Assembly (NCBI RefSeq): GCF_000425365.1
Contig: NZ_AUDH01000023.1
Span: forward strand, 1-51,733
DNA length: 51,733 bases
DNA from: Rubritepida flocculans DSM 14296
GTDB lineage: Bacteria; Pseudomonadota; Alphaproteobacteria; Acetobacterales; Acetobacteraceae
Direction of reading: 5' to 3'
This document shows, piece by piece, positions 1 to 51,733 of the stretch. The notes under the pieces were generated by a model that did no database searches, was not told the DNA's origin, and saw only the letters and a list, made by a program, of their open reading frames with translations. Positions within the stretch are counted from its first letter, which is position 1. Each line of letters starts with the position of its first letter. Position numbers and translations under genes: made by a program.

Positions 1-790
1 GGCTGCAGTTGGCGTCGATCGTGTAGCCGAAGGCGAACTCCGCCGGCGCGTTGTTCTGCGCCTGGGTCAGCAGCGTGGTGTCCGCGAAGCGCGCGGTGAT
101 CTGGCCGGTGGCGCGCGCGATGCCGGGGTCCACGCCCTCGACCTTCCGGTCGGCGCGGATGGTGCGCACCATCTCCATGCCGTTCGCGTAAGTGAGCCGC
201 GCGCCGGTCACCTGGGCGAGCGCGGAGCCGTTCCGGCTGATCGCCCCCTGCGCCTTGTGGAAGGCGGTGTAGGCGGCGCTGGTCGGCGTGCCGCCGGCGC
301 TCGTGCCGCCGCGCGTCGAGCCCTGGCCGATCAGGCCGAAGCTGGCGGTGGCGGGGCCAGAGGGCGAGAAGTCGATCTCCAGCGTGTCGGCGCGGACGCC
401 GGTGCAGAGGTCGTAGTTCGGAACGTCCGGGTAGCCGATCTCGACGCTGTTCGAGGGCAGCGCCGCCGCGCCCGAGCCGAAGCTGTGGATGAAGTTCGGG
501 TCGGTGCCGGTGGTGGTCGGCGGGCCGAGCAGCAGGCGCAGCCAGTGGCCGATGTTGTTGAGGTCCACCGGCACCACGGCCTGGCCCTGCACGGTGACGG
601 TGTCGAGGAAGGGCGCGGCCGGATCGCGGCTGCTGCCGACGCCGATGACATCGGCATCGAGCAGCGGCTGCTCGGCGCCGAGGTCGCAGGAGAGGAACGG
701 CATCCGCAGCCAGTCGCCCGCGGGCGCGGTGCCGTAGGTCGCCTCGGGGGTCATGAGCAGGCGGCAATTGGCGCCGATGGCACGGGGCAT
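1..790 (-). CDS. Phage tail tube (major tail) protein, 3' end outside the window
   Basis: Likely the subunit of the siphovirus tail tube. The start is the ATG at 788-790 (MPRAIGANCRLLMTPEATYG); the frame stays open to base 1, so about 263 residues are visible and the C-terminus is missing. The opening (a short polar lead, then an 'MTPEATYGT..PAG' phrase) and the later 'IDFSPSGPATASFGLIGQG' and 'ADTTLL' phrases resemble tail tube proteins of alphaproteobacterial phages. It is the last gene seen of the head-to-tail cluster, directly after the tail terminator candidate, which is the usual position. The family call rests on these phrases and on synteny, not on a catalytic motif. Confidence 0.7.
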   Translation of the reverse strand, partial: MPRAIGANCRLLMTPEATYGTAPAGDWLRMPFLSCDLGAEQPLLDADVIGVGSSRDPAAPFLDTVTVQGQAVVPVDLNNIGHWLRLLLGPPTTTGTDPNFIHSFGSGAAALPSNSVEIGYPDVPNYDLCTGVRADTLEIDFSPSGPATASFGLIGQGSTRGGTSAGGTPTSAAYTAFHKAQGAISRNGSALAQVTGARLTYANGMEMVRTIRADRKVEGVDPGIARATGQITARFADTTLLTQAQNNAPAEFAFGYTIDANCS

Positions 791-824
791 CGGGGGTCTC
801 CAGGATCAGCGGGAGGGAGAGGCG

Positions 825-1271
825 TCAGGCCAGCGGCGAGCCGGCGACGGTGAAGAACAGCGCGACGGGGACCGAGGCAGCGCGGGCCGCGGCGGCGCCC
901 TCGAACTCGACATCCTCGAACTCGGGCGCGCCGGGCTGCGCCCAGTCCACCGCGCCGCCCAGGGTGCGGTCTGCGGCAATGGCGGCGCCGATGGCCACGA
1001 GCAGCGCGTCGAGCAGGGCATTGCGGGCCGCCGGCGTCGCGCCGCCGACAGTGACCTCGACCTCGGCGCGATGCTCGATGGCCCAGGCGAGCGGCGAGAG
1101 GATCGCCGTCTCCTCCACGGTCTCGCCATCGCGAATGACGATCAACCCACCGGCCGGTTGGCGCTGCGGCACGGTGTCGCCGCGCAGCACCAGAGGCGCC
1201 GGATTCCTGCCGGCCAAGGCTGTGGCCAGCCGGCCGTGCAGCGCCGCGATGGCGGCCTCGCGCGCGCTCAC
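825..1271 (-). CDS. Probable phage tail terminator / tail completion protein
   Basis: A 148-residue protein beginning at a GTG (1269-1271) that overlaps the stop of the upstream gene by four bases. It starts with a helix (SAREAAIAALHGRLATAL) and continues with 'PLVLRGDTVPQRQPAGGLIVIRDGE' and 'EHRAEVEVTVGG', a layout seen in small minor tail/terminator proteins that are often misnamed acyl-CoA transferases in alphaproteobacterial phages. Its position between the DUF6441 gene and the tail tube gene supports a role in capping the tail tube. Function is inferred from order and length; no catalytic motif is expected. Confidence 0.6.
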   Translation of the reverse strand: MSAREAAIAALHGRLATALAGRNPAPLVLRGDTVPQRQPAGGLIVIRDGETVEETAILSPLAWAIEHRAEVEVTVGGATPAARNALLDALLVAIGAAIAADRTLGGAVDWAQPGAPEFEDVEFEGAAAARAASVPVALFFTVAGSPLA

Positions 1272-2011
1272 GGCGCCGCCCTCCCGCTCTCGTCGGACGC
1301 ATGCGTCCGACCCCAGGCTGCCACGAAGCGCCCGGGCAGCCGGCGCAGGCTGCGCTCGGCGGCACCCTTCACGTCCAGCCGCCTGGCGAGCGTCACCTGC
1401 GGCAGCAGCAGGAACATCGGCACCATGCCGCGCTGGAGCATGCCGCGCGCCCAGGCCTCGCGGCCCTTGCGGTGGCCGGTGCCGATCTCCGCAACGCCGC
1501 CTGCGATGAGCCGGGTGCGGCGGCGCCGGCCGGTCGGCTCCCCGGCGCGCAGCGGCAGGCACCAGACGAAGCCCCGGCCCGACCGGAAGGGGCGGAGGAA
1601 GCCCTGCCCGGAGGCGACCATCTGCGCCGGCGTCACCCGCATCCCCTTCTCACCGCGGCCCCGGCGCCCCCGCGCCGCGTTGAAGCCGGTCGGGATGGCC
1701 AGGAACTTGCGACCGCCCTTGGCGCGGATCAGCGCGCCGCGCTCGAAGGCGTCGATCACGTTCGGCACCTTGGTCCAGATGAGGCCGGCGGGCCGCAGCG
1801 ACTGGCCGGTCCGCGGAAACACCTGGGAGCGCCAGGCATTGGCGATCCCCCGCGCGTTGCCGCCGAAGGTGTTGGTGACCTGCCGGCGCAGCTCCTGCTT
1901 GACCTGCTCGGTCTCTGCGCGGAGGGCCTGCATGGCCGCACGCTCGCCCTCGCGCACTTCGGCCGCCAGCACCTGCCGCAGGTCGCCGACGATGGTGACG
2001 GCGAGCCTCAC
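1268..2011 (-). CDS. DUF6441-type phage structural protein
   Basis: A 247-residue basic protein starting at GTG 2009-2011, coupled by four-base overlaps to the genes on both sides. The N-terminal part is a predicted long helix (VGDLRQVLAAEVREGERAAMQALRAETEQVKQEL), followed by 'NTFGGNARGIANAWRSQVFP' and a very arginine-rich centre. The sequence matches the general pattern of DUF6441 proteins found beside head-tail joining genes in alphaproteobacterial prophages. It is probably a minor head or head-tail connection component. The biochemical role is unknown; the family call is from recognition of the pattern and of the neighbours. Confidence 0.6.
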   Translation of the reverse strand: MRLAVTIVGDLRQVLAAEVREGERAAMQALRAETEQVKQELRRQVTNTFGGNARGIANAWRSQVFPRTGQSLRPAGLIWTKVPNVIDAFERGALIRAKGGRKFLAIPTGFNAARGRRGRGEKGMRVTPAQMVASGQGFLRPFRSGRGFVWCLPLRAGEPTGRRRRTRLIAGGVAEIGTGHRKGREAWARGMLQRGMVPMFLLLPQVTLARRLDVKGAAERSLRRLPGRFVAAWGRTHASDESGRAAP

Positions 2012-2328
2012 GGCCGGTCCTGGCCCCGCGGCAGGCCGATGCGGTGGCGGATGATGGCGACGGCGAGATCGTGCAGCGCCGCCTGGCCAAGATAGCCGAA
2101 CACGAAGGCGAACAGGAACCGGCCGTATTCGTTGAACTCCAGGAAGCCCCCGAGCGCATAGCCGGCGCTGCCGAGCAGCGCGGCGGAGGGCAGTTCCCAG
2201 GCGAGGCACCAGCCGAAGCGCCGGCGCTCGGGGTGGTTCCAGCGCACGAAGCCCCCGGCGAGGCCGGCCGCGGCGCCGAGCAGCAGGTCGCGCAGCATCT
2301 CCAGAAGGCTGAGGGCGTTCTGCGGCAT
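2008..2328 (-). CDS. LydA-like holin / small phage membrane protein
   Basis: A 106-residue protein (ATG 2326-2328) with two or three hydrophobic stretches: LRDLLLGAAAGLAGGF near residues 12-28, LPSAALLGSAGYALGG in the middle and FLFAFVFGYLGQAALHDLAVAI after that. The charged C-terminus (RHRIGLPRGQDRP) suits a cytoplasmic tail. Small size, several membrane segments and nearness to the lysis genes suggest a holin of the LydA type, which would open the inner membrane to the endolysin. It ends in a four-base overlap with the DUF6441 gene. It could also be another small tail-module membrane protein, so holin is inferred rather than shown. Confidence 0.55.
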   Translation of the reverse strand: MPQNALSLLEMLRDLLLGAAAGLAGGFVRWNHPERRRFGWCLAWELPSAALLGSAGYALGGFLEFNEYGRFLFAFVFGYLGQAALHDLAVAIIRHRIGLPRGQDRP

Positions 2329-2341
2329 GGCGGGCGGGCTC

Positions 2342-2650
2342 CTATCGCTGGCAGAACACGCGCCAGGCGGTGCCAGTGGCGTCGCGCTCGGCGTGGGTGA
2401 CGGTGAGCAGGTCGGGGCCGAGGGCGAAGCTGTCGCCGGCAGCGAGACCGGGCAGCGTGGCGATGGCGACCGAGAGGATGTCGGTCGCCGCGACAATCTC
2501 GGTCCCGAAGGCCTCGCCGACGCGGTCGGGCGAGGAGCGCAGGACGCGGATCGCAACCGCCGGGCCGGTGCCACCCTGCCGGTAGAGGGCTTCGACCCCG
2601 AGGTTCGGGTCCGCCACCAGCGCGGCCATGGCCTCGGCGAAGGCGTTCAT
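2342..2650 (-). CDS. Head-tail adaptor-like protein
   Basis: A 102-residue protein starting at ATG 2648-2650, which overlaps the Rz1 stop (ATGA). It begins with a helix (MNAFAEAMAALVADPNLGVEALYR) and continues with beta-type segments (AVAIRVLRSSPD, DILSVAIATLPGLAAGDSF, DLLTVTHAERDATGTAWRVFCQR). The final part resembles phage head-tail adaptor/stopper proteins, in which a short barrel ends with a 'W.V' strand. Its place between the lysis genes and the tail genes fits. Confidence is moderate because such adaptors diverge quickly. Confidence 0.5.
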   Translation of the reverse strand: MNAFAEAMAALVADPNLGVEALYRQGGTGPAVAIRVLRSSPDRVGEAFGTEIVAATDILSVAIATLPGLAAGDSFALGPDLLTVTHAERDATGTAWRVFCQR

Positions 2651-2922
2651 CACTCGCCCTCCCCGGCGCGGTTCAGCCACCGCACCGCGGCCAGCCGCCC
2701 GGCGCAGTCGGCATGGGCGGCGTCATAGGCCAGCAGCAGCTCCGCCACCTGCCCCTGGGTCAGCCGCTCGGTGCCGGGCAGCGCCGGCGCCGCGACGCAG
2801 ACCAGCAGCGCGTCAGGGAGGCGCAGCGGCAGCAGGCGGATCTCCGGCGGCGCGGCCGGCGCGCAGGCGCTCGACAGCATCGCGCAGCACAGGGGCAGCA
2901 TCGGCGGCATGGCTCGGGTCAC
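2650..2922 (-). CDS. Rz1-like outer-membrane spanin lipoprotein
   Basis: A 90-residue protein read in a different frame from, and overlapping the 3' end of, the Rz gene. From GTG 2920-2922 it has a basic start, a short hydrophobic core and a lipobox L-S-S-A-C with the modifiable cysteine at residue 20, followed by proline-rich APAAPPE. ATG 2908-2910 is an alternative start but would lose the basic residue of the signal. The C-terminal 'TQGQVAELLLAYDAAHADCAGRLAAVRWL' segment matches the usual end of Rz1-like o-spanins. With the Rz partner it would bridge the envelope and fuse the two membranes after the endolysin has acted. Confidence 0.75.
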   Translation of the reverse strand: MTRAMPPMLPLCCAMLSSACAPAAPPEIRLLPLRLPDALLVCVAAPALPGTERLTQGQVAELLLAYDAAHADCAGRLAAVRWLNRAGEGE

Positions 2923-3205
2923 GGCGGAGGGCCTCCAGGTTCGCGCCGAGGCGCGCGGCCTGGGCGCGGGCACGCTCGGCCTCGCCGGTCAGCGCGGCGA
3001 TGTGGCGCGCGTGCTCCGCCGTGGCCTCAGCGAGCGCGGCGGCGTTGGCTTCCGCCGCCCGGCTGGCCATCGCCGCGTCGAGGCGAGCGGCGTCACGCTG
3101 GACACGGAAGTTCCAGGCAATCACAGCCGTGACAGCGAAAGCCACTGCGAGACCGATCGGCAGCGCGTGCCGGCCGAGTAGCGAGAGGATCGCCGAGCCC
3201 GTCAC
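2813..3205 (-). CDS. Rz-like inner-membrane spanin
   Basis: A 130-residue protein starting at GTG 3203-3205, overlapping the stop of the endolysin 3' fragment by four bases. Residues about 11-32 form one membrane segment (HALPIGLAVAFAVTAVIAWNF). This is followed by a long alanine- and charge-rich region (about 36-115) predicted to be a helix or coiled coil, then a proline/alanine tail. One N-terminal anchor plus a periplasmic coiled coil is the i-spanin pattern. Its last 110 bases overlap the Rz1 gene in another frame, the classic nested spanin arrangement. It may be transcribed poorly because of the insertion element upstream. Confidence 0.75.
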   Translation of the reverse strand: MTGSAILSLLGRHALPIGLAVAFAVTAVIAWNFRVQRDAARLDAAMASRAAEANAAALAEATAEHARHIAALTGEAERARAQAARLGANLEALRRDPSHAADAAPVLRDAVERLRAGRAAGDPPAAAAPP

Positions 3206-3339
3206 GGGTAGGCCGTGCGGTCGAGTTCGAAATGCGGCCCGTCCCGGAAGGCGGCCCAGTCGCCGCCCCAGACGATCGGCACGCCGAGCTCCCTCGCCGC
3301 GGCCTTCATCGCCGCGCCGATCTGCTCATACAGGGGCCA
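3202..3339 (-). pseudogene. M15-type endolysin, 3' fragment cut off by the insertion element
   Basis: The C-terminal 45 codons of the phage endolysin, from 'WPLYEQIGAAMKAAARELG' to the stop. They include the third zinc-ligand motif D-G-P-H-F-E. Read to the insertion boundary, this fragment joins exactly in frame to the 5' fragment ending at 4743: the restored junction reads ...EIRWD-WPLYEQ.... The open frame on this side runs on to 3534, but its first 65 or so residues come from the insertion element. No active enzyme can come from this half alone. Confidence 0.85.
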
Positions 3340-3342
3340 TGT

Positions 3343-3356
3343 GTGGACGGCCCCCA
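3343..3356 (+). repeat. Subterminal inverted repeat of the IS110 element, downstream copy
   Basis: gtggacggccccca, perfectly complementary to the copy at 4722-4735. It lies three bases inside the inferred edge of the element. Confidence 0.85.
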
Positions 3357-3608
3357 CCTCGCAAGGGGTGATTTCGGGTCTGACATTGCATCGGTCGGGT
3401 GCAGCCATGTGTCCGGCCTGTTTGGTGCGGCGCGCATGGCCGCTGGCCCTGATGCGATCCGCGGATGTGGTCCCAACCAATCCCGCGCGCTCGAAGCGCT
3501 GCCGCTCTATCGGGGTGTCCTCATCCTCGGTCACGACCGATCCTCCATCAGCTCCTTCTCACCCTCGCGATTCCGATGCGCCTGTGGCCTCTCGCGACGT
3601 GGCCAGGC
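3357..3608 (-). ncRNA. Candidate bridge RNA region of the IS1111-like element
   Basis: The element keeps about 250 non-coding bases after the transposase stop and before the downstream inverted repeat. In the IS1111 group the guide (bridge/seek) RNA that pairs with target and donor DNA is encoded in the non-coding end downstream of the transposase, whereas in the IS110 group it lies upstream. Size and position therefore fit. A self-complementary core, atccgcggat (3457-3466), could form a stem. I cannot fold the RNA here, so exact ends and guide loops are unknown. Confidence 0.4.
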
Positions 3609-4655
3609 TCAAGCTGCTGCGGTGGCTCCCGTCGCTGCTGGCGCAGGGGCACGATATGTGTCGCCACGGGTCATCACGGCCCAGGCGATGCGGGCCATTT
3701 TGTTCGCGAGTGCCAGCGAGACGAGGCGGAACGGTCGCCGCTCCAGCAGCGCCCTGGTCCAGGCCGACAGCCCATCCGTCTTGCCCTTCAGGTGTCGCAT
3801 CGCCGCGGTGGCGCCGACCGTCAACAGCCGGCGGAGGTATCGATCGCCCTGCTTGGAGACCGCCCCGAGCTTCTCCTTGCCGCCGCTGGAATGCGGCTTT
3901 GGCACCAGCCCGATCCACGCCGCCAGGTCTCGCCCTGATCTGAAGAGGCCAGCATCGGGTATCGTTGCGGCGATCGCCGAGGCGGTGATCGGGCCGACGC
4001 CCGGGATGGTCGCCAGCCGCCGGCTCACCGGATTGGCCCTGTGCTCGCGCATCAGGATCTTCTCGATGCCCTCGATGCGTTCCTCGAGCTGCTGCAGGGC
4101 TCCGGCCAGATTGCGCAAGCCTTCACGTGCCAGCGGAGGTATATCGAGCGCATCGTCGTCCTGGAGCAATGCGACGAGCTGCGCCACACGATGCTGGCCG
4201 GACGGCACGACAACGCCGAACTCGGCGAAATGCCCGCGAAGAGCGCCGATCAGCATCGTCCGCTGCCGCACCAGGAGGTCGCGCGTGCGATGGTGGAGCA
4301 GCGCCGCCTGCTGCTGCTCCGACTTCACGGGCACGAAGCGCATGTGCGGTCGGCTCACGGCCTCGCAGATCGCCGCAGCGTCGGCCGCATCTGTCTTGCC
4401 GCGCCTGACGTAGGGCTTGACATAAGCCGGCGGGATCAGGCGCACGTTGTGCCCGTGACGGCGGATGGTCCGCGCCCAATGGTGCGCCGTGGAGCAGGCC
4501 TCGAGCCCGACCAGGCACGGCGGCAGCCTGGCGAAGAAGGTCTCCACCTCGGCTCGCTGCAGTTTCTGGCGCAGCACCACGTTCCCTGCTGCATCGGCTG
4601 CATGGACCTGAAACACTCGCTTCGCGAGATCGAGGCCGACAGTGCTAATCTCCAT
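3609..4655 (-). CDS. IS110-family transposase (DEDD recombinase)
   Basis: A 348-residue protein starting at ATG 4653-4655 (MEISTVGLDLAKRVFQVH). The N-terminal RuvC-like domain shows the family's four acidic residues: D9 in GLDLAK, E52 in LEACSTAHHWA, and D89 and D92 in KTDAADAAAI. The middle carries a helical region (about 150-210). The C-terminal Transposase_20 domain follows with 'ATIPGVGPITASAIAA', 'LAAWIGLVPKPHSSGGKEKLG' and 'GDRYLRRLL'; the serine within HSSGGK is a candidate for the conserved active-site serine. Length is normal and no frameshift is seen, so it is probably active. It is read in the same direction as the prophage late genes. Confidence 0.93.
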   Translation of the reverse strand: MEISTVGLDLAKRVFQVHAADAAGNVVLRQKLQRAEVETFFARLPPCLVGLEACSTAHHWARTIRRHGHNVRLIPPAYVKPYVRRGKTDAADAAAICEAVSRPHMRFVPVKSEQQQAALLHHRTRDLLVRQRTMLIGALRGHFAEFGVVVPSGQHRVAQLVALLQDDDALDIPPLAREGLRNLAGALQQLEERIEGIEKILMREHRANPVSRRLATIPGVGPITASAIAATIPDAGLFRSGRDLAAWIGLVPKPHSSGGKEKLGAVSKQGDRYLRRLLTVGATAAMRHLKGKTDGLSAWTRALLERRPFRLVSLALANKMARIAWAVMTRGDTYRAPAPAATGATAAA

Positions 4656-4721
4656 GACGGACGGCTCCTGTTCCGTGGGGTCTCTCCAGACGCCCACACC
4701 CTGGCACGCGATGCCGAACAA

Positions 4722-4735
4722 TGGGGGCCGTCCAC
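4722..4735 (-). repeat. Subterminal inverted repeat of the IS110 element, upstream copy
   Basis: Reads gtggacggccccca on the minus strand, 14 of 14 bases matching 3343-3356. It lies seven bases inside the inferred edge of the element, so the repeats are not at equal distance from the two ends. Confidence 0.85.
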
Positions 4736-4739
4736 CCCA

Positions 4740-5006
4740 TCAGTCCCAGCGGATCTCGCCCTGCTCGACCGCGCCGTCGCCGTCGTCCAGCCAGTAGGCC
4801 AGGTCGACGGCGTGGCCGGTCAGGTGCCGGCTGTCCATGCTGCGCGAGGCGCCGATCGCGACCAGCCGGGCCTGGCGCTCGCGGGACCGCAGCCCCTCGG
4901 TGACGATGAACGGCACCGCCTGGCGGGCGCGCTCGACGACGCGCACCAGGTCCCGGTGCACGCGCTCGAGGCGCGCGCGATCGCGCGGCAGCAGCACGGC
5001 CATCAC
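4740..5006 (-). pseudogene. M15-type (L-Ala-D-Glu peptidase-like) endolysin, 5' fragment
   Basis: Begins at GTG 5004-5006 (overlapping the DUF2190 stop) or at the adjacent ATG 5001-5003. It runs 88 codons and ends at a TGA that includes insertion-element sequence. It contains the M15 signature 'SMDSRHLTGHAVDLAYW', with the H and D zinc ligands in the S-x-x-H-x-x-G-x-A-x-D pattern, preceded by 'TEGLRSRERQARLVAIGAS'. The remaining ligand motif (GPHFE) lies in the fragment at 3202-3339, so this part cannot form the active site. The intact enzyme would have been about 132 residues and would cut cell-wall peptide cross-links at lysis. Confidence 0.88.
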
Positions 5007-5353
5007 GCCCCCGCAGCCGGCACCCGGGCGAGCATCACCCGTACCGTCGTGTCAGCCGAGGCCGCGGTGACGGTGGCGATGCCGACCTGGTAATTGCCGG
5101 TCGCGGTGGTGGTGAGGCGGCGGTTGGTGTTGTCCCAGAACACCCGCGCCCCGGCGGAGATGGCCTGGGCGGGGTCCTTCGGCAGCTCGAACTCGCCGCG
5201 GGTCTCGCATTCGACGGTTTCATTCTGCGCGGCGTCGGAGGCCGCCACCCCGAAGAAGGCGCCGACCAGCATGCCCTGACCGGCGAGGATGCCACCGGCG
5301 TAGGGCACCACCATCGGGATGGAGCGGGCGTCGGGACGGATGCAGTTGCGCAT
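5003..5353 (-). CDS. DUF2190 family phage head protein
   Basis: A 116-residue protein from ATG 5351-5353, with a good ribosome-binding site (GAGGAG) about nine bases upstream. The sequence 'GILAGQGMLVGAFFGVAASDAAQNETVECETRGEFELPKD' followed by 'ISAGARVFWDNTNRRLTTTATGNYQVGIA' is the characteristic pattern of DUF2190 proteins, small beta-rich proteins beside major capsid genes that are often misannotated as RecA/RadA. A capsid decoration or cement role is likely by position, just after the protease/capsid gene (interrupted only by the antisense toxin-antitoxin pair). It overlaps the endolysin start by four bases. Confidence 0.8.
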   Translation of the reverse strand: MRNCIRPDARSIPMVVPYAGGILAGQGMLVGAFFGVAASDAAQNETVECETRGEFELPKDPAQAISAGARVFWDNTNRRLTTTATGNYQVGIATVTAASADTTVRVMLARVPAAGA

Positions 5354-5424
5354 GGAGGGGTCTCCTCTGAGGCGAGAATCGGGAAGTGGAACGAAGGCCG
5401 CCGTTGCGGCGAACCGACCCTGGC

Positions 5425-5446
5425 GTGTACACTTCGCGTGATCACG
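5425..5446 (+). promoter_or_regulatory. Two palindromes upstream of the antitoxin: candidate operator
   Basis: gtgtacac (5425-5432) and cgtgatcacg (5437-5446) are both perfect palindromes, four bases apart and ending ten bases before the antitoxin ATG. Phd/YefM antitoxins usually repress their own operon by binding short palindromes at this place. This is inferred from position and symmetry only. Confidence 0.45.
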
Positions 5447-5455
5447 GAGGGTCGA

Positions 5456-5734
5456 ATGCCTGACGAAGCCAGGGTGAGCGTGCGTGACTTCCGCGGCCGG
5501 CTGTCCGAGCACCTGCGACGCGTACAGCGCGGGCAGACAGTGGTGGTGACGTCGAATGGCGAGCCGGTGGCCCGGCTCGTGCCGGTCGAGCGCCCGGCTG
5601 CCGCGCCTCGGCCGTTCGGCTTCATGAGGGGCCGGATCCGCCTGGCGCCCGATTTCCGGGAGACCCCGGCCGACATTCTGGCCGCGATGGAGGCCGATCC
5701 CTTCCCGCCGCCTCGGCGTGGGCGGGCCGCGTGA
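5456..5734 (+). CDS. Type II antitoxin, Phd/YefM family
   Basis: A 92-residue protein. ATG 5456-5458 is preferred over the in-frame GTG at 5438 because a GGAGGG ribosome-binding site lies five bases before it and the GTG falls inside the palindrome. The N-terminal 'MPDEARVSVRDFRGRLSEHLRRVQRGQTVVVTSNGEPVARLVPV' is a textbook Phd/YefM DNA-binding fold. The basic, proline-rich C-terminus would wrap the toxin. The stop overlaps the vapC start by four bases (GTGA). It is read against the surrounding prophage late genes. Confidence 0.88.
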   Translation: MPDEARVSVRDFRGRLSEHLRRVQRGQTVVVTSNGEPVARLVPVERPAAAPRPFGFMRGRIRLAPDFRETPADILAAMEADPFPPPRRGRAA

Positions 5735-6120
5735 GGCTGCTGCTCGATACGCATGTGCTGCTGTGGTTCGCGGCCGGCGATGAGCAGCTCGGGCGGAAGG
5801 CCCGCGCGGCGATCGCCGATCCCGGCAACACAGTGCTCGTCAGCGTCGTCTCCCTGTGGGAGGCGGCGATCAAGGTGCGGATCGGCAAGCTGGAGGTGGA
5901 CGTGCCTGCGCTGATCCGGGAGAGCGTGCGCGCCGGGTTCGATCTGCTGGACCTGACGCCGGGGCATGTCGAACGGCTGCTGACGCTGCCGGTCTCCGAC
6001 CATCATCGCAACCCGTTCGATCACCTGCTCCTGGCGCAGGCCGCGGCCGAGGGGGCGACCTTCGTCACCGACGACAGGCACGCCAAGCGCTATGGCGTGC
6101 CCATCCTCCGGTCATGGTGA
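5731..6120 (+). CDS. vapC: VapC-type PIN-domain toxin (RNase)
   Basis: A 129-residue PIN domain protein starting at GTG 5731-5733. Acidic residues expected at the metal site are present: D in 'MRLLLDTHVLLWFA', E in 'SLWEAAIKVRIGKL', D in 'NPFDHLLLAQA' and D in 'FVTDDRHAKRYGV'. VapC toxins cut tRNA or other RNA when freed from the antitoxin. The stop codon abuts, tail to tail, the stop of the protease/capsid gene, so the pair fits exactly between two late genes. Nothing suggests decay. Confidence 0.9.
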   Translation: MRLLLDTHVLLWFAAGDEQLGRKARAAIADPGNTVLVSVVSLWEAAIKVRIGKLEVDVPALIRESVRAGFDLLDLTPGHVERLLTLPVSDHHRNPFDHLLLAQAAAEGATFVTDDRHAKRYGVPILRSW

Positions 6121-8226
6121 TCAGGTGCCCGGGTTGAACCAGGCGCCGCGCCAGTCGATGGCGCCGACGCCGAAGTCGAAGATCACGCTGACCTCGATGC
6201 CGTCCGCGCCCTGGACGGGCCCGGTGGTGACCTGCGGCCCCTCGGTGCCGTTGAGGTAGCCGTAGACATAGACCGGTGCGGCGAGCGGGTCGGAGAAGAG
6301 ATACCAGCGGTTCCCCGGGATCAGCGGCTCGACCACCGGCTGCACGAAGCCCGCGAAGACGTTCGCGTTGCTGGTCTGCGTCGCCGCCACCGGCACCGTC
6401 GCCTGCCGCGCCGCGAGTTCGAGGTTCGGCCCGACCAGCAGCCGCATGGTCTGGCCCGTGGAGATGGGCAGGCCGTCGAGGGTGCGCTGCTTCATGATGG
6501 CGGCGCGGCCGGCACCGATCGTCGCGGTGTCGAGCGGCGTGCCGGTCCCGGCCTTGTTGGCCCGCGCAGCACCGGTGGCGAACACCGGCGCGTTGCCGGT
6601 GGCGAGCGTCGGGCCGTCGCCATTGGCGCTGTTCAGCAGGTTGTAGGCGGTGGCGTTCTCGAACTCGGCGACGCGGCGGCCGATGGCGGCGGCGAAGTCG
6701 GTGAAGGCGCCGAGGTCGTCGTTGACCAGCATCGGGCGCGTGACGCGGAGGCGCCGGGCGAAGGTCTGCAGCAGCACGATCTCCTGGCTCTCGGACATGG
6801 TGCCGACCTGGATCTCGCCGTTCTCGGCGAGCGGCAGCAGGGTCGGGAAGTCGCCGATGCGGAGGTGGCGGTGCGGCTTGAAGTCGCGGAAGTCGCGGCG
6901 GAGGAAGATCTGCCGGTAGGTCGGCTGCGCCGGTACGTAGGCGGCGAGCAGCATCTTGTTCGCGGCGGCGGAGAGCAGGGCCGGGAAGTCGGAGCTGGTG
7001 TGGAAGGCGCGCTCGGCGAGCAGGGTCGGGTTGCGCGGCGGGTTGCGCTCGCCGCGGCGGGCGAGCAGTTCGCGCAGCATGTCGGAGGGGCGCCAGCCCA
7101 GGAACTCGGCGTGGCGGCCGGAGCCCTGGGGCTGGTAGCCGGGCATGGCGCGCACAGCGAGCGCCTCGGCCATGGCGTCGAGGACCTGCGCCGGATCGTC
7201 GTGGCTCGGGCCGGTCTCCGGGCGCGCCGGAATGGACGGGCGCAGCCCCTGCGCCACCAGGGCGTCGAACAGGGCGCGGCGGGCCTGGTCGCCGGTCCAG
7301 CCCTGGGCGATGGCCTCGGCACGGATCGGCGTGATGCGCTCCGCCGGCAGCAGGGCGCGGGCGGCCTCGACGGCAGCGTCGATGCCGGCGATGCGCTCGC
7401 GCTCGGCGCGGCTCGCCTTGGCGCGGACTGCATCGAGGTCCGGCGGCGGTACGGCGCGGGTGGGCTCGGGCGTGGTGGTCACGGGCGTCTCCTGGGGCGG
7501 GTTGGACGGCGCGGCGGAGGGCGGCGCCGACGGGGCAGCAGCCGGCTCGGCCGGCGTCGTCTCGGGCATGGTGGTGTCCTCGTCAGGCAGGGCGGGTTCG
7601 ATCGCTGGCGCGGGGAGGCCCTGCTCCCCCTGCGCCCGCACCGCGGCGTCCCGGTCCACCGGGACCGGGACGACGGAGATCTCGAAGGGCTCCCAATCCA
7701 CCGCGCGGTGGACGGTCTCGCCGGTGGCGGGGTCGGCCCGCGGCTCGTAGCGGTGCACGCGGTAGCCGACGCTGACGGCGCGCAGCGTGCCGTCGGCGAT
7801 GCGCTGCCAGATCGGCTCGACGTCAGCCGCCGTGCTGAACTGCAGCGTGGCGTAGCCACGACCGCGTTCGAGGCGGGCGGCGGTGACGCGACCCAGCACA
7901 TCCCTGGCTCCACCGCGGCGATGGGTGTCGAGCACCGGGGCGCAGCCGGAGCGGAGCGTCGCCATCCGCACCGCGTTGGGCGACATCTCGAGTTCCTCGG
8001 TGATCAGGCCGAGGGAGGGGACGAAGTTGCGGGCGCGTGCGCCGGTGGACCACACCACCTCGACGGTGCGCGCGGCGCGATCGACGGTGGCCGGCGCGGC
8101 GATGGCGCGCTGCGCGACGATCGACTGCCCCGGAGTGTGACCGGGCGCGACCGGGGCCGGTCGATCGGCTGCAACATCCTGGTCCGACGCAGGGTCTCCC
8201 CCGCCCGGTTCGGTGGTCTCGGTCAT
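6121..8226 (-). CDS. Prohead protease / major capsid protein fusion
   Basis: A 701-residue protein from ATG 8224-8226 (MTETTEPGGGDP). Residues about 45-200 are a herpesvirus-type (S78-like) prohead protease, with the likely catalytic His102 in 'VLDTHRRGG' and Ser152 in 'LRAVSVGYRV'. Residues about 205-262 are a proline/alanine-rich linker. Residues 262-345 are helical and may act as the scaffolding part. From about 355 to the end is an HK97-type capsid protein ('FHTSSDFPALLSAAANKMLLAAY...', 'GIEVSVIFDFGVGAIDWRGAWFNPGT'). The protease would cut itself off after assembly. Fused forms are known in alphaproteobacterial phages. Portal lies upstream, DUF2190 downstream. Confidence 0.88.
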   Translation of the reverse strand: MTETTEPGGGDPASDQDVAADRPAPVAPGHTPGQSIVAQRAIAAPATVDRAARTVEVVWSTGARARNFVPSLGLITEELEMSPNAVRMATLRSGCAPVLDTHRRGGARDVLGRVTAARLERGRGYATLQFSTAADVEPIWQRIADGTLRAVSVGYRVHRYEPRADPATGETVHRAVDWEPFEISVVPVPVDRDAAVRAQGEQGLPAPAIEPALPDEDTTMPETTPAEPAAAPSAPPSAAPSNPPQETPVTTTPEPTRAVPPPDLDAVRAKASRAERERIAGIDAAVEAARALLPAERITPIRAEAIAQGWTGDQARRALFDALVAQGLRPSIPARPETGPSHDDPAQVLDAMAEALAVRAMPGYQPQGSGRHAEFLGWRPSDMLRELLARRGERNPPRNPTLLAERAFHTSSDFPALLSAAANKMLLAAYVPAQPTYRQIFLRRDFRDFKPHRHLRIGDFPTLLPLAENGEIQVGTMSESQEIVLLQTFARRLRVTRPMLVNDDLGAFTDFAAAIGRRVAEFENATAYNLLNSANGDGPTLATGNAPVFATGAARANKAGTGTPLDTATIGAGRAAIMKQRTLDGLPISTGQTMRLLVGPNLELAARQATVPVAATQTSNANVFAGFVQPVVEPLIPGNRWYLFSDPLAAPVYVYGYLNGTEGPQVTTGPVQGADGIEVSVIFDFGVGAIDWRGAWFNPGT

Positions 8227-8275
8227 GTGGATATCCCTGGGGAGAAGCCTGGGACGATCTGTGGACAGGCGACGC

Positions 8276-9757
8276 TCAGCCCGGCTCCGCCTGGCTCGCA
8301 GTCGGCTGGCGCAGTGGAGCCGCCGCGCCCGTCGCGGCGATCTCGATGGCGGCCATCTGCGCGGCGTCCTGGGCGGCGCCGGACTTGGCGACCCGACGCG
8401 GGTCGGTGTCGAGCGCGAGGCCGGCGTCATCCAGCAGCGCGTTGGCCTCGCGGATCATCTCCACCGCCGCGCGGAAGTCGTAGCCGAAGGCCCCTGCCGC
8501 CTCCGGCTGCGGCACGAAGCCCGCCCTGACCTGCGCGATGAGGGCGGTGGTGTCCTTGAGCGGGTCGATCATCTCATGCGCCGGCGGGACATGGCTGACG
8601 CCGTCCGGCATCTCGGCGTCCCACAGTCCGAGCAGCGCGCCCTGTTGGTGAAAGCGGTCCGCGACGGGCCGCACCAGCATCGGGATGAGCATGCCGTACT
8701 GCACCTGCTCGCAGAGGCGGCGGAACTCGATCTTGCCGGCGCGCAGCGAGGAGTAGTTGGCCTGCGTCAGGTCGCCGGACACCTGATCGTAGGTCAGGCC
8801 CGCGCCGACCGCGGCGGCCTCCAGCGCCCGGCGGGCGAAGGCGGCATGGCTGCCGCCGCCCGAGGGGTTCACCACCTCCACGCTGCCCATGCCGCGGCGG
8901 TAGAGGATCATCCCCGGCTCGAAGCTCTCGACCGCGCGGCCCTGGGCGTCGCGGAGCAGGCCGGACGCCGTGCCGGTCAGCGCCTCGTCGCCCTCCTCGG
9001 TGACCACTGCGGCGAGGCAGGCCTCGATCTTGGCCTTCATCAGCAGCGCCGCCTCGTAGTCGCCGAGGTCGCGCAGCCGCAGCAGCACCGGCGCGAGCCA
9101 GGAGACGTCGCGCAGCTGGCCGGGGCGGCGCTTGCGATAGACGTGCAGCACCTCTGCGGCCGGGATGCGCTCGCTCGCCATCCGGACGCCTGGGAGCATC
9201 CACGCGCCCGGATGGGTCGGGAACAGCCAGTAGCCGACCGGCTCGCCGGCCTCGCCGAGGGCGATGCCCTGGATGGTCGGGGCGCCCTCCACCATGCCGT
9301 TGCGCGCGGTGTCGAGGTGGTCGCTCTCCAGCACCTGCAGCCGGAGGCCGATCGGGTTGGCGGCCGATGGCGGCACCATCAGGAAGCGGATGAAGCATTC
9401 GCCGCTCTCGACCACGGCCCGCATCACCAGCGCCTGCAGCCCGTAGAGGTCGAGCCGCCCCTCGGCGTCGCAGGCGGTGCTCTCCGCCCAGCGCTGCCAG
9501 GCGCGGCGATGCGGATCGTCCGGCCAGCGGGTGGTAATGCCGGCGCCGACCGCATTGCCGGTCCACAGATCGACGATGCGGCTGGCATAGGGGTCGTTGC
9601 GCACGGCGTCGCGCGCGCGGCGCGCCACCGTCGCCGCGGCCAGGCCGACCTCGGCATTGGCGCTGCCGCCCGAGGGCGCCCAGACGGAGGCGCGATGGTC
9701 CTGCGCCGCGGCGTAGCCGCGGAAGGCCCGCCAGGCTCGGATCATCCGCTCGATCAC
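8276..9757 (-). CDS. Phage portal protein, lambda family
   Basis: A 493-residue protein from GTG 9755-9757, overlapping the gpW-like gene by four bases. The N-terminus 'RGYAAAQDHRASVWAPSGGSANAEV', then 'VRNDPYASRIVDLWTGNAVGAGIT', 'GLRLQVLESDHLD' and 'DQVSGDLTQANYSSLRAGKIEFRRL' are hallmarks of lambda-type portals. Twelve copies would form the ring at the capsid vertex through which DNA enters and leaves. The alanine-rich C-terminal tail (after about residue 450) is less conserved. Length is typical. It is followed, 49 bases later, by the protease/capsid gene. Confidence 0.92.
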   Translation of the reverse strand: MIERMIRAWRAFRGYAAAQDHRASVWAPSGGSANAEVGLAAATVARRARDAVRNDPYASRIVDLWTGNAVGAGITTRWPDDPHRRAWQRWAESTACDAEGRLDLYGLQALVMRAVVESGECFIRFLMVPPSAANPIGLRLQVLESDHLDTARNGMVEGAPTIQGIALGEAGEPVGYWLFPTHPGAWMLPGVRMASERIPAAEVLHVYRKRRPGQLRDVSWLAPVLLRLRDLGDYEAALLMKAKIEACLAAVVTEEGDEALTGTASGLLRDAQGRAVESFEPGMILYRRGMGSVEVVNPSGGGSHAAFARRALEAAAVGAGLTYDQVSGDLTQANYSSLRAGKIEFRRLCEQVQYGMLIPMLVRPVADRFHQQGALLGLWDAEMPDGVSHVPPAHEMIDPLKDTTALIAQVRAGFVPQPEAAGAFGYDFRAAVEMIREANALLDDAGLALDTDPRRVAKSGAAQDAAQMAAIEIAATGAAAPLRQPTASQAEPG

Positions 9758-9990
9758 GTGCCATTGCCCCGCGAGAAGGAGGCGAGCGTCGCCGCCGGCC
9801 TGCGCGCTGCCGTGGTCTCGGCGCTGCGCAGGACGGCCAGCGCCCGCCCGAGTTCGTCCAGGCTCCGGTATTCCACGGTGCGCCCCTCGAAGCTCACGCG
9901 CGTGGTGCCGCCCGTGTAGGCGGCAGCGAGGGCGGCGGCGCGGCTGCCGGGCGGTTGCGCCAGCGCCCAGGCGAGAACGGCCGGGTCCAT
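9754..9990 (-). CDS. gpW-like head-tail joining protein
   Basis: A 78-residue protein from ATG 9988-9990, joined by four-base overlaps on both sides. 'RVSFEGRTVEYRSLDELGRALAVLRSAE' is the diagnostic gpW pattern (a short beta hairpin, then a helix). The alanine-rich N-terminus (LAWALAQPPGSRAAALAAAYTGG) is a helix. gpW proteins bind beneath the portal and prepare the head for tail attachment. The position between terminase and portal is as in lambda. Confidence 0.8.
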   Translation of the reverse strand: MDPAVLAWALAQPPGSRAAALAAAYTGGTTRVSFEGRTVEYRSLDELGRALAVLRSAETTAARRPAATLASFSRGNGT

Positions 9991-10592
9991 CACGCGGCCC
10001 GGAGCGTCGGCAGCGGCGTCGCCGCGTTGACCAGATAGGACAACCCGGTGGGCGGGTTCGGCATGATCGGCACGCCGGCCTGCCAGGTCAGCGGCGCGAA
10101 GAACCCGTTCTCGCTGCCGGTGCCGCCGCCCGATCCGCCATCGGCCGAGGTCGAGCCGAGTAGCAGGGTATTGCCCCCGCTGAACACCTGGTTCGAGGTG
10201 CCGCGCACCGAAGGCGCGCCGGAGAAGCACAGCAGCAGCCACCAGATGCCGGCCGAAATCCAGCGCGGTTGCGCGAAGGGGCAGATCGCCGATCCGACCG
10301 TGGTGTCGGCGTCCACGAGCGGTTCCTCGATCACGGCGCCCGGTCGCCCGGCGCCGTTGTCGGCCGCCAGCGCCATGCGCAGGAAGCCCGCGGCACCCGT
10401 GGTCACGCTCACCGCCATGGCCGAGAACAGGCCCGGCCGGGCGAGGAGGTAGGGCACGCAGTAGAGCCGGTTCGCCACCATCGCGAGAGACGCCCCGACG
10501 GCGCGCGCATGCTGCGAGGCGTAGAACCGCCCCGGGACGTAGGGCAGCATCGCCGGCGCGGGCGGCAGGTAATGCTGGAACAGCGCGGTCAT
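9990..10592 (-). CDS. Unknown phage protein between terminase and portal
   Basis: A 200-residue protein from ATG 10590-10592, overlapping both neighbours by four bases. It has a hydrophobic, aromatic-rich middle (MVANRLYCVPYLLARPGLFSAMAVSVTTGAAGF; ISAGIWWLLLCFSGAPSV) and a glycine/serine stretch (SADGGSGGGTGSENGFFAPLTWQ). The pattern 'GRFYASQHARAVGASLAMVANRLYCVPYLL' looks like a beta-rich virion surface protein, but I do not recognise a family. Synteny indicates a structural or morphogenetic role. It has no signal peptide and no visible catalytic motif. Confidence 0.55.
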   Translation of the reverse strand: MTALFQHYLPPAPAMLPYVPGRFYASQHARAVGASLAMVANRLYCVPYLLARPGLFSAMAVSVTTGAAGFLRMALAADNGAGRPGAVIEEPLVDADTTVGSAICPFAQPRWISAGIWWLLLCFSGAPSVRGTSNQVFSGGNTLLLGSTSADGGSGGGTGSENGFFAPLTWQAGVPIMPNPPTGLSYLVNAATPLPTLRAA

Positions 10593-10942
10593 GCCAGCGG
10601 CCGGATGCCGAGGGTGATGGTGCGGGCGGCGGCCCGGCTCACCGGCGCGGCGGCGAGGCCGGAGCGCAGCCGCAGCCAGCGCCAACCGAGCAGCAGGGTG
10701 GGTGGCAGGGTGAGGGCCCGGCCGGCGGCGACGGTCAGCACGACCTCGTTGCCGAGATGGTCATGGAGGTCAGCCCAGGCCGTGGGCTCGCCCTCGTCGA
10801 GCGAGCCCTGGACGGTGAGCGGGGCGTCGGTCCAGGCGGCGGGCAGCAGCAGCAGGCAGACGCCATAGCCGACGCTGGCGACCGGCGCGCTCAGCGCCTG
10901 GCCGGCGGCGATCGTGGTGCGGACCGGGACGAGGGCGGTCAT
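10589..10942 (-). CDS. Small unknown phage protein downstream of terminase
   Basis: A 117-residue protein. ATG 10940-10942 is chosen because GGAG lies about six bases upstream; an in-frame ATG at 10952-10954 is an alternative and would add four residues. The sequence alternates short hydrophobic strands and glycine turns (APVASVGYGVCLLLLPAAW; LTVAAGRALTLPPTLLLGWRWLRL), which suggests a beta-sandwich. It starts just after the terminase stop and overlaps the next gene by four bases. No family is recognised; a virion or assembly role is likely from the operon. Confidence 0.5.
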   Translation of the reverse strand: MTALVPVRTTIAAGQALSAPVASVGYGVCLLLLPAAWTDAPLTVQGSLDEGEPTAWADLHDHLGNEVVLTVAAGRALTLPPTLLLGWRWLRLRSGLAAAPVSRAAARTITLGIRPLA

Positions 10943-10956
10943 GAGGGTCTCCATGG

Positions 10957-13900
10957 TCAGCGCAGCCAGCCGCCGCGCGGGGCGAGCCAGGCGCGGGGAC
11001 GAAGGTCAGGTGGCGTGGCTGGCCTATTGGTCGTGACCGGCGCCGCCTCGTCTGCCGAGGGCGGCTCCGCCGCCGGCAGCGACAGCGCATCGGCCATCCG
11101 TGCCCAGCGCCCCTCGCCCCAGCCGTCCATGCCGAGCGCCGCCGCCGCGGCGCGGGCATAGACGCGGCAGTCGAGCGCCTCGTTGCGCTCGCGCGTCTTG
11201 ACCCACTCCAGCCGGCGGAAGCCGTTTTTCCCGGCGCGCGCCACCAGCTGCTCCGCCGTGAGCTGGCGACAGAACTCCTCGCCGGCAGCATGCATCGGCA
11301 GGTGGACGTAGCCGGGCGGGAAGGGCTCGCCGCTCTCCTCGGTCGGCCGGTCGAGCTTGAGCCAGCCATAGGTCTCGGCCTTGAGGAAGGAGGATCCCAC
11401 CGGCCAGACCTTGAGCCCGCCGAGCTTGCGCCCCTGCCGCCGCACCTCCGTCGCCGCCGGCTGGCCGACCGCCGCGCGCAGCCCGTCCTGGCCCTTGACC
11501 GCGATGGCGCGGCCCGCGCCGGCGCGGCGCACGAAGGCGTAGACCTCCGCCGTGGTCATGCCGTCGCCGCTGTCGATCGCCGCCATGGCGATGGGCAGGC
11601 GGTGGCCGGAGGCATGTCGCCAGGTCTCGCCGAGCAGCAGGCGAAGATCCTCCCACACCGCTGCCTCGAACGGGTTGCCGGCCAGGACGCGGTGCTCGAC
11701 CAGCCAGGACTGCCGGTCCTGCCCCCAGGCCCAGACCGAGGCCTCGAGCCGGTTGCGCTGCACGTCCACGCCGGCGGTGAGCAGCAGCCCGCCCATCGGC
11801 ACGGTGCCGGCCGGCCAATACTCCCGCCGGTCGTAGAGCCGCTGCCAGTCCGGCGCCTCGCCCGCCTCCTGCCAAGTCTCGCCGAGCACGGTGTTGCGGA
11901 AGGTCTTGATGGCCCGGTCGTCGCCCTGCGCCGCAAGCCAGAGCCGCGCGATCTCCGACCAGGGCATCCAGCCGGGCGGCGAGTAGAGCGCCGAGATGTG
12001 AAAGCCGATCGCGTGCGGGTCCGTCGCCGTGGCACTGGCCCGCCATTCCCCCGCGGCCAGCATCGCCGCCTTGTGCTGCTCCCCGATCGCGCCGTCGCAG
12101 GCCTCGCAGAGGTAGCGCGCCGTCTCGGGCTCGCCCGCGTCCCACACCAGCCGCTCGAAGCGCAGCCACTGCATCGCCCCGCAGTGGGGACAGGGCACGA
12201 CGTAGCGCCGCTGGTCGGTGGCGAGGTACTCGCGCTCGATGCGCGACAGGCCGGCGATGGTCGGCGTCGAGACCAGCAGCACCTTGCGCCGCCAGCCGAA
12301 GGTGCGGGCGCGGGCCTCGGCGAGCGCGATCGGATCGCCTTCGCCCTCGACGTCGCCAGGATAGGCGTCGATCTCGTCGAGGAACAGGAAGCGCGCCGAC
12401 ATCGAGCGCAGGCCGACCGCGCTGTTGGCGCCGGTCATCACCAGCTGGCCGCCGGGGAACTCCTTCGAGAGCTGGCGATTGCCGCTGTCGCGCGAGCGGG
12501 CCGGCGCGACGCGCTCGCGGATCGCCGGCGTCTCCTCGACCAGCGGGTCGATGCGCTGGTCGGAGAAGCGCTTCGCCAGCTCCGTGGTGGGCTGCACCGC
12601 CAGCATCGGCCCGGGCGCGTGGTGGATGACGTAGCCGATCCAGTTGTTGCCGCACTCGGTGTTGTGCGTCGGGACCCAACCTTCTCCGCAGAGGTAGAGG
12701 TGGCTGGGCGAGTCCACCTCGATGCACCGGACGGGCACACTCTCGACCGGCTCGATGCTGACGATGCGGCGCCGTCGGCTCTTGAGCGGCCGGCCGCGCT
12801 CCACCGAACGCATCCGCGCGACCTTGCGAGACAACCGAAACATCGGCTCCTCGCGGTAGGCGGTCCAGGATACGCGCGAATAGCCGAGGCACGCGCGATC
12901 GGTGCCGTTGATGACCTTCTGCCTCGAGGCTACCCGGTAGATCGTCGGCTTGTAGCCGAGGCTGCGCAGCAGCTCGACCATGCCCTCGATCAGGCCGGGG
13001 TCGGTGTTGCTGAACTCGCAGCGCTTGCCGTCCGGCGAGATGGTGCCGTCCGAGTCCATCAGGCCGCGGATCAGCTCGAGCCGCTGCGCGCGGCTGGCCC
13101 GCAGGTAAGCCGCCGGGATATGCTTGTTCTCCAGCACGTCGAGCATGCGCAGCCGCATCGTGAAGCGCGAGCGGTGCTGGATGCGGGCGGGCGTGACGCC
13201 GTCGTCCACGAGCCGGAAGGTCGGATCGATGACGATGTTGCCGCAGCGCCCCTTGCGCCACGCCGGCCGCCGGAAGATGGCATCGACCCCGCAGGCGCGC
13301 AGATGGTCGGCGACCTCCGCGTCCTCCTCGTGGACGCTGATGTGGTTCATCGTCGCCGAACCGTCGCCGAGCCACACGCCGAGGACGTAGGGCTGGATCA
13401 GCAGGTCCTGGTCCGGCAGCTCGACGGGCTGACAGCAATCGACCGCGTAGCGCCGCCGCTTGCCCCCGCCGAGCTGCGTCCGCCCGACCATGTCGCGCGT
13501 GTGGAGGGTGCGCCGGACGGGACGTTCGGCGTCCGTGAAGTCCCAGACGGGCCAGCGATGGTCACCATCGCAGACGATGCGCGTGCCGTCGTCGAAGGTG
13601 ACGCCGTAGCAGTCGCGGCCGATCATGATCGGCGACACGCCGGTGACCCGGCACGGGCGTCCGGCTTCGTCGAACAGGGTGTCGCCGACCACGAGCGCGC
13701 CCATCGTGGCCCAGCCCTCGGCCGTGGGGATGGCCGTATCCAGCGCGAGCGGCCCGCCGACCTGGGCCCCCTTCATGAACACCACCCGCCGCGCCGGATG
13801 CGCCGGCGACAGCGCGTCCATGATCTCGCGCAGATAGGGCGTGCGCGCCGTGCGCCATGGCCCGGGCTCGGCCGACCCGCGGCTCCCGAGCACGCGGTGG

Positions 13901-14022
13901 CGGTCGGCCCACTCCGAGACGAGCAGCGCCGGCTCGGGCGCCATGCCGTCGCGCCAGGCCTGCAGGATCTCGGCGTCGCCCTCGAAGCGGCCGAGTTCCT
14001 CCAAGAGATGCTCGCCCGCCAT
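10957..14022 (-). CDS. Phage terminase large subunit, GpA family, with an in-frame intein
   Basis: The 1021-residue precursor starts at ATG 14020-14022. Removing residues 91-454 (the intein) leaves a 657-residue extein, the normal GpA length. The ligated junction reads MKGAQVGG-TECGNNWIGY, which is the ATP-binding loop of this family (the usual lysine is replaced by glycine). 'ARFLFLDEIDAYPGD' is the Walker B region. The C-terminal nuclease region shows 'MAAIDSGDGMTTAEVYAF' and 'NEALDCRVYARAA'. The enzyme cuts concatemeric DNA and drives it through the portal. It cannot bind ATP normally until the intein is spliced out. It overlaps the small-subunit stop by four bases. Confidence 0.92.
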   Translation of the reverse strand: MAGEHLLEELGRFEGDAEILQAWRDGMAPEPALLVSEWADRHRVLGSRGSAEPGPWRTARTPYLREIMDALSPAHPARRVVFMKGAQVGGPLALDTAIPTAEGWATMGALVVGDTLFDEAGRPCRVTGVSPIMIGRDCYGVTFDDGTRIVCDGDHRWPVWDFTDAERPVRRTLHTRDMVGRTQLGGGKRRRYAVDCCQPVELPDQDLLIQPYVLGVWLGDGSATMNHISVHEEDAEVADHLRACGVDAIFRRPAWRKGRCGNIVIDPTFRLVDDGVTPARIQHRSRFTMRLRMLDVLENKHIPAAYLRASRAQRLELIRGLMDSDGTISPDGKRCEFSNTDPGLIEGMVELLRSLGYKPTIYRVASRQKVINGTDRACLGYSRVSWTAYREEPMFRLSRKVARMRSVERGRPLKSRRRRIVSIEPVESVPVRCIEVDSPSHLYLCGEGWVPTHNTECGNNWIGYVIHHAPGPMLAVQPTTELAKRFSDQRIDPLVEETPAIRERVAPARSRDSGNRQLSKEFPGGQLVMTGANSAVGLRSMSARFLFLDEIDAYPGDVEGEGDPIALAEARARTFGWRRKVLLVSTPTIAGLSRIEREYLATDQRRYVVPCPHCGAMQWLRFERLVWDAGEPETARYLCEACDGAIGEQHKAAMLAAGEWRASATATDPHAIGFHISALYSPPGWMPWSEIARLWLAAQGDDRAIKTFRNTVLGETWQEAGEAPDWQRLYDRREYWPAGTVPMGGLLLTAGVDVQRNRLEASVWAWGQDRQSWLVEHRVLAGNPFEAAVWEDLRLLLGETWRHASGHRLPIAMAAIDSGDGMTTAEVYAFVRRAGAGRAIAVKGQDGLRAAVGQPAATEVRRQGRKLGGLKVWPVGSSFLKAETYGWLKLDRPTEESGEPFPPGYVHLPMHAAGEEFCRQLTAEQLVARAGKNGFRRLEWVKTRERNEALDCRVYARAAAAALGMDGWGEGRWARMADALSLPAAEPPSADEAAPVTTNRPATPPDLRPRAWLAPRGGWLR
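12661..13752 (-). other. Class 3-like intein with LAGLIDADG homing endonuclease, inside the terminase
   Basis: It encodes 364 residues from P-L-A-L-D-T-A-I-P-T to V-P-T-H-N. Residue 1 is proline, so there is no N-terminal Cys or Ser nucleophile. The non-contiguous Trp/Cys/Thr set that defines class 3 inteins is present: W67 in block B (CDGDHRWPVW), C343 in block F (VRCIEVDSPS) and Thr as the first C-extein residue (THN-T). The penultimate His363 and Asn364 needed for Asn cyclisation are intact. Two LAGLIDADG motifs, near 122-133 (YVLGVWLGDGSA) and 227-237 (LIRGLMDSDGT), indicate a complete homing endonuclease domain. It sits exactly in the ATP-binding loop. Confidence 0.9.
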
Positions 14023-14600
14023 CACGCCACCTGCACCCGGACATCGTGCCGCGCGGCGAGATGCGCGCGCAGCCGGGCGTCCATCATGGTCTGCAGCCGG
14101 TGGGCATCGACGCCGAGCTCGGCCGCCATCTCGGCGGCGACGCGGGCCGGCCAGGCGAGGATGGCGTCGCGCTCCTCCTTGGCGAGGCGGTGCACCAGCA
14201 GCAGCGCGCGCGCCTTGTCGACCAGCCTGCCCTTGCGCTCGTCGAGCCTGAGCCGCCGCTCCTGCGCCTTGAGCACCTCGTTCGCGGTGCGCGCATCGTG
14301 GAACGTGCTGCCGGCGGCGCGCGGCAGCGGATCGGCGGCCGGCGGCATCGCTGCGACAGGCGGTGGCGCCGCGGGCCGCGGTGGTGCCGGTGGAGCCGGC
14401 GCCAGCGTCGCCGTCTTCCGGACGGGATCGCTGCTGTCGGCCAGCCGCGCGCGAACCTTCTCGACGTCCCAGGCGCCGTCCGCCTCGGGCGCGATACGGC
14501 CGGCGCGCTGCGCCTTCTGCAGCGCCGTGTGGGACACGCCGAGGCGGCGCGCCACCTCGCGCTGCGAGGCCACGCGGCCCGGCTGCGCGGTGGCGATCAT
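14022..14600 (-). CDS. Phage terminase small subunit-like DNA-binding protein
   Basis: A 192-residue protein from ATG 14598-14600. The N-terminal helix-turn-helix 'ASQREVARRLGVSHTALQKAQRAGRI' (about 10-36) fits a Nu1-type DNA-recognition domain. A proline/alanine linker (about 68-100) leads to a charged helical region ('RTANEVLKAQERRLRLDERKGRLVDKARALLL') for oligomerisation and contact with the large subunit. It overlaps the large-subunit start by four bases, as expected for a terminase pair. It is divergent from the small plus-strand gene at 14714, so 14601-14713 probably holds promoters for both. Confidence 0.8.
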   Translation of the reverse strand: MIATAQPGRVASQREVARRLGVSHTALQKAQRAGRIAPEADGAWDVEKVRARLADSSDPVRKTATLAPAPPAPPRPAAPPPVAAMPPAADPLPRAAGSTFHDARTANEVLKAQERRLRLDERKGRLVDKARALLLVHRLAKEERDAILAWPARVAAEMAAELGVDAHRLQTMMDARLRAHLAARHDVRVQVA

Positions 14601-14713
14601 GATGTGATCGGAACCCCCCGAAAAGAGCAATCGACGGAGCGCCGATGGCGCTTGGCTCCGCCCCCGCCACAGCGCGAATGGTCCGTCACGCAATGCGGAT
14701 GACGGAGACCACG

Positions 14714-14938
14714 ATGACGAAGCGTGAAGCCAACCAGCAGCGGAGCCTCGAAGCCTTCCTCGCCAAGAAGGCCGAGTTCGACGCCCTGCTGGCCGAACTG
14801 CAGCAGGCCAGTGTGGACCACTTCGGGGCGGACCCCGAGGCGGTGCTCTGGGGCGAGACCGCCTGGCTCGCGGACGCCACCGCGAAGCTGAAGGACATCG
14901 CGGACCAGCACTTCCGCCGAGGCGAATACGCCCGCTGA
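14714..14938 (+). CDS. Small conserved-looking unknown protein
   Basis: A 74-residue, mostly helical protein (TKREANQQRSLEAFLAKKAEFDALLAELQQASVDHFG). ATG 14714-14716 is chosen because GGAG lies six bases upstream; an in-frame ATG at 14699 would add five residues. It is on the plus strand, opposite the late genes, and precedes the DUF3489 gene by 101 bases. No family is recognised and no function is proposed. Confidence 0.5.
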   Translation: MTKREANQQRSLEAFLAKKAEFDALLAELQQASVDHFGADPEAVLWGETAWLADATAKLKDIADQHFRRGEYAR

Positions 14939-15039
14939 CGCGGCGCGCCTCCCGCACCGCCCCGACCGGGCCGAGCCCGGCGGGGCTCCCGGCAGTAGGG
15001 GGCCGAGAGGGTCGGCTCCCGGAACCAGAGACCCCGACG

Positions 15040-15960
15040 ATGAGGCTGACCGACACCCAGCGCACCATCCTCAGCCAGGCGAGCCAGCGCGACGACGGGC
15101 TGGCAGTCCCGCCCGAGCGCCTCCCGGCCGCGGCGCGGCAGACGGTGGCGAAGGCCCTGCTGAAGCACGACCTGGTCATCGCGGTGCACCGCCCCGCCCA
15201 CGACGCGCGGGCGAAGTGGACGGTGGATGGCGACGAGATGCTGCTCAAGATCACCGACGCAGGCCTGCGTGCCATCGGCGTCGCGCCGGAGGGCGATGGC
15301 GCGGAGCCGGCGGACGCCCGCCCGCGCGACGAGCGCAACGGGGCGGATCCCCGCCTCGTCGACGGCGACGACGAGCCGGCAGAGCCGGCCACGGTGGGCG
15401 ACAGGGCGCCCCTGGGCGGGACGGACGCCGCGCCGGGGGACACGCAGGCCACCGCGCCCGAAGCCGCCCTCGACCCCGCCCGGACCGAGGAACTCGCCCT
15501 GCTCGACCAGGCCCTCGCCGCCCCGCGCCCGGCGCCGCGGGCGACGCTCCGCGCCGCCGCGCAGCGCGTGCTCGCCGCCTGGGACGACGACGCCAACCGC
15601 GAGGGCGACATGATCGGCGCCCTCGACGGCCCGATGGAGGCGCTGCGCGCGGCGCTGGCCGGCAAGCCGGCCCGTGCGACGCGCGGTCGGGCCACGGAGC
15701 GGACCGACGGCGCGCCGCGCGGGCCGCGCGAGGGCACCAAGCGGGAGACGGTGCTGGCGATGCTCCGCCGCCCCGAGGGGGCGACGGTGGCGCAGATCTG
15801 CGAGGCGACGGGCTGGCAGCCGCACACGGTGCGGGGGTTCTTCGCGGGCCTCAAGCGCCGCCAGGGCATCACCGTGATCGCCGCCGAGCGCATCCGCCAG
15901 GTCGGTCCGAACAAGGAAGGCGCGAAGGGGTCCTACTCGATCTATCGCATCGCCGAGTAA
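15040..15960 (+). CDS. DUF3489 domain protein
   Basis: A 306-residue protein from ATG 15040-15042. The N-terminal part (MRLTDTQRTILSQASQRDDG...AKALLKHDLV) is the typical opening of this family. A long acidic, alanine-rich middle (about 85-205) is low in complexity. The C-terminal domain 'GTKRETVLAMLRRPEGATVAQICEATGWQPHTVRGFFAGL' followed by 'YSIYRI' is DUF3489, a winged-helix-like fold thought to bind DNA. These proteins occur near phage and recombinase genes in alphaproteobacteria. It converges on the methyltransferase gene, with 16 bases between the two stop codons. The role is unknown; regulation is a guess. Confidence 0.8.
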   Translation: MRLTDTQRTILSQASQRDDGLAVPPERLPAAARQTVAKALLKHDLVIAVHRPAHDARAKWTVDGDEMLLKITDAGLRAIGVAPEGDGAEPADARPRDERNGADPRLVDGDDEPAEPATVGDRAPLGGTDAAPGDTQATAPEAALDPARTEELALLDQALAAPRPAPRATLRAAAQRVLAAWDDDANREGDMIGALDGPMEALRAALAGKPARATRGRATERTDGAPRGPREGTKRETVLAMLRRPEGATVAQICEATGWQPHTVRGFFAGLKRRQGITVIAAERIRQVGPNKEGAKGSYSIYRIAE

Positions 15961-15976
15961 GCATTCTCGCGATCGA

Positions 15977-17245
15977 TCACGCCGCCGCTCGCGCCCAGCG
16001 GGCGGCGGCGACATCGCTGAACGCCCGCTCCTCCCCGGCCAGCACCGCGGAGCTGCCAGTGAAGTCCTGCCAGCGCCGCACCGCCACATCAACGTAGCGG
16101 GGGTCGATCTCCATCGCGAGGCAGGCGCGTCCGGCGGTCTCCGCGGCGATGATGGTGCTGCCGCTGCCGCAGAACGGCTCGTACACGGACTCGCCTGGCG
16201 CGCTGTTGTTCAGCATCGGCCGGCGCATGCATTCCACGGGCTTCTGCGTGCCGTGCACGGTGGCGGCGTCCTCGTCGCCGGCGGTCGCGATCGGCCACAG
16301 CGTCGCCTGGTCCCGCGCCCCCTGCCAGTGCCCCGTCGCGCCCTTGCGCACCGCGTAGAGGCAGGGCTCGTGCTGCCAGTGGTAGTCCCCCCGCCCCAGC
16401 ACGAAGCGCGGCTTGGCCCAGACGATCTGGCTGCGCACCGCGAAGCCGGTCGCCTCGAGGCTCTCGATCACGGTGCGGGCGTGCACGCCGGCGTGCCAGA
16501 CGTAGGCGACGTCGCCGGGGAACAGCGCCCAGGCCTCCCGCCAGTCGGCGCGGTCGTCGTTGGCCACCCTGCCGGTGCGCATCGTCGCCGAGACGCCGGC
16601 CTCGTTGCGCCACTCGGGGTCGTAGTTCACCCCGTACGGGGGATCCGTGACCATGAGGTGCGTCCGCGCACCATCCAGCAGGCGGGCGACGTCCACGGCG
16701 CTGGTGGCGTCGCCGCAGAGCAGCCGGTGCGGCCCCATCAGCCAGAGGTCACCGGGGCGGGTGACCGGGACCGCCGGCGGCTCCGGCGCCGGCGCGTCGG
16801 GATCGCCACCGCCCACCGCCGGCGCCTCCGCCGTCGCCTCGGCGAGCAGCCGGTCCAGCGCGGCGCCATCGAAGCCGAGCAGCCCGAGGTCGAACTCCTC
16901 CGTGCGCAGCGCGCGCAGCTCGGCGGCGAGCAGCGCCTCGTCCCAGGTCGAGGTCAGCGCCAGCTGGTTGTCCGCCAGCCGGTAGGCCCGCGCCTGGGCC
17001 TCGGTCAGATGCGACAGGCGGATCGCCGGGACCGCCTCGAGGCCGAGCGCCCTGGCGGCCAGGATGCGGCCGTGGCCCGCGATCAGCACGCCGGCCTCGT
17101 CCACCAGCACCGGCACGGTGAAGCCGAACTCGCCGATCGAGGCTGCGAGCTGCGCCACCTGCTCGGGGGGATGCTGCCGGGCGTTCGCGGCATAGGGCAC
17201 CAGCGCCGCGACCGGCAGCATCTCGACGCGAAGGTCAGGCGGCAT
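15977..17245 (-). CDS. ParB-like domain fused to a DNA methyltransferase (first of two)
   Basis: A 422-residue protein from ATG 17243-17245. Residues about 5-100 are a ParB/sulfiredoxin-like domain ('ANARQHPPEQVAQLAASIGEFGFTVPVLVDEAGVLIAGHGRILAA'). Residues about 165-400 are a methyltransferase with the DPPYG catalytic motif before the AdoMet-binding motif FCGSGS, the beta-class order. DPPY suits N6-adenine methylation. 'GTQKPVECMRRPML' is the usual K-P phrase of these enzymes. It probably modifies phage DNA against host restriction or regulates it; there is no restriction partner nearby on this strand. It overlaps the second, related gene by 11 bases. Confidence 0.9.
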   Translation of the reverse strand: MPPDLRVEMLPVAALVPYAANARQHPPEQVAQLAASIGEFGFTVPVLVDEAGVLIAGHGRILAARALGLEAVPAIRLSHLTEAQARAYRLADNQLALTSTWDEALLAAELRALRTEEFDLGLLGFDGAALDRLLAEATAEAPAVGGGDPDAPAPEPPAVPVTRPGDLWLMGPHRLLCGDATSAVDVARLLDGARTHLMVTDPPYGVNYDPEWRNEAGVSATMRTGRVANDDRADWREAWALFPGDVAYVWHAGVHARTVIESLEATGFAVRSQIVWAKPRFVLGRGDYHWQHEPCLYAVRKGATGHWQGARDQATLWPIATAGDEDAATVHGTQKPVECMRRPMLNNSAPGESVYEPFCGSGSTIIAAETAGRACLAMEIDPRYVDVAVRRWQDFTGSSAVLAGEERAFSDVAAARWARAAA

Positions 17246-18704
17246 CGGCGAGCGCCCCCGCGCGCGCCGCGGCGACGGCGTCGTAGGCGCGGCCGTCGTC
17301 CGCGAGCGTCACCGGCAGGTCGGGATGCAGCATGCGCCAGCGGGCGACCGCCAGGTCGACATAGGCCGGCGCGAGCTCGATCGCCCGCACCCGCCGCCCG
17401 GTCCGCTGGCCGGCGAGGATCGTCGTGCCGCTGCCCGAGAAGGGCTCGAACACCGCCTCGCCCTCGTCGGTGTAGGCGCGCATCAGGAACTCCGGCAGCG
17501 CGACCGGGAACACCGCCGGGTGCTCGGTCTCGATGCCCCTGGCCTTGTGGCGGGTGATGCGCAGCACGCTGTCGGGGATGCGCATCTCCTGCACCGGCAG
17601 GCCGATGTGGGTGTAGGCCTTCACCGCGCCGTCGGCGGCGCGCAGCCCGCTGCCCTTGTTCGGCGTGCCGGCCCATTTGCAGGGGACGATCTTGTTGGGC
17701 GGCCGCGCCTCGCGGTTGAAGTGGAACACCAGCTCGAAGGCCGGCGCGAGCCGGCCGTTCCAGTCCCCCGGCAGGCCCGGCCCCTGGTCCCAGGCGTAGA
17801 GGGCGAAGCGCCGCCAGCCCTGGCCGCGCATCCCGTCGAGCCAGCCCTGCCAGTAGGGCTGCCATTCGCCGTCGCGGTGGATCAGGCCGAGGTTCACCAG
17901 CACCTGGCCGTCGGGGCGCAGCGCTGCGGGGAGATGCTGGAACACCCCCAGCATCAGCGCGTCCCAGTCGGACACGCCGCCCGTCGTGTAGGCCCGCTGG
18001 TTCCCGTAGGGCGGGGAGGTGAACAGCAGCGCCGCGCGGTCGGTGCCCATCACGCGGGCGACCGAGGCCGCATCGGTGCTGTCGCCGCAGAGGAGCCGGT
18101 GCTCGCCGAGCATCCACAGATCGCCCAGGCGGGTGACCGCCGCACGGGGCGCCACAGGCTCGGCGTCGGCCGGGTCCTCGGCCGCCGAGTCCTCCCCTGG
18201 CGCGTCGGCGGCGGGGTTGCCACTGGCAACCGCCGGGCTGGCAACCGGCCCGTCGCCAGGCTCGGTTGCCACCGCCTCCAGCCCGGCGAGCAGCCGCTCG
18301 ATCTCCGCGCCGTCGAAGCCGGTGAGCGCCAGGTCGATGCCGCCCGTCTCCTGCAGCTTCGCCACCTCGGCGGCGAGCAGCGCCTCGTCCCATCCCGCGT
18401 TCAGCGCGATGCGGTTGTCGGCCAGGCGATAGGCGGCCTTCTGCGCCTCGGTGAGGCCGGCGCGGACGATCGTCGGGACCGTGGCGAGGCCGAGGGACTG
18501 CGCGGCCAGCAGCCGGCCGTGGCCGGCGATGACCTCGCCGCGCTCGTCCACCAGCACCGGCGCGACGAAGCCGAACTCGAGGATGCTGGCCGCGATCTGC
18601 GCCACCTGCTCGGGCGAATGCGTGCGCGCGTTGCCGGCATAGGGCAGCAGCGAGGCGACCGCGCGCGCCTCGACGGCGCTCGCAGCCCATGGGGCCTGGG
18701 GCAT
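17235..18704 (-). CDS. ParB-like domain fused to a DNA methyltransferase (second, TSPPY type)
   Basis: A 489-residue protein from ATG 18702-18704, with the same two-domain layout as its neighbour: a ParB-like domain ('NARTHSPEQVAQIAASILEFGFVAPVLVDERGEVIAGHGRLLAA'), a low-complexity linker (about 145-190) and a methyltransferase with TSPPYG and, later, FSGSGTT. The S-P-P-Y form often marks N4-cytosine methylation, so the two enzymes may differ in the base they modify. An insertion between the two motifs ('DWDALMLGVFQHLPAALRPDGQVLVNLGLIHRDGEWQPYW') is missing from the first enzyme. The pair looks like an old tandem duplication followed by specialisation. Confidence 0.9.
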   Translation of the reverse strand: MPQAPWAASAVEARAVASLLPYAGNARTHSPEQVAQIAASILEFGFVAPVLVDERGEVIAGHGRLLAAQSLGLATVPTIVRAGLTEAQKAAYRLADNRIALNAGWDEALLAAEVAKLQETGGIDLALTGFDGAEIERLLAGLEAVATEPGDGPVASPAVASGNPAADAPGEDSAAEDPADAEPVAPRAAVTRLGDLWMLGEHRLLCGDSTDAASVARVMGTDRAALLFTSPPYGNQRAYTTGGVSDWDALMLGVFQHLPAALRPDGQVLVNLGLIHRDGEWQPYWQGWLDGMRGQGWRRFALYAWDQGPGLPGDWNGRLAPAFELVFHFNREARPPNKIVPCKWAGTPNKGSGLRAADGAVKAYTHIGLPVQEMRIPDSVLRITRHKARGIETEHPAVFPVALPEFLMRAYTDEGEAVFEPFSGSGTTILAGQRTGRRVRAIELAPAYVDLAVARWRMLHPDLPVTLADDGRAYDAVAAARAGALADAA

Positions 18705-19016
18705 CGGGACCTGCGTGAGGGTGGAACGGAGGGCGCCGCGGCTGGCAACCTGGCGACGCTGGCAACCTGGAGAACGGGACTGACGCTAGGAACCTCGCGC
18801 GCTTCCGCGTCCCGCATACGCCAGGCCCAGGAAGGACCCTGCGGCTCGCGAGCCACTGTCTCGATCGAGCGACGCTGTGGCTGGTCGGCCGCTTCGCGCT
18901 CGCGCATCTTCAAGTTGGCCGCAGGATAGGACAGACGGATTCCAGGGCGCAACGCGACATTTCCGCGCAGGCGTTCCTTTGTTTTCGCTCCGAAGCCGGG
19001 TCACGGCGTGCGGCCG
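18705..19016 (-). other. 312-base gap with two 13-bp direct repeats
   Basis: Upstream of the second methyltransferase I see no convincing gene. Two exact copies of gctggcaacctgg lie at 18741-18753 and 18758-18770, spaced 17 bases start to start. They are 37-66 bases ahead of the methyltransferase ATG, where an operator could lie. A promoter for the methyltransferase pair is expected here but I cannot assign its -35/-10 boxes. Confidence 0.4.
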
Positions 19017-19568
19017 TCACGCCGCCCTCGTCCGCGGCACGAGGCCGAAGTGCCCCGCCAGCACACCGAGCGTTGCGACCAGCATGCCCTGCGCCTGCGG
19101 CGGCGAGACCGGCCGCCCTCCCCAGCCCTGGCGCGTCGCCCACTCGCGCACCGACATCTCGAGGCCGAGCACGTGCCAGGCGCAGGAGCCGGCGGCGCTG
19201 TCGTGACCGCCCAGCGCGTCGAGCGCCTCGGCCACGCGCCGTCGCGCGTCCATGGCGCGCTCGGACAGCGCGTCGGCGGTCCGGCCTGGCAGGCGCAGCA
19301 GGGAGGCGCGCACCATGCCGTCCAGCGCGGCGCGCCGGAACAGCACCCGGAAGCAGCCGCCCGCATCGTGCATCTCCTGGGTGATGGTGCCGTTGGCGAG
19401 CATCAGGCCAAGGGTGTCGACCGCGCGTCGATGCACGACGGGGACGCCGGTCTCCGGGTCTGCCTCGCGGATCGGCTCGCTGAACCCGCCATGCTGCAGG
19501 CGCCACCGACTCGGCATGGCGAGGTTCTCCTGCTGGACACGGATCTTCTTCTTGCGCTTAGCGGCCAT
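19017..19568 (-). CDS. DUF6456-like phage protein
   Basis: A 183-residue protein from ATG 19566-19568, with GGAGG eight bases upstream. It opens with a lysine-rich segment (MAAKRKKKIRVQQENLAMPSRWRL). The C-terminal half, 'RRRVAEALDALGG...HVLGLEMSVREWATRQGWGGRPVSPPQAQGMLVATLGVLAGHFG', matches the conserved region of DUF6456 proteins, in which a helical domain ends in 'L..L..HYG'. Such genes sit among phage replication genes. Function is unknown; a DNA-binding or regulatory role is plausible from the basic N-terminus. It overlaps the upstream gene by 11 bases. Confidence 0.65.
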   Translation of the reverse strand: MAAKRKKKIRVQQENLAMPSRWRLQHGGFSEPIREADPETGVPVVHRRAVDTLGLMLANGTITQEMHDAGGCFRVLFRRAALDGMVRASLLRLPGRTADALSERAMDARRRVAEALDALGGHDSAAGSCAWHVLGLEMSVREWATRQGWGGRPVSPPQAQGMLVATLGVLAGHFGLVPRTRAA

Positions 19569-19785
19569 GGGTCATGCCTCCGTTCCGCGGCCCCCAGCGC
19601 CGCGTCGCTTCGTTGGTAAGTGCCTGGCGAAGCCAGGGATCGGTGATGTTATCGGGGCAGAGCGCGACGACGCCCTGCTCGCGCCAGACGCGCCGGCGCA
19701 TGGCCTCGAGGTCGGCCGGGTTGGCGGGGCTCGGCTCGCGGCCGAGGGGGCATCGCGGCAGCGCCGGCGCGCCGGGCAGCCTCAC
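19558..19785 (-). CDS. Small unknown phage protein
   Basis: A 75-residue protein. GTG 19783-19785 is chosen as start because it overlaps the resolvase stop by four bases, like most junctions in this cluster. It contains 'NPADLEAMRRRVWREQGVVALCPDNITDPWLRQALTNEATRRWGPR', a helical, arginine-rich pattern with a conserved-looking 'DNITDPWLRQAL' phrase. No family is recognised. Confidence 0.55.
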   Translation of the reverse strand: MRLPGAPALPRCPLGREPSPANPADLEAMRRRVWREQGVVALCPDNITDPWLRQALTNEATRRWGPRNGGMTHGR

Positions 19786-20282
19786 TGCACACCGCCCCGG
19801 GCGTCGATCGCCCACAGCAGCAGGGCGAGGGCATCCGCCTCATTGTCGTCCGCCGGCGCGAAGCCGCGCGCCCGCATGGCGGCGATCACCGCCTCCTTCG
19901 GTGCATTGCCCTTGCCGGTCGCGAAGCGCTTGATCGTGCCGACCGGGACGCCCTGGTAGGGGACGCCGGCGCCTTCGCACCAGGCGGTCAGGTGCGCGAG
20001 GAAGCCGCCATAGACATGGGCGGCGGTGGTGCCGGCGTGCCGCCGCACCTCCTCGAAGACGACGCTGCCGAGCGGGCCGGCGCTCGAGCCCATGCTGTCC
20101 AGCCAGCGGCGGAAGCGCAGCCAGCCCATGCCGCCGCCCTCGAAGCGGCCGGGCCGAAAGGCGGCGGTGCCGGAGGCGATGCTGCCATCCGGCAGCCGCA
20201 GCGCCCAGCCGAGAGAGCTGCCGAGGTCGAGGGCGAGCAGGCTTCCGTGACGCATGGTGACGATTGCGGCGGGTTTTTCCAT
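19782..20282 (-). CDS. RuvC-like Holliday-junction resolvase
   Basis: A 166-residue protein from ATG 20280-20282. The RNase H-fold acidic residues are in place: D in 'LLALDLGSSLGWAL', E in 'LGSVVFEEVRRHAG', and the C-terminal 'DNEADALALLLWA'. 'VGTIKRFATGKGNAPKEAVIAAMRARG' is typical of the phage RuvC-like family. It would resolve branched DNA before packaging. An in-frame ATG at 20355-20357 lies four bases after the primase stop and would couple the two, but its extra 25 residues look unlike the family. The region between has a CG-alternating run (cgcgcgcgcgcacgcg). Confidence 0.85.
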   Translation of the reverse strand: MEKPAAIVTMRHGSLLALDLGSSLGWALRLPDGSIASGTAAFRPGRFEGGGMGWLRFRRWLDSMGSSAGPLGSVVFEEVRRHAGTTAAHVYGGFLAHLTAWCEGAGVPYQGVPVGTIKRFATGKGNAPKEAVIAAMRARGFAPADDNEADALALLLWAIDARGGVQ

Positions 20283-20360
20283 TGACTGCTCACGCGCGCG
20301 CGCGCACGCGAGGGCATCAATAGGGGAGTGACGCGTCAATCCGTCACAATCGGTCATCGC

Positions 20361-22745
20361 TCAGAACTCCATCTCGATTTCGGAATGGGTTGTGTTCGCG
20401 CGCAGGCGCAGGCCGATGAAGCAGCGCTGCGCGCTGGTGCGGTGGGGCGAAAACCCGCGCGCGCTCAGCGTCTGCGAGAAGCGCTTGATCGAGCCGACGA
20501 ATTCGCCGCTGGCTTCGGCCCAGGCCTTCCACGACGCGTAGAGGGCCGCAGTCGCCTCGCTGTGCTGGCTGCCGCGCTCGCAGCACTCCTCGATCCACCG
20601 CCCCAGCGCGTCCTCGGCCTCGAAGTACTCGTCGGTGGCGGCGAGCACGGTGGCGGGCGGGCGGAGCCCGATCCGCTGCCATTCGAGGCAGCCCTCGATC
20701 GCCCAGGCGAGGATGCCGTCGCGCTCCGCGAGCAGCCGCTCGGGCAGCCGCTTGTCGCGCCGGGCGGGCGGGATGGTGACCGTGAACGGCACCATGTGCA
20801 GCCGCCGCCGCATCGCCTCGTCGACATTGCGGATCGCTGGCTTGTGGTTGCCCGCGACCAGCAGCTTGAACTGCGGGGTGAACTCGAAAAAGTCCTGCCG
20901 CATGAAGCGCGCGGTGATGCGGTCGCCCCCCGTAAGCGCCTTGAGCTTGCTCTCGGCCCAGCGGCTGCCCTGCTCGGTCTCGATCGAGGTGACGATGCGG
21001 GCGCCGCGCAGCCCGGCCATGTCGGTCGGATGGCGTTCGCCGCTGGTCGCCATGAACATGTCCATGGGCGCGACGGTGGCGTAGTCGCCGAGGAGGGCGG
21101 TGAGCGTGTTGAGGAACACCGACTTGCCGTTGGCGCCGGTGCCGTAGAGGAAGAACAGCGCGTGCTCGGTGGTCACGCCGGTGAGCGCGTAGCCGACCAC
21201 CCGGCGGAGGTAGGCCTGCAGCTCGGCGTCGCCGCCCGTGACCTGGGCGAGGAAGGCGAGCCAAGCCGGGCAGTCGCCCCGGGGCGCGGCGGTGGTGATC
21301 TTGGTCATGCAGAGGGCGCGGTCGTGCGGGGCGAGCGCGCCGCTGCGCAGATCCACGACGCCGGCCGGGGTGTTCAGCAGCCAGGGATCGCGGTCCCAGA
21401 CCTCGGCGGTGGTGGCGTGGCGCCGATCGGCGCGCGCCAGGCGCTCGACGGCGGCGACGGTTGCGGCCTGGGAGAGCTTCGTGCGGACCCTGGCGTTGTT
21501 GGCGCGGTTGGCCGCGGCGCGGCAGACGTGGCGGGCGAGGTCGAAGGCGCGCAGCGTGCCCTCGCGCTCCCAGCGCGTTCCGGTCCAGGTGAGCCAGGCG
21601 CCCCAGACCGCGACATGCCGCCAGTCCTCGCCATGCTGCGCGCTGAACGCGGCGGCGAGGGCGTCCTCGGTGAAGCCGACCGGCAGCGGGCCATCGTCGC
21701 CCGGCCCATCGCCCTCGGCTACGGCCTGGTCGGGCTCGCCTGCACCTGTGCCGGGGTGACTGGCCTCGGCGCGGCGCCACAGCCGCTCCGCCTCCTGGCG
21801 CAGCCGGTCCTCGGGCCAGGGCGGGCTGATCCGTGCGGCGTTGTAGTCCTGGATCTCCTGCCAAGCCTGGGCCGCGGTGACGAAGCCGTCCTGGCAGCGG
21901 CGGATCCAGTAGCCGATGATGCGGGAGAGCGCCTCGAAGCGGGTGAGGCCATCGGCGCCGCCCTCGCGCACCACCTGGGCGAAGAGCTCGGTCACCTCGC
22001 CGCGGCCGGCGCCGTTGAAGTCGAGCGGGTCCTCCGCCGGGTCCGGCGCCACCTCGCTGCCCACCCCCGCCAGGGGCGGCATGGCGAGCACCGCCTCGGC
22101 GAACTCCGTGAGGTCGCGGTCCGCGCCGCCCGAGGAGAGGATGGCGACCAGCCTCGGCTGCCCGCCCTTGGCATGGACAGACCCGGCGACGCGGATCGGC
22201 TGGTGCGCCGAGCGGAAGGCCGGATCGCCGCCGACCTTCACCGCGATCGCGTGCCGCAGCCGGCACACCGTGGCCAGGTCCTCGCCGGTGGCCGGCTCGG
22301 TGAGCCGCCAGTAGAGGTGGAGCTTCGCCTGGCCCTCCGGCGTGACGCCGCCGGAGGCGACCTCGAGGCTGGGCGGGCCGAGGTGCCGGACCAGATGCGC
22401 CCGCTTCGCGGCGATGTCGCCGCCGTCGAGATCGACCAGCACCACCTGCATCTGCACGATGTGCTCGGCGCTGGCCTGGCCGGGTGCGACGACCGTGCCG
22501 GGGATGACGTAGAGCGCCATGCCCGCCTCGGCGGCCCAGCGCGCCTGCACGGCGAGCTTCGCCGGCAGATCGGCATCGGCCGGCAGGAAGGGCGTGTGCG
22601 GCGCGCGGTCGGGCCCGCCCTTCTCGGCCAGCGCGCGGACCGCGACCCAGCCCTCGCACCAGCCGAAGACCATGTCGGCATAGGCCGCGACCATGGCGGG
22701 ATCGGGGGCGACCGGCATCGGCGGGTTCACCTCGGCGGCGCTCAT
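20361..22745 (-). CDS. Primase / SF3 helicase (phage-plasmid primase, P4 family)
   Basis: A 794-residue protein from ATG 22743-22745, overlapping the nuclease stop. The N-terminal part (about 1-230) is a RepB-like primase domain with 'VVLVDLDGGD', 'KLHLYWRL' and 'RVAGSVHAKGG'. The middle matches the D5 N-terminal region ('WDRDPWLLNTPAGVVDLRSG'). The SF3 helicase follows, with Walker A GTGANGKS at about 536-543, 'RIVTSIETEQG' (Walker B region) and 'KLLVAGNHKPAI' (sensor). The C-terminal D5-type domain contains 'WIEECCERGSQHSEATAALYASWKAWAE'. It would start and unwind prophage DNA replication. It is complete, and the nearby resolvase, nuclease and ATPase fit one replication module. Confidence 0.9.
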   Translation of the reverse strand: MSAAEVNPPMPVAPDPAMVAAYADMVFGWCEGWVAVRALAEKGGPDRAPHTPFLPADADLPAKLAVQARWAAEAGMALYVIPGTVVAPGQASAEHIVQMQVVLVDLDGGDIAAKRAHLVRHLGPPSLEVASGGVTPEGQAKLHLYWRLTEPATGEDLATVCRLRHAIAVKVGGDPAFRSAHQPIRVAGSVHAKGGQPRLVAILSSGGADRDLTEFAEAVLAMPPLAGVGSEVAPDPAEDPLDFNGAGRGEVTELFAQVVREGGADGLTRFEALSRIIGYWIRRCQDGFVTAAQAWQEIQDYNAARISPPWPEDRLRQEAERLWRRAEASHPGTGAGEPDQAVAEGDGPGDDGPLPVGFTEDALAAAFSAQHGEDWRHVAVWGAWLTWTGTRWEREGTLRAFDLARHVCRAAANRANNARVRTKLSQAATVAAVERLARADRRHATTAEVWDRDPWLLNTPAGVVDLRSGALAPHDRALCMTKITTAAPRGDCPAWLAFLAQVTGGDAELQAYLRRVVGYALTGVTTEHALFFLYGTGANGKSVFLNTLTALLGDYATVAPMDMFMATSGERHPTDMAGLRGARIVTSIETEQGSRWAESKLKALTGGDRITARFMRQDFFEFTPQFKLLVAGNHKPAIRNVDEAMRRRLHMVPFTVTIPPARRDKRLPERLLAERDGILAWAIEGCLEWQRIGLRPPATVLAATDEYFEAEDALGRWIEECCERGSQHSEATAALYASWKAWAEASGEFVGSIKRFSQTLSARGFSPHRTSAQRCFIGLRLRANTTHSEIEMEF

Positions 22746-23503
22746 GACCAGCACCGCGTGCGCCAGGGGCAGCGCGCACATTCGGGGTGATCGGGCTCGG
22801 CGGCGATGCGCGGCAGCCACTCGCCGGCGTCGCAGGCCTGCAGGACGCGCACCGCCTTGTCGCTGGTGGCCTGGGCCAGCGCGCCGTCGAAGGGCACCAG
22901 CTCGTGGTGCAGCTCGGCGGTGTCCTTGTTCACCGCGGTGAACAGGGCCGGCGCCTCGGTCAGGCCCATGTACGCCTGGTAGAGCGCGACCTGCGCCGCG
23001 TAGATCGGCTTGGCCGCGGCGACGCCGCGCCGGACGATCTCCTTCCAGTTGCGGGCGTTGGCCGACTTGCATTCCCACAGCGCCGGGACGGCGACGACGC
23101 TCTGGGCGGAGGCTGGCGCTGCCACGACCACGCCGTCGATGTGGCCCTGCACGCGGCCGGCCGCGACCGAGAAGCCGAACTGCTCGCCGCTGCGGCTGCG
23201 GGTGCGCAGGTCGAAGCCGGCGCGCCGGAGCCAGCCGATCGCCAGATCCTCGAAGACATGCCCCACCGCGAAGACGCGGAGCGTCTGGCCCGAGAAGCCG
23301 GTGTCCGGGTCGCGCGGGACGTCGAGGAACTCGTACTGCAGGCGCCGCGCGCAGGGATCGCCCAGCCGCGAGCCGCCGAGATACTCGCGGCGCGCCCGCG
23401 TGCCGTTCTCCGCCACCAGCGCCGCGTCGATCAGGGCGTTGATCGCCTCGGCCGCGGTGGGCGGCTTCGGGCGGTGATTGAAGTCGAGGCTACCGTCGGC
23501 CAT
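22742..23503 (-). CDS. Cas4-like PD-(D/E)XK nuclease with a predicted iron-sulphur cluster
   Basis: A 253-residue protein from ATG 23501-23503. Nuclease motifs in order: 'VGHVFEDLAIGWL', 'QGHIDGVVV' (the D) and 'LWECKSANARNW' (E-x-K). Cys51 (RLGDPCARRLQYE) and the C-terminal Cys242-x2-Cys245-x5-Cys251 (ECARCPWRTRC) follow the one-plus-three cysteine pattern of Cas4/AddB-type 4Fe-4S nucleases. No cas genes or CRISPR repeats are nearby, so it is probably a phage recombination/replication exonuclease rather than an adaptation enzyme. It overlaps both neighbours by four bases or less. Confidence 0.85.
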   Translation of the reverse strand: MADGSLDFNHRPKPPTAAEAINALIDAALVAENGTRARREYLGGSRLGDPCARRLQYEFLDVPRDPDTGFSGQTLRVFAVGHVFEDLAIGWLRRAGFDLRTRSRSGEQFGFSVAAGRVQGHIDGVVVAAPASAQSVVAVPALWECKSANARNWKEIVRRGVAAAKPIYAAQVALYQAYMGLTEAPALFTAVNKDTAELHHELVPFDGALAQATSDKAVRVLQACDAGEWLPRIAAEPDHPECARCPWRTRCWS

Positions 23504-23913
23504 CAGAACGGCACCTCCGGCGTTCCGCTGGAGGCGGAGGCGCGCATGGCGTCCTGGAAGGCGCCGACGGCCACCTCCGCGAGCGTCAACACCTGCTGCT
23601 CCGACAGCGCGTTGAGGGCCGTGGTCCAGCCGATCTCGGCCATCACCTCGGCCATCGCCCGCATGGCGGCGCGGAGGGCAGCGCGCTCGTGTTCGGTGAG
23701 GTCAACCATGGCGGTGGACCGCCGCACCAAGCGCACCCACCAGCCCTGGCAGGTGATGGAGCAGAAGGAGACCGAGGACGGGCCCCATCGCGGCTTGCCG
23801 CGATGGGAACCCGGAAGCGGCGGCTTCGCCGAGGTCGGGTCGAACCAGCCGAAGCCGCGCTCCGGCCGCCGGCACACGGCGCAGAGCGAGCGAGGTGCGG
23901 GTGCCAGGGGCAT
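23503..23913 (-). CDS. DUF6511-like zinc-binding phage protein with an inserted palindromic element
   Basis: A 136-residue protein from ATG 23911-23913. The N-terminal 'RSLCAVCRRPERGFGWFD' and 'SFCSITCQGWW' form two cysteine pairs of a small zinc-binding module. The C-terminal half 'MAEVMAEIGWTTALNALSEQQVLTLAEVAVGAFQDAMRA' is the conserved part of DUF6511. Between the cysteine pairs lies 'GSHRGKPRWGP', which is encoded by a 31-bp palindrome that recurs 166 bases away. It therefore looks like an in-frame insertion that lengthened the loop without breaking the gene. Function is unknown. Confidence 0.7.
   Translation of the reverse strand: MPLAPAPRSLCAVCRRPERGFGWFDPTSAKPPLPGSHRGKPRWGPSSVSFCSITCQGWWVRLVRRSTAMVDLTEHERAALRAAMRAMAEVMAEIGWTTALNALSEQQVLTLAEVAVGAFQDAMRASASSGTPEVPF
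23783..23813 (+). repeat. Palindromic repeat element, copy 1, inside the DUF6511-like gene
   Basis: A 31-base sequence starting ccccatcgcggc and ending gatgggaacccg. It contains a perfect 11-bp stem (cccatcgcggc / gccgcgatggg) with a two-base TT loop. It is identical to 23949-23979 and in the same orientation. Confidence 0.9.
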
Positions 23914-23928
23914 AATCGGTCGCCGGCG

Positions 23929-25653
23929 TCATGCCGCCCTCCCCGGGACCCCATCGCGGCTTGCCGCGATGGGAACCCGACCCAGGCCGCTGGGGAACAC
24001 CGCGGCCAGGATCTGCTGCCGGTGCCAGAGGAAGTTCAGCCGGCAGTTCGCCGCGTATTTCGACAGGCCGAAGTCCAGCGCCGGATCGGCGTCGCCGGCC
24101 TTGACCAGCAGCTCGCGCTGGCGCGGGCTGGCGGGGTGGTTTAGCCACATCCGGCTCTTGGTGGCGGCGGCCCCGGTCTCGGCCTGGCGCAGGAAGTCGT
24201 CGGCCCCGGCCAGGACCTGCGCGCGCTCGCCGACCCCGAGATGACGCAGCCGCCCCTGGCGCAGCTTGCCGACGGCGTGCCAGTGCTCCCCGTCGAAGAA
24301 CACCCCGGCCCAGGCGTCGAAGCCGCAGGCGATCATCGCGTGGCCGTCGCCATGCATGTCCCACCATCGGAAGGGCGAGCGGTCCAGGAGGTCGATCTCG
24401 GTCAGCCCGAAGCGCTGCAGCGGGCGCGTCTCGCGAAGCTTTCGCTCCCAGACATGGCCGCAGAAGGGGCAGGCGATGGTGCCGAGCGGCACCTCGGCCG
24501 CGCAGTCCGGGCAGGTCTTGTAGGGCGCCTGGCCCGGCTCGGCGTCCTCCTCCTCGGCAAGCATGCCGTCATGCTCGATCGAGCCGTGGCGCTGCGCCGC
24601 GCCGGCGAAGTCGAGGACGACGCAGTCGGTCTTCACCACGCCCGGGAAGCGCTCGGGATCCACCTTGCGCAGCCCCCGCCCGATCGCCTGGACGAAGGTG
24701 CCGCGGTGGAGCATCGGGCGGAGCACGACGATGCAGCCGACCGGCTGGCTGTCGAAGCCCTCGGTCAGCACCATGCAGTTGGTGATCACCTGCACCTCGC
24801 CGCGGTCGAAGCGGGCGAGTAGCGCCGCACGCTCCTTCGCCGGCATCTCGCCGGTCACCGTCGCGGCGGTGATCCCGGCGGCGCGGAAGGCGGCGGCGAC
24901 CGCCTCGGCGTGGGCGACGGTGGCGCAGAAGGCGATGGTGCGGCGATCCGAGGCGCGCTCGCGCCAGTGCTCGACCACCGCCTCGTTCACCACCGCCCGG
25001 TTCAGCACCCTGGCCGCGGCGTCCATGTCGTAGTCGCCGGCCGTCGCGCCGACCTGATCCAGGTCGTCGGAGACGCCGATGTCGATGGTGAAGGTGCGCG
25101 GCGGCACCAGGATGCCCTGGGCGATCAGGGCCGAGATCGGCAGGTGGAAGGCGATGTTCGAGAAGGTCTTGCGAAGGCTGCGGCCGTCGCCGCGCTCCGG
25201 GGTGGCCGACAGGCCGAGCAGCTTCAGCTTCGGGTTGGCGGCGCGGGCGTCGGCGATGATGGCCTGGTAGCTGTCGGCGGCCGCGCGGTGGCACTCGTCG
25301 ATGACGAGGTGCGACACCTGCCCCATGCGGGTGCGCCGCGCGGAGCGGGCCAGCGTCTGCACGCTGCCGAACACCACCTGGCCGGACCAGTCGTCCCGCT
25401 CGGCCTTCACGACCGAGGCGGAGAGGCCGGCGACCCGACCGATGGTCGCGCGGTTCTGCTCGATCAGCTCGTCCGTGTGCTGCAGCACCAGGATGCGGGC
25501 GCCGGGCTCGGCCGCCGCCTCCTCGCCGATGTAGAAGCCGGCAACCACGGTCTTGCCGGCGCCCACGGGAAGCGCGACCAGCGTATTGCCCTCCGTCGCG
25601 GTCTTGGCGCGGGCGGCGTCCACCGCCGCCCGCTGGTAGTCGCGCGGGATCAT
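23929..25653 (-). CDS. DEAD/DEAH-box (SF2) helicase
   Basis: A 574-residue protein from ATG 25651-25653 (MIPRDYQRAAVDAA). Motifs in order: Q-like 'PRDYQRAAV', Walker A 'LPVGAGKTVVAG', 'VIDECHRAAADSY' (DECH), 'LGLSATPERGDG' (SAT) and 'VLTEGFDSQPVGCIVVLRPM...QAIGRGLRKVD' (motifs V-VI). A four-cysteine zinc ribbon follows (CPDCAAEVPLGTIACPFCGHVW). It is the XPB/UvsW-like helicase often found in alphaproteobacterial prophages, probably for branch migration or replication restart. The last residues come from palindrome copy 2, so the native C-terminus is probably altered. Confidence 0.9.
   Translation of the reverse strand: MIPRDYQRAAVDAARAKTATEGNTLVALPVGAGKTVVAGFYIGEEAAAEPGARILVLQHTDELIEQNRATIGRVAGLSASVVKAERDDWSGQVVFGSVQTLARSARRTRMGQVSHLVIDECHRAAADSYQAIIADARAANPKLKLLGLSATPERGDGRSLRKTFSNIAFHLPISALIAQGILVPPRTFTIDIGVSDDLDQVGATAGDYDMDAAARVLNRAVVNEAVVEHWRERASDRRTIAFCATVAHAEAVAAAFRAAGITAATVTGEMPAKERAALLARFDRGEVQVITNCMVLTEGFDSQPVGCIVVLRPMLHRGTFVQAIGRGLRKVDPERFPGVVKTDCVVLDFAGAAQRHGSIEHDGMLAEEEDAEPGQAPYKTCPDCAAEVPLGTIACPFCGHVWERKLRETRPLQRFGLTEIDLLDRSPFRWWDMHGDGHAMIACGFDAWAGVFFDGEHWHAVGKLRQGRLRHLGVGERAQVLAGADDFLRQAETGAAATKSRMWLNHPASPRQRELLVKAGDADPALDFGLSKYAANCRLNFLWHRQQILAAVFPSGLGRVPIAASRDGVPGRAA
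23949..23979 (+). repeat. Palindromic repeat element, copy 2, at the 3' end of the helicase gene
   Basis: All 31 bases match 23783-23813. Here it is read in a different frame, giving 'RVPIAASRDGVPG' within the last 20 residues of the SF2 helicase. Confidence 0.9.
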
Positions 25654-25667
25654 GGCGGCCCTCCCGC

Positions 25668-26309
25668 TCAGCGCGCCCAGAAGGGCGCGTTGCCCGCGGC
25701 GGCGGGCGGCTGGGCCGGCTGGGCGGACGCCCAGGGCGGCGCCGCGGCGCCGGTCGCCGGGGCCGCCGGGCCGGGCGGCATGGGCTGCGCCGGCGCCGCC
25801 CCCATCAGACGGGCGTAGTCGGCATGCTCGGGCCCGATCGCGGCGGCGATGACGTTGCGGCCCGGGCCGCGCGGGTCGTCGCGGTCCTTCTCGACGCCGA
25901 TGCGGGCGAGGAACTCCATCCCGTTCAGGTCGCCGTAGCCGCGGATGGTGCGCGCGGCGCGGGCTCGGTCGGAGGTGTCCTTCGCGGCGATGCCGCGCGC
26001 GCTCTCCAGGATCCCGCGGATCAGGGCGCGGCCGCGATTGGCGTAGGTGTCGTCGCCCTGGCCACCCTTGCCGCGCAGGCCGATGCGCGTGAAGACGCGC
26101 CGCCGCGCATGCGGCCCCTCCACGATCACCGCCTCGGTGTTGAGGTACTGCGCCTCGCTGGTGCGGCTCTGCGTCACCCAGCCCTCCGGGCCGACGCCGC
26201 CGGGCCGGATGGTGAGGCGGACCTTCGCCAGCGTGCCGGCGGGAATGGGCTCGAAGGCGTCCTGCTGCGCCTCGGCGCCGTTGAAGTCGTGCGTGAAGCT
26301 GCCGGACAT
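25668..26309 (-). CDS. DUF669-like phage single-stranded DNA-binding protein
   Basis: A 213-residue protein from ATG 26307-26309. 'MSGSFTHDFNGAEAQQD...IPAGTLAKVRLTIRPGGVG', 'EAQYLNTEAVIVEGPHARRRVF' and 'GYGDLNGMEFLARIGVEKD' follow the plan of DUF669-type proteins, phage ssDNA-binding proteins next to a RecA-like ATPase. The last 50 residues are proline/alanine-rich and end in NAPFWAR, which may be a protein-contact tip like that of SSB, though it lacks the acidic character. It lies three bases after the ATPase gene, supporting a shared recombination role. Confidence 0.7.
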   Translation of the reverse strand: MSGSFTHDFNGAEAQQDAFEPIPAGTLAKVRLTIRPGGVGPEGWVTQSRTSEAQYLNTEAVIVEGPHARRRVFTRIGLRGKGGQGDDTYANRGRALIRGILESARGIAAKDTSDRARAARTIRGYGDLNGMEFLARIGVEKDRDDPRGPGRNVIAAAIGPEHADYARLMGAAPAQPMPPGPAAPATGAAAPPWASAQPAQPPAAAGNAPFWAR

Positions 26310-26312
26310 GGC

Positions 26313-27227
26313 TCAGCCCTCCTGCGCCGTCGTGCTGGTGGTGGGGGTCGCGGGCGCCGCCGCGGGCAGTCCGACCTGCAACTGCGCCGCGGGCGGCGAT
26401 GCGAGCGGACGGCGGATCTTCTCCATCAGCCGGGCGAGATGCGGCTCCTCGATCGTGGCGAGGCGGCCGCTGCGGTCCTTCGCCGGGAAGCCGTAGGGGT
26501 TCAGCGTGGTGCAGACGAAGGCGCGGTACGGCCGGCCGTCCTCGGTGCGCAGCTCCGCCATGGTGATCAGCTCGTCGACCACGCCGGGCAACTCGAGCCC
26601 CGTCTTGGTGCCCTCGATCTGCAGCGCGAAGAACGGCCGGTTGAAGTCGTCGAGCCTCTTGTCGAGGATGCCGACCAGCCAGACGTTCTTGTCCGGCGTG
26701 TGCTGCAGGTGCGTCAGCCAGCCGATCATCTCCTGGCCGAGCAGGCCGTAGGCGCCGCGCAGGTCGGGCTTGCCGCTGCGGTCGGAGACCGCCTGCGGCT
26801 GGCCCTTGCACCACTGCAGGCAGAGCCGCGAGGCGACGGTGATCGAGTCCACGAAGACCGTCCGGTACTTCGCGAGCTGCGCGGGGCTGCCGAAGGCCTC
26901 GCAGACGCGGGCGTAGTGCGCCGCGCCGTAGGGCTGGTCGTCGCGCATCGCGGGGTTGGGCCCGCCGATCCAGCAGGCGAGGTCGCGCGCCATCTCCCAG
27001 CTGCGCACGCGCACCTCGTCGCCGGGCCAGCCCTGCACGGCGAGCTCGCCGGCCTCGAGGTTGACGAACAGCGTGCGGCCCGCGTCCAGCGTCCACAGCT
27101 GCGAGGTCTTGCCGATGCCGGAGATGCCGGTCAGCACGCCCTTGATGCCGCGCTGCTCGGCCATCCGCTCGTCGGCGGTGATGATGCGGAAGCCGCCCGG
27201 CGGCCGGCTGTCGAAGGGCGCGCTCAC
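26313..27227 (-). CDS. RecA-like (AAA_24) phage nucleotide-binding protein
   Basis: A 304-residue protein from GTG 27225-27227, overlapping the upstream stop by four bases. The Walker A 'LTGISGIGKTSQLWTL' is followed by 'TLFVNLEAGEL', 'YRTVFVDSITVASRLCLQWC' (Walker B) and 'NVWLVGILDKRLDDFNRPFFALQIEG'. This is the phage ATPase family that replaces RecA/Sak functions and loads single-strand annealing or replication proteins. The gene for a probable ssDNA-binding partner lies just downstream. The C-terminal 30 residues are a disordered proline/threonine tail. Confidence 0.82.
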   Translation of the reverse strand: MSAPFDSRPPGGFRIITADERMAEQRGIKGVLTGISGIGKTSQLWTLDAGRTLFVNLEAGELAVQGWPGDEVRVRSWEMARDLACWIGGPNPAMRDDQPYGAAHYARVCEAFGSPAQLAKYRTVFVDSITVASRLCLQWCKGQPQAVSDRSGKPDLRGAYGLLGQEMIGWLTHLQHTPDKNVWLVGILDKRLDDFNRPFFALQIEGTKTGLELPGVVDELITMAELRTEDGRPYRAFVCTTLNPYGFPAKDRSGRLATIEEPHLARLMEKIRRPLASPPAAQLQVGLPAAAPATPTTSTTAQEG

Positions 27228-27526
27228 TTGCGGCGCTCCTCGAAGCGGACGGCGGCCTCCACGGCGAGATCCGCGCCGCGGGCACCGGCGCGGCGCGCGC
27301 GGTCGTGCAGCTGCTTCAGCGCGGTAACGCGGCGGTAGATCGCGTCCGCCTCGTCGCCGAGCGCCTGGATGGCGAAGGCGACGTCGTCCACCGTCGCGTC
27401 GGTGACCGCCTTGCTGAGCGGCTGGCCGTATTCGCCGAGCTCGCCGGTGCGGACGCTGTCCGGCAGGTCGGCCAGCGCGTATGAGGACTCGCGGAGCCGC
27501 TGCAGCGGCGTCGTGGTCTTGAACAT
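27224..27526 (-). CDS. Small helical unknown phage protein
   Basis: A 100-residue protein from ATG 27524-27526. It is almost entirely helical and charged ('DVAFAIQALGDEADAIYRRVTALKQLHDRARRAGARG'). It overlaps the ATPase start by four bases, so it is probably part of the replication/recombination transcript. I do not recognise a family. The 147 bases upstream (27527-27673) contain a small stem (cccggc / gccggg near 27651-27667), which may slow or end transcription from the HTH gene. Confidence 0.6.
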   Translation of the reverse strand: MFKTTTPLQRLRESSYALADLPDSVRTGELGEYGQPLSKAVTDATVDDVAFAIQALGDEADAIYRRVTALKQLHDRARRAGARGADLAVEAAVRFEERRK

Positions 27527-27673
27527 GGGAGCTCGACTCCTTCGTCGTCGCGCTCCTGGTCCGTCGATGCAGGTGCTGCCGGGCCCCGACGCAGCGGAGC
27601 TGACCGTCCCGGTGTTCCCGCCTCGCGGCGGTGTTGCATTCCCAGGAAGACCCGGCAGGAAAGCCGGGCGCGG

Positions 27674-27886
27674 TCAGGCGGCGTTGCGGGCGTCGGAGAC
27701 GGCGGCGCTGGAGGTGCGCAGCTGCGCCGCCTCGTACGCCTCGATGTCCTCGAGGCGATAGGCGACGCGGCCGCCGATCTTCAGGAAGCGCGGCCCCTGG
27801 CCGAGCCAGCGCCAGCGCTCCAGCGTGCGCGGGCTGAGACACCAGCGGCGCGCCAACTCGGACTGGGTGAGATGCTTCGTCCCCAT
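27674..27886 (-). CDS. Excisionase/AlpA-like helix-turn-helix protein
   Basis: A 70-residue protein. ATG 27884-27886 is chosen because GGAG lies six bases before it; an in-frame ATG at 27896-27898 is an alternative. 'HLTQSELARRWCLSPRTLERWRWLGQGPRFLKIGGRVAYRLEDIEAYEAAQL' is a MerR-like winged helix of the HTH_17/excisionase type. It could help excision by the serine recombinase or regulate the early promoter next to it. It is the only DNA-binding regulator in the early cluster; no CI-type repressor is visible. Confidence 0.75.
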   Translation of the reverse strand: MGTKHLTQSELARRWCLSPRTLERWRWLGQGPRFLKIGGRVAYRLEDIEAYEAAQLRTSSAAVSDARNAA

Positions 27887-28060
27887 GGTCCACTCCATCG
27901 TCCTTCGCGGAGGCGGCGCCGACACGCGCCACCGCTCCTTGAATGCGAAGAATTTCAGGGACTTAGGGGGAAACTTATATAGACAGCGCCGATTTTTCTT
28001 GTGACATCACGGCGGCGGAAACCGGCGGAAAACCGAGATCAAGGCCCGCCAAGTGTGACG
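27887..28060 (-). promoter_or_regulatory. AT-richer gap before the early genes: probable promoter region
   Basis: 174 bases between the HTH gene and the QueC-like gene, clearly less G+C-rich than the surroundings. On the minus strand a TATATA (27981-27976) is a possible -10 box about 90 bases before the HTH start; a matching -35 is poor. The repeated 'gtgaca(t/c)' phrases near 28000-28085 may be operator half-sites. Confidence 0.3.
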
Positions 28061-29953
28061 TCAGGGCGATGTGGTTGTGACATCGGGCGCTACCGTGGGG
28101 CCTCCAGGAATGGTCAAAGTCCCGATGTCGGCGAGCGAAAGCTCACGCAGCGCGGGGTTCAGCCGATAGCCGGATCGCTGGCGGTTTTCGATGAAGCTGT
28201 TCTGGTCGAGGGGCAGGCCAAGCGCGACGGCAAGCGGTTCAATGGCCTCTCTGAGCCGCCGGATCTGGGTGCGCAGGGACGGCTCGCTGATCTTGAGTCG
28301 GCCCGCGAGCACGTGGGGCGGCATGAACGGCACCTCGCGCCCGTCCTTCTTCGCGCTCCGGAAATCCGCCAGAAGCTCTTCCACGACTCGGAAGTTCGCC
28401 TCAGTCAGTGTGGTGCCGTCCCGGAACACGACCTTACGCCTCGTCTCGTCGATCGCGAACTCGAACACAGGAGCAGAGAGCCGATCGACGAAATCCTTGA
28501 CCTGCTTGTCGTAGTTGTCCTGGGGCGGCGGCTCGATGCTGCTGCGCGCGAGGCAGAGGGATATGAGCGATCCTGCCGGCAGCGCGTTCCTCGCGAGATC
28601 GGCGGCATGATCCCGGATGCCCTTCTCGATGACCGCATTGACCGCTGCGGCCTGACGCTGGAAGAGGTCGTACAGGCGATCGCCCGCCTCGGTCGGCGAA
28701 AGCCCCGGGAAGTGGCCGAGCGCGGCGACGACTTCCGGGAATTCGGCCGGGAACCGCTCCCTGGTGGTGCCGGCGATCTTTCGGAAGAAGGACACGTAGC
28801 TCACCGCCATCCGGCGATCGTCGCTCGTGCTGCGATCCGCCGTCAGCAGATCGACCTTGTAGTTCGACGCAGGCTCGTGGGCGCCGAGGCCGGCAGCGAG
28901 GATGGCGAAGCGTCGGTCGATGCACTGCGAGCACTCGCCGCAATGCGGGTGCTCCCTGGTCCGGCGATACGGTCTGGTGCAGCTGTTCGTCAGTGGCAGG
29001 AGATCGACCATGCCCGCATCCTGCACGAGCCTGGCAACCTCGCTTTTCGTCAGCCACTGCAATGGATTCTCGATCGAGAAGGAGCGATCCAGGAGTAGGG
29101 AGAACAGCTCCTCGAGGCCGCGAAAAACCCGAGGATGCGTGGTGCGCGTGGCCCGACCGCCAACGACATCGCCTGCCATGGGCGGATTGATGCTGACGAC
29201 GCCATTCTCATAGAAGGTGAGGCTGTCCTTGCCGGACATGCGCGCGATGACCAGGCCGAGGCACGCGAACAGGAACGACCGGCTCCGCTGCGAAAAGTCG
29301 ACGGCCTGGCTGTTCTCGTTTGTCACCCAGACAGGAATGTAGGCGATTCGACGCTCGAGGCCGCGCTCCTTCAGCCTCTCGACAAGCGTCTCTTGCACGT
29401 TCCTCACCTTGGACGACGAGGAATGCCCGACCAGGCAGACCGAGCGCTTGCGCATGACGAGGTCCTGCAGCGCGCCTGCGAACGAGTCGAGGCCGCCCGA
29501 GAACATCGCAATCACGTCATGGTCGGCCGACGCGTCGACGAAATTGTCGAAGTAGAGGTCGCGGGGATAGAAGGGGTCCCTCGCCTGACGGAACTCGAAG
29601 GAGTAGCTGTCGTCGGAGAGGAAGCCGAGCGTCTCGGCGAGCAGGCGCTGCACCTCCTGCTGCTGCCAGATGGCCAGCTTACGCACCGGGATCGCGAAAT
29701 GGAGGTTGCGCCGCCAGCTCTCGGCGAAGTTGGCCAGGGTGGTCCTTCCTCGGCCAACTCGCTGGTCCGCACAATAGACATAGGCGGCGATTTCAAGCAG
29801 ATCGATCAACAGGTCGGGCACGTTCGCGACCATCGCGCGCGTGATGTAGTCGATGCGCAGATTGACGTTCTTGCCCTCGCCGTGCACGTTTAAAACCACA
29901 GCATCGTCCTGTGACGGCATAGCGACGCCGCACTCTATCCGGGTTCTCTTCAC
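28061..29953 (-). CDS. QueC-like PP-loop ATPase with C-terminal winged helix; candidate defence protein
   Basis: A 630-residue protein from GTG 29951-29953, coupled by a four-base overlap to the gene upstream. Residues 1-145 are an unfamiliar N-terminal region. The PP-loop 'MFSGGLDSFAGAL' lies at 150-162. The QueC-type zinc site is complete: Cys325, Cys338, Cys341 and Cys344 (SCTRPY...HCGECSQCIDRR). Residues about 350-520 are helical and unassigned. Residues about 530-615 resemble an OmpR-type winged helix (LAGRLKISEPSLRTQIRRLREA...GYRLNP). Normal QueC is about 230 residues and makes preQ0. Enlarged QueC relatives occur in defence systems (Qat, type IV CBASS). No queuosine genes are here, so defence is the better inference. 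Confidence 0.75.
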   Translation of the reverse strand: MKRTRIECGVAMPSQDDAVVLNVHGEGKNVNLRIDYITRAMVANVPDLLIDLLEIAAYVYCADQRVGRGRTTLANFAESWRRNLHFAIPVRKLAIWQQQEVQRLLAETLGFLSDDSYSFEFRQARDPFYPRDLYFDNFVDASADHDVIAMFSGGLDSFAGALQDLVMRKRSVCLVGHSSSSKVRNVQETLVERLKERGLERRIAYIPVWVTNENSQAVDFSQRSRSFLFACLGLVIARMSGKDSLTFYENGVVSINPPMAGDVVGGRATRTTHPRVFRGLEELFSLLLDRSFSIENPLQWLTKSEVARLVQDAGMVDLLPLTNSCTRPYRRTREHPHCGECSQCIDRRFAILAAGLGAHEPASNYKVDLLTADRSTSDDRRMAVSYVSFFRKIAGTTRERFPAEFPEVVAALGHFPGLSPTEAGDRLYDLFQRQAAAVNAVIEKGIRDHAADLARNALPAGSLISLCLARSSIEPPPQDNYDKQVKDFVDRLSAPVFEFAIDETRRKVVFRDGTTLTEANFRVVEELLADFRSAKKDGREVPFMPPHVLAGRLKISEPSLRTQIRRLREAIEPLAVALGLPLDQNSFIENRQRSGYRLNPALRELSLADIGTLTIPGGPTVAPDVTTTSP

Positions 29954-30738
29954 GGCATGCCCTTCCGCTTGCCGAGCTCGCGGCGCAACTTTTCAGACGC
30001 GTAGCTGGCGAAATTCTTAAGGTCGTCCCGCGTCAGGATTTTGCCATCGCGATATCGGTTCTTCCCCAGCCAATCCCGCGCGAAGCCGCGCATGATGAAC
30101 GACGCCTCGTCGCAATGCCGGCGGATCGCGGCGTTGAAGGCGTCAAGGTCATGGAGGGATTTCGTCACGCGCTCCGGGCCGATCATGCGATGGAGGTCCC
30201 GGTCGAGATAGTAGTGGATCACGCGCTCGACCAGCCTCGCGTAGAAGCGCTGCGCCAACTCGGCGAACACGACGGTCTTTCGCAGCGAGGCCAGGTGGTC
30301 GCGCGACTTGTCGATGATGGGCTGCCAGAGGTCGGGCTGCCGCGGTTGTAGCGTTTCGGCGAGCGCACTCAGCGCGGCCTGGTGAGCGTGTTCCCCCAGG
30401 TCCGTCCCGGTGCTCGGGAAACGCCGGTGCACGCGTTCCAGGGCGTGGTCGAATGCGACAAGGACCTCCGGGATGGATTTCGGCAGAGGCGCCTTGAAGC
30501 CAAGTTCTGCGAGTTCTTCGGCGGCTGACTCGGCACCGGCCGCTTGGGGCAGCCGCGCAAGCAGCCAGAGCGCTTCGATGAAGACGGGATCCTTGGCCGC
30601 GCGCGTCAGCGCGTCCTGACCAACATCTGTCACCGCGTCCACCAAGTCGGCGGTGGGCAGCCCGCCATCGAGAAGAAACCGGACGATTTCCGGAAGCTTG
30701 CGATGGGCCGGAAGAGTCCCAAGACGCTGGTGGCCCAT
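29950..30738 (-). CDS. Unrecognised helical partner of the QueC-like protein
   Basis: A 262-residue protein from ATG 30736-30738. It is mostly helical, with phrases 'GRTLPAHRK'-like basic start (MGHQRLGTLPAHRKLPEIVRF), 'PVFIEALWLLARLPQAA', 'RKTVVFAELAQRFYARLVERVIHYYLDRDL' and a basic end 'ARDWLGKNRYRDGKILTRDDL...LRRELGKRKGMP'. There is no signal peptide, membrane segment or obvious catalytic motif. Its stop overlaps the start of the QueC-like gene (GTGA), so the two are made together and probably act together. It is not the QatB I would expect in a Qat system, and neither a Qat ATPase nor a TatD nuclease is present. Confidence 0.6.
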   Translation of the reverse strand: MGHQRLGTLPAHRKLPEIVRFLLDGGLPTADLVDAVTDVGQDALTRAAKDPVFIEALWLLARLPQAAGAESAAEELAELGFKAPLPKSIPEVLVAFDHALERVHRRFPSTGTDLGEHAHQAALSALAETLQPRQPDLWQPIIDKSRDHLASLRKTVVFAELAQRFYARLVERVIHYYLDRDLHRMIGPERVTKSLHDLDAFNAAIRRHCDEASFIMRGFARDWLGKNRYRDGKILTRDDLKNFASYASEKLRRELGKRKGMP

Positions 30739-31062
30739 GATTCACCGCGCAGCGTCCAGCCGACCAGCTGGCCAACGTCTTACCCTACGCCCGGAGGCTC
30801 CCGGAAGCACCCAAGCCAGCTCCATGAACGCCGGATCGCGGCACCGGGCCGCATTGCAAGCATGGCGAACGGATGACTGTTTCGCAATCGGGAGTAGAGA
30901 AGGGGGGCGCCGGGTAGCATGGCGAGAAGTCGCTCCGCACACCCTCCCTTGTAAGGCGGCATTCGCGCGGTTTCGCGGAGATGCTTTTTTGCACGGCGGA
31001 ATGCGCTAAGCGTTTGATTTGGCTACCAAAGGGACGCTTGGCTGCGTTACGCCCTCCTGGCC
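30739..31062. other. 324-base gap between divergent operons
   Basis: This separates the minus-strand QueC-like pair from the plus-strand integration genes. Promoters for both, and possibly the attachment site of the serine recombinase, are expected here. I see no gene with convincing codon use and cannot place promoter boxes with confidence. Confidence 0.4.
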
Positions 31063-31256
31063 ATGCGGCTCCATCTCAACCAGTCGCTCCCACCCCATCT
31101 CCGCGAGGTCTGCGACCTCCTCGCCCGCGGCCTGTTGCGGCTGAGGAGCCGCGCTGCCGAGGAAGCCGCGCGCGAAGACGCGGCGGCGGGAGACACTCGC
31201 CTACACTTCGTCCCTACCCAGCGCCGTCATGCGAACCCCAGGACGAGGGAGACCGC

Positions 31257-31260
<4 letters not shown>
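31063..31260 (+). CDS. Small protein of the recombinase operon
   Basis: A 65-residue protein from ATG 31063-31065 that ends in a four-base overlap (ATGA) with the DUF2924 gene. 'LREVCDLLARGLLRLRSRAAEEAAREDA' followed by 'GDTRLHFVPTQRRHANP' matches the small open frames that regularly precede DUF2924 and recombinase genes in alphaproteobacterial prophages. The overlap and this conserved order argue that it is a real gene. Its function is unknown. Confidence 0.65.
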
Positions 31261-31756
<496 letters not shown>

Positions 31757-31760
<4 letters not shown>

Positions 31761-33091
31761 CCCGCCGCGACGCCGCCCTGCCGGCGAAGGTCCGGAAGCT
31801 CCGCTGCGCCGTCTACACCCGGAAGTCCACCGAGGAGGGGCTGGAGCAGGCGTTCAACTCCCTCGACGCGCAGCGCGAAGCCTGCGAGGCCTTCATCGCC
31901 TCGCAGCGCTCCGAGGGCTGGGTGCTGGTGCATGACCGCTACGACGATGGCGGCGTCTCGGGCGGTACCCTCGATCGCCCCGCGCTGAAGCGCCTGCTGG
32001 CCGACATCGAGGCCGGGCTGGTCGATGTGGTGGTGGTCTACAAGATCGACCGCCTGTCCCGCTCGCTGATGGACTTCGCCAGGCTGGTGCAGACCTTCGA
32101 CGCGCACGAGGTCACCTTCGTCTCGGTGACGCAGTCCTTCAACACCACGACCAGCATGGGGCGCCTCACGCTGAACATCCTGCTCAGCTTCGCGCAGTTC
32201 GAGCGCGAGGTGATCGGCGAGCGGGTGCGCGACAAGATCGCCGCCTCCCGCGCGCGGGGCATGTGGATGGGCGGCCCCGTGCCGCTCGGCTACCGGGTCG
32301 AGAACCGCAAGCTGGTGGTGGACGAGGCGGGGGCGGCGACGGTCCGCCGCGTGTTCGAGAGGTTCGCCGAGCTGGGCTCCGCCACCCGGCTGCTGCCGGC
32401 CCTCCGGGCGGAGGGCCTCGTCACCAGGACCGGACGGCCCTTCGACAAGGGGGCGGTCTACAAGCTGCTGGTGAACCGGACCTATCTCGGCGAGGCGGTG
32501 CACAAGGGGAAATCCTACCCCGGCGAGCACGCCGCCATCATCCCCCGGGACCTCTGGGACCGGGTGCACGCCATCCTGGCCGAGAGCCCGCGCGCCCGCG
32601 CGGCGAAGAACCGCGCCCAGGCGCCGGCGCTGCTGCGCGGCCTGCTGTTCGGGCCGGACGGGCGGGCGATGTCGCCGACCCACACCCGGAAGAAGGGCCG
32701 GCTCTACCGCTACTACGTCAGCCAGGCGGTGCTGCAGGGCGGGGCGAACGACGCGCCGCACCGCCGCCTGCCGGCCGGGGAGATCGAGGGGCTGGTGATG
32801 GCGCAGGTCCGCGCCCTGCTGCGCCAGCCGGAGGTCGTCGTCGGCACCTGGCGGGCGGCGCGGGCGGAGGCGCCGGACCTCACCGAGGCGGAGGTGCGCG
32901 AGGCGCTCGGGCGGCTCGATCCGCTCTGGGACGAGCTGTTCCCCGGCGAGCAGGAGCGGATCGTGCGGCTGCTGGTCGAGCGCGTGACCGTCACCGAGGG
33001 CGGGGCGGAGATCCGGCTGAACCTGGAAGGGCTCGCCGGGCTCGCCCGCGAGTGGGCGGCGAAGCAGCCGCGGGAGCGCATGGCGGCATGA
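31757..33091 (+). CDS. Large serine recombinase (integrase)
   Basis: A 444-residue protein from ATG 31757-31759. The N-terminal resolvase domain has the catalytic Ser24 in 'AVYTRKSTEEGLEQ', then 'DGGVSGGTLDRPALKRLLADI', 'YKIDRLSRSLMDFARL' and 'QFEREVIGERVRDKIA'. The Recombinase domain follows (about 165-270: 'PLGYRVENRKLVVDEAGAATVRRVFERFAELG'). It is short for the family because the coiled-coil/zinc part ends early, though 'LLRGLLFGPDGRAMSPTHTRKKGRLYRYYV' is the start of a zinc-beta ribbon-like region. It would integrate and excise the prophage. The attachment site should lie nearby but is not identifiable from one end. Confidence 0.92.
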
Positions 33092-33528
33092 CCAGCGTGA
33101 CGGTGGTGGTGCCGATGACCATCCGGCGCCGCGGCGGGCGGAAGCGGATCATCGGGCCGGACGGGGCGCCGATCCGCACTGGCGACGACGTGCCGGGGGC
33201 AGCCGAAACGCGCGGCGACCCGGCGCTGGTGAAGGCGCTGGCGCGGGCGTTCCGGTGGCGGCGCATGCTGGAGGAGGGGCGGTATGGGTCGATTCGCGAA
33301 CTCGCCGCCGCGGAACAGATGGAGCGCACGTCCGTCGCCCGTGCCCTCGGCCTCACCCTGCTCGCGCCCGACATCGTGGAAGCCGTCCTCGACGGTCGCG
33401 AGCCGGTCGCCCTCTCCGTCGCATCCTTCCGTCGCGGCCTCCCGGACGCCTGGGAGGCCCAGTGGGCTACGCTGGTCGGCGCCGGCACCGCGGCGCAGGT
33501 CGGCCGCGGGCCCCTGGGGCGCGGATGA
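33088..33528 (+). CDS. HTH-containing protein of the recombinase operon
   Basis: A 146-residue protein from ATG 33088-33090, overlapping the recombinase stop by four bases. The N-terminus is basic (TIRRRGGRKRIIGPDG). The middle, 'VKALARAFRWRRMLEEGRYGSIRELAAAEQMERTSVARALGLTLLAPDIVEAVLDG', is a helix-turn-helix of the kind found in proteins co-encoded with DUF2924-linked recombinases. A role in controlling integration or excision is likely by context. The C-terminus is low in complexity. Confidence 0.75.
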   Translation: MTSVTVVVPMTIRRRGGRKRIIGPDGAPIRTGDDVPGAAETRGDPALVKALARAFRWRRMLEEGRYGSIRELAAAEQMERTSVARALGLTLLAPDIVEAVLDGREPVALSVASFRRGLPDAWEAQWATLVGAGTAAQVGRGPLGRG

Positions 33529-33618
33529 CAGGGCGGCAATGCCCGGGCACAGTAATGGACCGTCGAACCGCTCCCGCGCCCGTCTCGGTCTGTCCGGAGC
33601 CTCCATAGAGCCTACCGC

Positions 33619-35454
33619 ATGAGCTATGCTGGCCTCTCGTCCCTGATCTGGTCCGTCGCCGATCTGCTGCGCGGCGACTACAAGCCCTCCGAATACGGCC
33701 GGGTCATCCTGCCATTCACCGTGCTACGCCGCCTCGACTGCGTGCTGGCGCCCACCAAGGCCGAGGTGCTGGCGAAGAAGGCGGAATGCGAGAAGCGGGG
33801 CCTCAACCCGGAACCCTTCCTCACGCGCCTCACCGGCGTGCCCTTCGCCAATACCTCCTCCCTCGATCTCGCCCGCCTGATGGGCGATCCGGACCATATC
33901 GGCCCGAACCTCGCCGCCTACATCCAGGGCTTCTCTGCCCCCGTGCGCGACATCTTCGAGCGCTTCCGCTTCGCCGAGCAGACCGACCGGCTGCAGAAGG
34001 CGGGCCTGCTCTACCAGGTCACGGAGCGTTTCGTCGGCTTCGACCTCAGCCCCGCCGCCGTCAGCAACCACGACATGGGCCTCGCCTTCGAGGAGCTGAT
34101 CCGTAAGTTCGCCGAGATCTCCAACGAGACCGCCGGTGAGCACTTCACGCCGCGCGACGTCATCAAGCTGATGGTCAACCTGCTGTTCATCGAAGACAAC
34201 GACATCCTCACCCCCGGCAACCCGGCGGTGCGCACCATCTATGACCCCACCGCCGGCACCGGCGGCATGCTCTCCGTCGCAGGCGAGCATCTGCTGGCGC
34301 ACAACCCTGCCGCGCGGCTGACCATGTTCGGCCAGGAGCTGAACGACGAGAGCTACGCCATCTGCAAGGCGGACATGCTCATCAAGGGCCAGGACGTGCG
34401 CAACATCGTCCCCGGCAACACGCTCTCGGACGACGGACACCCGACGCAGAAGTTCGACTACATGCTCTCCAACCCGCCCTTCGGCGTGGAGTGGAAGAAG
34501 GTCGAGAAGGAGGTCCGGCGCGAGCACGAGCAGCTGGGCCACGCGGGGCGCTTCGGCCCCGGTCTGCCTCGCATCTCGGACGGCTCGCTCTTGTTCCTGC
34601 TGCATCTGCTCTCGAAGATGCGCCCGGCGCAGGAGGGCGGCAGCCGGATCGGCATCGTGCTCAACGGCTCGCCGCTGTTCACCGGCGGCGCCGGCTCGGG
34701 CGAGAGCGAGATCCGCCGCCATGTGCTGGAGAACGACCTGGTGGAGACGATCATCGCGCTGCCCACTGACATGTTCTTCAACACCGGCATCGCCACCTAT
34801 GTCTGGATCCTGACCAACCGCAAGCCAGCACATCGGCGCGGCCTGGTGCAGCTCATCGACGCCTCGTCGCTGTGGCAGAAGATGCGCAAGAGCCTCGGTT
34901 CCAAGCGCAAGGAGATGGTCGAGGAAGACATCGCCGCCGTCACCCGCCTGTTCGGCGAGGCGGCGGAGGCCGATCTCGCCACCATCACCGATGCCACCGG
35001 CAAAACGACCCGCGTCATTCTGCGCGCGGGCGAGGCGCCGCCGGCCGCGCCGGAAGGCGGGCGCGTCAAGGTCGCCCCGCTCTCGCGCCTGATCCGCAAC
35101 GAGGTGTTCGGCTACCGGCAGATCACGGTTGAGCGCCCCTTGCGCGACGAGGCGGGACGCATCGTGCTCGGCACCAAGGGCAAACAGAGGGGCAAGCCGC
35201 TGCCCGACCCGGCGCTGCGCGACACCGAGAACGTCCCCCTCGATCAGGACACCGCCGACTACCTGGCGCGCGAGGTGCTGCCGCATGCCCCCGATGCCTG
35301 GGTGGACGAGGAGAAGACGAAGATCGGCTACGAGATCCCCTTCAACCGCTTCTTCTACGTGTTCGAAGCCCCCCGGCCGCTGGAGGCGATCGATGCCGAG
35401 CTGCGGGAGGTGACGGCGCGCATCAAGGCGATGCTGGACGGGCTTGCGGCATGA
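33619..35454 (+). CDS. hsdM: Type I restriction-modification system, methyltransferase subunit
   Basis: A 611-residue protein from ATG 33619-33621. The N-terminal HsdM_N helical domain ('[36 protein letters not shown]') is followed by the N6-adenine methyltransferase, with AdoMet motif [10 protein letters not shown] at 209-217 and catalytic NPPF at 285-288. With HsdS it would methylate one adenine in each strand of a two-part site. It is the first gene of a five-gene operon; the start lies 90 bases after the recombinase operon. Its stop overlaps darT by four bases. Confidence 0.95.
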
Positions 35455-36101
35455 GCGGGACGTGTCCCGTTCATCCCAAGATCTATCACATCCTGCATGT
35501 CGACCGTCTGCCCTCTGTGCTCGCCGACGGCTTCCTGTTCAGCGATGCGCAGATGCAGGGCCGGCAAGGCTGCGGCACCACCATCGGCATGAGCAGGATC
35601 AAGGCGCGCCGCCGGGAACTCCCGGTGGAATGCCGCCCAGGAACCTGCGTCGGCGACTACGTCCCTTTCTACTTCTGCCCGCGCTCCGTGATGCTCTATG
35701 TCATCTGGCGCGCGAACCACCCTGAGCTTGCCTACCGCGGCGGGCAGAGGCCGATCGTGACACTGGAAGCCGACCTTCACGAGGTGGTCGCCCACGCGGA
35801 CGGTGCCGGGATCCCCTGGGCCTTCAGCCTGTCCAACGCCGGGGCGGCGTATGCCACCTTCCGGGCAGAGCTCCCGGCGCTGCAGGAGCTCGACTGGACG
35901 GCGATCATGGCACGCGACTTCCGCTCGCCGGAGGTGAAAGAGGCCAAGCAGGCCGAGTTCCTGTTCCACCGCCGCTTCCCCTGGCGGCTCGTGGCGCGGA
36001 TCGGCGTCCAGAACACGACCACACGACAGAAGGTGGTGGACTGCTTGGCGGGGGCAGGGCACACCCCGCCTGTCGCCCTCGAGCCGGACTGGTACTATTA
36101 G
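35451..36101 (+). CDS. darT: DarT DNA ADP-ribosyltransferase toxin
   Basis: A 216-residue protein from ATG 35451-35453. The DarT (DUF4433) pattern is complete: '[24 protein letters not shown]' (NAD+-binding His13), '[44 protein letters not shown]' (substrate-binding loop and core), '[15 protein letters not shown]' and '[16 protein letters not shown]', with Glu169 the likely catalytic residue. DarT attaches ADP-ribose to thymidine in single-stranded DNA and blocks replication. It lies within the hsd operon, coupled to hsdM by overlap. Its antitoxin follows after 24 bases. Confidence 0.93.
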
Positions 36102-36125
36102 GGCCGGGAGCGAGGAGCAGAAGGC

Positions 36126-37172
36126 ATGATCACCCTCAAGACGGGCGATATCCTCGCCGAGCCCGCCGAAGCTCTGGTGAACACCGTCAATTGTGTCGGC
36201 GTCATGGGCCGTGGGGTCGCGCTGCAGTTCCGCAATGCCTTCCCCGACAATTTCCGCGCCTACGAAGCCGCCTGCGCGCGCGGCGAAGTGCGGCCAGGGC
36301 AAATGTTCGTCTTCGAACGCCAGGCCCTCGATGCGCCGCGCTGGATCATCAACTTTCCCACCAAGCGGCATTGGCGTGGCAGAAGCCGGATCGAGGACAT
36401 CGAGGCGGGGCTCGTCGCGCTGGTCGAGGAGATCCGCGCCCGCAACATCCGGTCAGTCGCCATCCCCCCGCTCGGCTGTGGGCTCGGCGGGCTCGATTGG
36501 GGGCAGGTGCGGCCTCGCATCGAGGCGGCACTGGCAGCGCTGCCCGAGGTGTCGGTGACCGTGTTCGCCCCTGCCGGCGCGCCCGCAGCGGGCCGCGGGA
36601 TGATGGCGGCAGCGGCGTCGCACATGACGCCCGGGCGGGCGGCGCTGATCGGGCTGATGCGCCGCTATCTCGCTGGGGTCGGCGAGCCCTTCGTCACCCT
36701 GCTCGAGGTGCACAAGCTCGTGTACTTCCTGCAGGAGGCGGGCGAGCCGCTGCGCCTGCGCTTCGCCAAGGCGCCGGCCGGCCCCTTCGCCGAGAATCTC
36801 GGCCCCGTGCTGCGCGCCGTCGAGGGGCATTACCTGTCCGGCTACCGTGACGGCGGGGACTCGCCGGAGAAGGAGATCGCGATCCTGCCCGGCGCGGTGG
36901 AGGATGCCGAGGCTGCCCTGGCCGCCGCGGACGGGACGCGCGAGCGCTTCGCGCGTGTGGCTGCGCTGGTCGAGGGGTTCGAGACGCCTTTCGGCCTGGA
37001 GCTGCTGGCGACGGTGCATTGGGTGGCGAAGGTGGAGGGCTGGGACGAAGCGGCGGTGGTCGCCGGGGTGCATGGCTGGGGGCGGCGCAAGCACGGCTTC
37101 TCGGAGCGGCAGATACGCTTGGCCCTGGACCGTCTGCGCGGGCAGGGCTGGCTCTCGGCACCGACGGCATGA
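36126..37172 (+). CDS. darG: DarG macrodomain antitoxin
   Basis: A 348-residue protein from ATG 36126-36128, with a GAGGAG-type ribosome-binding site just upstream. The N-terminal macrodomain (about 1-155) has 'TGDILAEPAEALVNTVNCVGVMGRGVALQF' and 'SVAIPPLGCGLGGLDWGQV', the ADP-ribose-binding loops of the hydrolase that removes the mark made by DarT. The C-terminal domain (about 165-340, 'GLMRRYLAGVGEPFVTLLEVHKLVYFLQEAGEPLRLRFAKAPAGPF') is the toxin-binding part typical of DarG. Its stop overlaps the hsdS start by four bases. Confidence 0.93.
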   Translation: MITLKTGDILAEPAEALVNTVNCVGVMGRGVALQFRNAFPDNFRAYEAACARGEVRPGQMFVFERQALDAPRWIINFPTKRHWRGRSRIEDIEAGLVALVEEIRARNIRSVAIPPLGCGLGGLDWGQVRPRIEAALAALPEVSVTVFAPAGAPAAGRGMMAAAASHMTPGRAALIGLMRRYLAGVGEPFVTLLEVHKLVYFLQEAGEPLRLRFAKAPAGPFAENLGPVLRAVEGHYLSGYRDGGDSPEKEIAILPGAVEDAEAALAAADGTRERFARVAALVEGFETPFGLELLATVHWVAKVEGWDEAAVVAGVHGWGRRKHGFSERQIRLALDRLRGQGWLSAPTA

Positions 37173-38542
37173 GCTTTCCTGCCTATCCGGCCTATCGCGA
37201 CAGCGGCGTGCCGTGGCTGGCCGAGGTGCCGGGGCATTGGGCCGTGCGGCGGCTTCGCTTCCTTGCCGAAATCCGCCCGAGTGGCGTGGACAAGCATAGC
37301 CTCGAAGGCGAGTTGCCGGTGCGACTCTGCAACTACGTCGATGTCTACAAGAACGACCGGATTACCGAGGCGCTCGCCTTCCTGGAGGCGACGGCAACGC
37401 CCGCCGAGATCGAACGCTTCTCGCTGCGCCCCGGGGACGTGCTGATCACCAAAGACAGCGAGACGCCGAACGATATCGCGGCAGCGGCACTCGTCGAACC
37501 CAGCGCGGCGGGCGTGGTGTGCGGCTATCATCTTGCTCTGCTGCGTCCGTTGCCCGGCGGGGTTGGCGGCGCGTTCCTGTTCTGGGCCTTCAAAGCGCCG
37601 GGAACGCAGGCGCAATGCTCCGTGCGGGCACAGGGGATCACACGCTTCGGTCTTTCCAGCGCGGCCATCGGTGATGTGCTGCTCCCCCTCCCACCCCCCG
37701 CCGAACAGCGCGCCATTGCCGCCTTCCTCGACCGCGAATGCGGCAAGATCGATGCGCTGGTGGCGGAGCAGGAGCGGCTGATCGCGCTGCTGAAGGAGAA
37801 GCGCCAGGCCGTCATCTCCCACGCCGTCACCAAGGGCCTCGACCCCACCGCGCCGATGAAGGACTCCGGCGTGGCGTGGCTGGGGCAGGTGCCGGCGCAT
37901 TGGGAGGTGAAGCGGTTGAAGTTCTTGGCTCGTGTGCAGACCGGCGTCGCCAAAGGTCGCGACCTATCCGGAACCGACGTGATTGAGGTCCCATATCTCC
38001 GCGTTGCCAATGTGCAGGATGGATATCTCGACCTTGAAGACGTGGCCACCATCCAGATTGCGCGCGATGAGTTGGATCGCTATGGACTGCAGCCGGGCGA
38101 CGTTCTGATGAACGAAGGTGGCGACTTCGATAAGCTCGGACGGGGGCACGTCTGGCATGGCGCGATCTCGCCTTGTATCCATCAGAACCATGTCTTCTCG
38201 GTTCGGCCACACAGCATTGAGCCCGAATGGTTGGCACTGATCACCAGTGCGGACTGTGGTCGGTTTTTCTTCATGTCCCGGTCCAAGCAAAGCACGAATC
38301 TGGCTTCTATATCATCTTCGAATCTTGTAGAGCTTCCGCTGTGCATTCCTCCGCAGCCGGAGCGATCAGCGATCCTGGAAGCTGTCTCGGCGGAGACGAC
38401 GAAACTCGACACCCTCACCACCGAAGCCGAGCGCGCCATCGCCCTCCTCAAGGAACGCCGCGCCGCGCTGATCTCCGCCGCCGTCACCGGCCGGATCGAC
38501 GTGCGCGGCCTTGTGCCGGCCGAGGAGGCGAAGGCCGCATGA
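37169..38542 (+). CDS. hsdS: Type I restriction-modification system, specificity subunit
   Basis: A 457-residue protein from ATG 37169-37171. Two target-recognition domains each open with an 'AYRDSGVPWLAEVPGHWAVRRLRF' / 'MKDSGVAWLGQVPAHWEVKRLKF' phrase and end in a conserved helix ('AEQRAIAAFLDRECGKIDALVAEQERLIALLKEKRQAVIS' and the matching C-terminal one), the usual pseudo-repeat of HsdS. Each domain reads half of a bipartite DNA site. The second domain (about 37.92-38.34 kb) is much less G+C-rich than the rest, which suggests it was acquired by recombination. It overlaps darG by four bases. Confidence 0.93.
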   Translation: MSFPAYPAYRDSGVPWLAEVPGHWAVRRLRFLAEIRPSGVDKHSLEGELPVRLCNYVDVYKNDRITEALAFLEATATPAEIERFSLRPGDVLITKDSETPNDIAAAALVEPSAAGVVCGYHLALLRPLPGGVGGAFLFWAFKAPGTQAQCSVRAQGITRFGLSSAAIGDVLLPLPPPAEQRAIAAFLDRECGKIDALVAEQERLIALLKEKRQAVISHAVTKGLDPTAPMKDSGVAWLGQVPAHWEVKRLKFLARVQTGVAKGRDLSGTDVIEVPYLRVANVQDGYLDLEDVATIQIARDELDRYGLQPGDVLMNEGGDFDKLGRGHVWHGAISPCIHQNHVFSVRPHSIEPEWLALITSADCGRFFFMSRSKQSTNLASISSSNLVELPLCIPPQPERSAILEAVSAETTKLDTLTTEAERAIALLKERRAALISAAVTGRIDVRGLVPAEEAKAA

Positions 38543-38574
38543 GCCCGCCCCGCCCACCCCGCCGCGCGCCATGA
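38539..38574 (+). CDS. Eleven-codon mini-cistron linking hsdS to hsdR
   Basis: MSPPRPPRRAP. Its ATG overlaps the hsdS stop (ATGA at 38539-38542) and its stop overlaps the hsdR ATG (ATGA at 38571-38574), so ribosomes could pass from hsdS to hsdR without scanning. The proline-rich content could slow translation. A function beyond coupling is speculation. Confidence 0.35.
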   Translation: MSPPRPPRRAP

Positions 38575-41500
38575 CCGACCTCTACCGCGAAGCCCGGCTG
38601 GAAGAGGCGATCTGCACCCATCTCGCCGCCCATGGCTGGCTGTATGACCCCGGCGCCGCCGCCCGCCACGACCGCGCCCGCGGCCTCTTCCCCGAAGACC
38701 TTCTCGCCTGGGTGCAGCAGACCCAGCCCGAGGCCTGGGAGGCGCTCACCAAGGCGCACGGCCCGGCGGCGGCGACGGCGCTCGCCGACCGGCTGCGCGC
38801 CGCGCTCGACCGGCAGGGCACGCTCGATGTGCTGCGCCACGGCCTCGACATGGTGGGGCTGCGCCGGCCCATTCAGCTTGCCCAGTTCCGCCCGGCGCTG
38901 GCGATGAACGAGGCGCTCGCCGCCCGCTATGCCGCCAACCGCCTGCGCGTGGTGCGCCAGCTCCGCAACTCGCCGCATCACGAGAACAGCCTCGACCTGG
39001 TGCTGTTCCTCAACGGCATCCCCGTCGCCACCGCCGAGCTCAAGTCGGACTACACGCAACGGGTCGAGGATGCGGTGGACCAGTACCGGCACGACCGCCT
39101 GCCGAGGCTGCCGGGGCGGAACACGCCGGAGCCGATCCTCGCCTTCCCCGGCGGAGCGCTGGTGCATTTCGCCGTCTCCAACAGCGAGGTGCGGATGTGC
39201 ACACGCCTCGAAGGGCCGGACAGCCGCTTCCTGCCCTTCAACCGCGGCCATGACGGGGGCGGCGGCAATCCGCCCAACCCGCGCGGCGCCCCCACCGCCT
39301 ATCTGTGGGAGGAGGTGTGGGAGCGCCATTCCTGGCTCGACATCCTCGGCCGCTACCTGGTGCCGGTGAAGGACGAGAAGAAGCGCCTCCAGGGCTGGAT
39401 CTTCCCGCGCTTCCACCAGCTCGACGCCACGCGGAAGCTGCTGGCGGCGGTGCTGCGGGAGGGTCCCGGCGGGCGCTACCTGATCCAGCACTCGGCAGGG
39501 TCGGGCAAGACCAACTCCATCGCCTGGACGGCGCATTTCCTGGCCGACCTGCACGATGCGGCGAACCGCAAGCTGTTCGACACGGTGCTGGTGGTCTCCG
39601 ACCGCACGGTGCTGGATCGGCAGTTGCGCGAGGCGGTGGAGGGCTTCGAGCGCACGCAGGGGGTGGTCGCCACCATCACCGGGGAGGGGGCGAGCAAGAG
39701 CCGCGAACTGGCCGAGGCGCTGGCGGCGGGCAAGAAGATCGTCGTCTGCACCATCCAGACCTTCCCCTTCGCGCTGCAGGAGGTGCGGCGGCTTGCGGCG
39801 ACCCAGGGCAAGCGCTTCGCGGTGATCGCCGACGAGGCGCATTCCTCCCAGGCCGGCCAGGCCGCGGCGAAGCTGAAGGCGACGCTGACGGCCGAGGAGA
39901 TCGCAGCCCTCGAGGATGGCGGCGAGGTCGATATGGAGGACCTGCTCGCGGCCGAGATGAAGGCCCGTGCGGCGCAGGAGGTGGGCATCAGCTACGTCGC
40001 CTTCACCGCCACGCCGAAGGCGAAGACGCTGGAGCTGTTCGGCCGCCGGCCCGACCCCTCGCGCCCCGCGGGCAAGGACAACCTGCCCGCGCCCTTCCAC
40101 ATCTATTCCATGCGCCAGGCGATCGAGGAGGGCTTCATCCTCGACGTGCTGCGCAACTACACCTCCTGGCGCATGGCCTTCCGCCTGACGCATGAGGGGC
40201 GCGAGCTGGACGAGCGGGAGGTGGATGCCAGCGAGGCGAAGAAGGGCATCCTCGGCTGGGTGCGGCTGCATCCGCACAACATCGCCGCGCGCGTGCGGAT
40301 CGTGGTCGAGCATTTCCGGCAGAACGTGGCGCATCTGCTCGGCGGCCGGGCGAAGGCGATGGTGGTGACGGCGAGCCGCAAGGAGGCGGTGCGCTGGAAG
40401 ACGGCGATGGAGGCCTACATCCGGCAGCGCCGCTACCCGCTCGGCGTGCTGGTCGCCTTCTCCGGCGAAGTCAGCGACCCGGAGACGGGCCCCGAGCCCT
40501 TCACCGAGGCGACCATGAACCCCGCCCTGCGCGGGCGCGACATCCGCGAGGCCTTCGCCACGCCCGAGTTCAGCCTGCTGCTGGTGGCGAACAAGTTCCA
40601 GACCGGCTTCGATCAACCGCTGCTCTGCGCCATGTATGTGGACAAGCGCCTTTCCGGCATCCAGGCGGTGCAGACGCTCTCGCGCCTCAACCGCGCCTAT
40701 CCGGGGAAGGACGCCACCTATGTGGTGGACTTCGTGAACGAGCCCGAGGAGATCCTGGCGGCCTTCAAGCAGTATCACACCACCGCCGAGCTCGCCGATG
40801 TCAGCGACCCCAATGTGGTGCTGGATCTGCGCAGCAAGCTGGACGCGATGGGCCTCTACGACCGCTTCGAGGTCGAGCGCGTGGCCAAGGTGGCGGTGAA
40901 CCCGAAGGCGACGCAGGGGGATCTGGACGCCGCCATCGGTCCGGTGAGCAACCGGCTGCTGACGCGCTTCCGGCAGGCGCAGCAGGCCTGGCGGGCCGGG
41001 GCGGACGGGACGAAGGCGCGCGAGGCGGCAAAGGCCGAGATGGATGTGCTGCTGCTCTTCAAGCGCGACCTCGGCAGCTATGTCCGGCTGTACGAGTTCC
41101 TCGGGCAGATGTTCGACTACGGGAACACCGAGTTCGAGAAGCTCTACCTGTTCGGCAAGCTGCTGCTGCCGCTGCTGGACTACGGGCGGGAGCGGGATGG
41201 GGTGGACCTCTCGGCGCTGCGGCTGACGCACCACCGGATGCGCGACCTCGGCCAGCAGCGGCTGAACCTTGCCGGCGGCGAGCCCGCCGAGGGGCTGAAG
41301 CCGCCGACCGATGTCGGCTCCGGCCAGGTGCAGGACCGGCAGAAGCAGCGGCTCGGGGAAATCATCCGGGCGCTGAACGATCTCTTCGAGGGTGAGTTGA
41401 CGGACGGCGACCGGGTCGCCTTCGCCGAGAGCATCCGGTCCAAGATGATGGAAAGCGCCACCCTGCGCGCCCAGGCGGCGGCGAACACGCGCGAGCAGTT

Positions 41501-41699
41501 CGGCAACTCGCCGAACCTGCGGGAGGAGCTGCTGAACGCGATCATCGCGACGATGGAGGCACACGGCAGCATGAGCCGTCAGGCGCTGAACTCGGAGGCG
41601 GTTCAGGCCGGGCTGCTGGCAGTGCTGCTCGGTCCGGGAGCGCTTTGGGAGGGGCTGCGGAAGGGGGAGGAGCCGGGGGCTGGTGCCGATCCGCGATAG
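38571..41699 (+). CDS. hsdR: Type I restriction-modification system, restriction subunit
   Basis: A 1042-residue protein from ATG 38571-38573. The N-terminal nuclease domain shows Asp142 ('NSLDLVLFLNG') and Glu156-x-Lys158 ('ATAELKSD'), the PD-(D/E)XK site. The SF2 translocase follows, with Walker A 'QHSAGSGKTNSIAW' near 310, 'IADEAHSSQAG' and 'SYVAFTATPKAKTLELFG'. Later motifs include 'QTGFDQPLLCAMYVDKRLSGIQAVQTLSRLNRAYPGK'. The C-terminal helical region contacts the methylase. It would pull in DNA at unmethylated sites and cut where complexes collide. Length and motifs are intact. Confidence 0.95.
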   Translation: MTDLYREARLEEAICTHLAAHGWLYDPGAAARHDRARGLFPEDLLAWVQQTQPEAWEALTKAHGPAAATALADRLRAALDRQGTLDVLRHGLDMVGLRRPIQLAQFRPALAMNEALAARYAANRLRVVRQLRNSPHHENSLDLVLFLNGIPVATAELKSDYTQRVEDAVDQYRHDRLPRLPGRNTPEPILAFPGGALVHFAVSNSEVRMCTRLEGPDSRFLPFNRGHDGGGGNPPNPRGAPTAYLWEEVWERHSWLDILGRYLVPVKDEKKRLQGWIFPRFHQLDATRKLLAAVLREGPGGRYLIQHSAGSGKTNSIAWTAHFLADLHDAANRKLFDTVLVVSDRTVLDRQLREAVEGFERTQGVVATITGEGASKSRELAEALAAGKKIVVCTIQTFPFALQEVRRLAATQGKRFAVIADEAHSSQAGQAAAKLKATLTAEEIAALEDGGEVDMEDLLAAEMKARAAQEVGISYVAFTATPKAKTLELFGRRPDPSRPAGKDNLPAPFHIYSMRQAIEEGFILDVLRNYTSWRMAFRLTHEGRELDEREVDASEAKKGILGWVRLHPHNIAARVRIVVEHFRQNVAHLLGGRAKAMVVTASRKEAVRWKTAMEAYIRQRRYPLGVLVAFSGEVSDPETGPEPFTEATMNPALRGRDIREAFATPEFSLLLVANKFQTGFDQPLLCAMYVDKRLSGIQAVQTLSRLNRAYPGKDATYVVDFVNEPEEILAAFKQYHTTAELADVSDPNVVLDLRSKLDAMGLYDRFEVERVAKVAVNPKATQGDLDAAIGPVSNRLLTRFRQAQQAWRAGADGTKAREAAKAEMDVLLLFKRDLGSYVRLYEFLGQMFDYGNTEFEKLYLFGKLLLPLLDYGRERDGVDLSALRLTHHRMRDLGQQRLNLAGGEPAEGLKPPTDVGSGQVQDRQKQRLGEIIRALNDLFEGELTDGDRVAFAESIRSKMMESATLRAQAAANTREQFGNSPNLREELLNAIIATMEAHGSMSRQALNSEAVQAGLLAVLLGPGALWEGLRKGEEPGAGADPR

Positions 41700-41963
41700 A
41701 TTCGGCGTCGGGGAACCTTTGGTGGGGCGTCGGGTTCACCAACTCGCGGTCGGGTGCTGCCTGTCAAGCCCTTGAAGAGGCGAGCGTTCGGGCTGGCGGC
41801 ATAATCGGGGAAGTCGCCAGGTTCAGAGAAATCCGGCCTGCGAGAGAGGGTTTCGGGAGGCGTTCGAGGACCGCTCGGCGCCAGCCTATGCGCGAGAACC
41901 GCAGAAAACCTGCGCCTCACGGCGCGGCTGGCAGGCGGGGAGACGATTCGCGGCGCATAGAGG
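41700..41963. other. Gap between the restriction operon and the tRNA gene
   Basis: 264 bases with no convincing gene. It is the place where an attachment-site remnant or terminator for hsdR would be expected; I can identify neither. Confidence 0.35.
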
Positions 41964-42039
41964 TGGCGTCCCGTACGGGATTCGAACCCGTGCTGCCAAC
42001 GTGAAAGGCTGGTGTCCTAGGCCTCTAGACGAACGGGAC
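41964..42039 (-). tRNA. tRNA-Glu (anticodon TTC)
   Basis: Reading from 42039, the acceptor GTCCCGT pairs with ACGGGAC, followed by G and an encoded CCA (41966-41964). The anticodon loop is CTTTCAC with TTC at the centre, and the T-arm contains GGTTCGAATCC. Total length is 76 bases with CCA. The 3' end faces the restriction island and prophage, the side on which elements that use tRNA 3' ends insert. Confidence 0.96.
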
Positions 42040-42096
42040 AGCGGCGCGGCTGCTTAGCGCCCCTTGCGGCGTCGCGCCAGCCCCTGCGCAGCCGCG

Positions 42097-43272
42097 TCAC
42101 ACCGGCGCCGCCGCTGCCGCCTCGGGCGGAAACACCGCCACCGGCCGTCCCGCCTGCCATTGCAGCAGCACCGGTGCGGCGCGGAGGTTCTGCCCCCGCT
42201 CATCCAGCCGCCAGCCCCAGCCATTGGGCAGCGCGCCCGCCGGCTGGTCGAGCGCGACGAGGGCCGGCCGCACCGCGGCCCGCTCCAGCGCCGGCAACCC
42301 CAGCACGACCCGCGCGCCCGCGAAGACCGCAAGCGAGAGCGCCGAGCGCGGCGGGCCGCCCCAGCGGCGCTGATAGGCCTCGGCGAAACGCCGCGCGCCC
42401 TGCGCCCAGGCCGGCGAACTCTCGATGGGCGGCACGTCGAGCGCGAAGACCGCCTCCGCCGCGGCGCCCAGGGCGCGCCCGAATTCCGCGAGCCCCCAGC
42501 CCGCCCCGAGGCCGATCACCGCGCGCGGCCGCCAGGCCGCATCGGCCAGCGCACGCAGCAGCGCCGCCGCATCCGCCTCCCCCGCCGCATGGATCACGAC
42601 GGAGACGCCGGCCGCGCGCAGGCGCTGCGCCAGCGCCGGCCATTCGGGGCTGCGCGGCGGGTGGGAGAGACGCTCGGCGATCACCGCGCCCGCCTCGCGC
42701 AGTGCCCCCTCCACGGCCCCCGCGAGACTCTCGGAGGTCACCCCCGTCTCGTGCAGCAAGGCCACGCGCATGGCGTCGAGCGGCAGCGAGAGCAGGCCGG
42801 GCAGCAGCCCAGTCATCGCCCGCCGCGCCTGCGCGCCGAACGCGCTCGCGCGCGGGGCGCTGCGCACGAAGAAGCGACCGCCCCGCTCGCCCAGAACCTC
42901 GGCGGGGGAGGCGAGCTCGACATAGGGCGTCTCCAGCGCCTCCGCCGCCTGCATCGCCGCCAGCCCGACCGGAGCGGAGACGCTGCCGAACAGCACGGTG
43001 CAGCGCTCCTGCTGGATCAGCCGGCGGGCCTCGGCCAGCGCGGCGCCCGGCTCGGTGGCGTCCGCCCGCAGCAGGCGAACGGGGCGGCCGCCGGCCGCGT
43101 TGCGCTCCTCCACCGCCATCTCCAGGCCGCGCAGCGCCTCGTCGCCGAGCGGGGCCTGCGCGCCGGAGAGGGGAAGCACCGCGCCCACGCGCCACTCCTG
43201 CGCGGCCTGCGCGCGAAGCGCGCGCGGCGCGGCGAGAAGGGGCAGCGCGGCGAAGGCGAGGCGACGGCGCAT
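42097..43272 (-). CDS. ABC transporter substrate-binding protein, Liv/branched-chain type
   Basis: A 391-residue protein from ATG 43270-43272, with a signal peptide (MRRRLAFAALPLLAAPRALRAQ, cut after AQ). 'EWRVGAVLPLSGAQAPLGDEALRGLEMAVEERNAAGGRPVRLL' and 'LIQQERCTVLFGSVSAPVGLAAMQAAEALETPYVE' are typical of periplasmic-binding protein family 6 (LivJ-like). The ligand is unknown; these proteins bind amino acids, amides or aromatic acids. No permease or ATPase genes lie beside it in the window. A GTG-initiated extension of about 15 residues upstream is possible but would disturb the signal. Confidence 0.82.
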   Translation of the reverse strand: MRRRLAFAALPLLAAPRALRAQAAQEWRVGAVLPLSGAQAPLGDEALRGLEMAVEERNAAGGRPVRLLRADATEPGAALAEARRLIQQERCTVLFGSVSAPVGLAAMQAAEALETPYVELASPAEVLGERGGRFFVRSAPRASAFGAQARRAMTGLLPGLLSLPLDAMRVALLHETGVTSESLAGAVEGALREAGAVIAERLSHPPRSPEWPALAQRLRAAGVSVVIHAAGEADAAALLRALADAAWRPRAVIGLGAGWGLAEFGRALGAAAEAVFALDVPPIESSPAWAQGARRFAEAYQRRWGGPPRSALSLAVFAGARVVLGLPALERAAVRPALVALDQPAGALPNGWGWRLDERGQNLRAAPVLLQWQAGRPVAVFPPEAAAAAPV

Positions 43273-43376
43273 CGCCCATACTCTCCCGCGCCGCGCGCCG
43301 CGCCGCAATCGCCGCACGCGGCTTGACGCCCCGGCCCCATGCGGGAAGTGTCCGGCACGACGTGACGGAGCACCCC

Positions 43377-44390
43377 ATGCCCAGCAGCATGACCTACATC
43401 GCCCATGGCGCGGGCGGCGGCCCCGAGGTGCTGGTCCCCGCCACCGGCCCCGTGCCGACCCCCGCGCCCGACGAGGTGCTGATCCGCGTCATGGCCGTGG
43501 GGGTGAACCGGCCCGACGTCGCGCAGCGCGCGGGCAGCTACCCGCCGCCGCCCGGCGCCTCGCCCATCATCGGCCTCGAATGCGCGGGCGAAGTGGTGGC
43601 CGCCGGCCCCGCCGTGACGCGCTACCGCCCCGGCGACAAGGTCTGCGCGCTGACCAATGGCGGCGCCTATGCCGAATACTGCGTGGCCCCCGAGGCGCAG
43701 ACCCTGCCCTGGCCGCGCGGCTTCGACGCGCTGCAGGCGGCCGCCATTCCGGAGACCTATTTTACCGTCTGGGCCAACCTCTTCGGCACCGCGCACGCCG
43801 CGGGCGGGCGGCTCGCGCCCGGCGAATCGGTGCTGATCCATGGCGGCACATCGGGCATCGGCGTCACCGCCATCCAGCTCGCCAAGGCCTTCGGCGCGCG
43901 GGTGTTCACCACCGTCGGCAGCGAGGCGAAATGCGCCGAGGCGCTGCGCTTCGGCGCCGACCACGCGATCAACTACCGCACCCAGGATTTCGTCGAGGAG
44001 GTGAAGCGGCTGACCGAGGGCAGGCTGCTCGACGTGGTGCTGTGCATGGTCGGCGCGCCCTATTTCGCGCGCAACCTGCGCTGCCTGCGGATGGACGGGC
44101 GGCTGGTGCTGATCGCCTTCCTCGGCGGCGAGACGGCCGAGAAGGTGGATCTGCGGCCCATCATGGTGAAGCGCCTCACCGTCACCGGCTCCACCATGCG
44201 CCCGCGCAGCACCGCGCAGAAGGGCGAGATCGCGGCGGCGCTGCGCGAGAAGGTCTGGCCCCTGCTGGAAGCCGGGCGCTGCCTGCCGCACATCCACGCC
44301 GTCTTCCCGCTGACCGAGGCCGCGCGCGCCCATGCGCTGATGGAAAGCAGCCAGCATGTCGGCAAGATCATGCTGAAGGTGGCCGAGTGA
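43377..44390 (+). CDS. NAD(P)H-quinone oxidoreductase (zinc-free MDR family, PIG3-like)
   Basis: A 337-residue protein from ATG 43377-43379, with GGAG six bases upstream. 'VMAVGVNRPDVAQRAGSYPPPPGASPIIGLECAGEVVAAG' is the substrate-side domain. 'ESVLIHGGTSGIGVTAIQLAKAFGARVFTTVGS' is the Rossmann fold, its GGTSGIG loop binding NADPH. 'RSTAQKGEIAAALREKVWPLLEAGR' and 'HALMESSQHVGKIML' match the PIG3/TP53I3 subgroup. Zinc ligands of alcohol dehydrogenases are absent. It probably reduces quinones. A palindromic element begins at its stop codon. Confidence 0.9.
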   Translation: MPSSMTYIAHGAGGGPEVLVPATGPVPTPAPDEVLIRVMAVGVNRPDVAQRAGSYPPPPGASPIIGLECAGEVVAAGPAVTRYRPGDKVCALTNGGAYAEYCVAPEAQTLPWPRGFDALQAAAIPETYFTVWANLFGTAHAAGGRLAPGESVLIHGGTSGIGVTAIQLAKAFGARVFTTVGSEAKCAEALRFGADHAINYRTQDFVEEVKRLTEGRLLDVVLCMVGAPYFARNLRCLRMDGRLVLIAFLGGETAEKVDLRPIMVKRLTVTGSTMRPRSTAQKGEIAAALREKVWPLLEAGRCLPHIHAVFPLTEAARAHALMESSQHVGKIMLKVAE

Positions 44391-44421
44391 TACGGGCGGC
44401 ATCGCATGCCGCCCGTATCGC
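44388..44421 (+). repeat. Palindromic element overlapping the oxidoreductase stop codon
   Basis: A 14-bp stem, gatacgggcggcat / atgccgcccgtatc (44389-44402 and 44406-44419), with a CGC loop, begins within the TGA. It lacks a T-run, so it is a palindromic repeat that may also weaken transcription. Its first arm recurs inverted at 46575-46589. Confidence 0.7.
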
Positions 44422-44496
44422 GCGCAGGGTTGGTGTGGCGGCTGCGCGCCAAAACAAACACATACCAGCGGCCGCTGGTATGAGGCCGCCCCCCGC

Positions 44497-45360
44497 GTGA
44501 CGCAGGGGCGCGCGCTCCGGCTGCTTCTCGTGGCGGTGGTGCTGTTCGGCGGCGTCTGGCCGCTGACCAAGCATGCGCTGGCCGACGGCACGGCGATGTG
44601 GTTCGGCTTCTGGCGCGCCGCGCTGGCGGTGGTGTCGGCGACGCTTGTGCTCGGGCTGCTCGGCCGGCTGCGCTTCCCCGCGCGGGGCGACTGGCCGGCC
44701 GTGCTCGCCCTCGGCCTGCTGCAGATCGGCGGCTTCTTCGCCTTCACCCATGCTGCCATCGCGCTGATCCCGGCGGGCCGCACGGCCATTCTCGGCAATG
44801 TCACGATCTTCTGGCTGGTGCCGCTCTCTGTCTGGCTGCTGGCCGAGCGCGTCGCGCCCTTGAAGTGGCTGGCGGCCGCCATCGGGCTGCTCGGCGTGGC
44901 GGTGATGATGGGCCCCTGGGCGATCGACTGGACGGCGCCGGGCGTGCTGCGCGGGCATCTGTGGCTGCTCTGCGCCTCGCTGGGCTGGAGCATCGCCATC
45001 ATCGTGCTGCGCAGGCGCCCGCCCGCCGCGCCGCTGATGGAGCTGCTGCCCTTCGCCTTCGCCATCGGCGCGGCGCTGCTCGCTCTCGTGGCCTGGATGC
45101 TGGAGCCCGCGGGCGGGCTCGGCCCCGGCGCCTGGCCCTTCGCGCTGTTCATCGGCCTGGTCGCCGCGCCCATCGGCACCTGGGCGATCAGCGAGGGCAC
45201 GCGCCACCTCAACGCCGTCCTCGCCTCGCTCGGCGTGCTGCTCGTGCCGCTGTTCGGCGTGGCGCTGGCGACGCTCTGGTTCGGCGAGCCGCTGGGCTGG
45301 GATATCCTGACGGGCGGCGCGCTCATCGTGCTCAGCGTGCTGCTGGCGACACGGAGGTGA
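44497..45360 (+). CDS. EamA/DMT-family membrane transporter
   Basis: A 287-residue protein from GTG 44497-44499 with about ten membrane segments in two EamA repeats ('LLLVAVVLFGGVWPLTKHAL...' and 'LRGHLWLLCASLGWSIAIIVLRRR...'). 'GRTAILGNVTIFWLVPLSVWLLAERV' and 'LASLGVLLVPLFGVALATLWFGEPLGWDILTGGALIVLSVLLA' are the end-of-repeat signatures. Substrate unknown; relatives export amino acids or other metabolites. It heads a tight three-gene operon: one base separates it from the hydrolase. Confidence 0.9.
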   Translation: MTQGRALRLLLVAVVLFGGVWPLTKHALADGTAMWFGFWRAALAVVSATLVLGLLGRLRFPARGDWPAVLALGLLQIGGFFAFTHAAIALIPAGRTAILGNVTIFWLVPLSVWLLAERVAPLKWLAAAIGLLGVAVMMGPWAIDWTAPGVLRGHLWLLCASLGWSIAIIVLRRRPPAAPLMELLPFAFAIGAALLALVAWMLEPAGGLGPGAWPFALFIGLVAAPIGTWAISEGTRHLNAVLASLGVLLVPLFGVALATLWFGEPLGWDILTGGALIVLSVLLATRR

Positions 45361-45361
45361 G

Positions 45362-46126
45362 ATGATCCTCAACACCGTCGAGATGGGCGAGGGCCCGCCG
45401 CTGGTGCTGCTCCACGGGCTGTTCGGCGCGGCGCGCAACTGGGGCGCGCTGCAGAAGCGCCTGGCCGCGCGGCACCGCGTGCTGGCGATGGACCTGCGCA
45501 ACCACGGCGAAAGCCCTCATGCCGAGGGCATGGCGCATGCCGCCACGGCCCGCGACGTGGCGGAGACGCTGCACGCGCGGGGCGTCTCCCGCGCCGTGGT
45601 GGTGGGCCATTCGCTGGGCGGCAAGGTGGCGATGGCGCTGGCGCTGCACCACCCGGGCTTCCTCGCCGGGCTGGTGGTGGCCGACATCGCGCCCGTGCGC
45701 TACCCGCCCGCGCTGCGCGGCCATGTCGCCGCCATGCGCGCGCTGCCGCTGAAGGAGGGGCTGACGCGGCGCGAGGCCGATGCGGCGCTCGCCGCCTCCG
45801 TGCCCGACGCGACCATCCGCGCCTTCCTGCTGCAATCCCTCGACCTGGAGGCGAGCCCGCCGCGCTGGCGGCTCGGGCTCGCCGAAATCCACGCCGCCAT
45901 GCCCGAGATCGAGGATTTCCGCGAGGATGGCCGTTACGACGGCGCAACGCTGGTGATCGCGGGCGGGCGCAGCGACTACATCCGCGGGGAGCACCGCCCC
46001 CTCTTCCGGCGACTGTTCCCCGCCGCCCGCTTCGCCGTCATCGAGGAGGCGGGCCACTGGGTGCATGCCGAGAAGCCGAACGAGTTCCTGGCGCTGGTGC
46101 AGGAGTTCTGCGGAGGTGCAGGATGA
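45362..46126 (+). CDS. Alpha/beta hydrolase (YbfF-like esterase)
   Basis: A 254-residue protein from ATG 45362-45364. 'PLVLLHGLFGAARNWGALQKRLAARHRVLAMDLRNHGESPH' holds the oxyanion region, Ser84 in 'VGHSLGG' is the nucleophile, and the catalytic His is in 'EEAGHWVHAEKPNEF'. The D in 'LVIAGGRSDYIRGEH' is the likely acid. It is closest in plan to YbfF-type acyl-CoA/ester hydrolases. It overlaps the MAPEG gene by four bases. Confidence 0.88.
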   Translation: MILNTVEMGEGPPLVLLHGLFGAARNWGALQKRLAARHRVLAMDLRNHGESPHAEGMAHAATARDVAETLHARGVSRAVVVGHSLGGKVAMALALHHPGFLAGLVVADIAPVRYPPALRGHVAAMRALPLKEGLTRREADAALAASVPDATIRAFLLQSLDLEASPPRWRLGLAEIHAAMPEIEDFREDGRYDGATLVIAGGRSDYIRGEHRPLFRRLFPAARFAVIEEAGHWVHAEKPNEFLALVQEFCGGAG

Positions 46127-46518
46127 CCCCGTTCCCCGTCGCCAGCCTCTACGCCGCGCTGGCCGGCCTTGTGCTGCTCTGGCTCTCGCTCAGGGTGATC
46201 CGCGAGCGGGGGCGCGCCCAGGTTGCCCTCGGCCATGGCGAGGCCGAGGCGCTGCTGCGCGCCAGCCGCGCCCAGGGCAATTTCGTCGAGTATGCGCCGC
46301 TGGCGCTGCTGCTGCTCGCCCTGCTGGAAGCCTCCGGGACCGGGTCGTGGCTGCTGCACGCGCTCGGCGCGGCGCTGCTGGCCGGGCGGCTGCTGCACGG
46401 GGTGGGCATCGCCCGCATCCCGGAGGACATGCGGCTGCGCCAGGCCGGCATGGGCCTGACCTTCGGGGTGCTGGGCGCGGCCTCGCTGCTTCTGCTGCTG
46501 CGCGCGGTCGCGGGGTGA
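46123..46518 (+). CDS. MAPEG-family membrane protein
   Basis: A 131-residue protein from ATG 46123-46125 with four membrane segments. 'LLRASRAQGNFVEYAPLALLLLALLEASG' carries the R-x-x-x-N-x-x-E-Y-x-P signature of the MAPEG family (glutathione-linked membrane proteins), and 'GRLLHGVGI' is the third-helix motif. The bacterial members' substrates are mostly unknown. It is last in the operon with the EamA transporter and hydrolase. Confidence 0.9.
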   Translation: MTPFPVASLYAALAGLVLLWLSLRVIRERGRAQVALGHGEAEALLRASRAQGNFVEYAPLALLLLALLEASGTGSWLLHALGAALLAGRLLHGVGIARIPEDMRLRQAGMGLTFGVLGAASLLLLLRAVAG

Positions 46519-46565
46519 TGCGGGCGGGGTGAGCGCCGCGCTTGTCATGCCGGACACCGCACGCG

Positions 46566-46589
46566 CGGCATGTCATGCCGCCCGTATCA
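46566..46589 (-). repeat. Palindromic element overlapping the amidohydrolase stop codon
   Basis: Minus strand reads TGATACGGGCGGCAT from the stop codon, the same 15 bases as at 44388-44402. The small palindrome cggcatg-t-catgccg spans 46566-46580. Confidence 0.65.
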
Positions 46590-48266
46590 GCCCCCATGCG
46601 CGACCCTGCCGCCGATGATGGTCATCTCCGCCTTCACCTCGCGCAGCGCGTGTTCGGGGATGGTGAGGATGTCGGCCGAGCAGACGGTGAAGTCCGCGAG
46701 CTTGCCCGGCTCGATGCTGCCTTTGATCTCCTCCTCGAAATTGGCCCAGGCGGCGTTGACGGTCCACATCCGCAGCGCCTCCTTCACCGTGATCGCCTCC
46801 TCGGGGTGGAACTGCCGCCCCTCGAAGGTCTGCCGCGTCACGCAGCACCACATGCTGAAGAAGGGGTCGAGCGTCAGCCAGTCCGTGCCCGTCTGGTCGG
46901 AGGAGTTGCAGGGCCTGAGCCCGGCGTCGTGGATGGAGCGCAGCGCCATGAACTCCCGCGCGCGCGCGGGGCCGAGGTGCGGCGCGACGTAATCGCCGTA
47001 GGTGTAGAGCCAGCCCGCCGTCATGTTCGGCACGACGCCGAGGGCCTTGGCGCGCGCGCGCAGATCGGGCGCGCCGGCGTCGCAGCCGAAATGCTCGATG
47101 CGGTGGCGGTGGTTCTCGCGCGGGTTCAGGGTCAGCGCGTGCTCGATGGCGTCCAGCGCGATCTCCTGCGCCCGGTCGCCCGTGGCGTGGAAGGAGATCT
47201 GGATGCCGTGGTCGTGCATCAGCCGCGCCAGCTCCCTGGCCCGTTCGGGCGTCGCCAGCAGCAGGCCTCGATCCGTGCCGTCGCCCTTCTCGAAATAGGG
47301 CTCGCGCATGGCCGAGCTGAGCGACATCAGCACGCCGTCCAGGAACACCTTGGCGCCGCCGATGCGCATCCATTCGTCGCCGAAGCCGCTGATCACGCCC
47401 AACGCCACCGCCGCCTCGATGCCCGCGGTGCGCGTGGCGCCGATGTGGATGTGCGAGGTGATGCGCAGCGGCAGCGCGCCCTCGCGCGCCAGCTCGGCGC
47501 AGGCGCGCAGCTCGTTGGGGGTGGCGTAGGAACAGGCCGAGGTGAAGCCCCGGCCCACCCAGAGCGGGCCGATCACCTCGCGCATGTAATGCTTCACGTC
47601 CGCGTAGGGCACGACGCGGTCGGGGAACACCGTCATGCCCTCGTGCAGGACGCCGAGCGGCTCGCCCGTCTCCTCGTCGAACTCGGCGTGGCCGTTCGCC
47701 TCGTCCCAGGGCACGCCGCGCCTCATGCCCAGCCGCTCGCAGCCCAGGCTGTTCAGGCGATAGACATGCCGCGCATCCAGCACCAGCACCGGATGATCGC
47801 GGGTGACGGCATCCAGCTCCTCGCGCGTCGGGTAGCGCTGCTCGACGAATTTCCGCGCGCCGAACTGGCAGCCATGGGCGATGATCCACTCGCCCGGGGG
47901 GGTGATGCGCGCGCGCTCGGCGATGTTGCGCAGCACGTCGCGGATGGAGCGGTTCGGCGGCACGCGCGCATCCACGTAGCGCGCGGCGCTGCGCGCCGAG
48001 GAGCCGAGGTGGCAGTGGCTGTCGATCAGCCCGGGAACCACGGTGCGCCCGCGCAGGTCGAGGATCGCCGTCGCGGGCCCCGCCAGCGCCTTGATCTGCT
48101 CGGTGGCGCCGACCTGCTGGATGATCCCCTCGCGCACCGCGACGGCCTCGGCGATGCTGTCCGCGCCATCGAGCGTCACCACCTTGCCGCCGAGCAGCAC
48201 CATGTCCGGCGCGCCCTCGGGCGCCCGGCGGCGCTTCAGGCCGAAGCCCGTGACCGGCGCGGCCAT
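46587..48266 (-). CDS. Amidohydrolase family protein (YtcJ-like)
   Basis: A 559-residue protein from ATG 48264-48266. The metal-binding H-x-H is His84/His86 in 'VVPGLIDSHCHLG'. Later 'HGIQISFHATGDRAQEIALDAIEHAL', 'HRHRIEHFGCD' and 'CNSSDQTGTDWLTLDPFFSMW' provide the remaining ligands and core of the amidohydrolase_3 group. It probably cuts an amide or formyl bond; the true substrate is unknown. It is in an operon with NTF2-like, DUF1028 and Bug genes, and a small-molecule catabolic role is likely. No signal peptide, so cytoplasmic. Confidence 0.88.
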   Translation of the reverse strand: MAAPVTGFGLKRRRAPEGAPDMVLLGGKVVTLDGADSIAEAVAVREGIIQQVGATEQIKALAGPATAILDLRGRTVVPGLIDSHCHLGSSARSAARYVDARVPPNRSIRDVLRNIAERARITPPGEWIIAHGCQFGARKFVEQRYPTREELDAVTRDHPVLVLDARHVYRLNSLGCERLGMRRGVPWDEANGHAEFDEETGEPLGVLHEGMTVFPDRVVPYADVKHYMREVIGPLWVGRGFTSACSYATPNELRACAELAREGALPLRITSHIHIGATRTAGIEAAVALGVISGFGDEWMRIGGAKVFLDGVLMSLSSAMREPYFEKGDGTDRGLLLATPERARELARLMHDHGIQISFHATGDRAQEIALDAIEHALTLNPRENHRHRIEHFGCDAGAPDLRARAKALGVVPNMTAGWLYTYGDYVAPHLGPARAREFMALRSIHDAGLRPCNSSDQTGTDWLTLDPFFSMWCCVTRQTFEGRQFHPEEAITVKEALRMWTVNAAWANFEEEIKGSIEPGKLADFTVCSADILTIPEHALREVKAEMTIIGGRVAHGG

Positions 48267-48267
48267 C

Positions 48268-48645
48268 TCAGGCCACCCGCTGCTTGCGGTAGGTGTCCTT
48301 GCGCGCGATCAGCCCGTCGCGGATCTCGAACAGGTCCACGCCGCGCAGCTCCGTGACGACCCCTTGGGCGTCCGTGCCGCGGAAGGTCCATTCGCTGAAG
48401 GCGCGGCCGCCGGGGGCCACCACATGCGTCGCCTCCTCCCAGCGGGCGTCGGGCCAGCGCCGCCAGGCGGCGGGGAAGGCCTCGCGCAGCGCCTGCTTGC
48501 CGACGTGGCGCGCGCCGCAGGCGAGAGGGCCGGCGGCGGTCTCGAACACGCAATCCTCGGTGCAGAGCGCCAGCAGCCCCTCGAGGTCGTGGCGGTTCCA
48601 GGCCTCGGCGAAGGCGCGCAGCAGCGCGGTCTCGGCGTCGCTCAT
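48268..48645 (-). CDS. NTF2-like (SnoaL-type) protein
   Basis: A 125-residue protein from ATG 48643-48645 (MSDAETALLRAFAEAWNRHDLEGLLALCTEDCVFE). A GTG at 48658-48660 overlapping the upstream stop could be the start instead and would add five residues. 'TEDCVFETAAGP', 'GKQALREAFPAAW' and 'AFSEWTFRGTDAQG...RGVDLFEIRDGLIARKDTYR' fit the cone-shaped NTF2 fold. Such proteins bind or isomerise small organic molecules. It ends one base before the amidohydrolase. Confidence 0.8.
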   Translation of the reverse strand: MSDAETALLRAFAEAWNRHDLEGLLALCTEDCVFETAAGPLACGARHVGKQALREAFPAAWRRWPDARWEEATHVVAPGGRAFSEWTFRGTDAQGVVTELRGVDLFEIRDGLIARKDTYRKQRVA

Positions 48646-48656
48646 GGGCGGTGTGC

Positions 48657-49385
48657 TCACTGCTGGGGGATCACGCGCTGCAGATGGTTGGGCCGCCAGC
48701 CCGGCACCGCCTCCATGCGCTTCTGCCACCAGCGCGGCAGGCCGGTGGGGTCGGTCTTGCGCTGCACGTAGAAGGCCTGCAGCGGGCGCATGAACTCCAG
48801 CACGCGGCGCAGTTCGATCACCGGCTGGTCGTGCAGATCCACGCGCAGGTCGAGCAGCGGGAAGGGCGCCGCGCCATGCACCAGCAGGGCCGCGGAGGTG
48901 AGCCCCTCCGGCTGACCGCCCGAGCGCGCGCCCGCCTCCAGCGCGCGCATCAGCCGCTCCGAAAGCGGCAGGCCGCTGCCGGCCGTCGCCTGGAAGCCCT
49001 GCCAGGCATCCTCCAGGCAGGTCTCGGTCAGCACATTGCCGGCGACGGCGAAGCCCTCGCCCAGACGGTGCCCGGCATGGGGCGGCGCCGTCTCTCCGGT
49101 GTGGCCGGCCACGCCGCCGAACATGTCCACCACGATCACCTGCCGCGAGGGCCAGAAGGGATCCCGCGCGGCCAGCGTGGCGATGACCCCGGCGGCGGAG
49201 GCGCCCTCGGCCAGCAGGCCCATGGCCATGGCGCGATGGATCGGCGAGCTCACGCACTGGTAGGCCAGCGCGCCGCGCCCGGAGAGCGCGCCGGGCGCCG
49301 TCGCGCCCACATTGGGCGAATAGGTGGCGACGGCGACGCCGCATTCGCCGGTCTCGGGGCAGCGGGCCACGATGGAGTAGGTCAT
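48657..49385 (-). CDS. DUF1028 family protein
   Basis: A 242-residue protein from ATG 49383-49385. 'MTYSIVARCPETGECGVAVATYSPNVGATAP' and 'VAGNVLTETCLEDAWQGFQAT' are the diagnostic blocks of DUF1028, predicted Ntn-hydrolase-like enzymes. The T-x-S-I start resembles an N-terminal nucleophile region. The C-terminus ('ALLVHGAAPFPLLDLRVDLHDQPVIELRRVLE') is also typical. DUF1028 genes often neighbour amidohydrolases and peptide/amide transporters, so it may act in the same catabolic pathway. Confidence 0.88.
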   Translation of the reverse strand: MTYSIVARCPETGECGVAVATYSPNVGATAPGALSGRGALAYQCVSSPIHRAMAMGLLAEGASAAGVIATLAARDPFWPSRQVIVVDMFGGVAGHTGETAPPHAGHRLGEGFAVAGNVLTETCLEDAWQGFQATAGSGLPLSERLMRALEAGARSGGQPEGLTSAALLVHGAAPFPLLDLRVDLHDQPVIELRRVLEFMRPLQAFYVQRKTDPTGLPRWWQKRMEAVPGWRPNHLQRVIPQQ

Positions 49386-49400
49386 CTGCGCCGCCTCCCC

Positions 49401-50348
49401 TCAGCGCTGGCGCGCGGCGAGGGCGCGCTGCCAGTCGCGCGCGAAGGTCGCGCCCAGCGAGGCGGCGTCGGGCGGGCCGAGGATCGCCCCTGTCGCCGTG
49501 ATGCGCGCGCGCACCGCGGGGTCGGCCAGAATCGCCGCGGCCTCGGCGTTCAGCCGGGCGAGAATGGCGGGCGGCGTGGCGGCCGGCGCGAAGAGCGCGT
49601 TGATGGCGAGGAAATCCCAGTCCACGCCGGACTCCCGCAACGTCGGCAGTTCGGGGAGATCCGCCAGCCGCTCGCCGGTGGCCACCGCCAGCGCGCGCAG
49701 CTTGCCCTCGCGGGCCAGCGGCATCTGCACCGGGACGGAGCCGATGTTGAGCTGGATCGCGCCCGCCAGCAGGTCCAGGTTCAGCGGCGGCAGCCCGCGA
49801 TAGACCGGATACTCCATGGTCCCGCCCGCGGCGCGCGCCACCGCCTGGCAGGAGAGGTGGTCGGATGTGCCCTCGCCCAGCACGCCGCAGTTGAGGCGGC
49901 CGGGATTCTCGCGGATGTGGCGCAGCAGCTCCGCCACGTTGCGCGCGGGCACGGAAGGGTGCACCACCAGCACGCTCGGCAGCCCGGCCACGAAGGCCAC
50001 GGGCGCGAGGCTCGCGTTCGGGTCGAAGTTCTGCTCCGGCGCATTGGCCGCGGCGAAGAGGATGCCGCTGCTGTGCATCAGCAGCGTGTGGCCATCCGCC
50101 GGCGCGCGCGCCACAGCCTGGGCGGCGATCAGCCCGCCCGCGCCGCTGCGGTTCTCGACCACCACCGGCACGCCCAGCCGCGGCGAGAGGCGTTCGGCCA
50201 TCAGCCGCGCCAGGATGTCGGTGATGCCGCCCGCGGCGAAGGGCACGATGATGGTGACGGGGCGCGAGGGGAAGGCCGTCTGCGCCTGGGCGGCGGCAGC
50301 GGCCCCCGTCGCGGCCGCCGCGAGAAGGAGCCTTCGGGAGAGTGTCAT
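49401..50348 (-). CDS. Bug/TctC-family tripartite tricarboxylate transporter binding protein
   Basis: A 315-residue protein from ATG 50346-50348 with a signal peptide (MTLSRRLLLAAAATGAAAAAQAQ). 'FPSRPVTIIVPFAAGGITDILARLMAERLS' and 'VVVENRSGAGGLIAAQAVARAPADGHTLL' are the Bug hallmark; the beta-strand loop P-F-A-A-G-G-I binds the ligand. Typical ligands are carboxylates, but the exact one is unknown. The membrane subunits are not in the window, which is normal for this expanded family. It is the first gene of the operon divergent from the LysR gene. Confidence 0.92.
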   Translation of the reverse strand: MTLSRRLLLAAAATGAAAAAQAQTAFPSRPVTIIVPFAAGGITDILARLMAERLSPRLGVPVVVENRSGAGGLIAAQAVARAPADGHTLLMHSSGILFAAANAPEQNFDPNASLAPVAFVAGLPSVLVVHPSVPARNVAELLRHIRENPGRLNCGVLGEGTSDHLSCQAVARAAGGTMEYPVYRGLPPLNLDLLAGAIQLNIGSVPVQMPLAREGKLRALAVATGERLADLPELPTLRESGVDWDFLAINALFAPAATPPAILARLNAEAAAILADPAVRARITATGAILGPPDAASLGATFARDWQRALAARQR

Positions 50349-50492
50349 GGCGCGGTCCCTGCTCTCGCTGTCATCGCGAGGCTAGGCGCGGCCCGATCCC
50401 GCATCCATGATAAACGGGAGCAGTCAGGTTGCGCGCTGTGCGCAACCTCGCCCTGCGATGTCCTCGCCCGATCCGGCGAGCGGGGTGCGCCG
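50349..50492. promoter_or_regulatory. Divergent promoter region, Bug operon / LysR gene
   Basis: 144 bases between the two start codons. LysR regulators normally bind such a gap at a T-N11-A site and control the divergent operon. 'ttgcgcgctgtgcgcaa' (50429-50445) is an interrupted palindrome and a good candidate binding site (ttgcgc...gcgcaa). Confidence 0.5.
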
Positions 50493-51401
50493 ATGGACCT
50501 TCGCCAGATTTCCACCTTCCTCGAGGTGGCCGAGCAGGGGAGCCTGCGCGCCGCCTCGGCGCGTCTCAGGGTCGCGGAGACGGCGCTCAGCCGCCAAGTC
50601 CGCCTGCTGGAGCAGGAGTTCGGCGTCGCTCTGTTCCGCCGGCACGGCCGCGGCCTCGCGCTCACGGCCGAGGGCCGGGCCTTCCGCGACCGGCTGCTGC
50701 CGCTGGTCTCGGGCCTCGCGCAGCTGCGCACCGACATGCTCTCGCAGCGCGGCGAGATTTCGGGCCAGGTGGCCATCGGCGTGCCCTGGGTGCTGCTGGA
50801 GCGGCTGAGCGCGGCCCTGGCGCGCGGCTTCATCCGCCGGCACCCGGCGGTGACCATCCGCTTCATCGGCGGCTTCGCAGACCATCTGCGCGAGGCGCTG
50901 CTGCGCGGCGAGGCCGACCTCGCCCTGATGTTCGATCCTGCGCCCTCGGCCGCGCTCGCGCTCTCGCCGCTGTTCACCGAGAGGATGCTGCTCGCCGCCG
51001 CCCCCGCCGCCGGCTACCGGCTGGACCGGCCCGTGCCCTTCGCGCGCGTCGCGGACGCGCCGCTCGTGCTGCCCGGCCCGCGCAACCCCTTCCGCCGGAG
51101 GATCGAGGCCCTGGCGGCGGAGCGCGGCCTTCCCCTCTCGGTGCGGTTCGAGGCGGAGGCGCTGGCGCCCCAGAAGGCCCTGGCGCTGGAGGGCGTGGCG
51201 CAGATGCTCGCCTCGCGAGAGGCGGTGCGGCGGGAGCTGGCAGAGGGCCGGCTCTGCGCCGCCCCGATCGAGGATCCGACCATCCTGCGGACGCTCTATC
51301 TGGGCCTGCCGCAGGAGAGGCCGACCTCCCGCGCCGCCGCGCAGCTCGCCCGGGCCGTGGTCGAGGAGTTCGGGGAGGCGGCCGCTTCGCCGGCGCCTTG
51401 A
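50493..51401 (+). CDS. LysR-family transcriptional regulator
   Basis: A 302-residue protein from ATG 50493-50495. The N-terminal winged helix 'MDLRQISTFLEVAEQGSLRAASARLRVAETALSRQVRLLEQEFGVALFRRHGRGLALTAEG' is canonical. The C-terminal co-inducer-binding domain follows ('GQVAIGVPWVLLERLS...'). Length is normal, so the insertion element that begins just after its stop does not seem to have truncated it. It probably controls the divergent Bug-DUF1028-NTF2-amidohydrolase operon. Confidence 0.92.
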   Translation: MDLRQISTFLEVAEQGSLRAASARLRVAETALSRQVRLLEQEFGVALFRRHGRGLALTAEGRAFRDRLLPLVSGLAQLRTDMLSQRGEISGQVAIGVPWVLLERLSAALARGFIRRHPAVTIRFIGGFADHLREALLRGEADLALMFDPAPSAALALSPLFTERMLLAAAPAAGYRLDRPVPFARVADAPLVLPGPRNPFRRRIEALAAERGLPLSVRFEAEALAPQKALALEGVAQMLASREAVRRELAEGRLCAAPIEDPTILRTLYLGLPQERPTSRAAAQLARAVVEEFGEAAASPAP

Positions 51402-51408
51402 TAAACCC

Positions 51409-51733
51409 CTACACCGCTGAAACCTGTGCTGTTCTGGGTTCTATCAGGTGGAAGCGGCTGGTCAGCAGGGAGGCGAGTTCGGCCTGCCATTGTCCGAGCC
51501 TGGCGAAGAAGCCGCGGATGGCCTCGCGGAACTCGGCGAAGCTCGGGTAGTGCCTGTTCCAGAGCGTCTTCTTCTTGAAGAACCACCACAGCCCTTCGAT
51601 CAGATTGAGATTGGGTGCGTAGGGCGGCAGATAGACCACGCGCAATCGGCGCTCCGGCTTGGCGAGCCACTTGCGGACCACCTTGGCGCGGTTGTAGCTG
51701 GCGTTGTCGAGGATCAGCGTGATCCGCCGCGCG
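51409..51733 (-). mobile_element. IS630-family transposase gene, 3' part; continues past the window
   Basis: The visible 107 codons are the C-terminal DDE half: 'ITLILDNASYNRAKVVRKWL' (second Asp of the triad), 'VVYLPPYAPNLNLIEGLWWFFKKKTLWNRHYPSFAEFREAI' (P-Y-x-P-x-x-N-x-I-E, with the catalytic Glu). The stop is TAG at 51411-51409, seven bases after the LysR stop, so the element's end lies close to 51402-51408. The N-terminal part is beyond the edge, so completeness cannot be judged. Confidence 0.9.

Follow-up and report, generated by a model that had tools for sequence, protein, structure and literature searches.

The window, a stretch of 51,733 nucleotides from Rubritepida flocculans DSM 14296, carries two adjacent ORFs on the minus strand, encoding a helical partner protein and, downstream of it, an extended QatC-like enzyme (Table 1). 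Both ORFs and their four-base GTGA overlap were confirmed at the positions given in the first-pass annotation. The start of the partner is fixed by an in-frame TGA that stands two codons upstream of the ATG. On one side of the pair lie tail, head, portal, terminase and primase/helicase genes, and on the other DUF2924 and serine-integrase genes. The earlier description of the pair as prophage cargo thus holds, as does its lower G+C content, which is 64.1% versus 72.7% and 69.8% in the two flanking 5-kb stretches. No sigma-70-like promoter was found around the pair.

Table 1. Features of the gene pair and of its immediate surroundings in the window
Feature	Position	Strand	Details
Small HTH_17 protein, nearest prophage gene downstream of the pair (context)	27674..27925	-	PF12728, 1.1e-6
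Extended QatC-like enzyme	28061..29953	-	630 aa, GTG start
OmpR-like winged-helix domain, residues about 495-612	28118..28471	-	follows a low-confidence linker (about 471-493)
Zinc-site region, C325, C338, C341, C344	28922..28981	-	invariant in 40/40 rows; common to canonical QatC
ATRTTHP, residues 268-274, the QatC-type substrate motif where QueC and Cap9 have a Tyr/Asp pair	29132..29152	-	motif comparison with canonical QatC
PP-loop SGGLDS, residues 152-157, predicted ATP pyrophosphate binding	29483..29500	-	S152, G153, G154, D156, S157 invariant in 40/40 rows of the A2 alignment
Partner protein	29950..30738	-	262 aa, ATG start, all-helical; probably a diverged counterpart of QatB, proposed as N-terminal acceptor
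N-terminal motif MGHQRLGTLP, Gly2 the proposed modification site	30709..30738	-	upstream TGA-ATC-ATG
DUF2924 protein, integration module, divergent from the pair (context)	30981..31760	+	PF11149, 2.6e-52
Large serine recombinase/integrase (context)	31655..33091	+	PF00239, 1.1e-40; phrog_95 integrase, 1.5e-109

Distribution and neighbourhood of the pair

The two genes were found together well beyond the window. QatC adjoins the partner in 85 of the 88 partner-motif loci (83 of the 86 viral ones); of the three others, two lie at contig ends and one has a broken partner. The search had returned 102 partner-motif stretches, and 16 were dropped before these counts for having no 140-aa frame from the motif ATG; six of these run off a contig end and ten stop early, one of the latter (L057) having QatC in its locus and so probably being a broken pair. 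From the side of the enzyme, 72 of 79 QatC-found viral loci carry the partner (among the matches listed, 79 of 168 viral QatC relatives). In the remaining seven the sequence upstream is no longer than about 100 bases; all 72 with upstream room carry it. Homologous pairs were also recovered from whole genomes by profile search, and a Leptospira plasmid shows the same two-gene order with a partner starting MGHERLGILP. The co-occurrence elsewhere that the first-pass annotation had proposed as a check is therefore borne out: the pairing is far beyond chance and the two genes form a unit. The pair is apparently widespread and the variant apparently unnamed. The window partner gave no tblastn match among plasmids and phage records, the Leptospira partner matched only itself among plasmids, no viral relatives of the Leptospira QatC sequence were found, and a scan of genome contigs returned one locus, that of the window's own strain.

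The integration module recurs with the pair, DUF2924 and the serine recombinase each being present in 40 of the 44 viral loci with at least 3 kb upstream. A LexA-type DNA-binding ORF lies upstream in 32 of the 86 viral loci. Only 4 of 80 DUF2924 loci (among the matches listed) carry the pair, which therefore looks like dispensable cargo. Among ten proteins from other cargo at the same module, PADLOC models recognised only a RecD-type helicase and, weakly, one DinG-like protein, so the integration site is not supported as a defence hotspot.

QatA and the TatD nuclease QatD were found neither in the window nor in the 88 partner loci, which are stretches of limited length, so that a distant qatA or qatD could escape outside the 20 whole records. 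A KAP NTPase, the family of QatA, was present in none of those 20 whole viral records, nor was it matched in the host genome, which thus has no recognisable QatA. A TGT-family (Cap10-like) enzyme was likewise found in 0 of 20 viral records, including L026, the viral-contig twin of the window prophage. The host genome encodes a canonical QueC in addition. Of 289 Alphaproteobacteria sampled, 4 have a short QatC together with QatD, plus a QatA fragment at the locus edge.

The QatC-like enzyme and its C-terminal domains

From its start to about residue 450 the large protein resembles QatC specifically, and a winged-helix domain follows. The NCBIfam QatC model NF041925 matched it at E 1.9e-63 and 214.8 bits, below the equivalog cut-off of 280, and the PADLOC QatC model at 7e-56; a PDB sequence search gave a QatC match at 1.1e-29. 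The fold comparison agreed, with a Foldseek E of 1.7e-20 over 470 columns (TMt 0.72) to the QatC chain of the QatB-QatC crystal structure (9y02_B), and 9.1e-4 to the Cap9 chain 9nto_B. QueC was the sole family listed in the Pfam scan, and phrog_1550, labelled QueC-like queuosine biosynthesis, matched at 5.5e-17; the QueC equivalog TIGR00364 reached 23.4 bits against a cut-off of 150.3.

The residues of the active site are those of QatC. SGGxDS, R223/R225/S226, ENG, R270/T271/H273/P274, the four cysteines and R347/R348 are shared by at least 9 of the 10 canonical and at least 16 of the 17 extended QatC sequences compared. From the register of the motif, the Thr positions of ATRTTHP are probably equivalent to T278/T280 of the P. 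aeruginosa enzyme (PMC13279940). Active-site signature, family models and fold together make the large protein a QatC and not a generic QueC relative. The first-pass annotation had read it as an enlarged QueC-like enzyme with a PP-loop and four zinc cysteines; its size and motifs stand, and the generic QueC kinship gives way. In the tree the extended QatC proteins form their own side relative to the canonical ones, with support 100/100. Our A1 alignment comprised the window and 42 cluster representatives, leaving out L002 (same sequence) and L003 (Leptospira); A2 left out three further representatives in which QatC is cut. Neither alignment includes L064 (145 aa).

The C-terminal OmpR-like winged helix, already proposed in the first-pass annotation, is supported, without a strong match of the window protein itself: Trans_reg_C was matched in 3 of 40 scanned relatives (best 1e-9), and response-regulator chains headed the PDB profile search of the domain at an E of only 0.06. 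This domain is not constant among relatives. The Leptospira plasmid QatC has no winged helix there and ends in a DpnII-MboI nuclease fold, and longer QatC relatives bear a second domain type of about 172-205 aa for which Pfam and PDB gave nothing usable (DUF7260, E 0.0033, below its cut-off). Going by a similar motif, this second type may be winged-helix-like as well. A winged helix together with the LexA-type ORF would also suit a regulator.

The partner protein and its N-terminus

Searches of Pfam, NCBIfam and PADLOC gave no match to the window partner, in keeping with the initial impression that it fits no family. Its single PHROGs match has an E of 0.33, PDB sequence searches with the protein alone and as a profile gave chance matches only, and a BFVD fold search gave nothing convincing. 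The AF2 model is all-helical (pLDDT 83.4, pTM 0.86), with the first predicted helix at residues 15-19 and a long helix from residue 29. In Foldseek the highest listed probability, 0.72, fell to the QatB chain 9y01_A, the other 49 PDB chains listed being at 0.28 or less; this match has TM of 0.30 and 0.35 and an E of 0.15, on which one unrelated designed protein improves. Comparison of the partner profile with 14 QatB sequences by hhalign gave E 1.9e-4 and a probability of 48%, versus E 0.42 for the reversed control, and with 10 QatB sequences a probability of 10.9%. A QatB HMM run over 9,450 ORFs of phage loci ranked the partner 31st at best and so did not pick it out, and 2 of 43 partner relatives touched the QatB model NF041924 below family thresholds (best E 0.02). 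Profile comparison and Foldseek thus provide moderate evidence that the partner is probably a highly diverged QatB.

Conservation is concentrated at the N-terminus, residues 1-15 (MGHxRLGxLP) being the most conserved block. Where the match in a QatC-found locus extends to the N-terminus, Gly2 is present in every case (67 of 67), as it is in all 32 partner representatives at 80% identity (both among the matches listed). The profile-found loci in whole genomes have an aligned partner N-terminus of MGH, and once VGH.

Relation to known systems and proposed function

The pair resembles qatABCD in its QatC core, with SGGxDS, RxRS, a T-(R/K)-T-x-HP-type motif and the zinc site, and in the small helical partner gene directly upstream, with N-terminal Met-Gly. 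Neither qatA nor qatD was found next to it, and it differs further in an enzyme under the curated equivalog cut-off with an extra C-terminal domain, in its place at a prophage integration module and on its own side of the tree, and in a partner below QatB thresholds that starts MGHxRLGxLP instead of the canonical MGTS. The partner also lacks the long disordered N-terminal tail (30-90 aa) of many QatB proteins described in PMC13279940. Type IV CBASS, in which Cap9 deazaguanylates CdnD and Cap10 takes part, likewise combines a QueC-family enzyme with a partner having an N-terminal Gly (acceptor MGGS). In contrast, family searches (Pfam, NCBIfam, PADLOC) and the all-helical model give the window partner no CD-NTase character, no Cap10-like TGT accompanies the pair in the 20 viral records, and Cap9 is about 185 aa and keeps QueC base-reading residues that are absent from the window protein (PMC13329287, PMC13279940). 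QueC itself, the 7-cyano-7-deazaguanine synthase, shares the Rossmann/PP-loop core and zinc cysteines, whereas the window protein has 630 aa, other substrate-site residues and a regular partner gene. The gene set thus differs from both defence systems, as the first-pass annotation had claimed; the identity of QatC and the probable QatB make it a Qat variant and not an unrelated new system. No printed account of this variant was found in the open-licence literature, a search in which subscription papers fall mostly outside and one could be missed.

For Qat, PMC13279940 reports that QatB and QatC alone suffice against lambda-vir, and that Gly2 of QatB and the catalytic residues of QatC are essential. 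It also describes QatC-type enzymes as devoid of the Tyr/Asp pair that reads deazaguanine, and the QatC reaction as not reconstituted. Conjugation of NDG was described for type IV CBASS (PMC11996544), in which the N-terminal glycine of the CD-NTase is essential too.

We lean, by a small measure, towards the pair being a natural two-gene QatBC-type immunity module on prophages, in which QatC modifies Gly2 of the partner and the modified complex blocks phages. The observed basis of this reading is the anatomy, the QatC-type active site, the strict co-occurrence, the invariant Gly2 and the finding of neither QatA nor QatD beside the pair. QatC and the partner would form a complex and, with Met1 removed, the Gly2-His3 tail would enter the QatC active site. 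There QatC would spend ATP, bound at SGGLDS, on attaching a small molecule to Gly2; this molecule may be a 7-deazaguanine. The winged helix may engage DNA, and such DNA-engaging C-terminal domains perhaps substitute for QatA and QatD. The modified complex would then block incoming phages and protect the lysogen. A role in defence or superinfection exclusion is plausible from the kinship of the pair. We rate it as somewhat less likely than not that such pairs are compact immunity modules in which QatB-like N-terminal nucleobase tagging is wired to DNA through interchangeable QatC C-terminal domains (OmpR-like winged helix, second type, restriction-nuclease fold), one enzyme recognising or attacking DNA and tagging protein in place of QatA and QatD.

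The same parts could be read as a regulator of lysogeny or of prophage genes, with the QatC-like enzyme modifying the partner and the winged helix binding a prophage operator, controlling phage genes with no defence. The winged helix on such an enzyme, the upstream LexA-type ORF and the recurrent DUF2924 and serine recombinase genes favour it. We judge it unlikely in view of the cargo-like occurrence at DUF2924 loci, the nuclease fold of the Leptospira protein and the kinship of the pair to QatBC. Less likely again is a counter-defence decoy that mimics or poisons host Qat or CBASS deazaguanylation and so aids the phage. Diverged, phage-borne copies of both Qat proteins would fit a decoy, as would the short QatC with QatD in sampled Alphaproteobacteria; however, a decoy could do without catalytic residues, yet these are conserved throughout the 40 rows, and the carrier genome has no recognisable QatA. 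Finally, the QueC-family fold, PP-loop, zinc site and phrog_1550 match could indicate an enzyme making 7-deazaguanine for queuosine or for protection of phage DNA. We reject this very improbable reading on the QatC-type base-binding residues, the separate host QueC and the absence of a TGT in the 20 viral records; the low QueC equivalog score and the partner with its invariant N-terminal Gly also speak against it, as does the failure of E. coli QatC to complement a queC mutant, reported in PMC13329287.

Returning to the immunity module, the Discussion of PMC13279940 names as open how QatC acts on QatB and how QatB-QatC block phages without QatA and QatD. Annotation based on models misses the pair, whose QatC scores below the curated cut-off and whose partner is covered by no model. 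In these prophages only two genes are kept, and a partner diverged almost past recognition still retains Met-Gly, which marks Gly2 as the part of the mechanism that these systems have in common. The pair thus offers a minimal natural setting in which to look for the modification, and the swapped C-terminal domains suggest the signal or target of the complex.

An enlarged QatC with an additional domain

The larger of the two prophage proteins, 630 residues long, is a QatC with an additional domain. The NCBIfam QatC model matches it with E 1.9e-63 and 214.8 bits, under the 280-bit cut-off; the PADLOC QatC model matches at 7e-56 and Pfam QueC at 7.1e-9, and the nearest PDB sequences are QatC (about 1e-29). 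Its AlphaFold2 model (mean pLDDT 85.3) matches the QatC chains of QatB-QatC complexes (9y02_B: E 1.7e-20, 470 columns, TMt 0.72), and QueC and Cap9 of type IV CBASS rank after these chains among the structural matches. We compared 17 such extended proteins with 10 short QatC from loci of the plasmid qatABCD type. Kept in at least 16 of the 17 and at least nine of the 10 are, among others, SGGxDS, R223/R225/S226, ENG, R270/T271/H273/P274, four cysteines and R347/R348. By motif register, ATRTTHP of the 630-residue protein is the counterpart of P. aeruginosa T278/T280, which, as described in PMC13279940, are essential for defence and occupy the place of the nucleobase-reading Tyr/Asp of QueC and Cap9. 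The site is thus of the QatC type and not of the QueC or Cap9 type. C8, in an xIxCG motif near the N-terminus, is present in all 40 extended QatC of our alignment (A2) and is unconserved in 10 canonical QatC.

The separate domain lies beyond about residue 494 and carries an OmpR-like winged-helix signature. Trans_reg_C was matched in three of 40 relatives (best 1e-9), and a PDB profile search with the domain placed response regulators on top, but only at E 0.06. The last domain of the 621-residue QatC of a Leptospira noguchii plasmid (L003:7857-9722) has a DpnII-MboI nuclease fold (1.2e-9); this plasmid, from outside the class Alphaproteobacteria, has the two genes in the same order, with a partner that starts MGHERLGILP. 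The longer viral QatC (675-712 residues in the alignment) have a different C-terminal domain, which gave no clear match. A LexA-type DNA-binding ORF lies directly upstream in 26 of the 35 loci with a QatC of at least 670 residues; across all 86 viral loci, 32 have it just before the pair, mostly those with the longer QatC. A Rhodobacteraceae plasmid carries an IS-flanked, 5'-truncated relative, in which Trans_reg_C is matched weakly (E 0.16). Of 39 QatC placed in a tree, the 25 extended proteins, Leptospira's included, fall on one side of a branch with 100/100 support; several branches are long.

A two-gene unit carried as phage cargo

The two genes form a unit. We scanned IMG/VR with a DNA pattern encoding MGHxRLGxLP and obtained 102 stretches. 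In 86 of these a frame of at least 140 residues runs from the motif ATG (85 full-length, one broken); the remaining 16 are explained by contig ends, early stops or chance. Adding the window's own strain and the Leptospira plasmid gives 88 partner loci. QatC adjoins the partner in 85 of them (83 of the 86 viral loci); the three loci without it are two contig ends (L027, L097) and the broken partner (L064). The reverse search by QatC alone, which selected loci without use of the partner, found 168 viral relatives, and 79 loci of these were analysed. The partner is present in 72, five of them cut at a contig edge, and in the other seven no more than about 100 bases separate the start of the match from the stretch end. 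The two locus sets overlap: 52 of the 67 partners whose sequence extends to the N-terminus have the same residues 6-200 as a partner of the motif-found set. QatA and QatD were searched for in the pair loci and not found; the only locus with both, L117, is a canonical Qat locus on a plasmid. KAP NTPase and TGT-family proteins had no match in 20 viral records, nor did KAP NTPase in the host genome.

Downstream of the pair are prophage early, packaging, head and tail genes, and on its other side, divergent, are a DUF2924 protein and a large serine integrase. The pair has a G+C content of 64.1%, lower than the 72.7% and 69.8% of the two 5-kb flanks. Of the 44 viral loci that extend 3 kb or more upstream, 40 have DUF2924 and 40 have the serine recombinase. 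Only four of 80 DUF2924 loci, taken from at least 598 relatives, carry the pair, which is thus optional cargo of this phage module; the remaining cargo scanned there is mostly without a name. Elsewhere in the window, a DarT ADP-ribosyltransferase gene and a macro-domain (DarG-like) gene both lie between HsdM and HsdS, and the Phd/YefM-PIN pair is on the strand opposite to the adjoining head and portal genes.

Coordinates of the pair, of other genes in the window and of one upstream ORF from a viral locus
Feature	Position	Strand	Remark
Partner, 262 aa	29950-30738	minus	First gene; GTGA overlap with extended QatC
Extended QatC, 630 aa	28061-29953	minus	Second gene; GTGA overlap with partner
LexA-type DNA-binding ORF, 77 aa (example)	L056:7688-7921		Directly upstream of pair
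Type I restriction-modification locus (HsdM, HsdS, HsdR)	33619-41699	+	Directly past integrase, before tRNA-Glu gene
Phd/YefM antitoxin and PIN-domain toxin pair	5438-6120	+	Within prophage structural region
Prophage gene, ParB-like and DNA methyltransferase domains	17235-18704	minus	

The partner profile matches nine of 200 genomes from the family, five of 385 from the class and three of 398 from the phylum; the window's own genome is among the matches in all three counts, and one of the class matches is in two fragments. The QatC profile matched 13 of 289 alphaproteobacterial genomes: three have an extended QatC with partner (one is the window's own, another is truncated by its contig), four a short QatC with QatD, plus part of QatA at the edge of the locus, two a third kind, and four weak matches to proteins of 214-262 residues. 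The third QatC-like kind (L300, G298:C10; L301, G295:C3) has frames of 459-463 residues and the PP-loop SDGMDS, with no QatA or QatD match in these stretches. Its upstream partner begins with M(S/T)DGPHRSLPM..W, which recalls MGHxRLGxLP..W; the downstream frame has an XRE-like HTH start, judged by eye. Two of the 289 class genomes have the N-terminal pattern of this upstream partner, and no viral contig has it.

The partner and its N-terminus

No Pfam, NCBIfam or PADLOC family matches the partner; PHROGs gave a single weak match (E 0.33), and PDB sequence searches chance matches only. Its AlphaFold2 model, from 43 aligned sequences, is confident and all-helical (pLDDT 83.4, pTM 0.86), with residues 2-4 below 50 in pLDDT. 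When this model was run with Foldseek against 350,542 PDB chains, the QatB chain of 9y01 came second by E-value (0.15), after a designed protein (0.078), and had by far the top probability among the 50 rows listed (0.72; next 0.28), with low TM-scores of 0.30 and 0.35. Profile-profile comparison gave E 0.0028 and a probability of 10.9% with 10 QatB, and E 1.9e-4 and 48% with 14 QatB, for which the reversed alignment gave E 0.42 and 0.1%. A plain QatB HMM did not recognize the partner, the best rank of any partner being 31 of 9,450 ORFs. The partner is probably a very diverged QatB.

Its N-terminus, MGHQRLGTLP, is fixed because an in-frame TGA-ATC precedes the ATG. Among the 67 QatC-found loci whose partner match extends to the N-terminus, Gly follows the start codon in all and His3 is present in 66; the sequence is MGH in 62, begins with GTG or TTG in three and is MGNS in one, and one start codon, at a contig edge, lacks its first base. 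All 32 representatives (80% identity) have Gly2, and residues 1-15 are their best-conserved 15-residue block. In the loci found by whole-genome profile the aligned N-terminus is MGH, with one VGH. Met-Gly at the extreme N-terminus is described as an essential feature of QatB (MGTS; PMC13279940) and of the type IV CBASS CD-NTase (MGGS), whose Gly2 is the 7-deazaguanine acceptor (PMC13279940, PMC11996544).

Relation to Qat and likely role

PMC13329287 describes QatC as a single cluster, of median length about 400 residues, with qatA and qatD in about a third of the neighbourhoods; the word prophage is absent from its main text, and that of PMC13279940 uses neither prophage nor two-gene. We found no description of a two-gene prophage QatBC variant in the literature searched. 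The pair is a variant of the Qat system.

PMC13279940 reports that QatB and QatC give protection from some phages without the other components, and that Gly2 as well as the catalytic residues of QatC are essential. Because the pair is kin to QatBC, its most likely activity would be modification of the N-terminus of the partner by QatC, and its most likely role would be defence of the lysogen. The DNA-binding or nuclease domains at the C-terminus of QatC may substitute for QatA, which is reported to bind DNA, and for QatD, a predicted nuclease. A regulatory role for the pair is the main rival.
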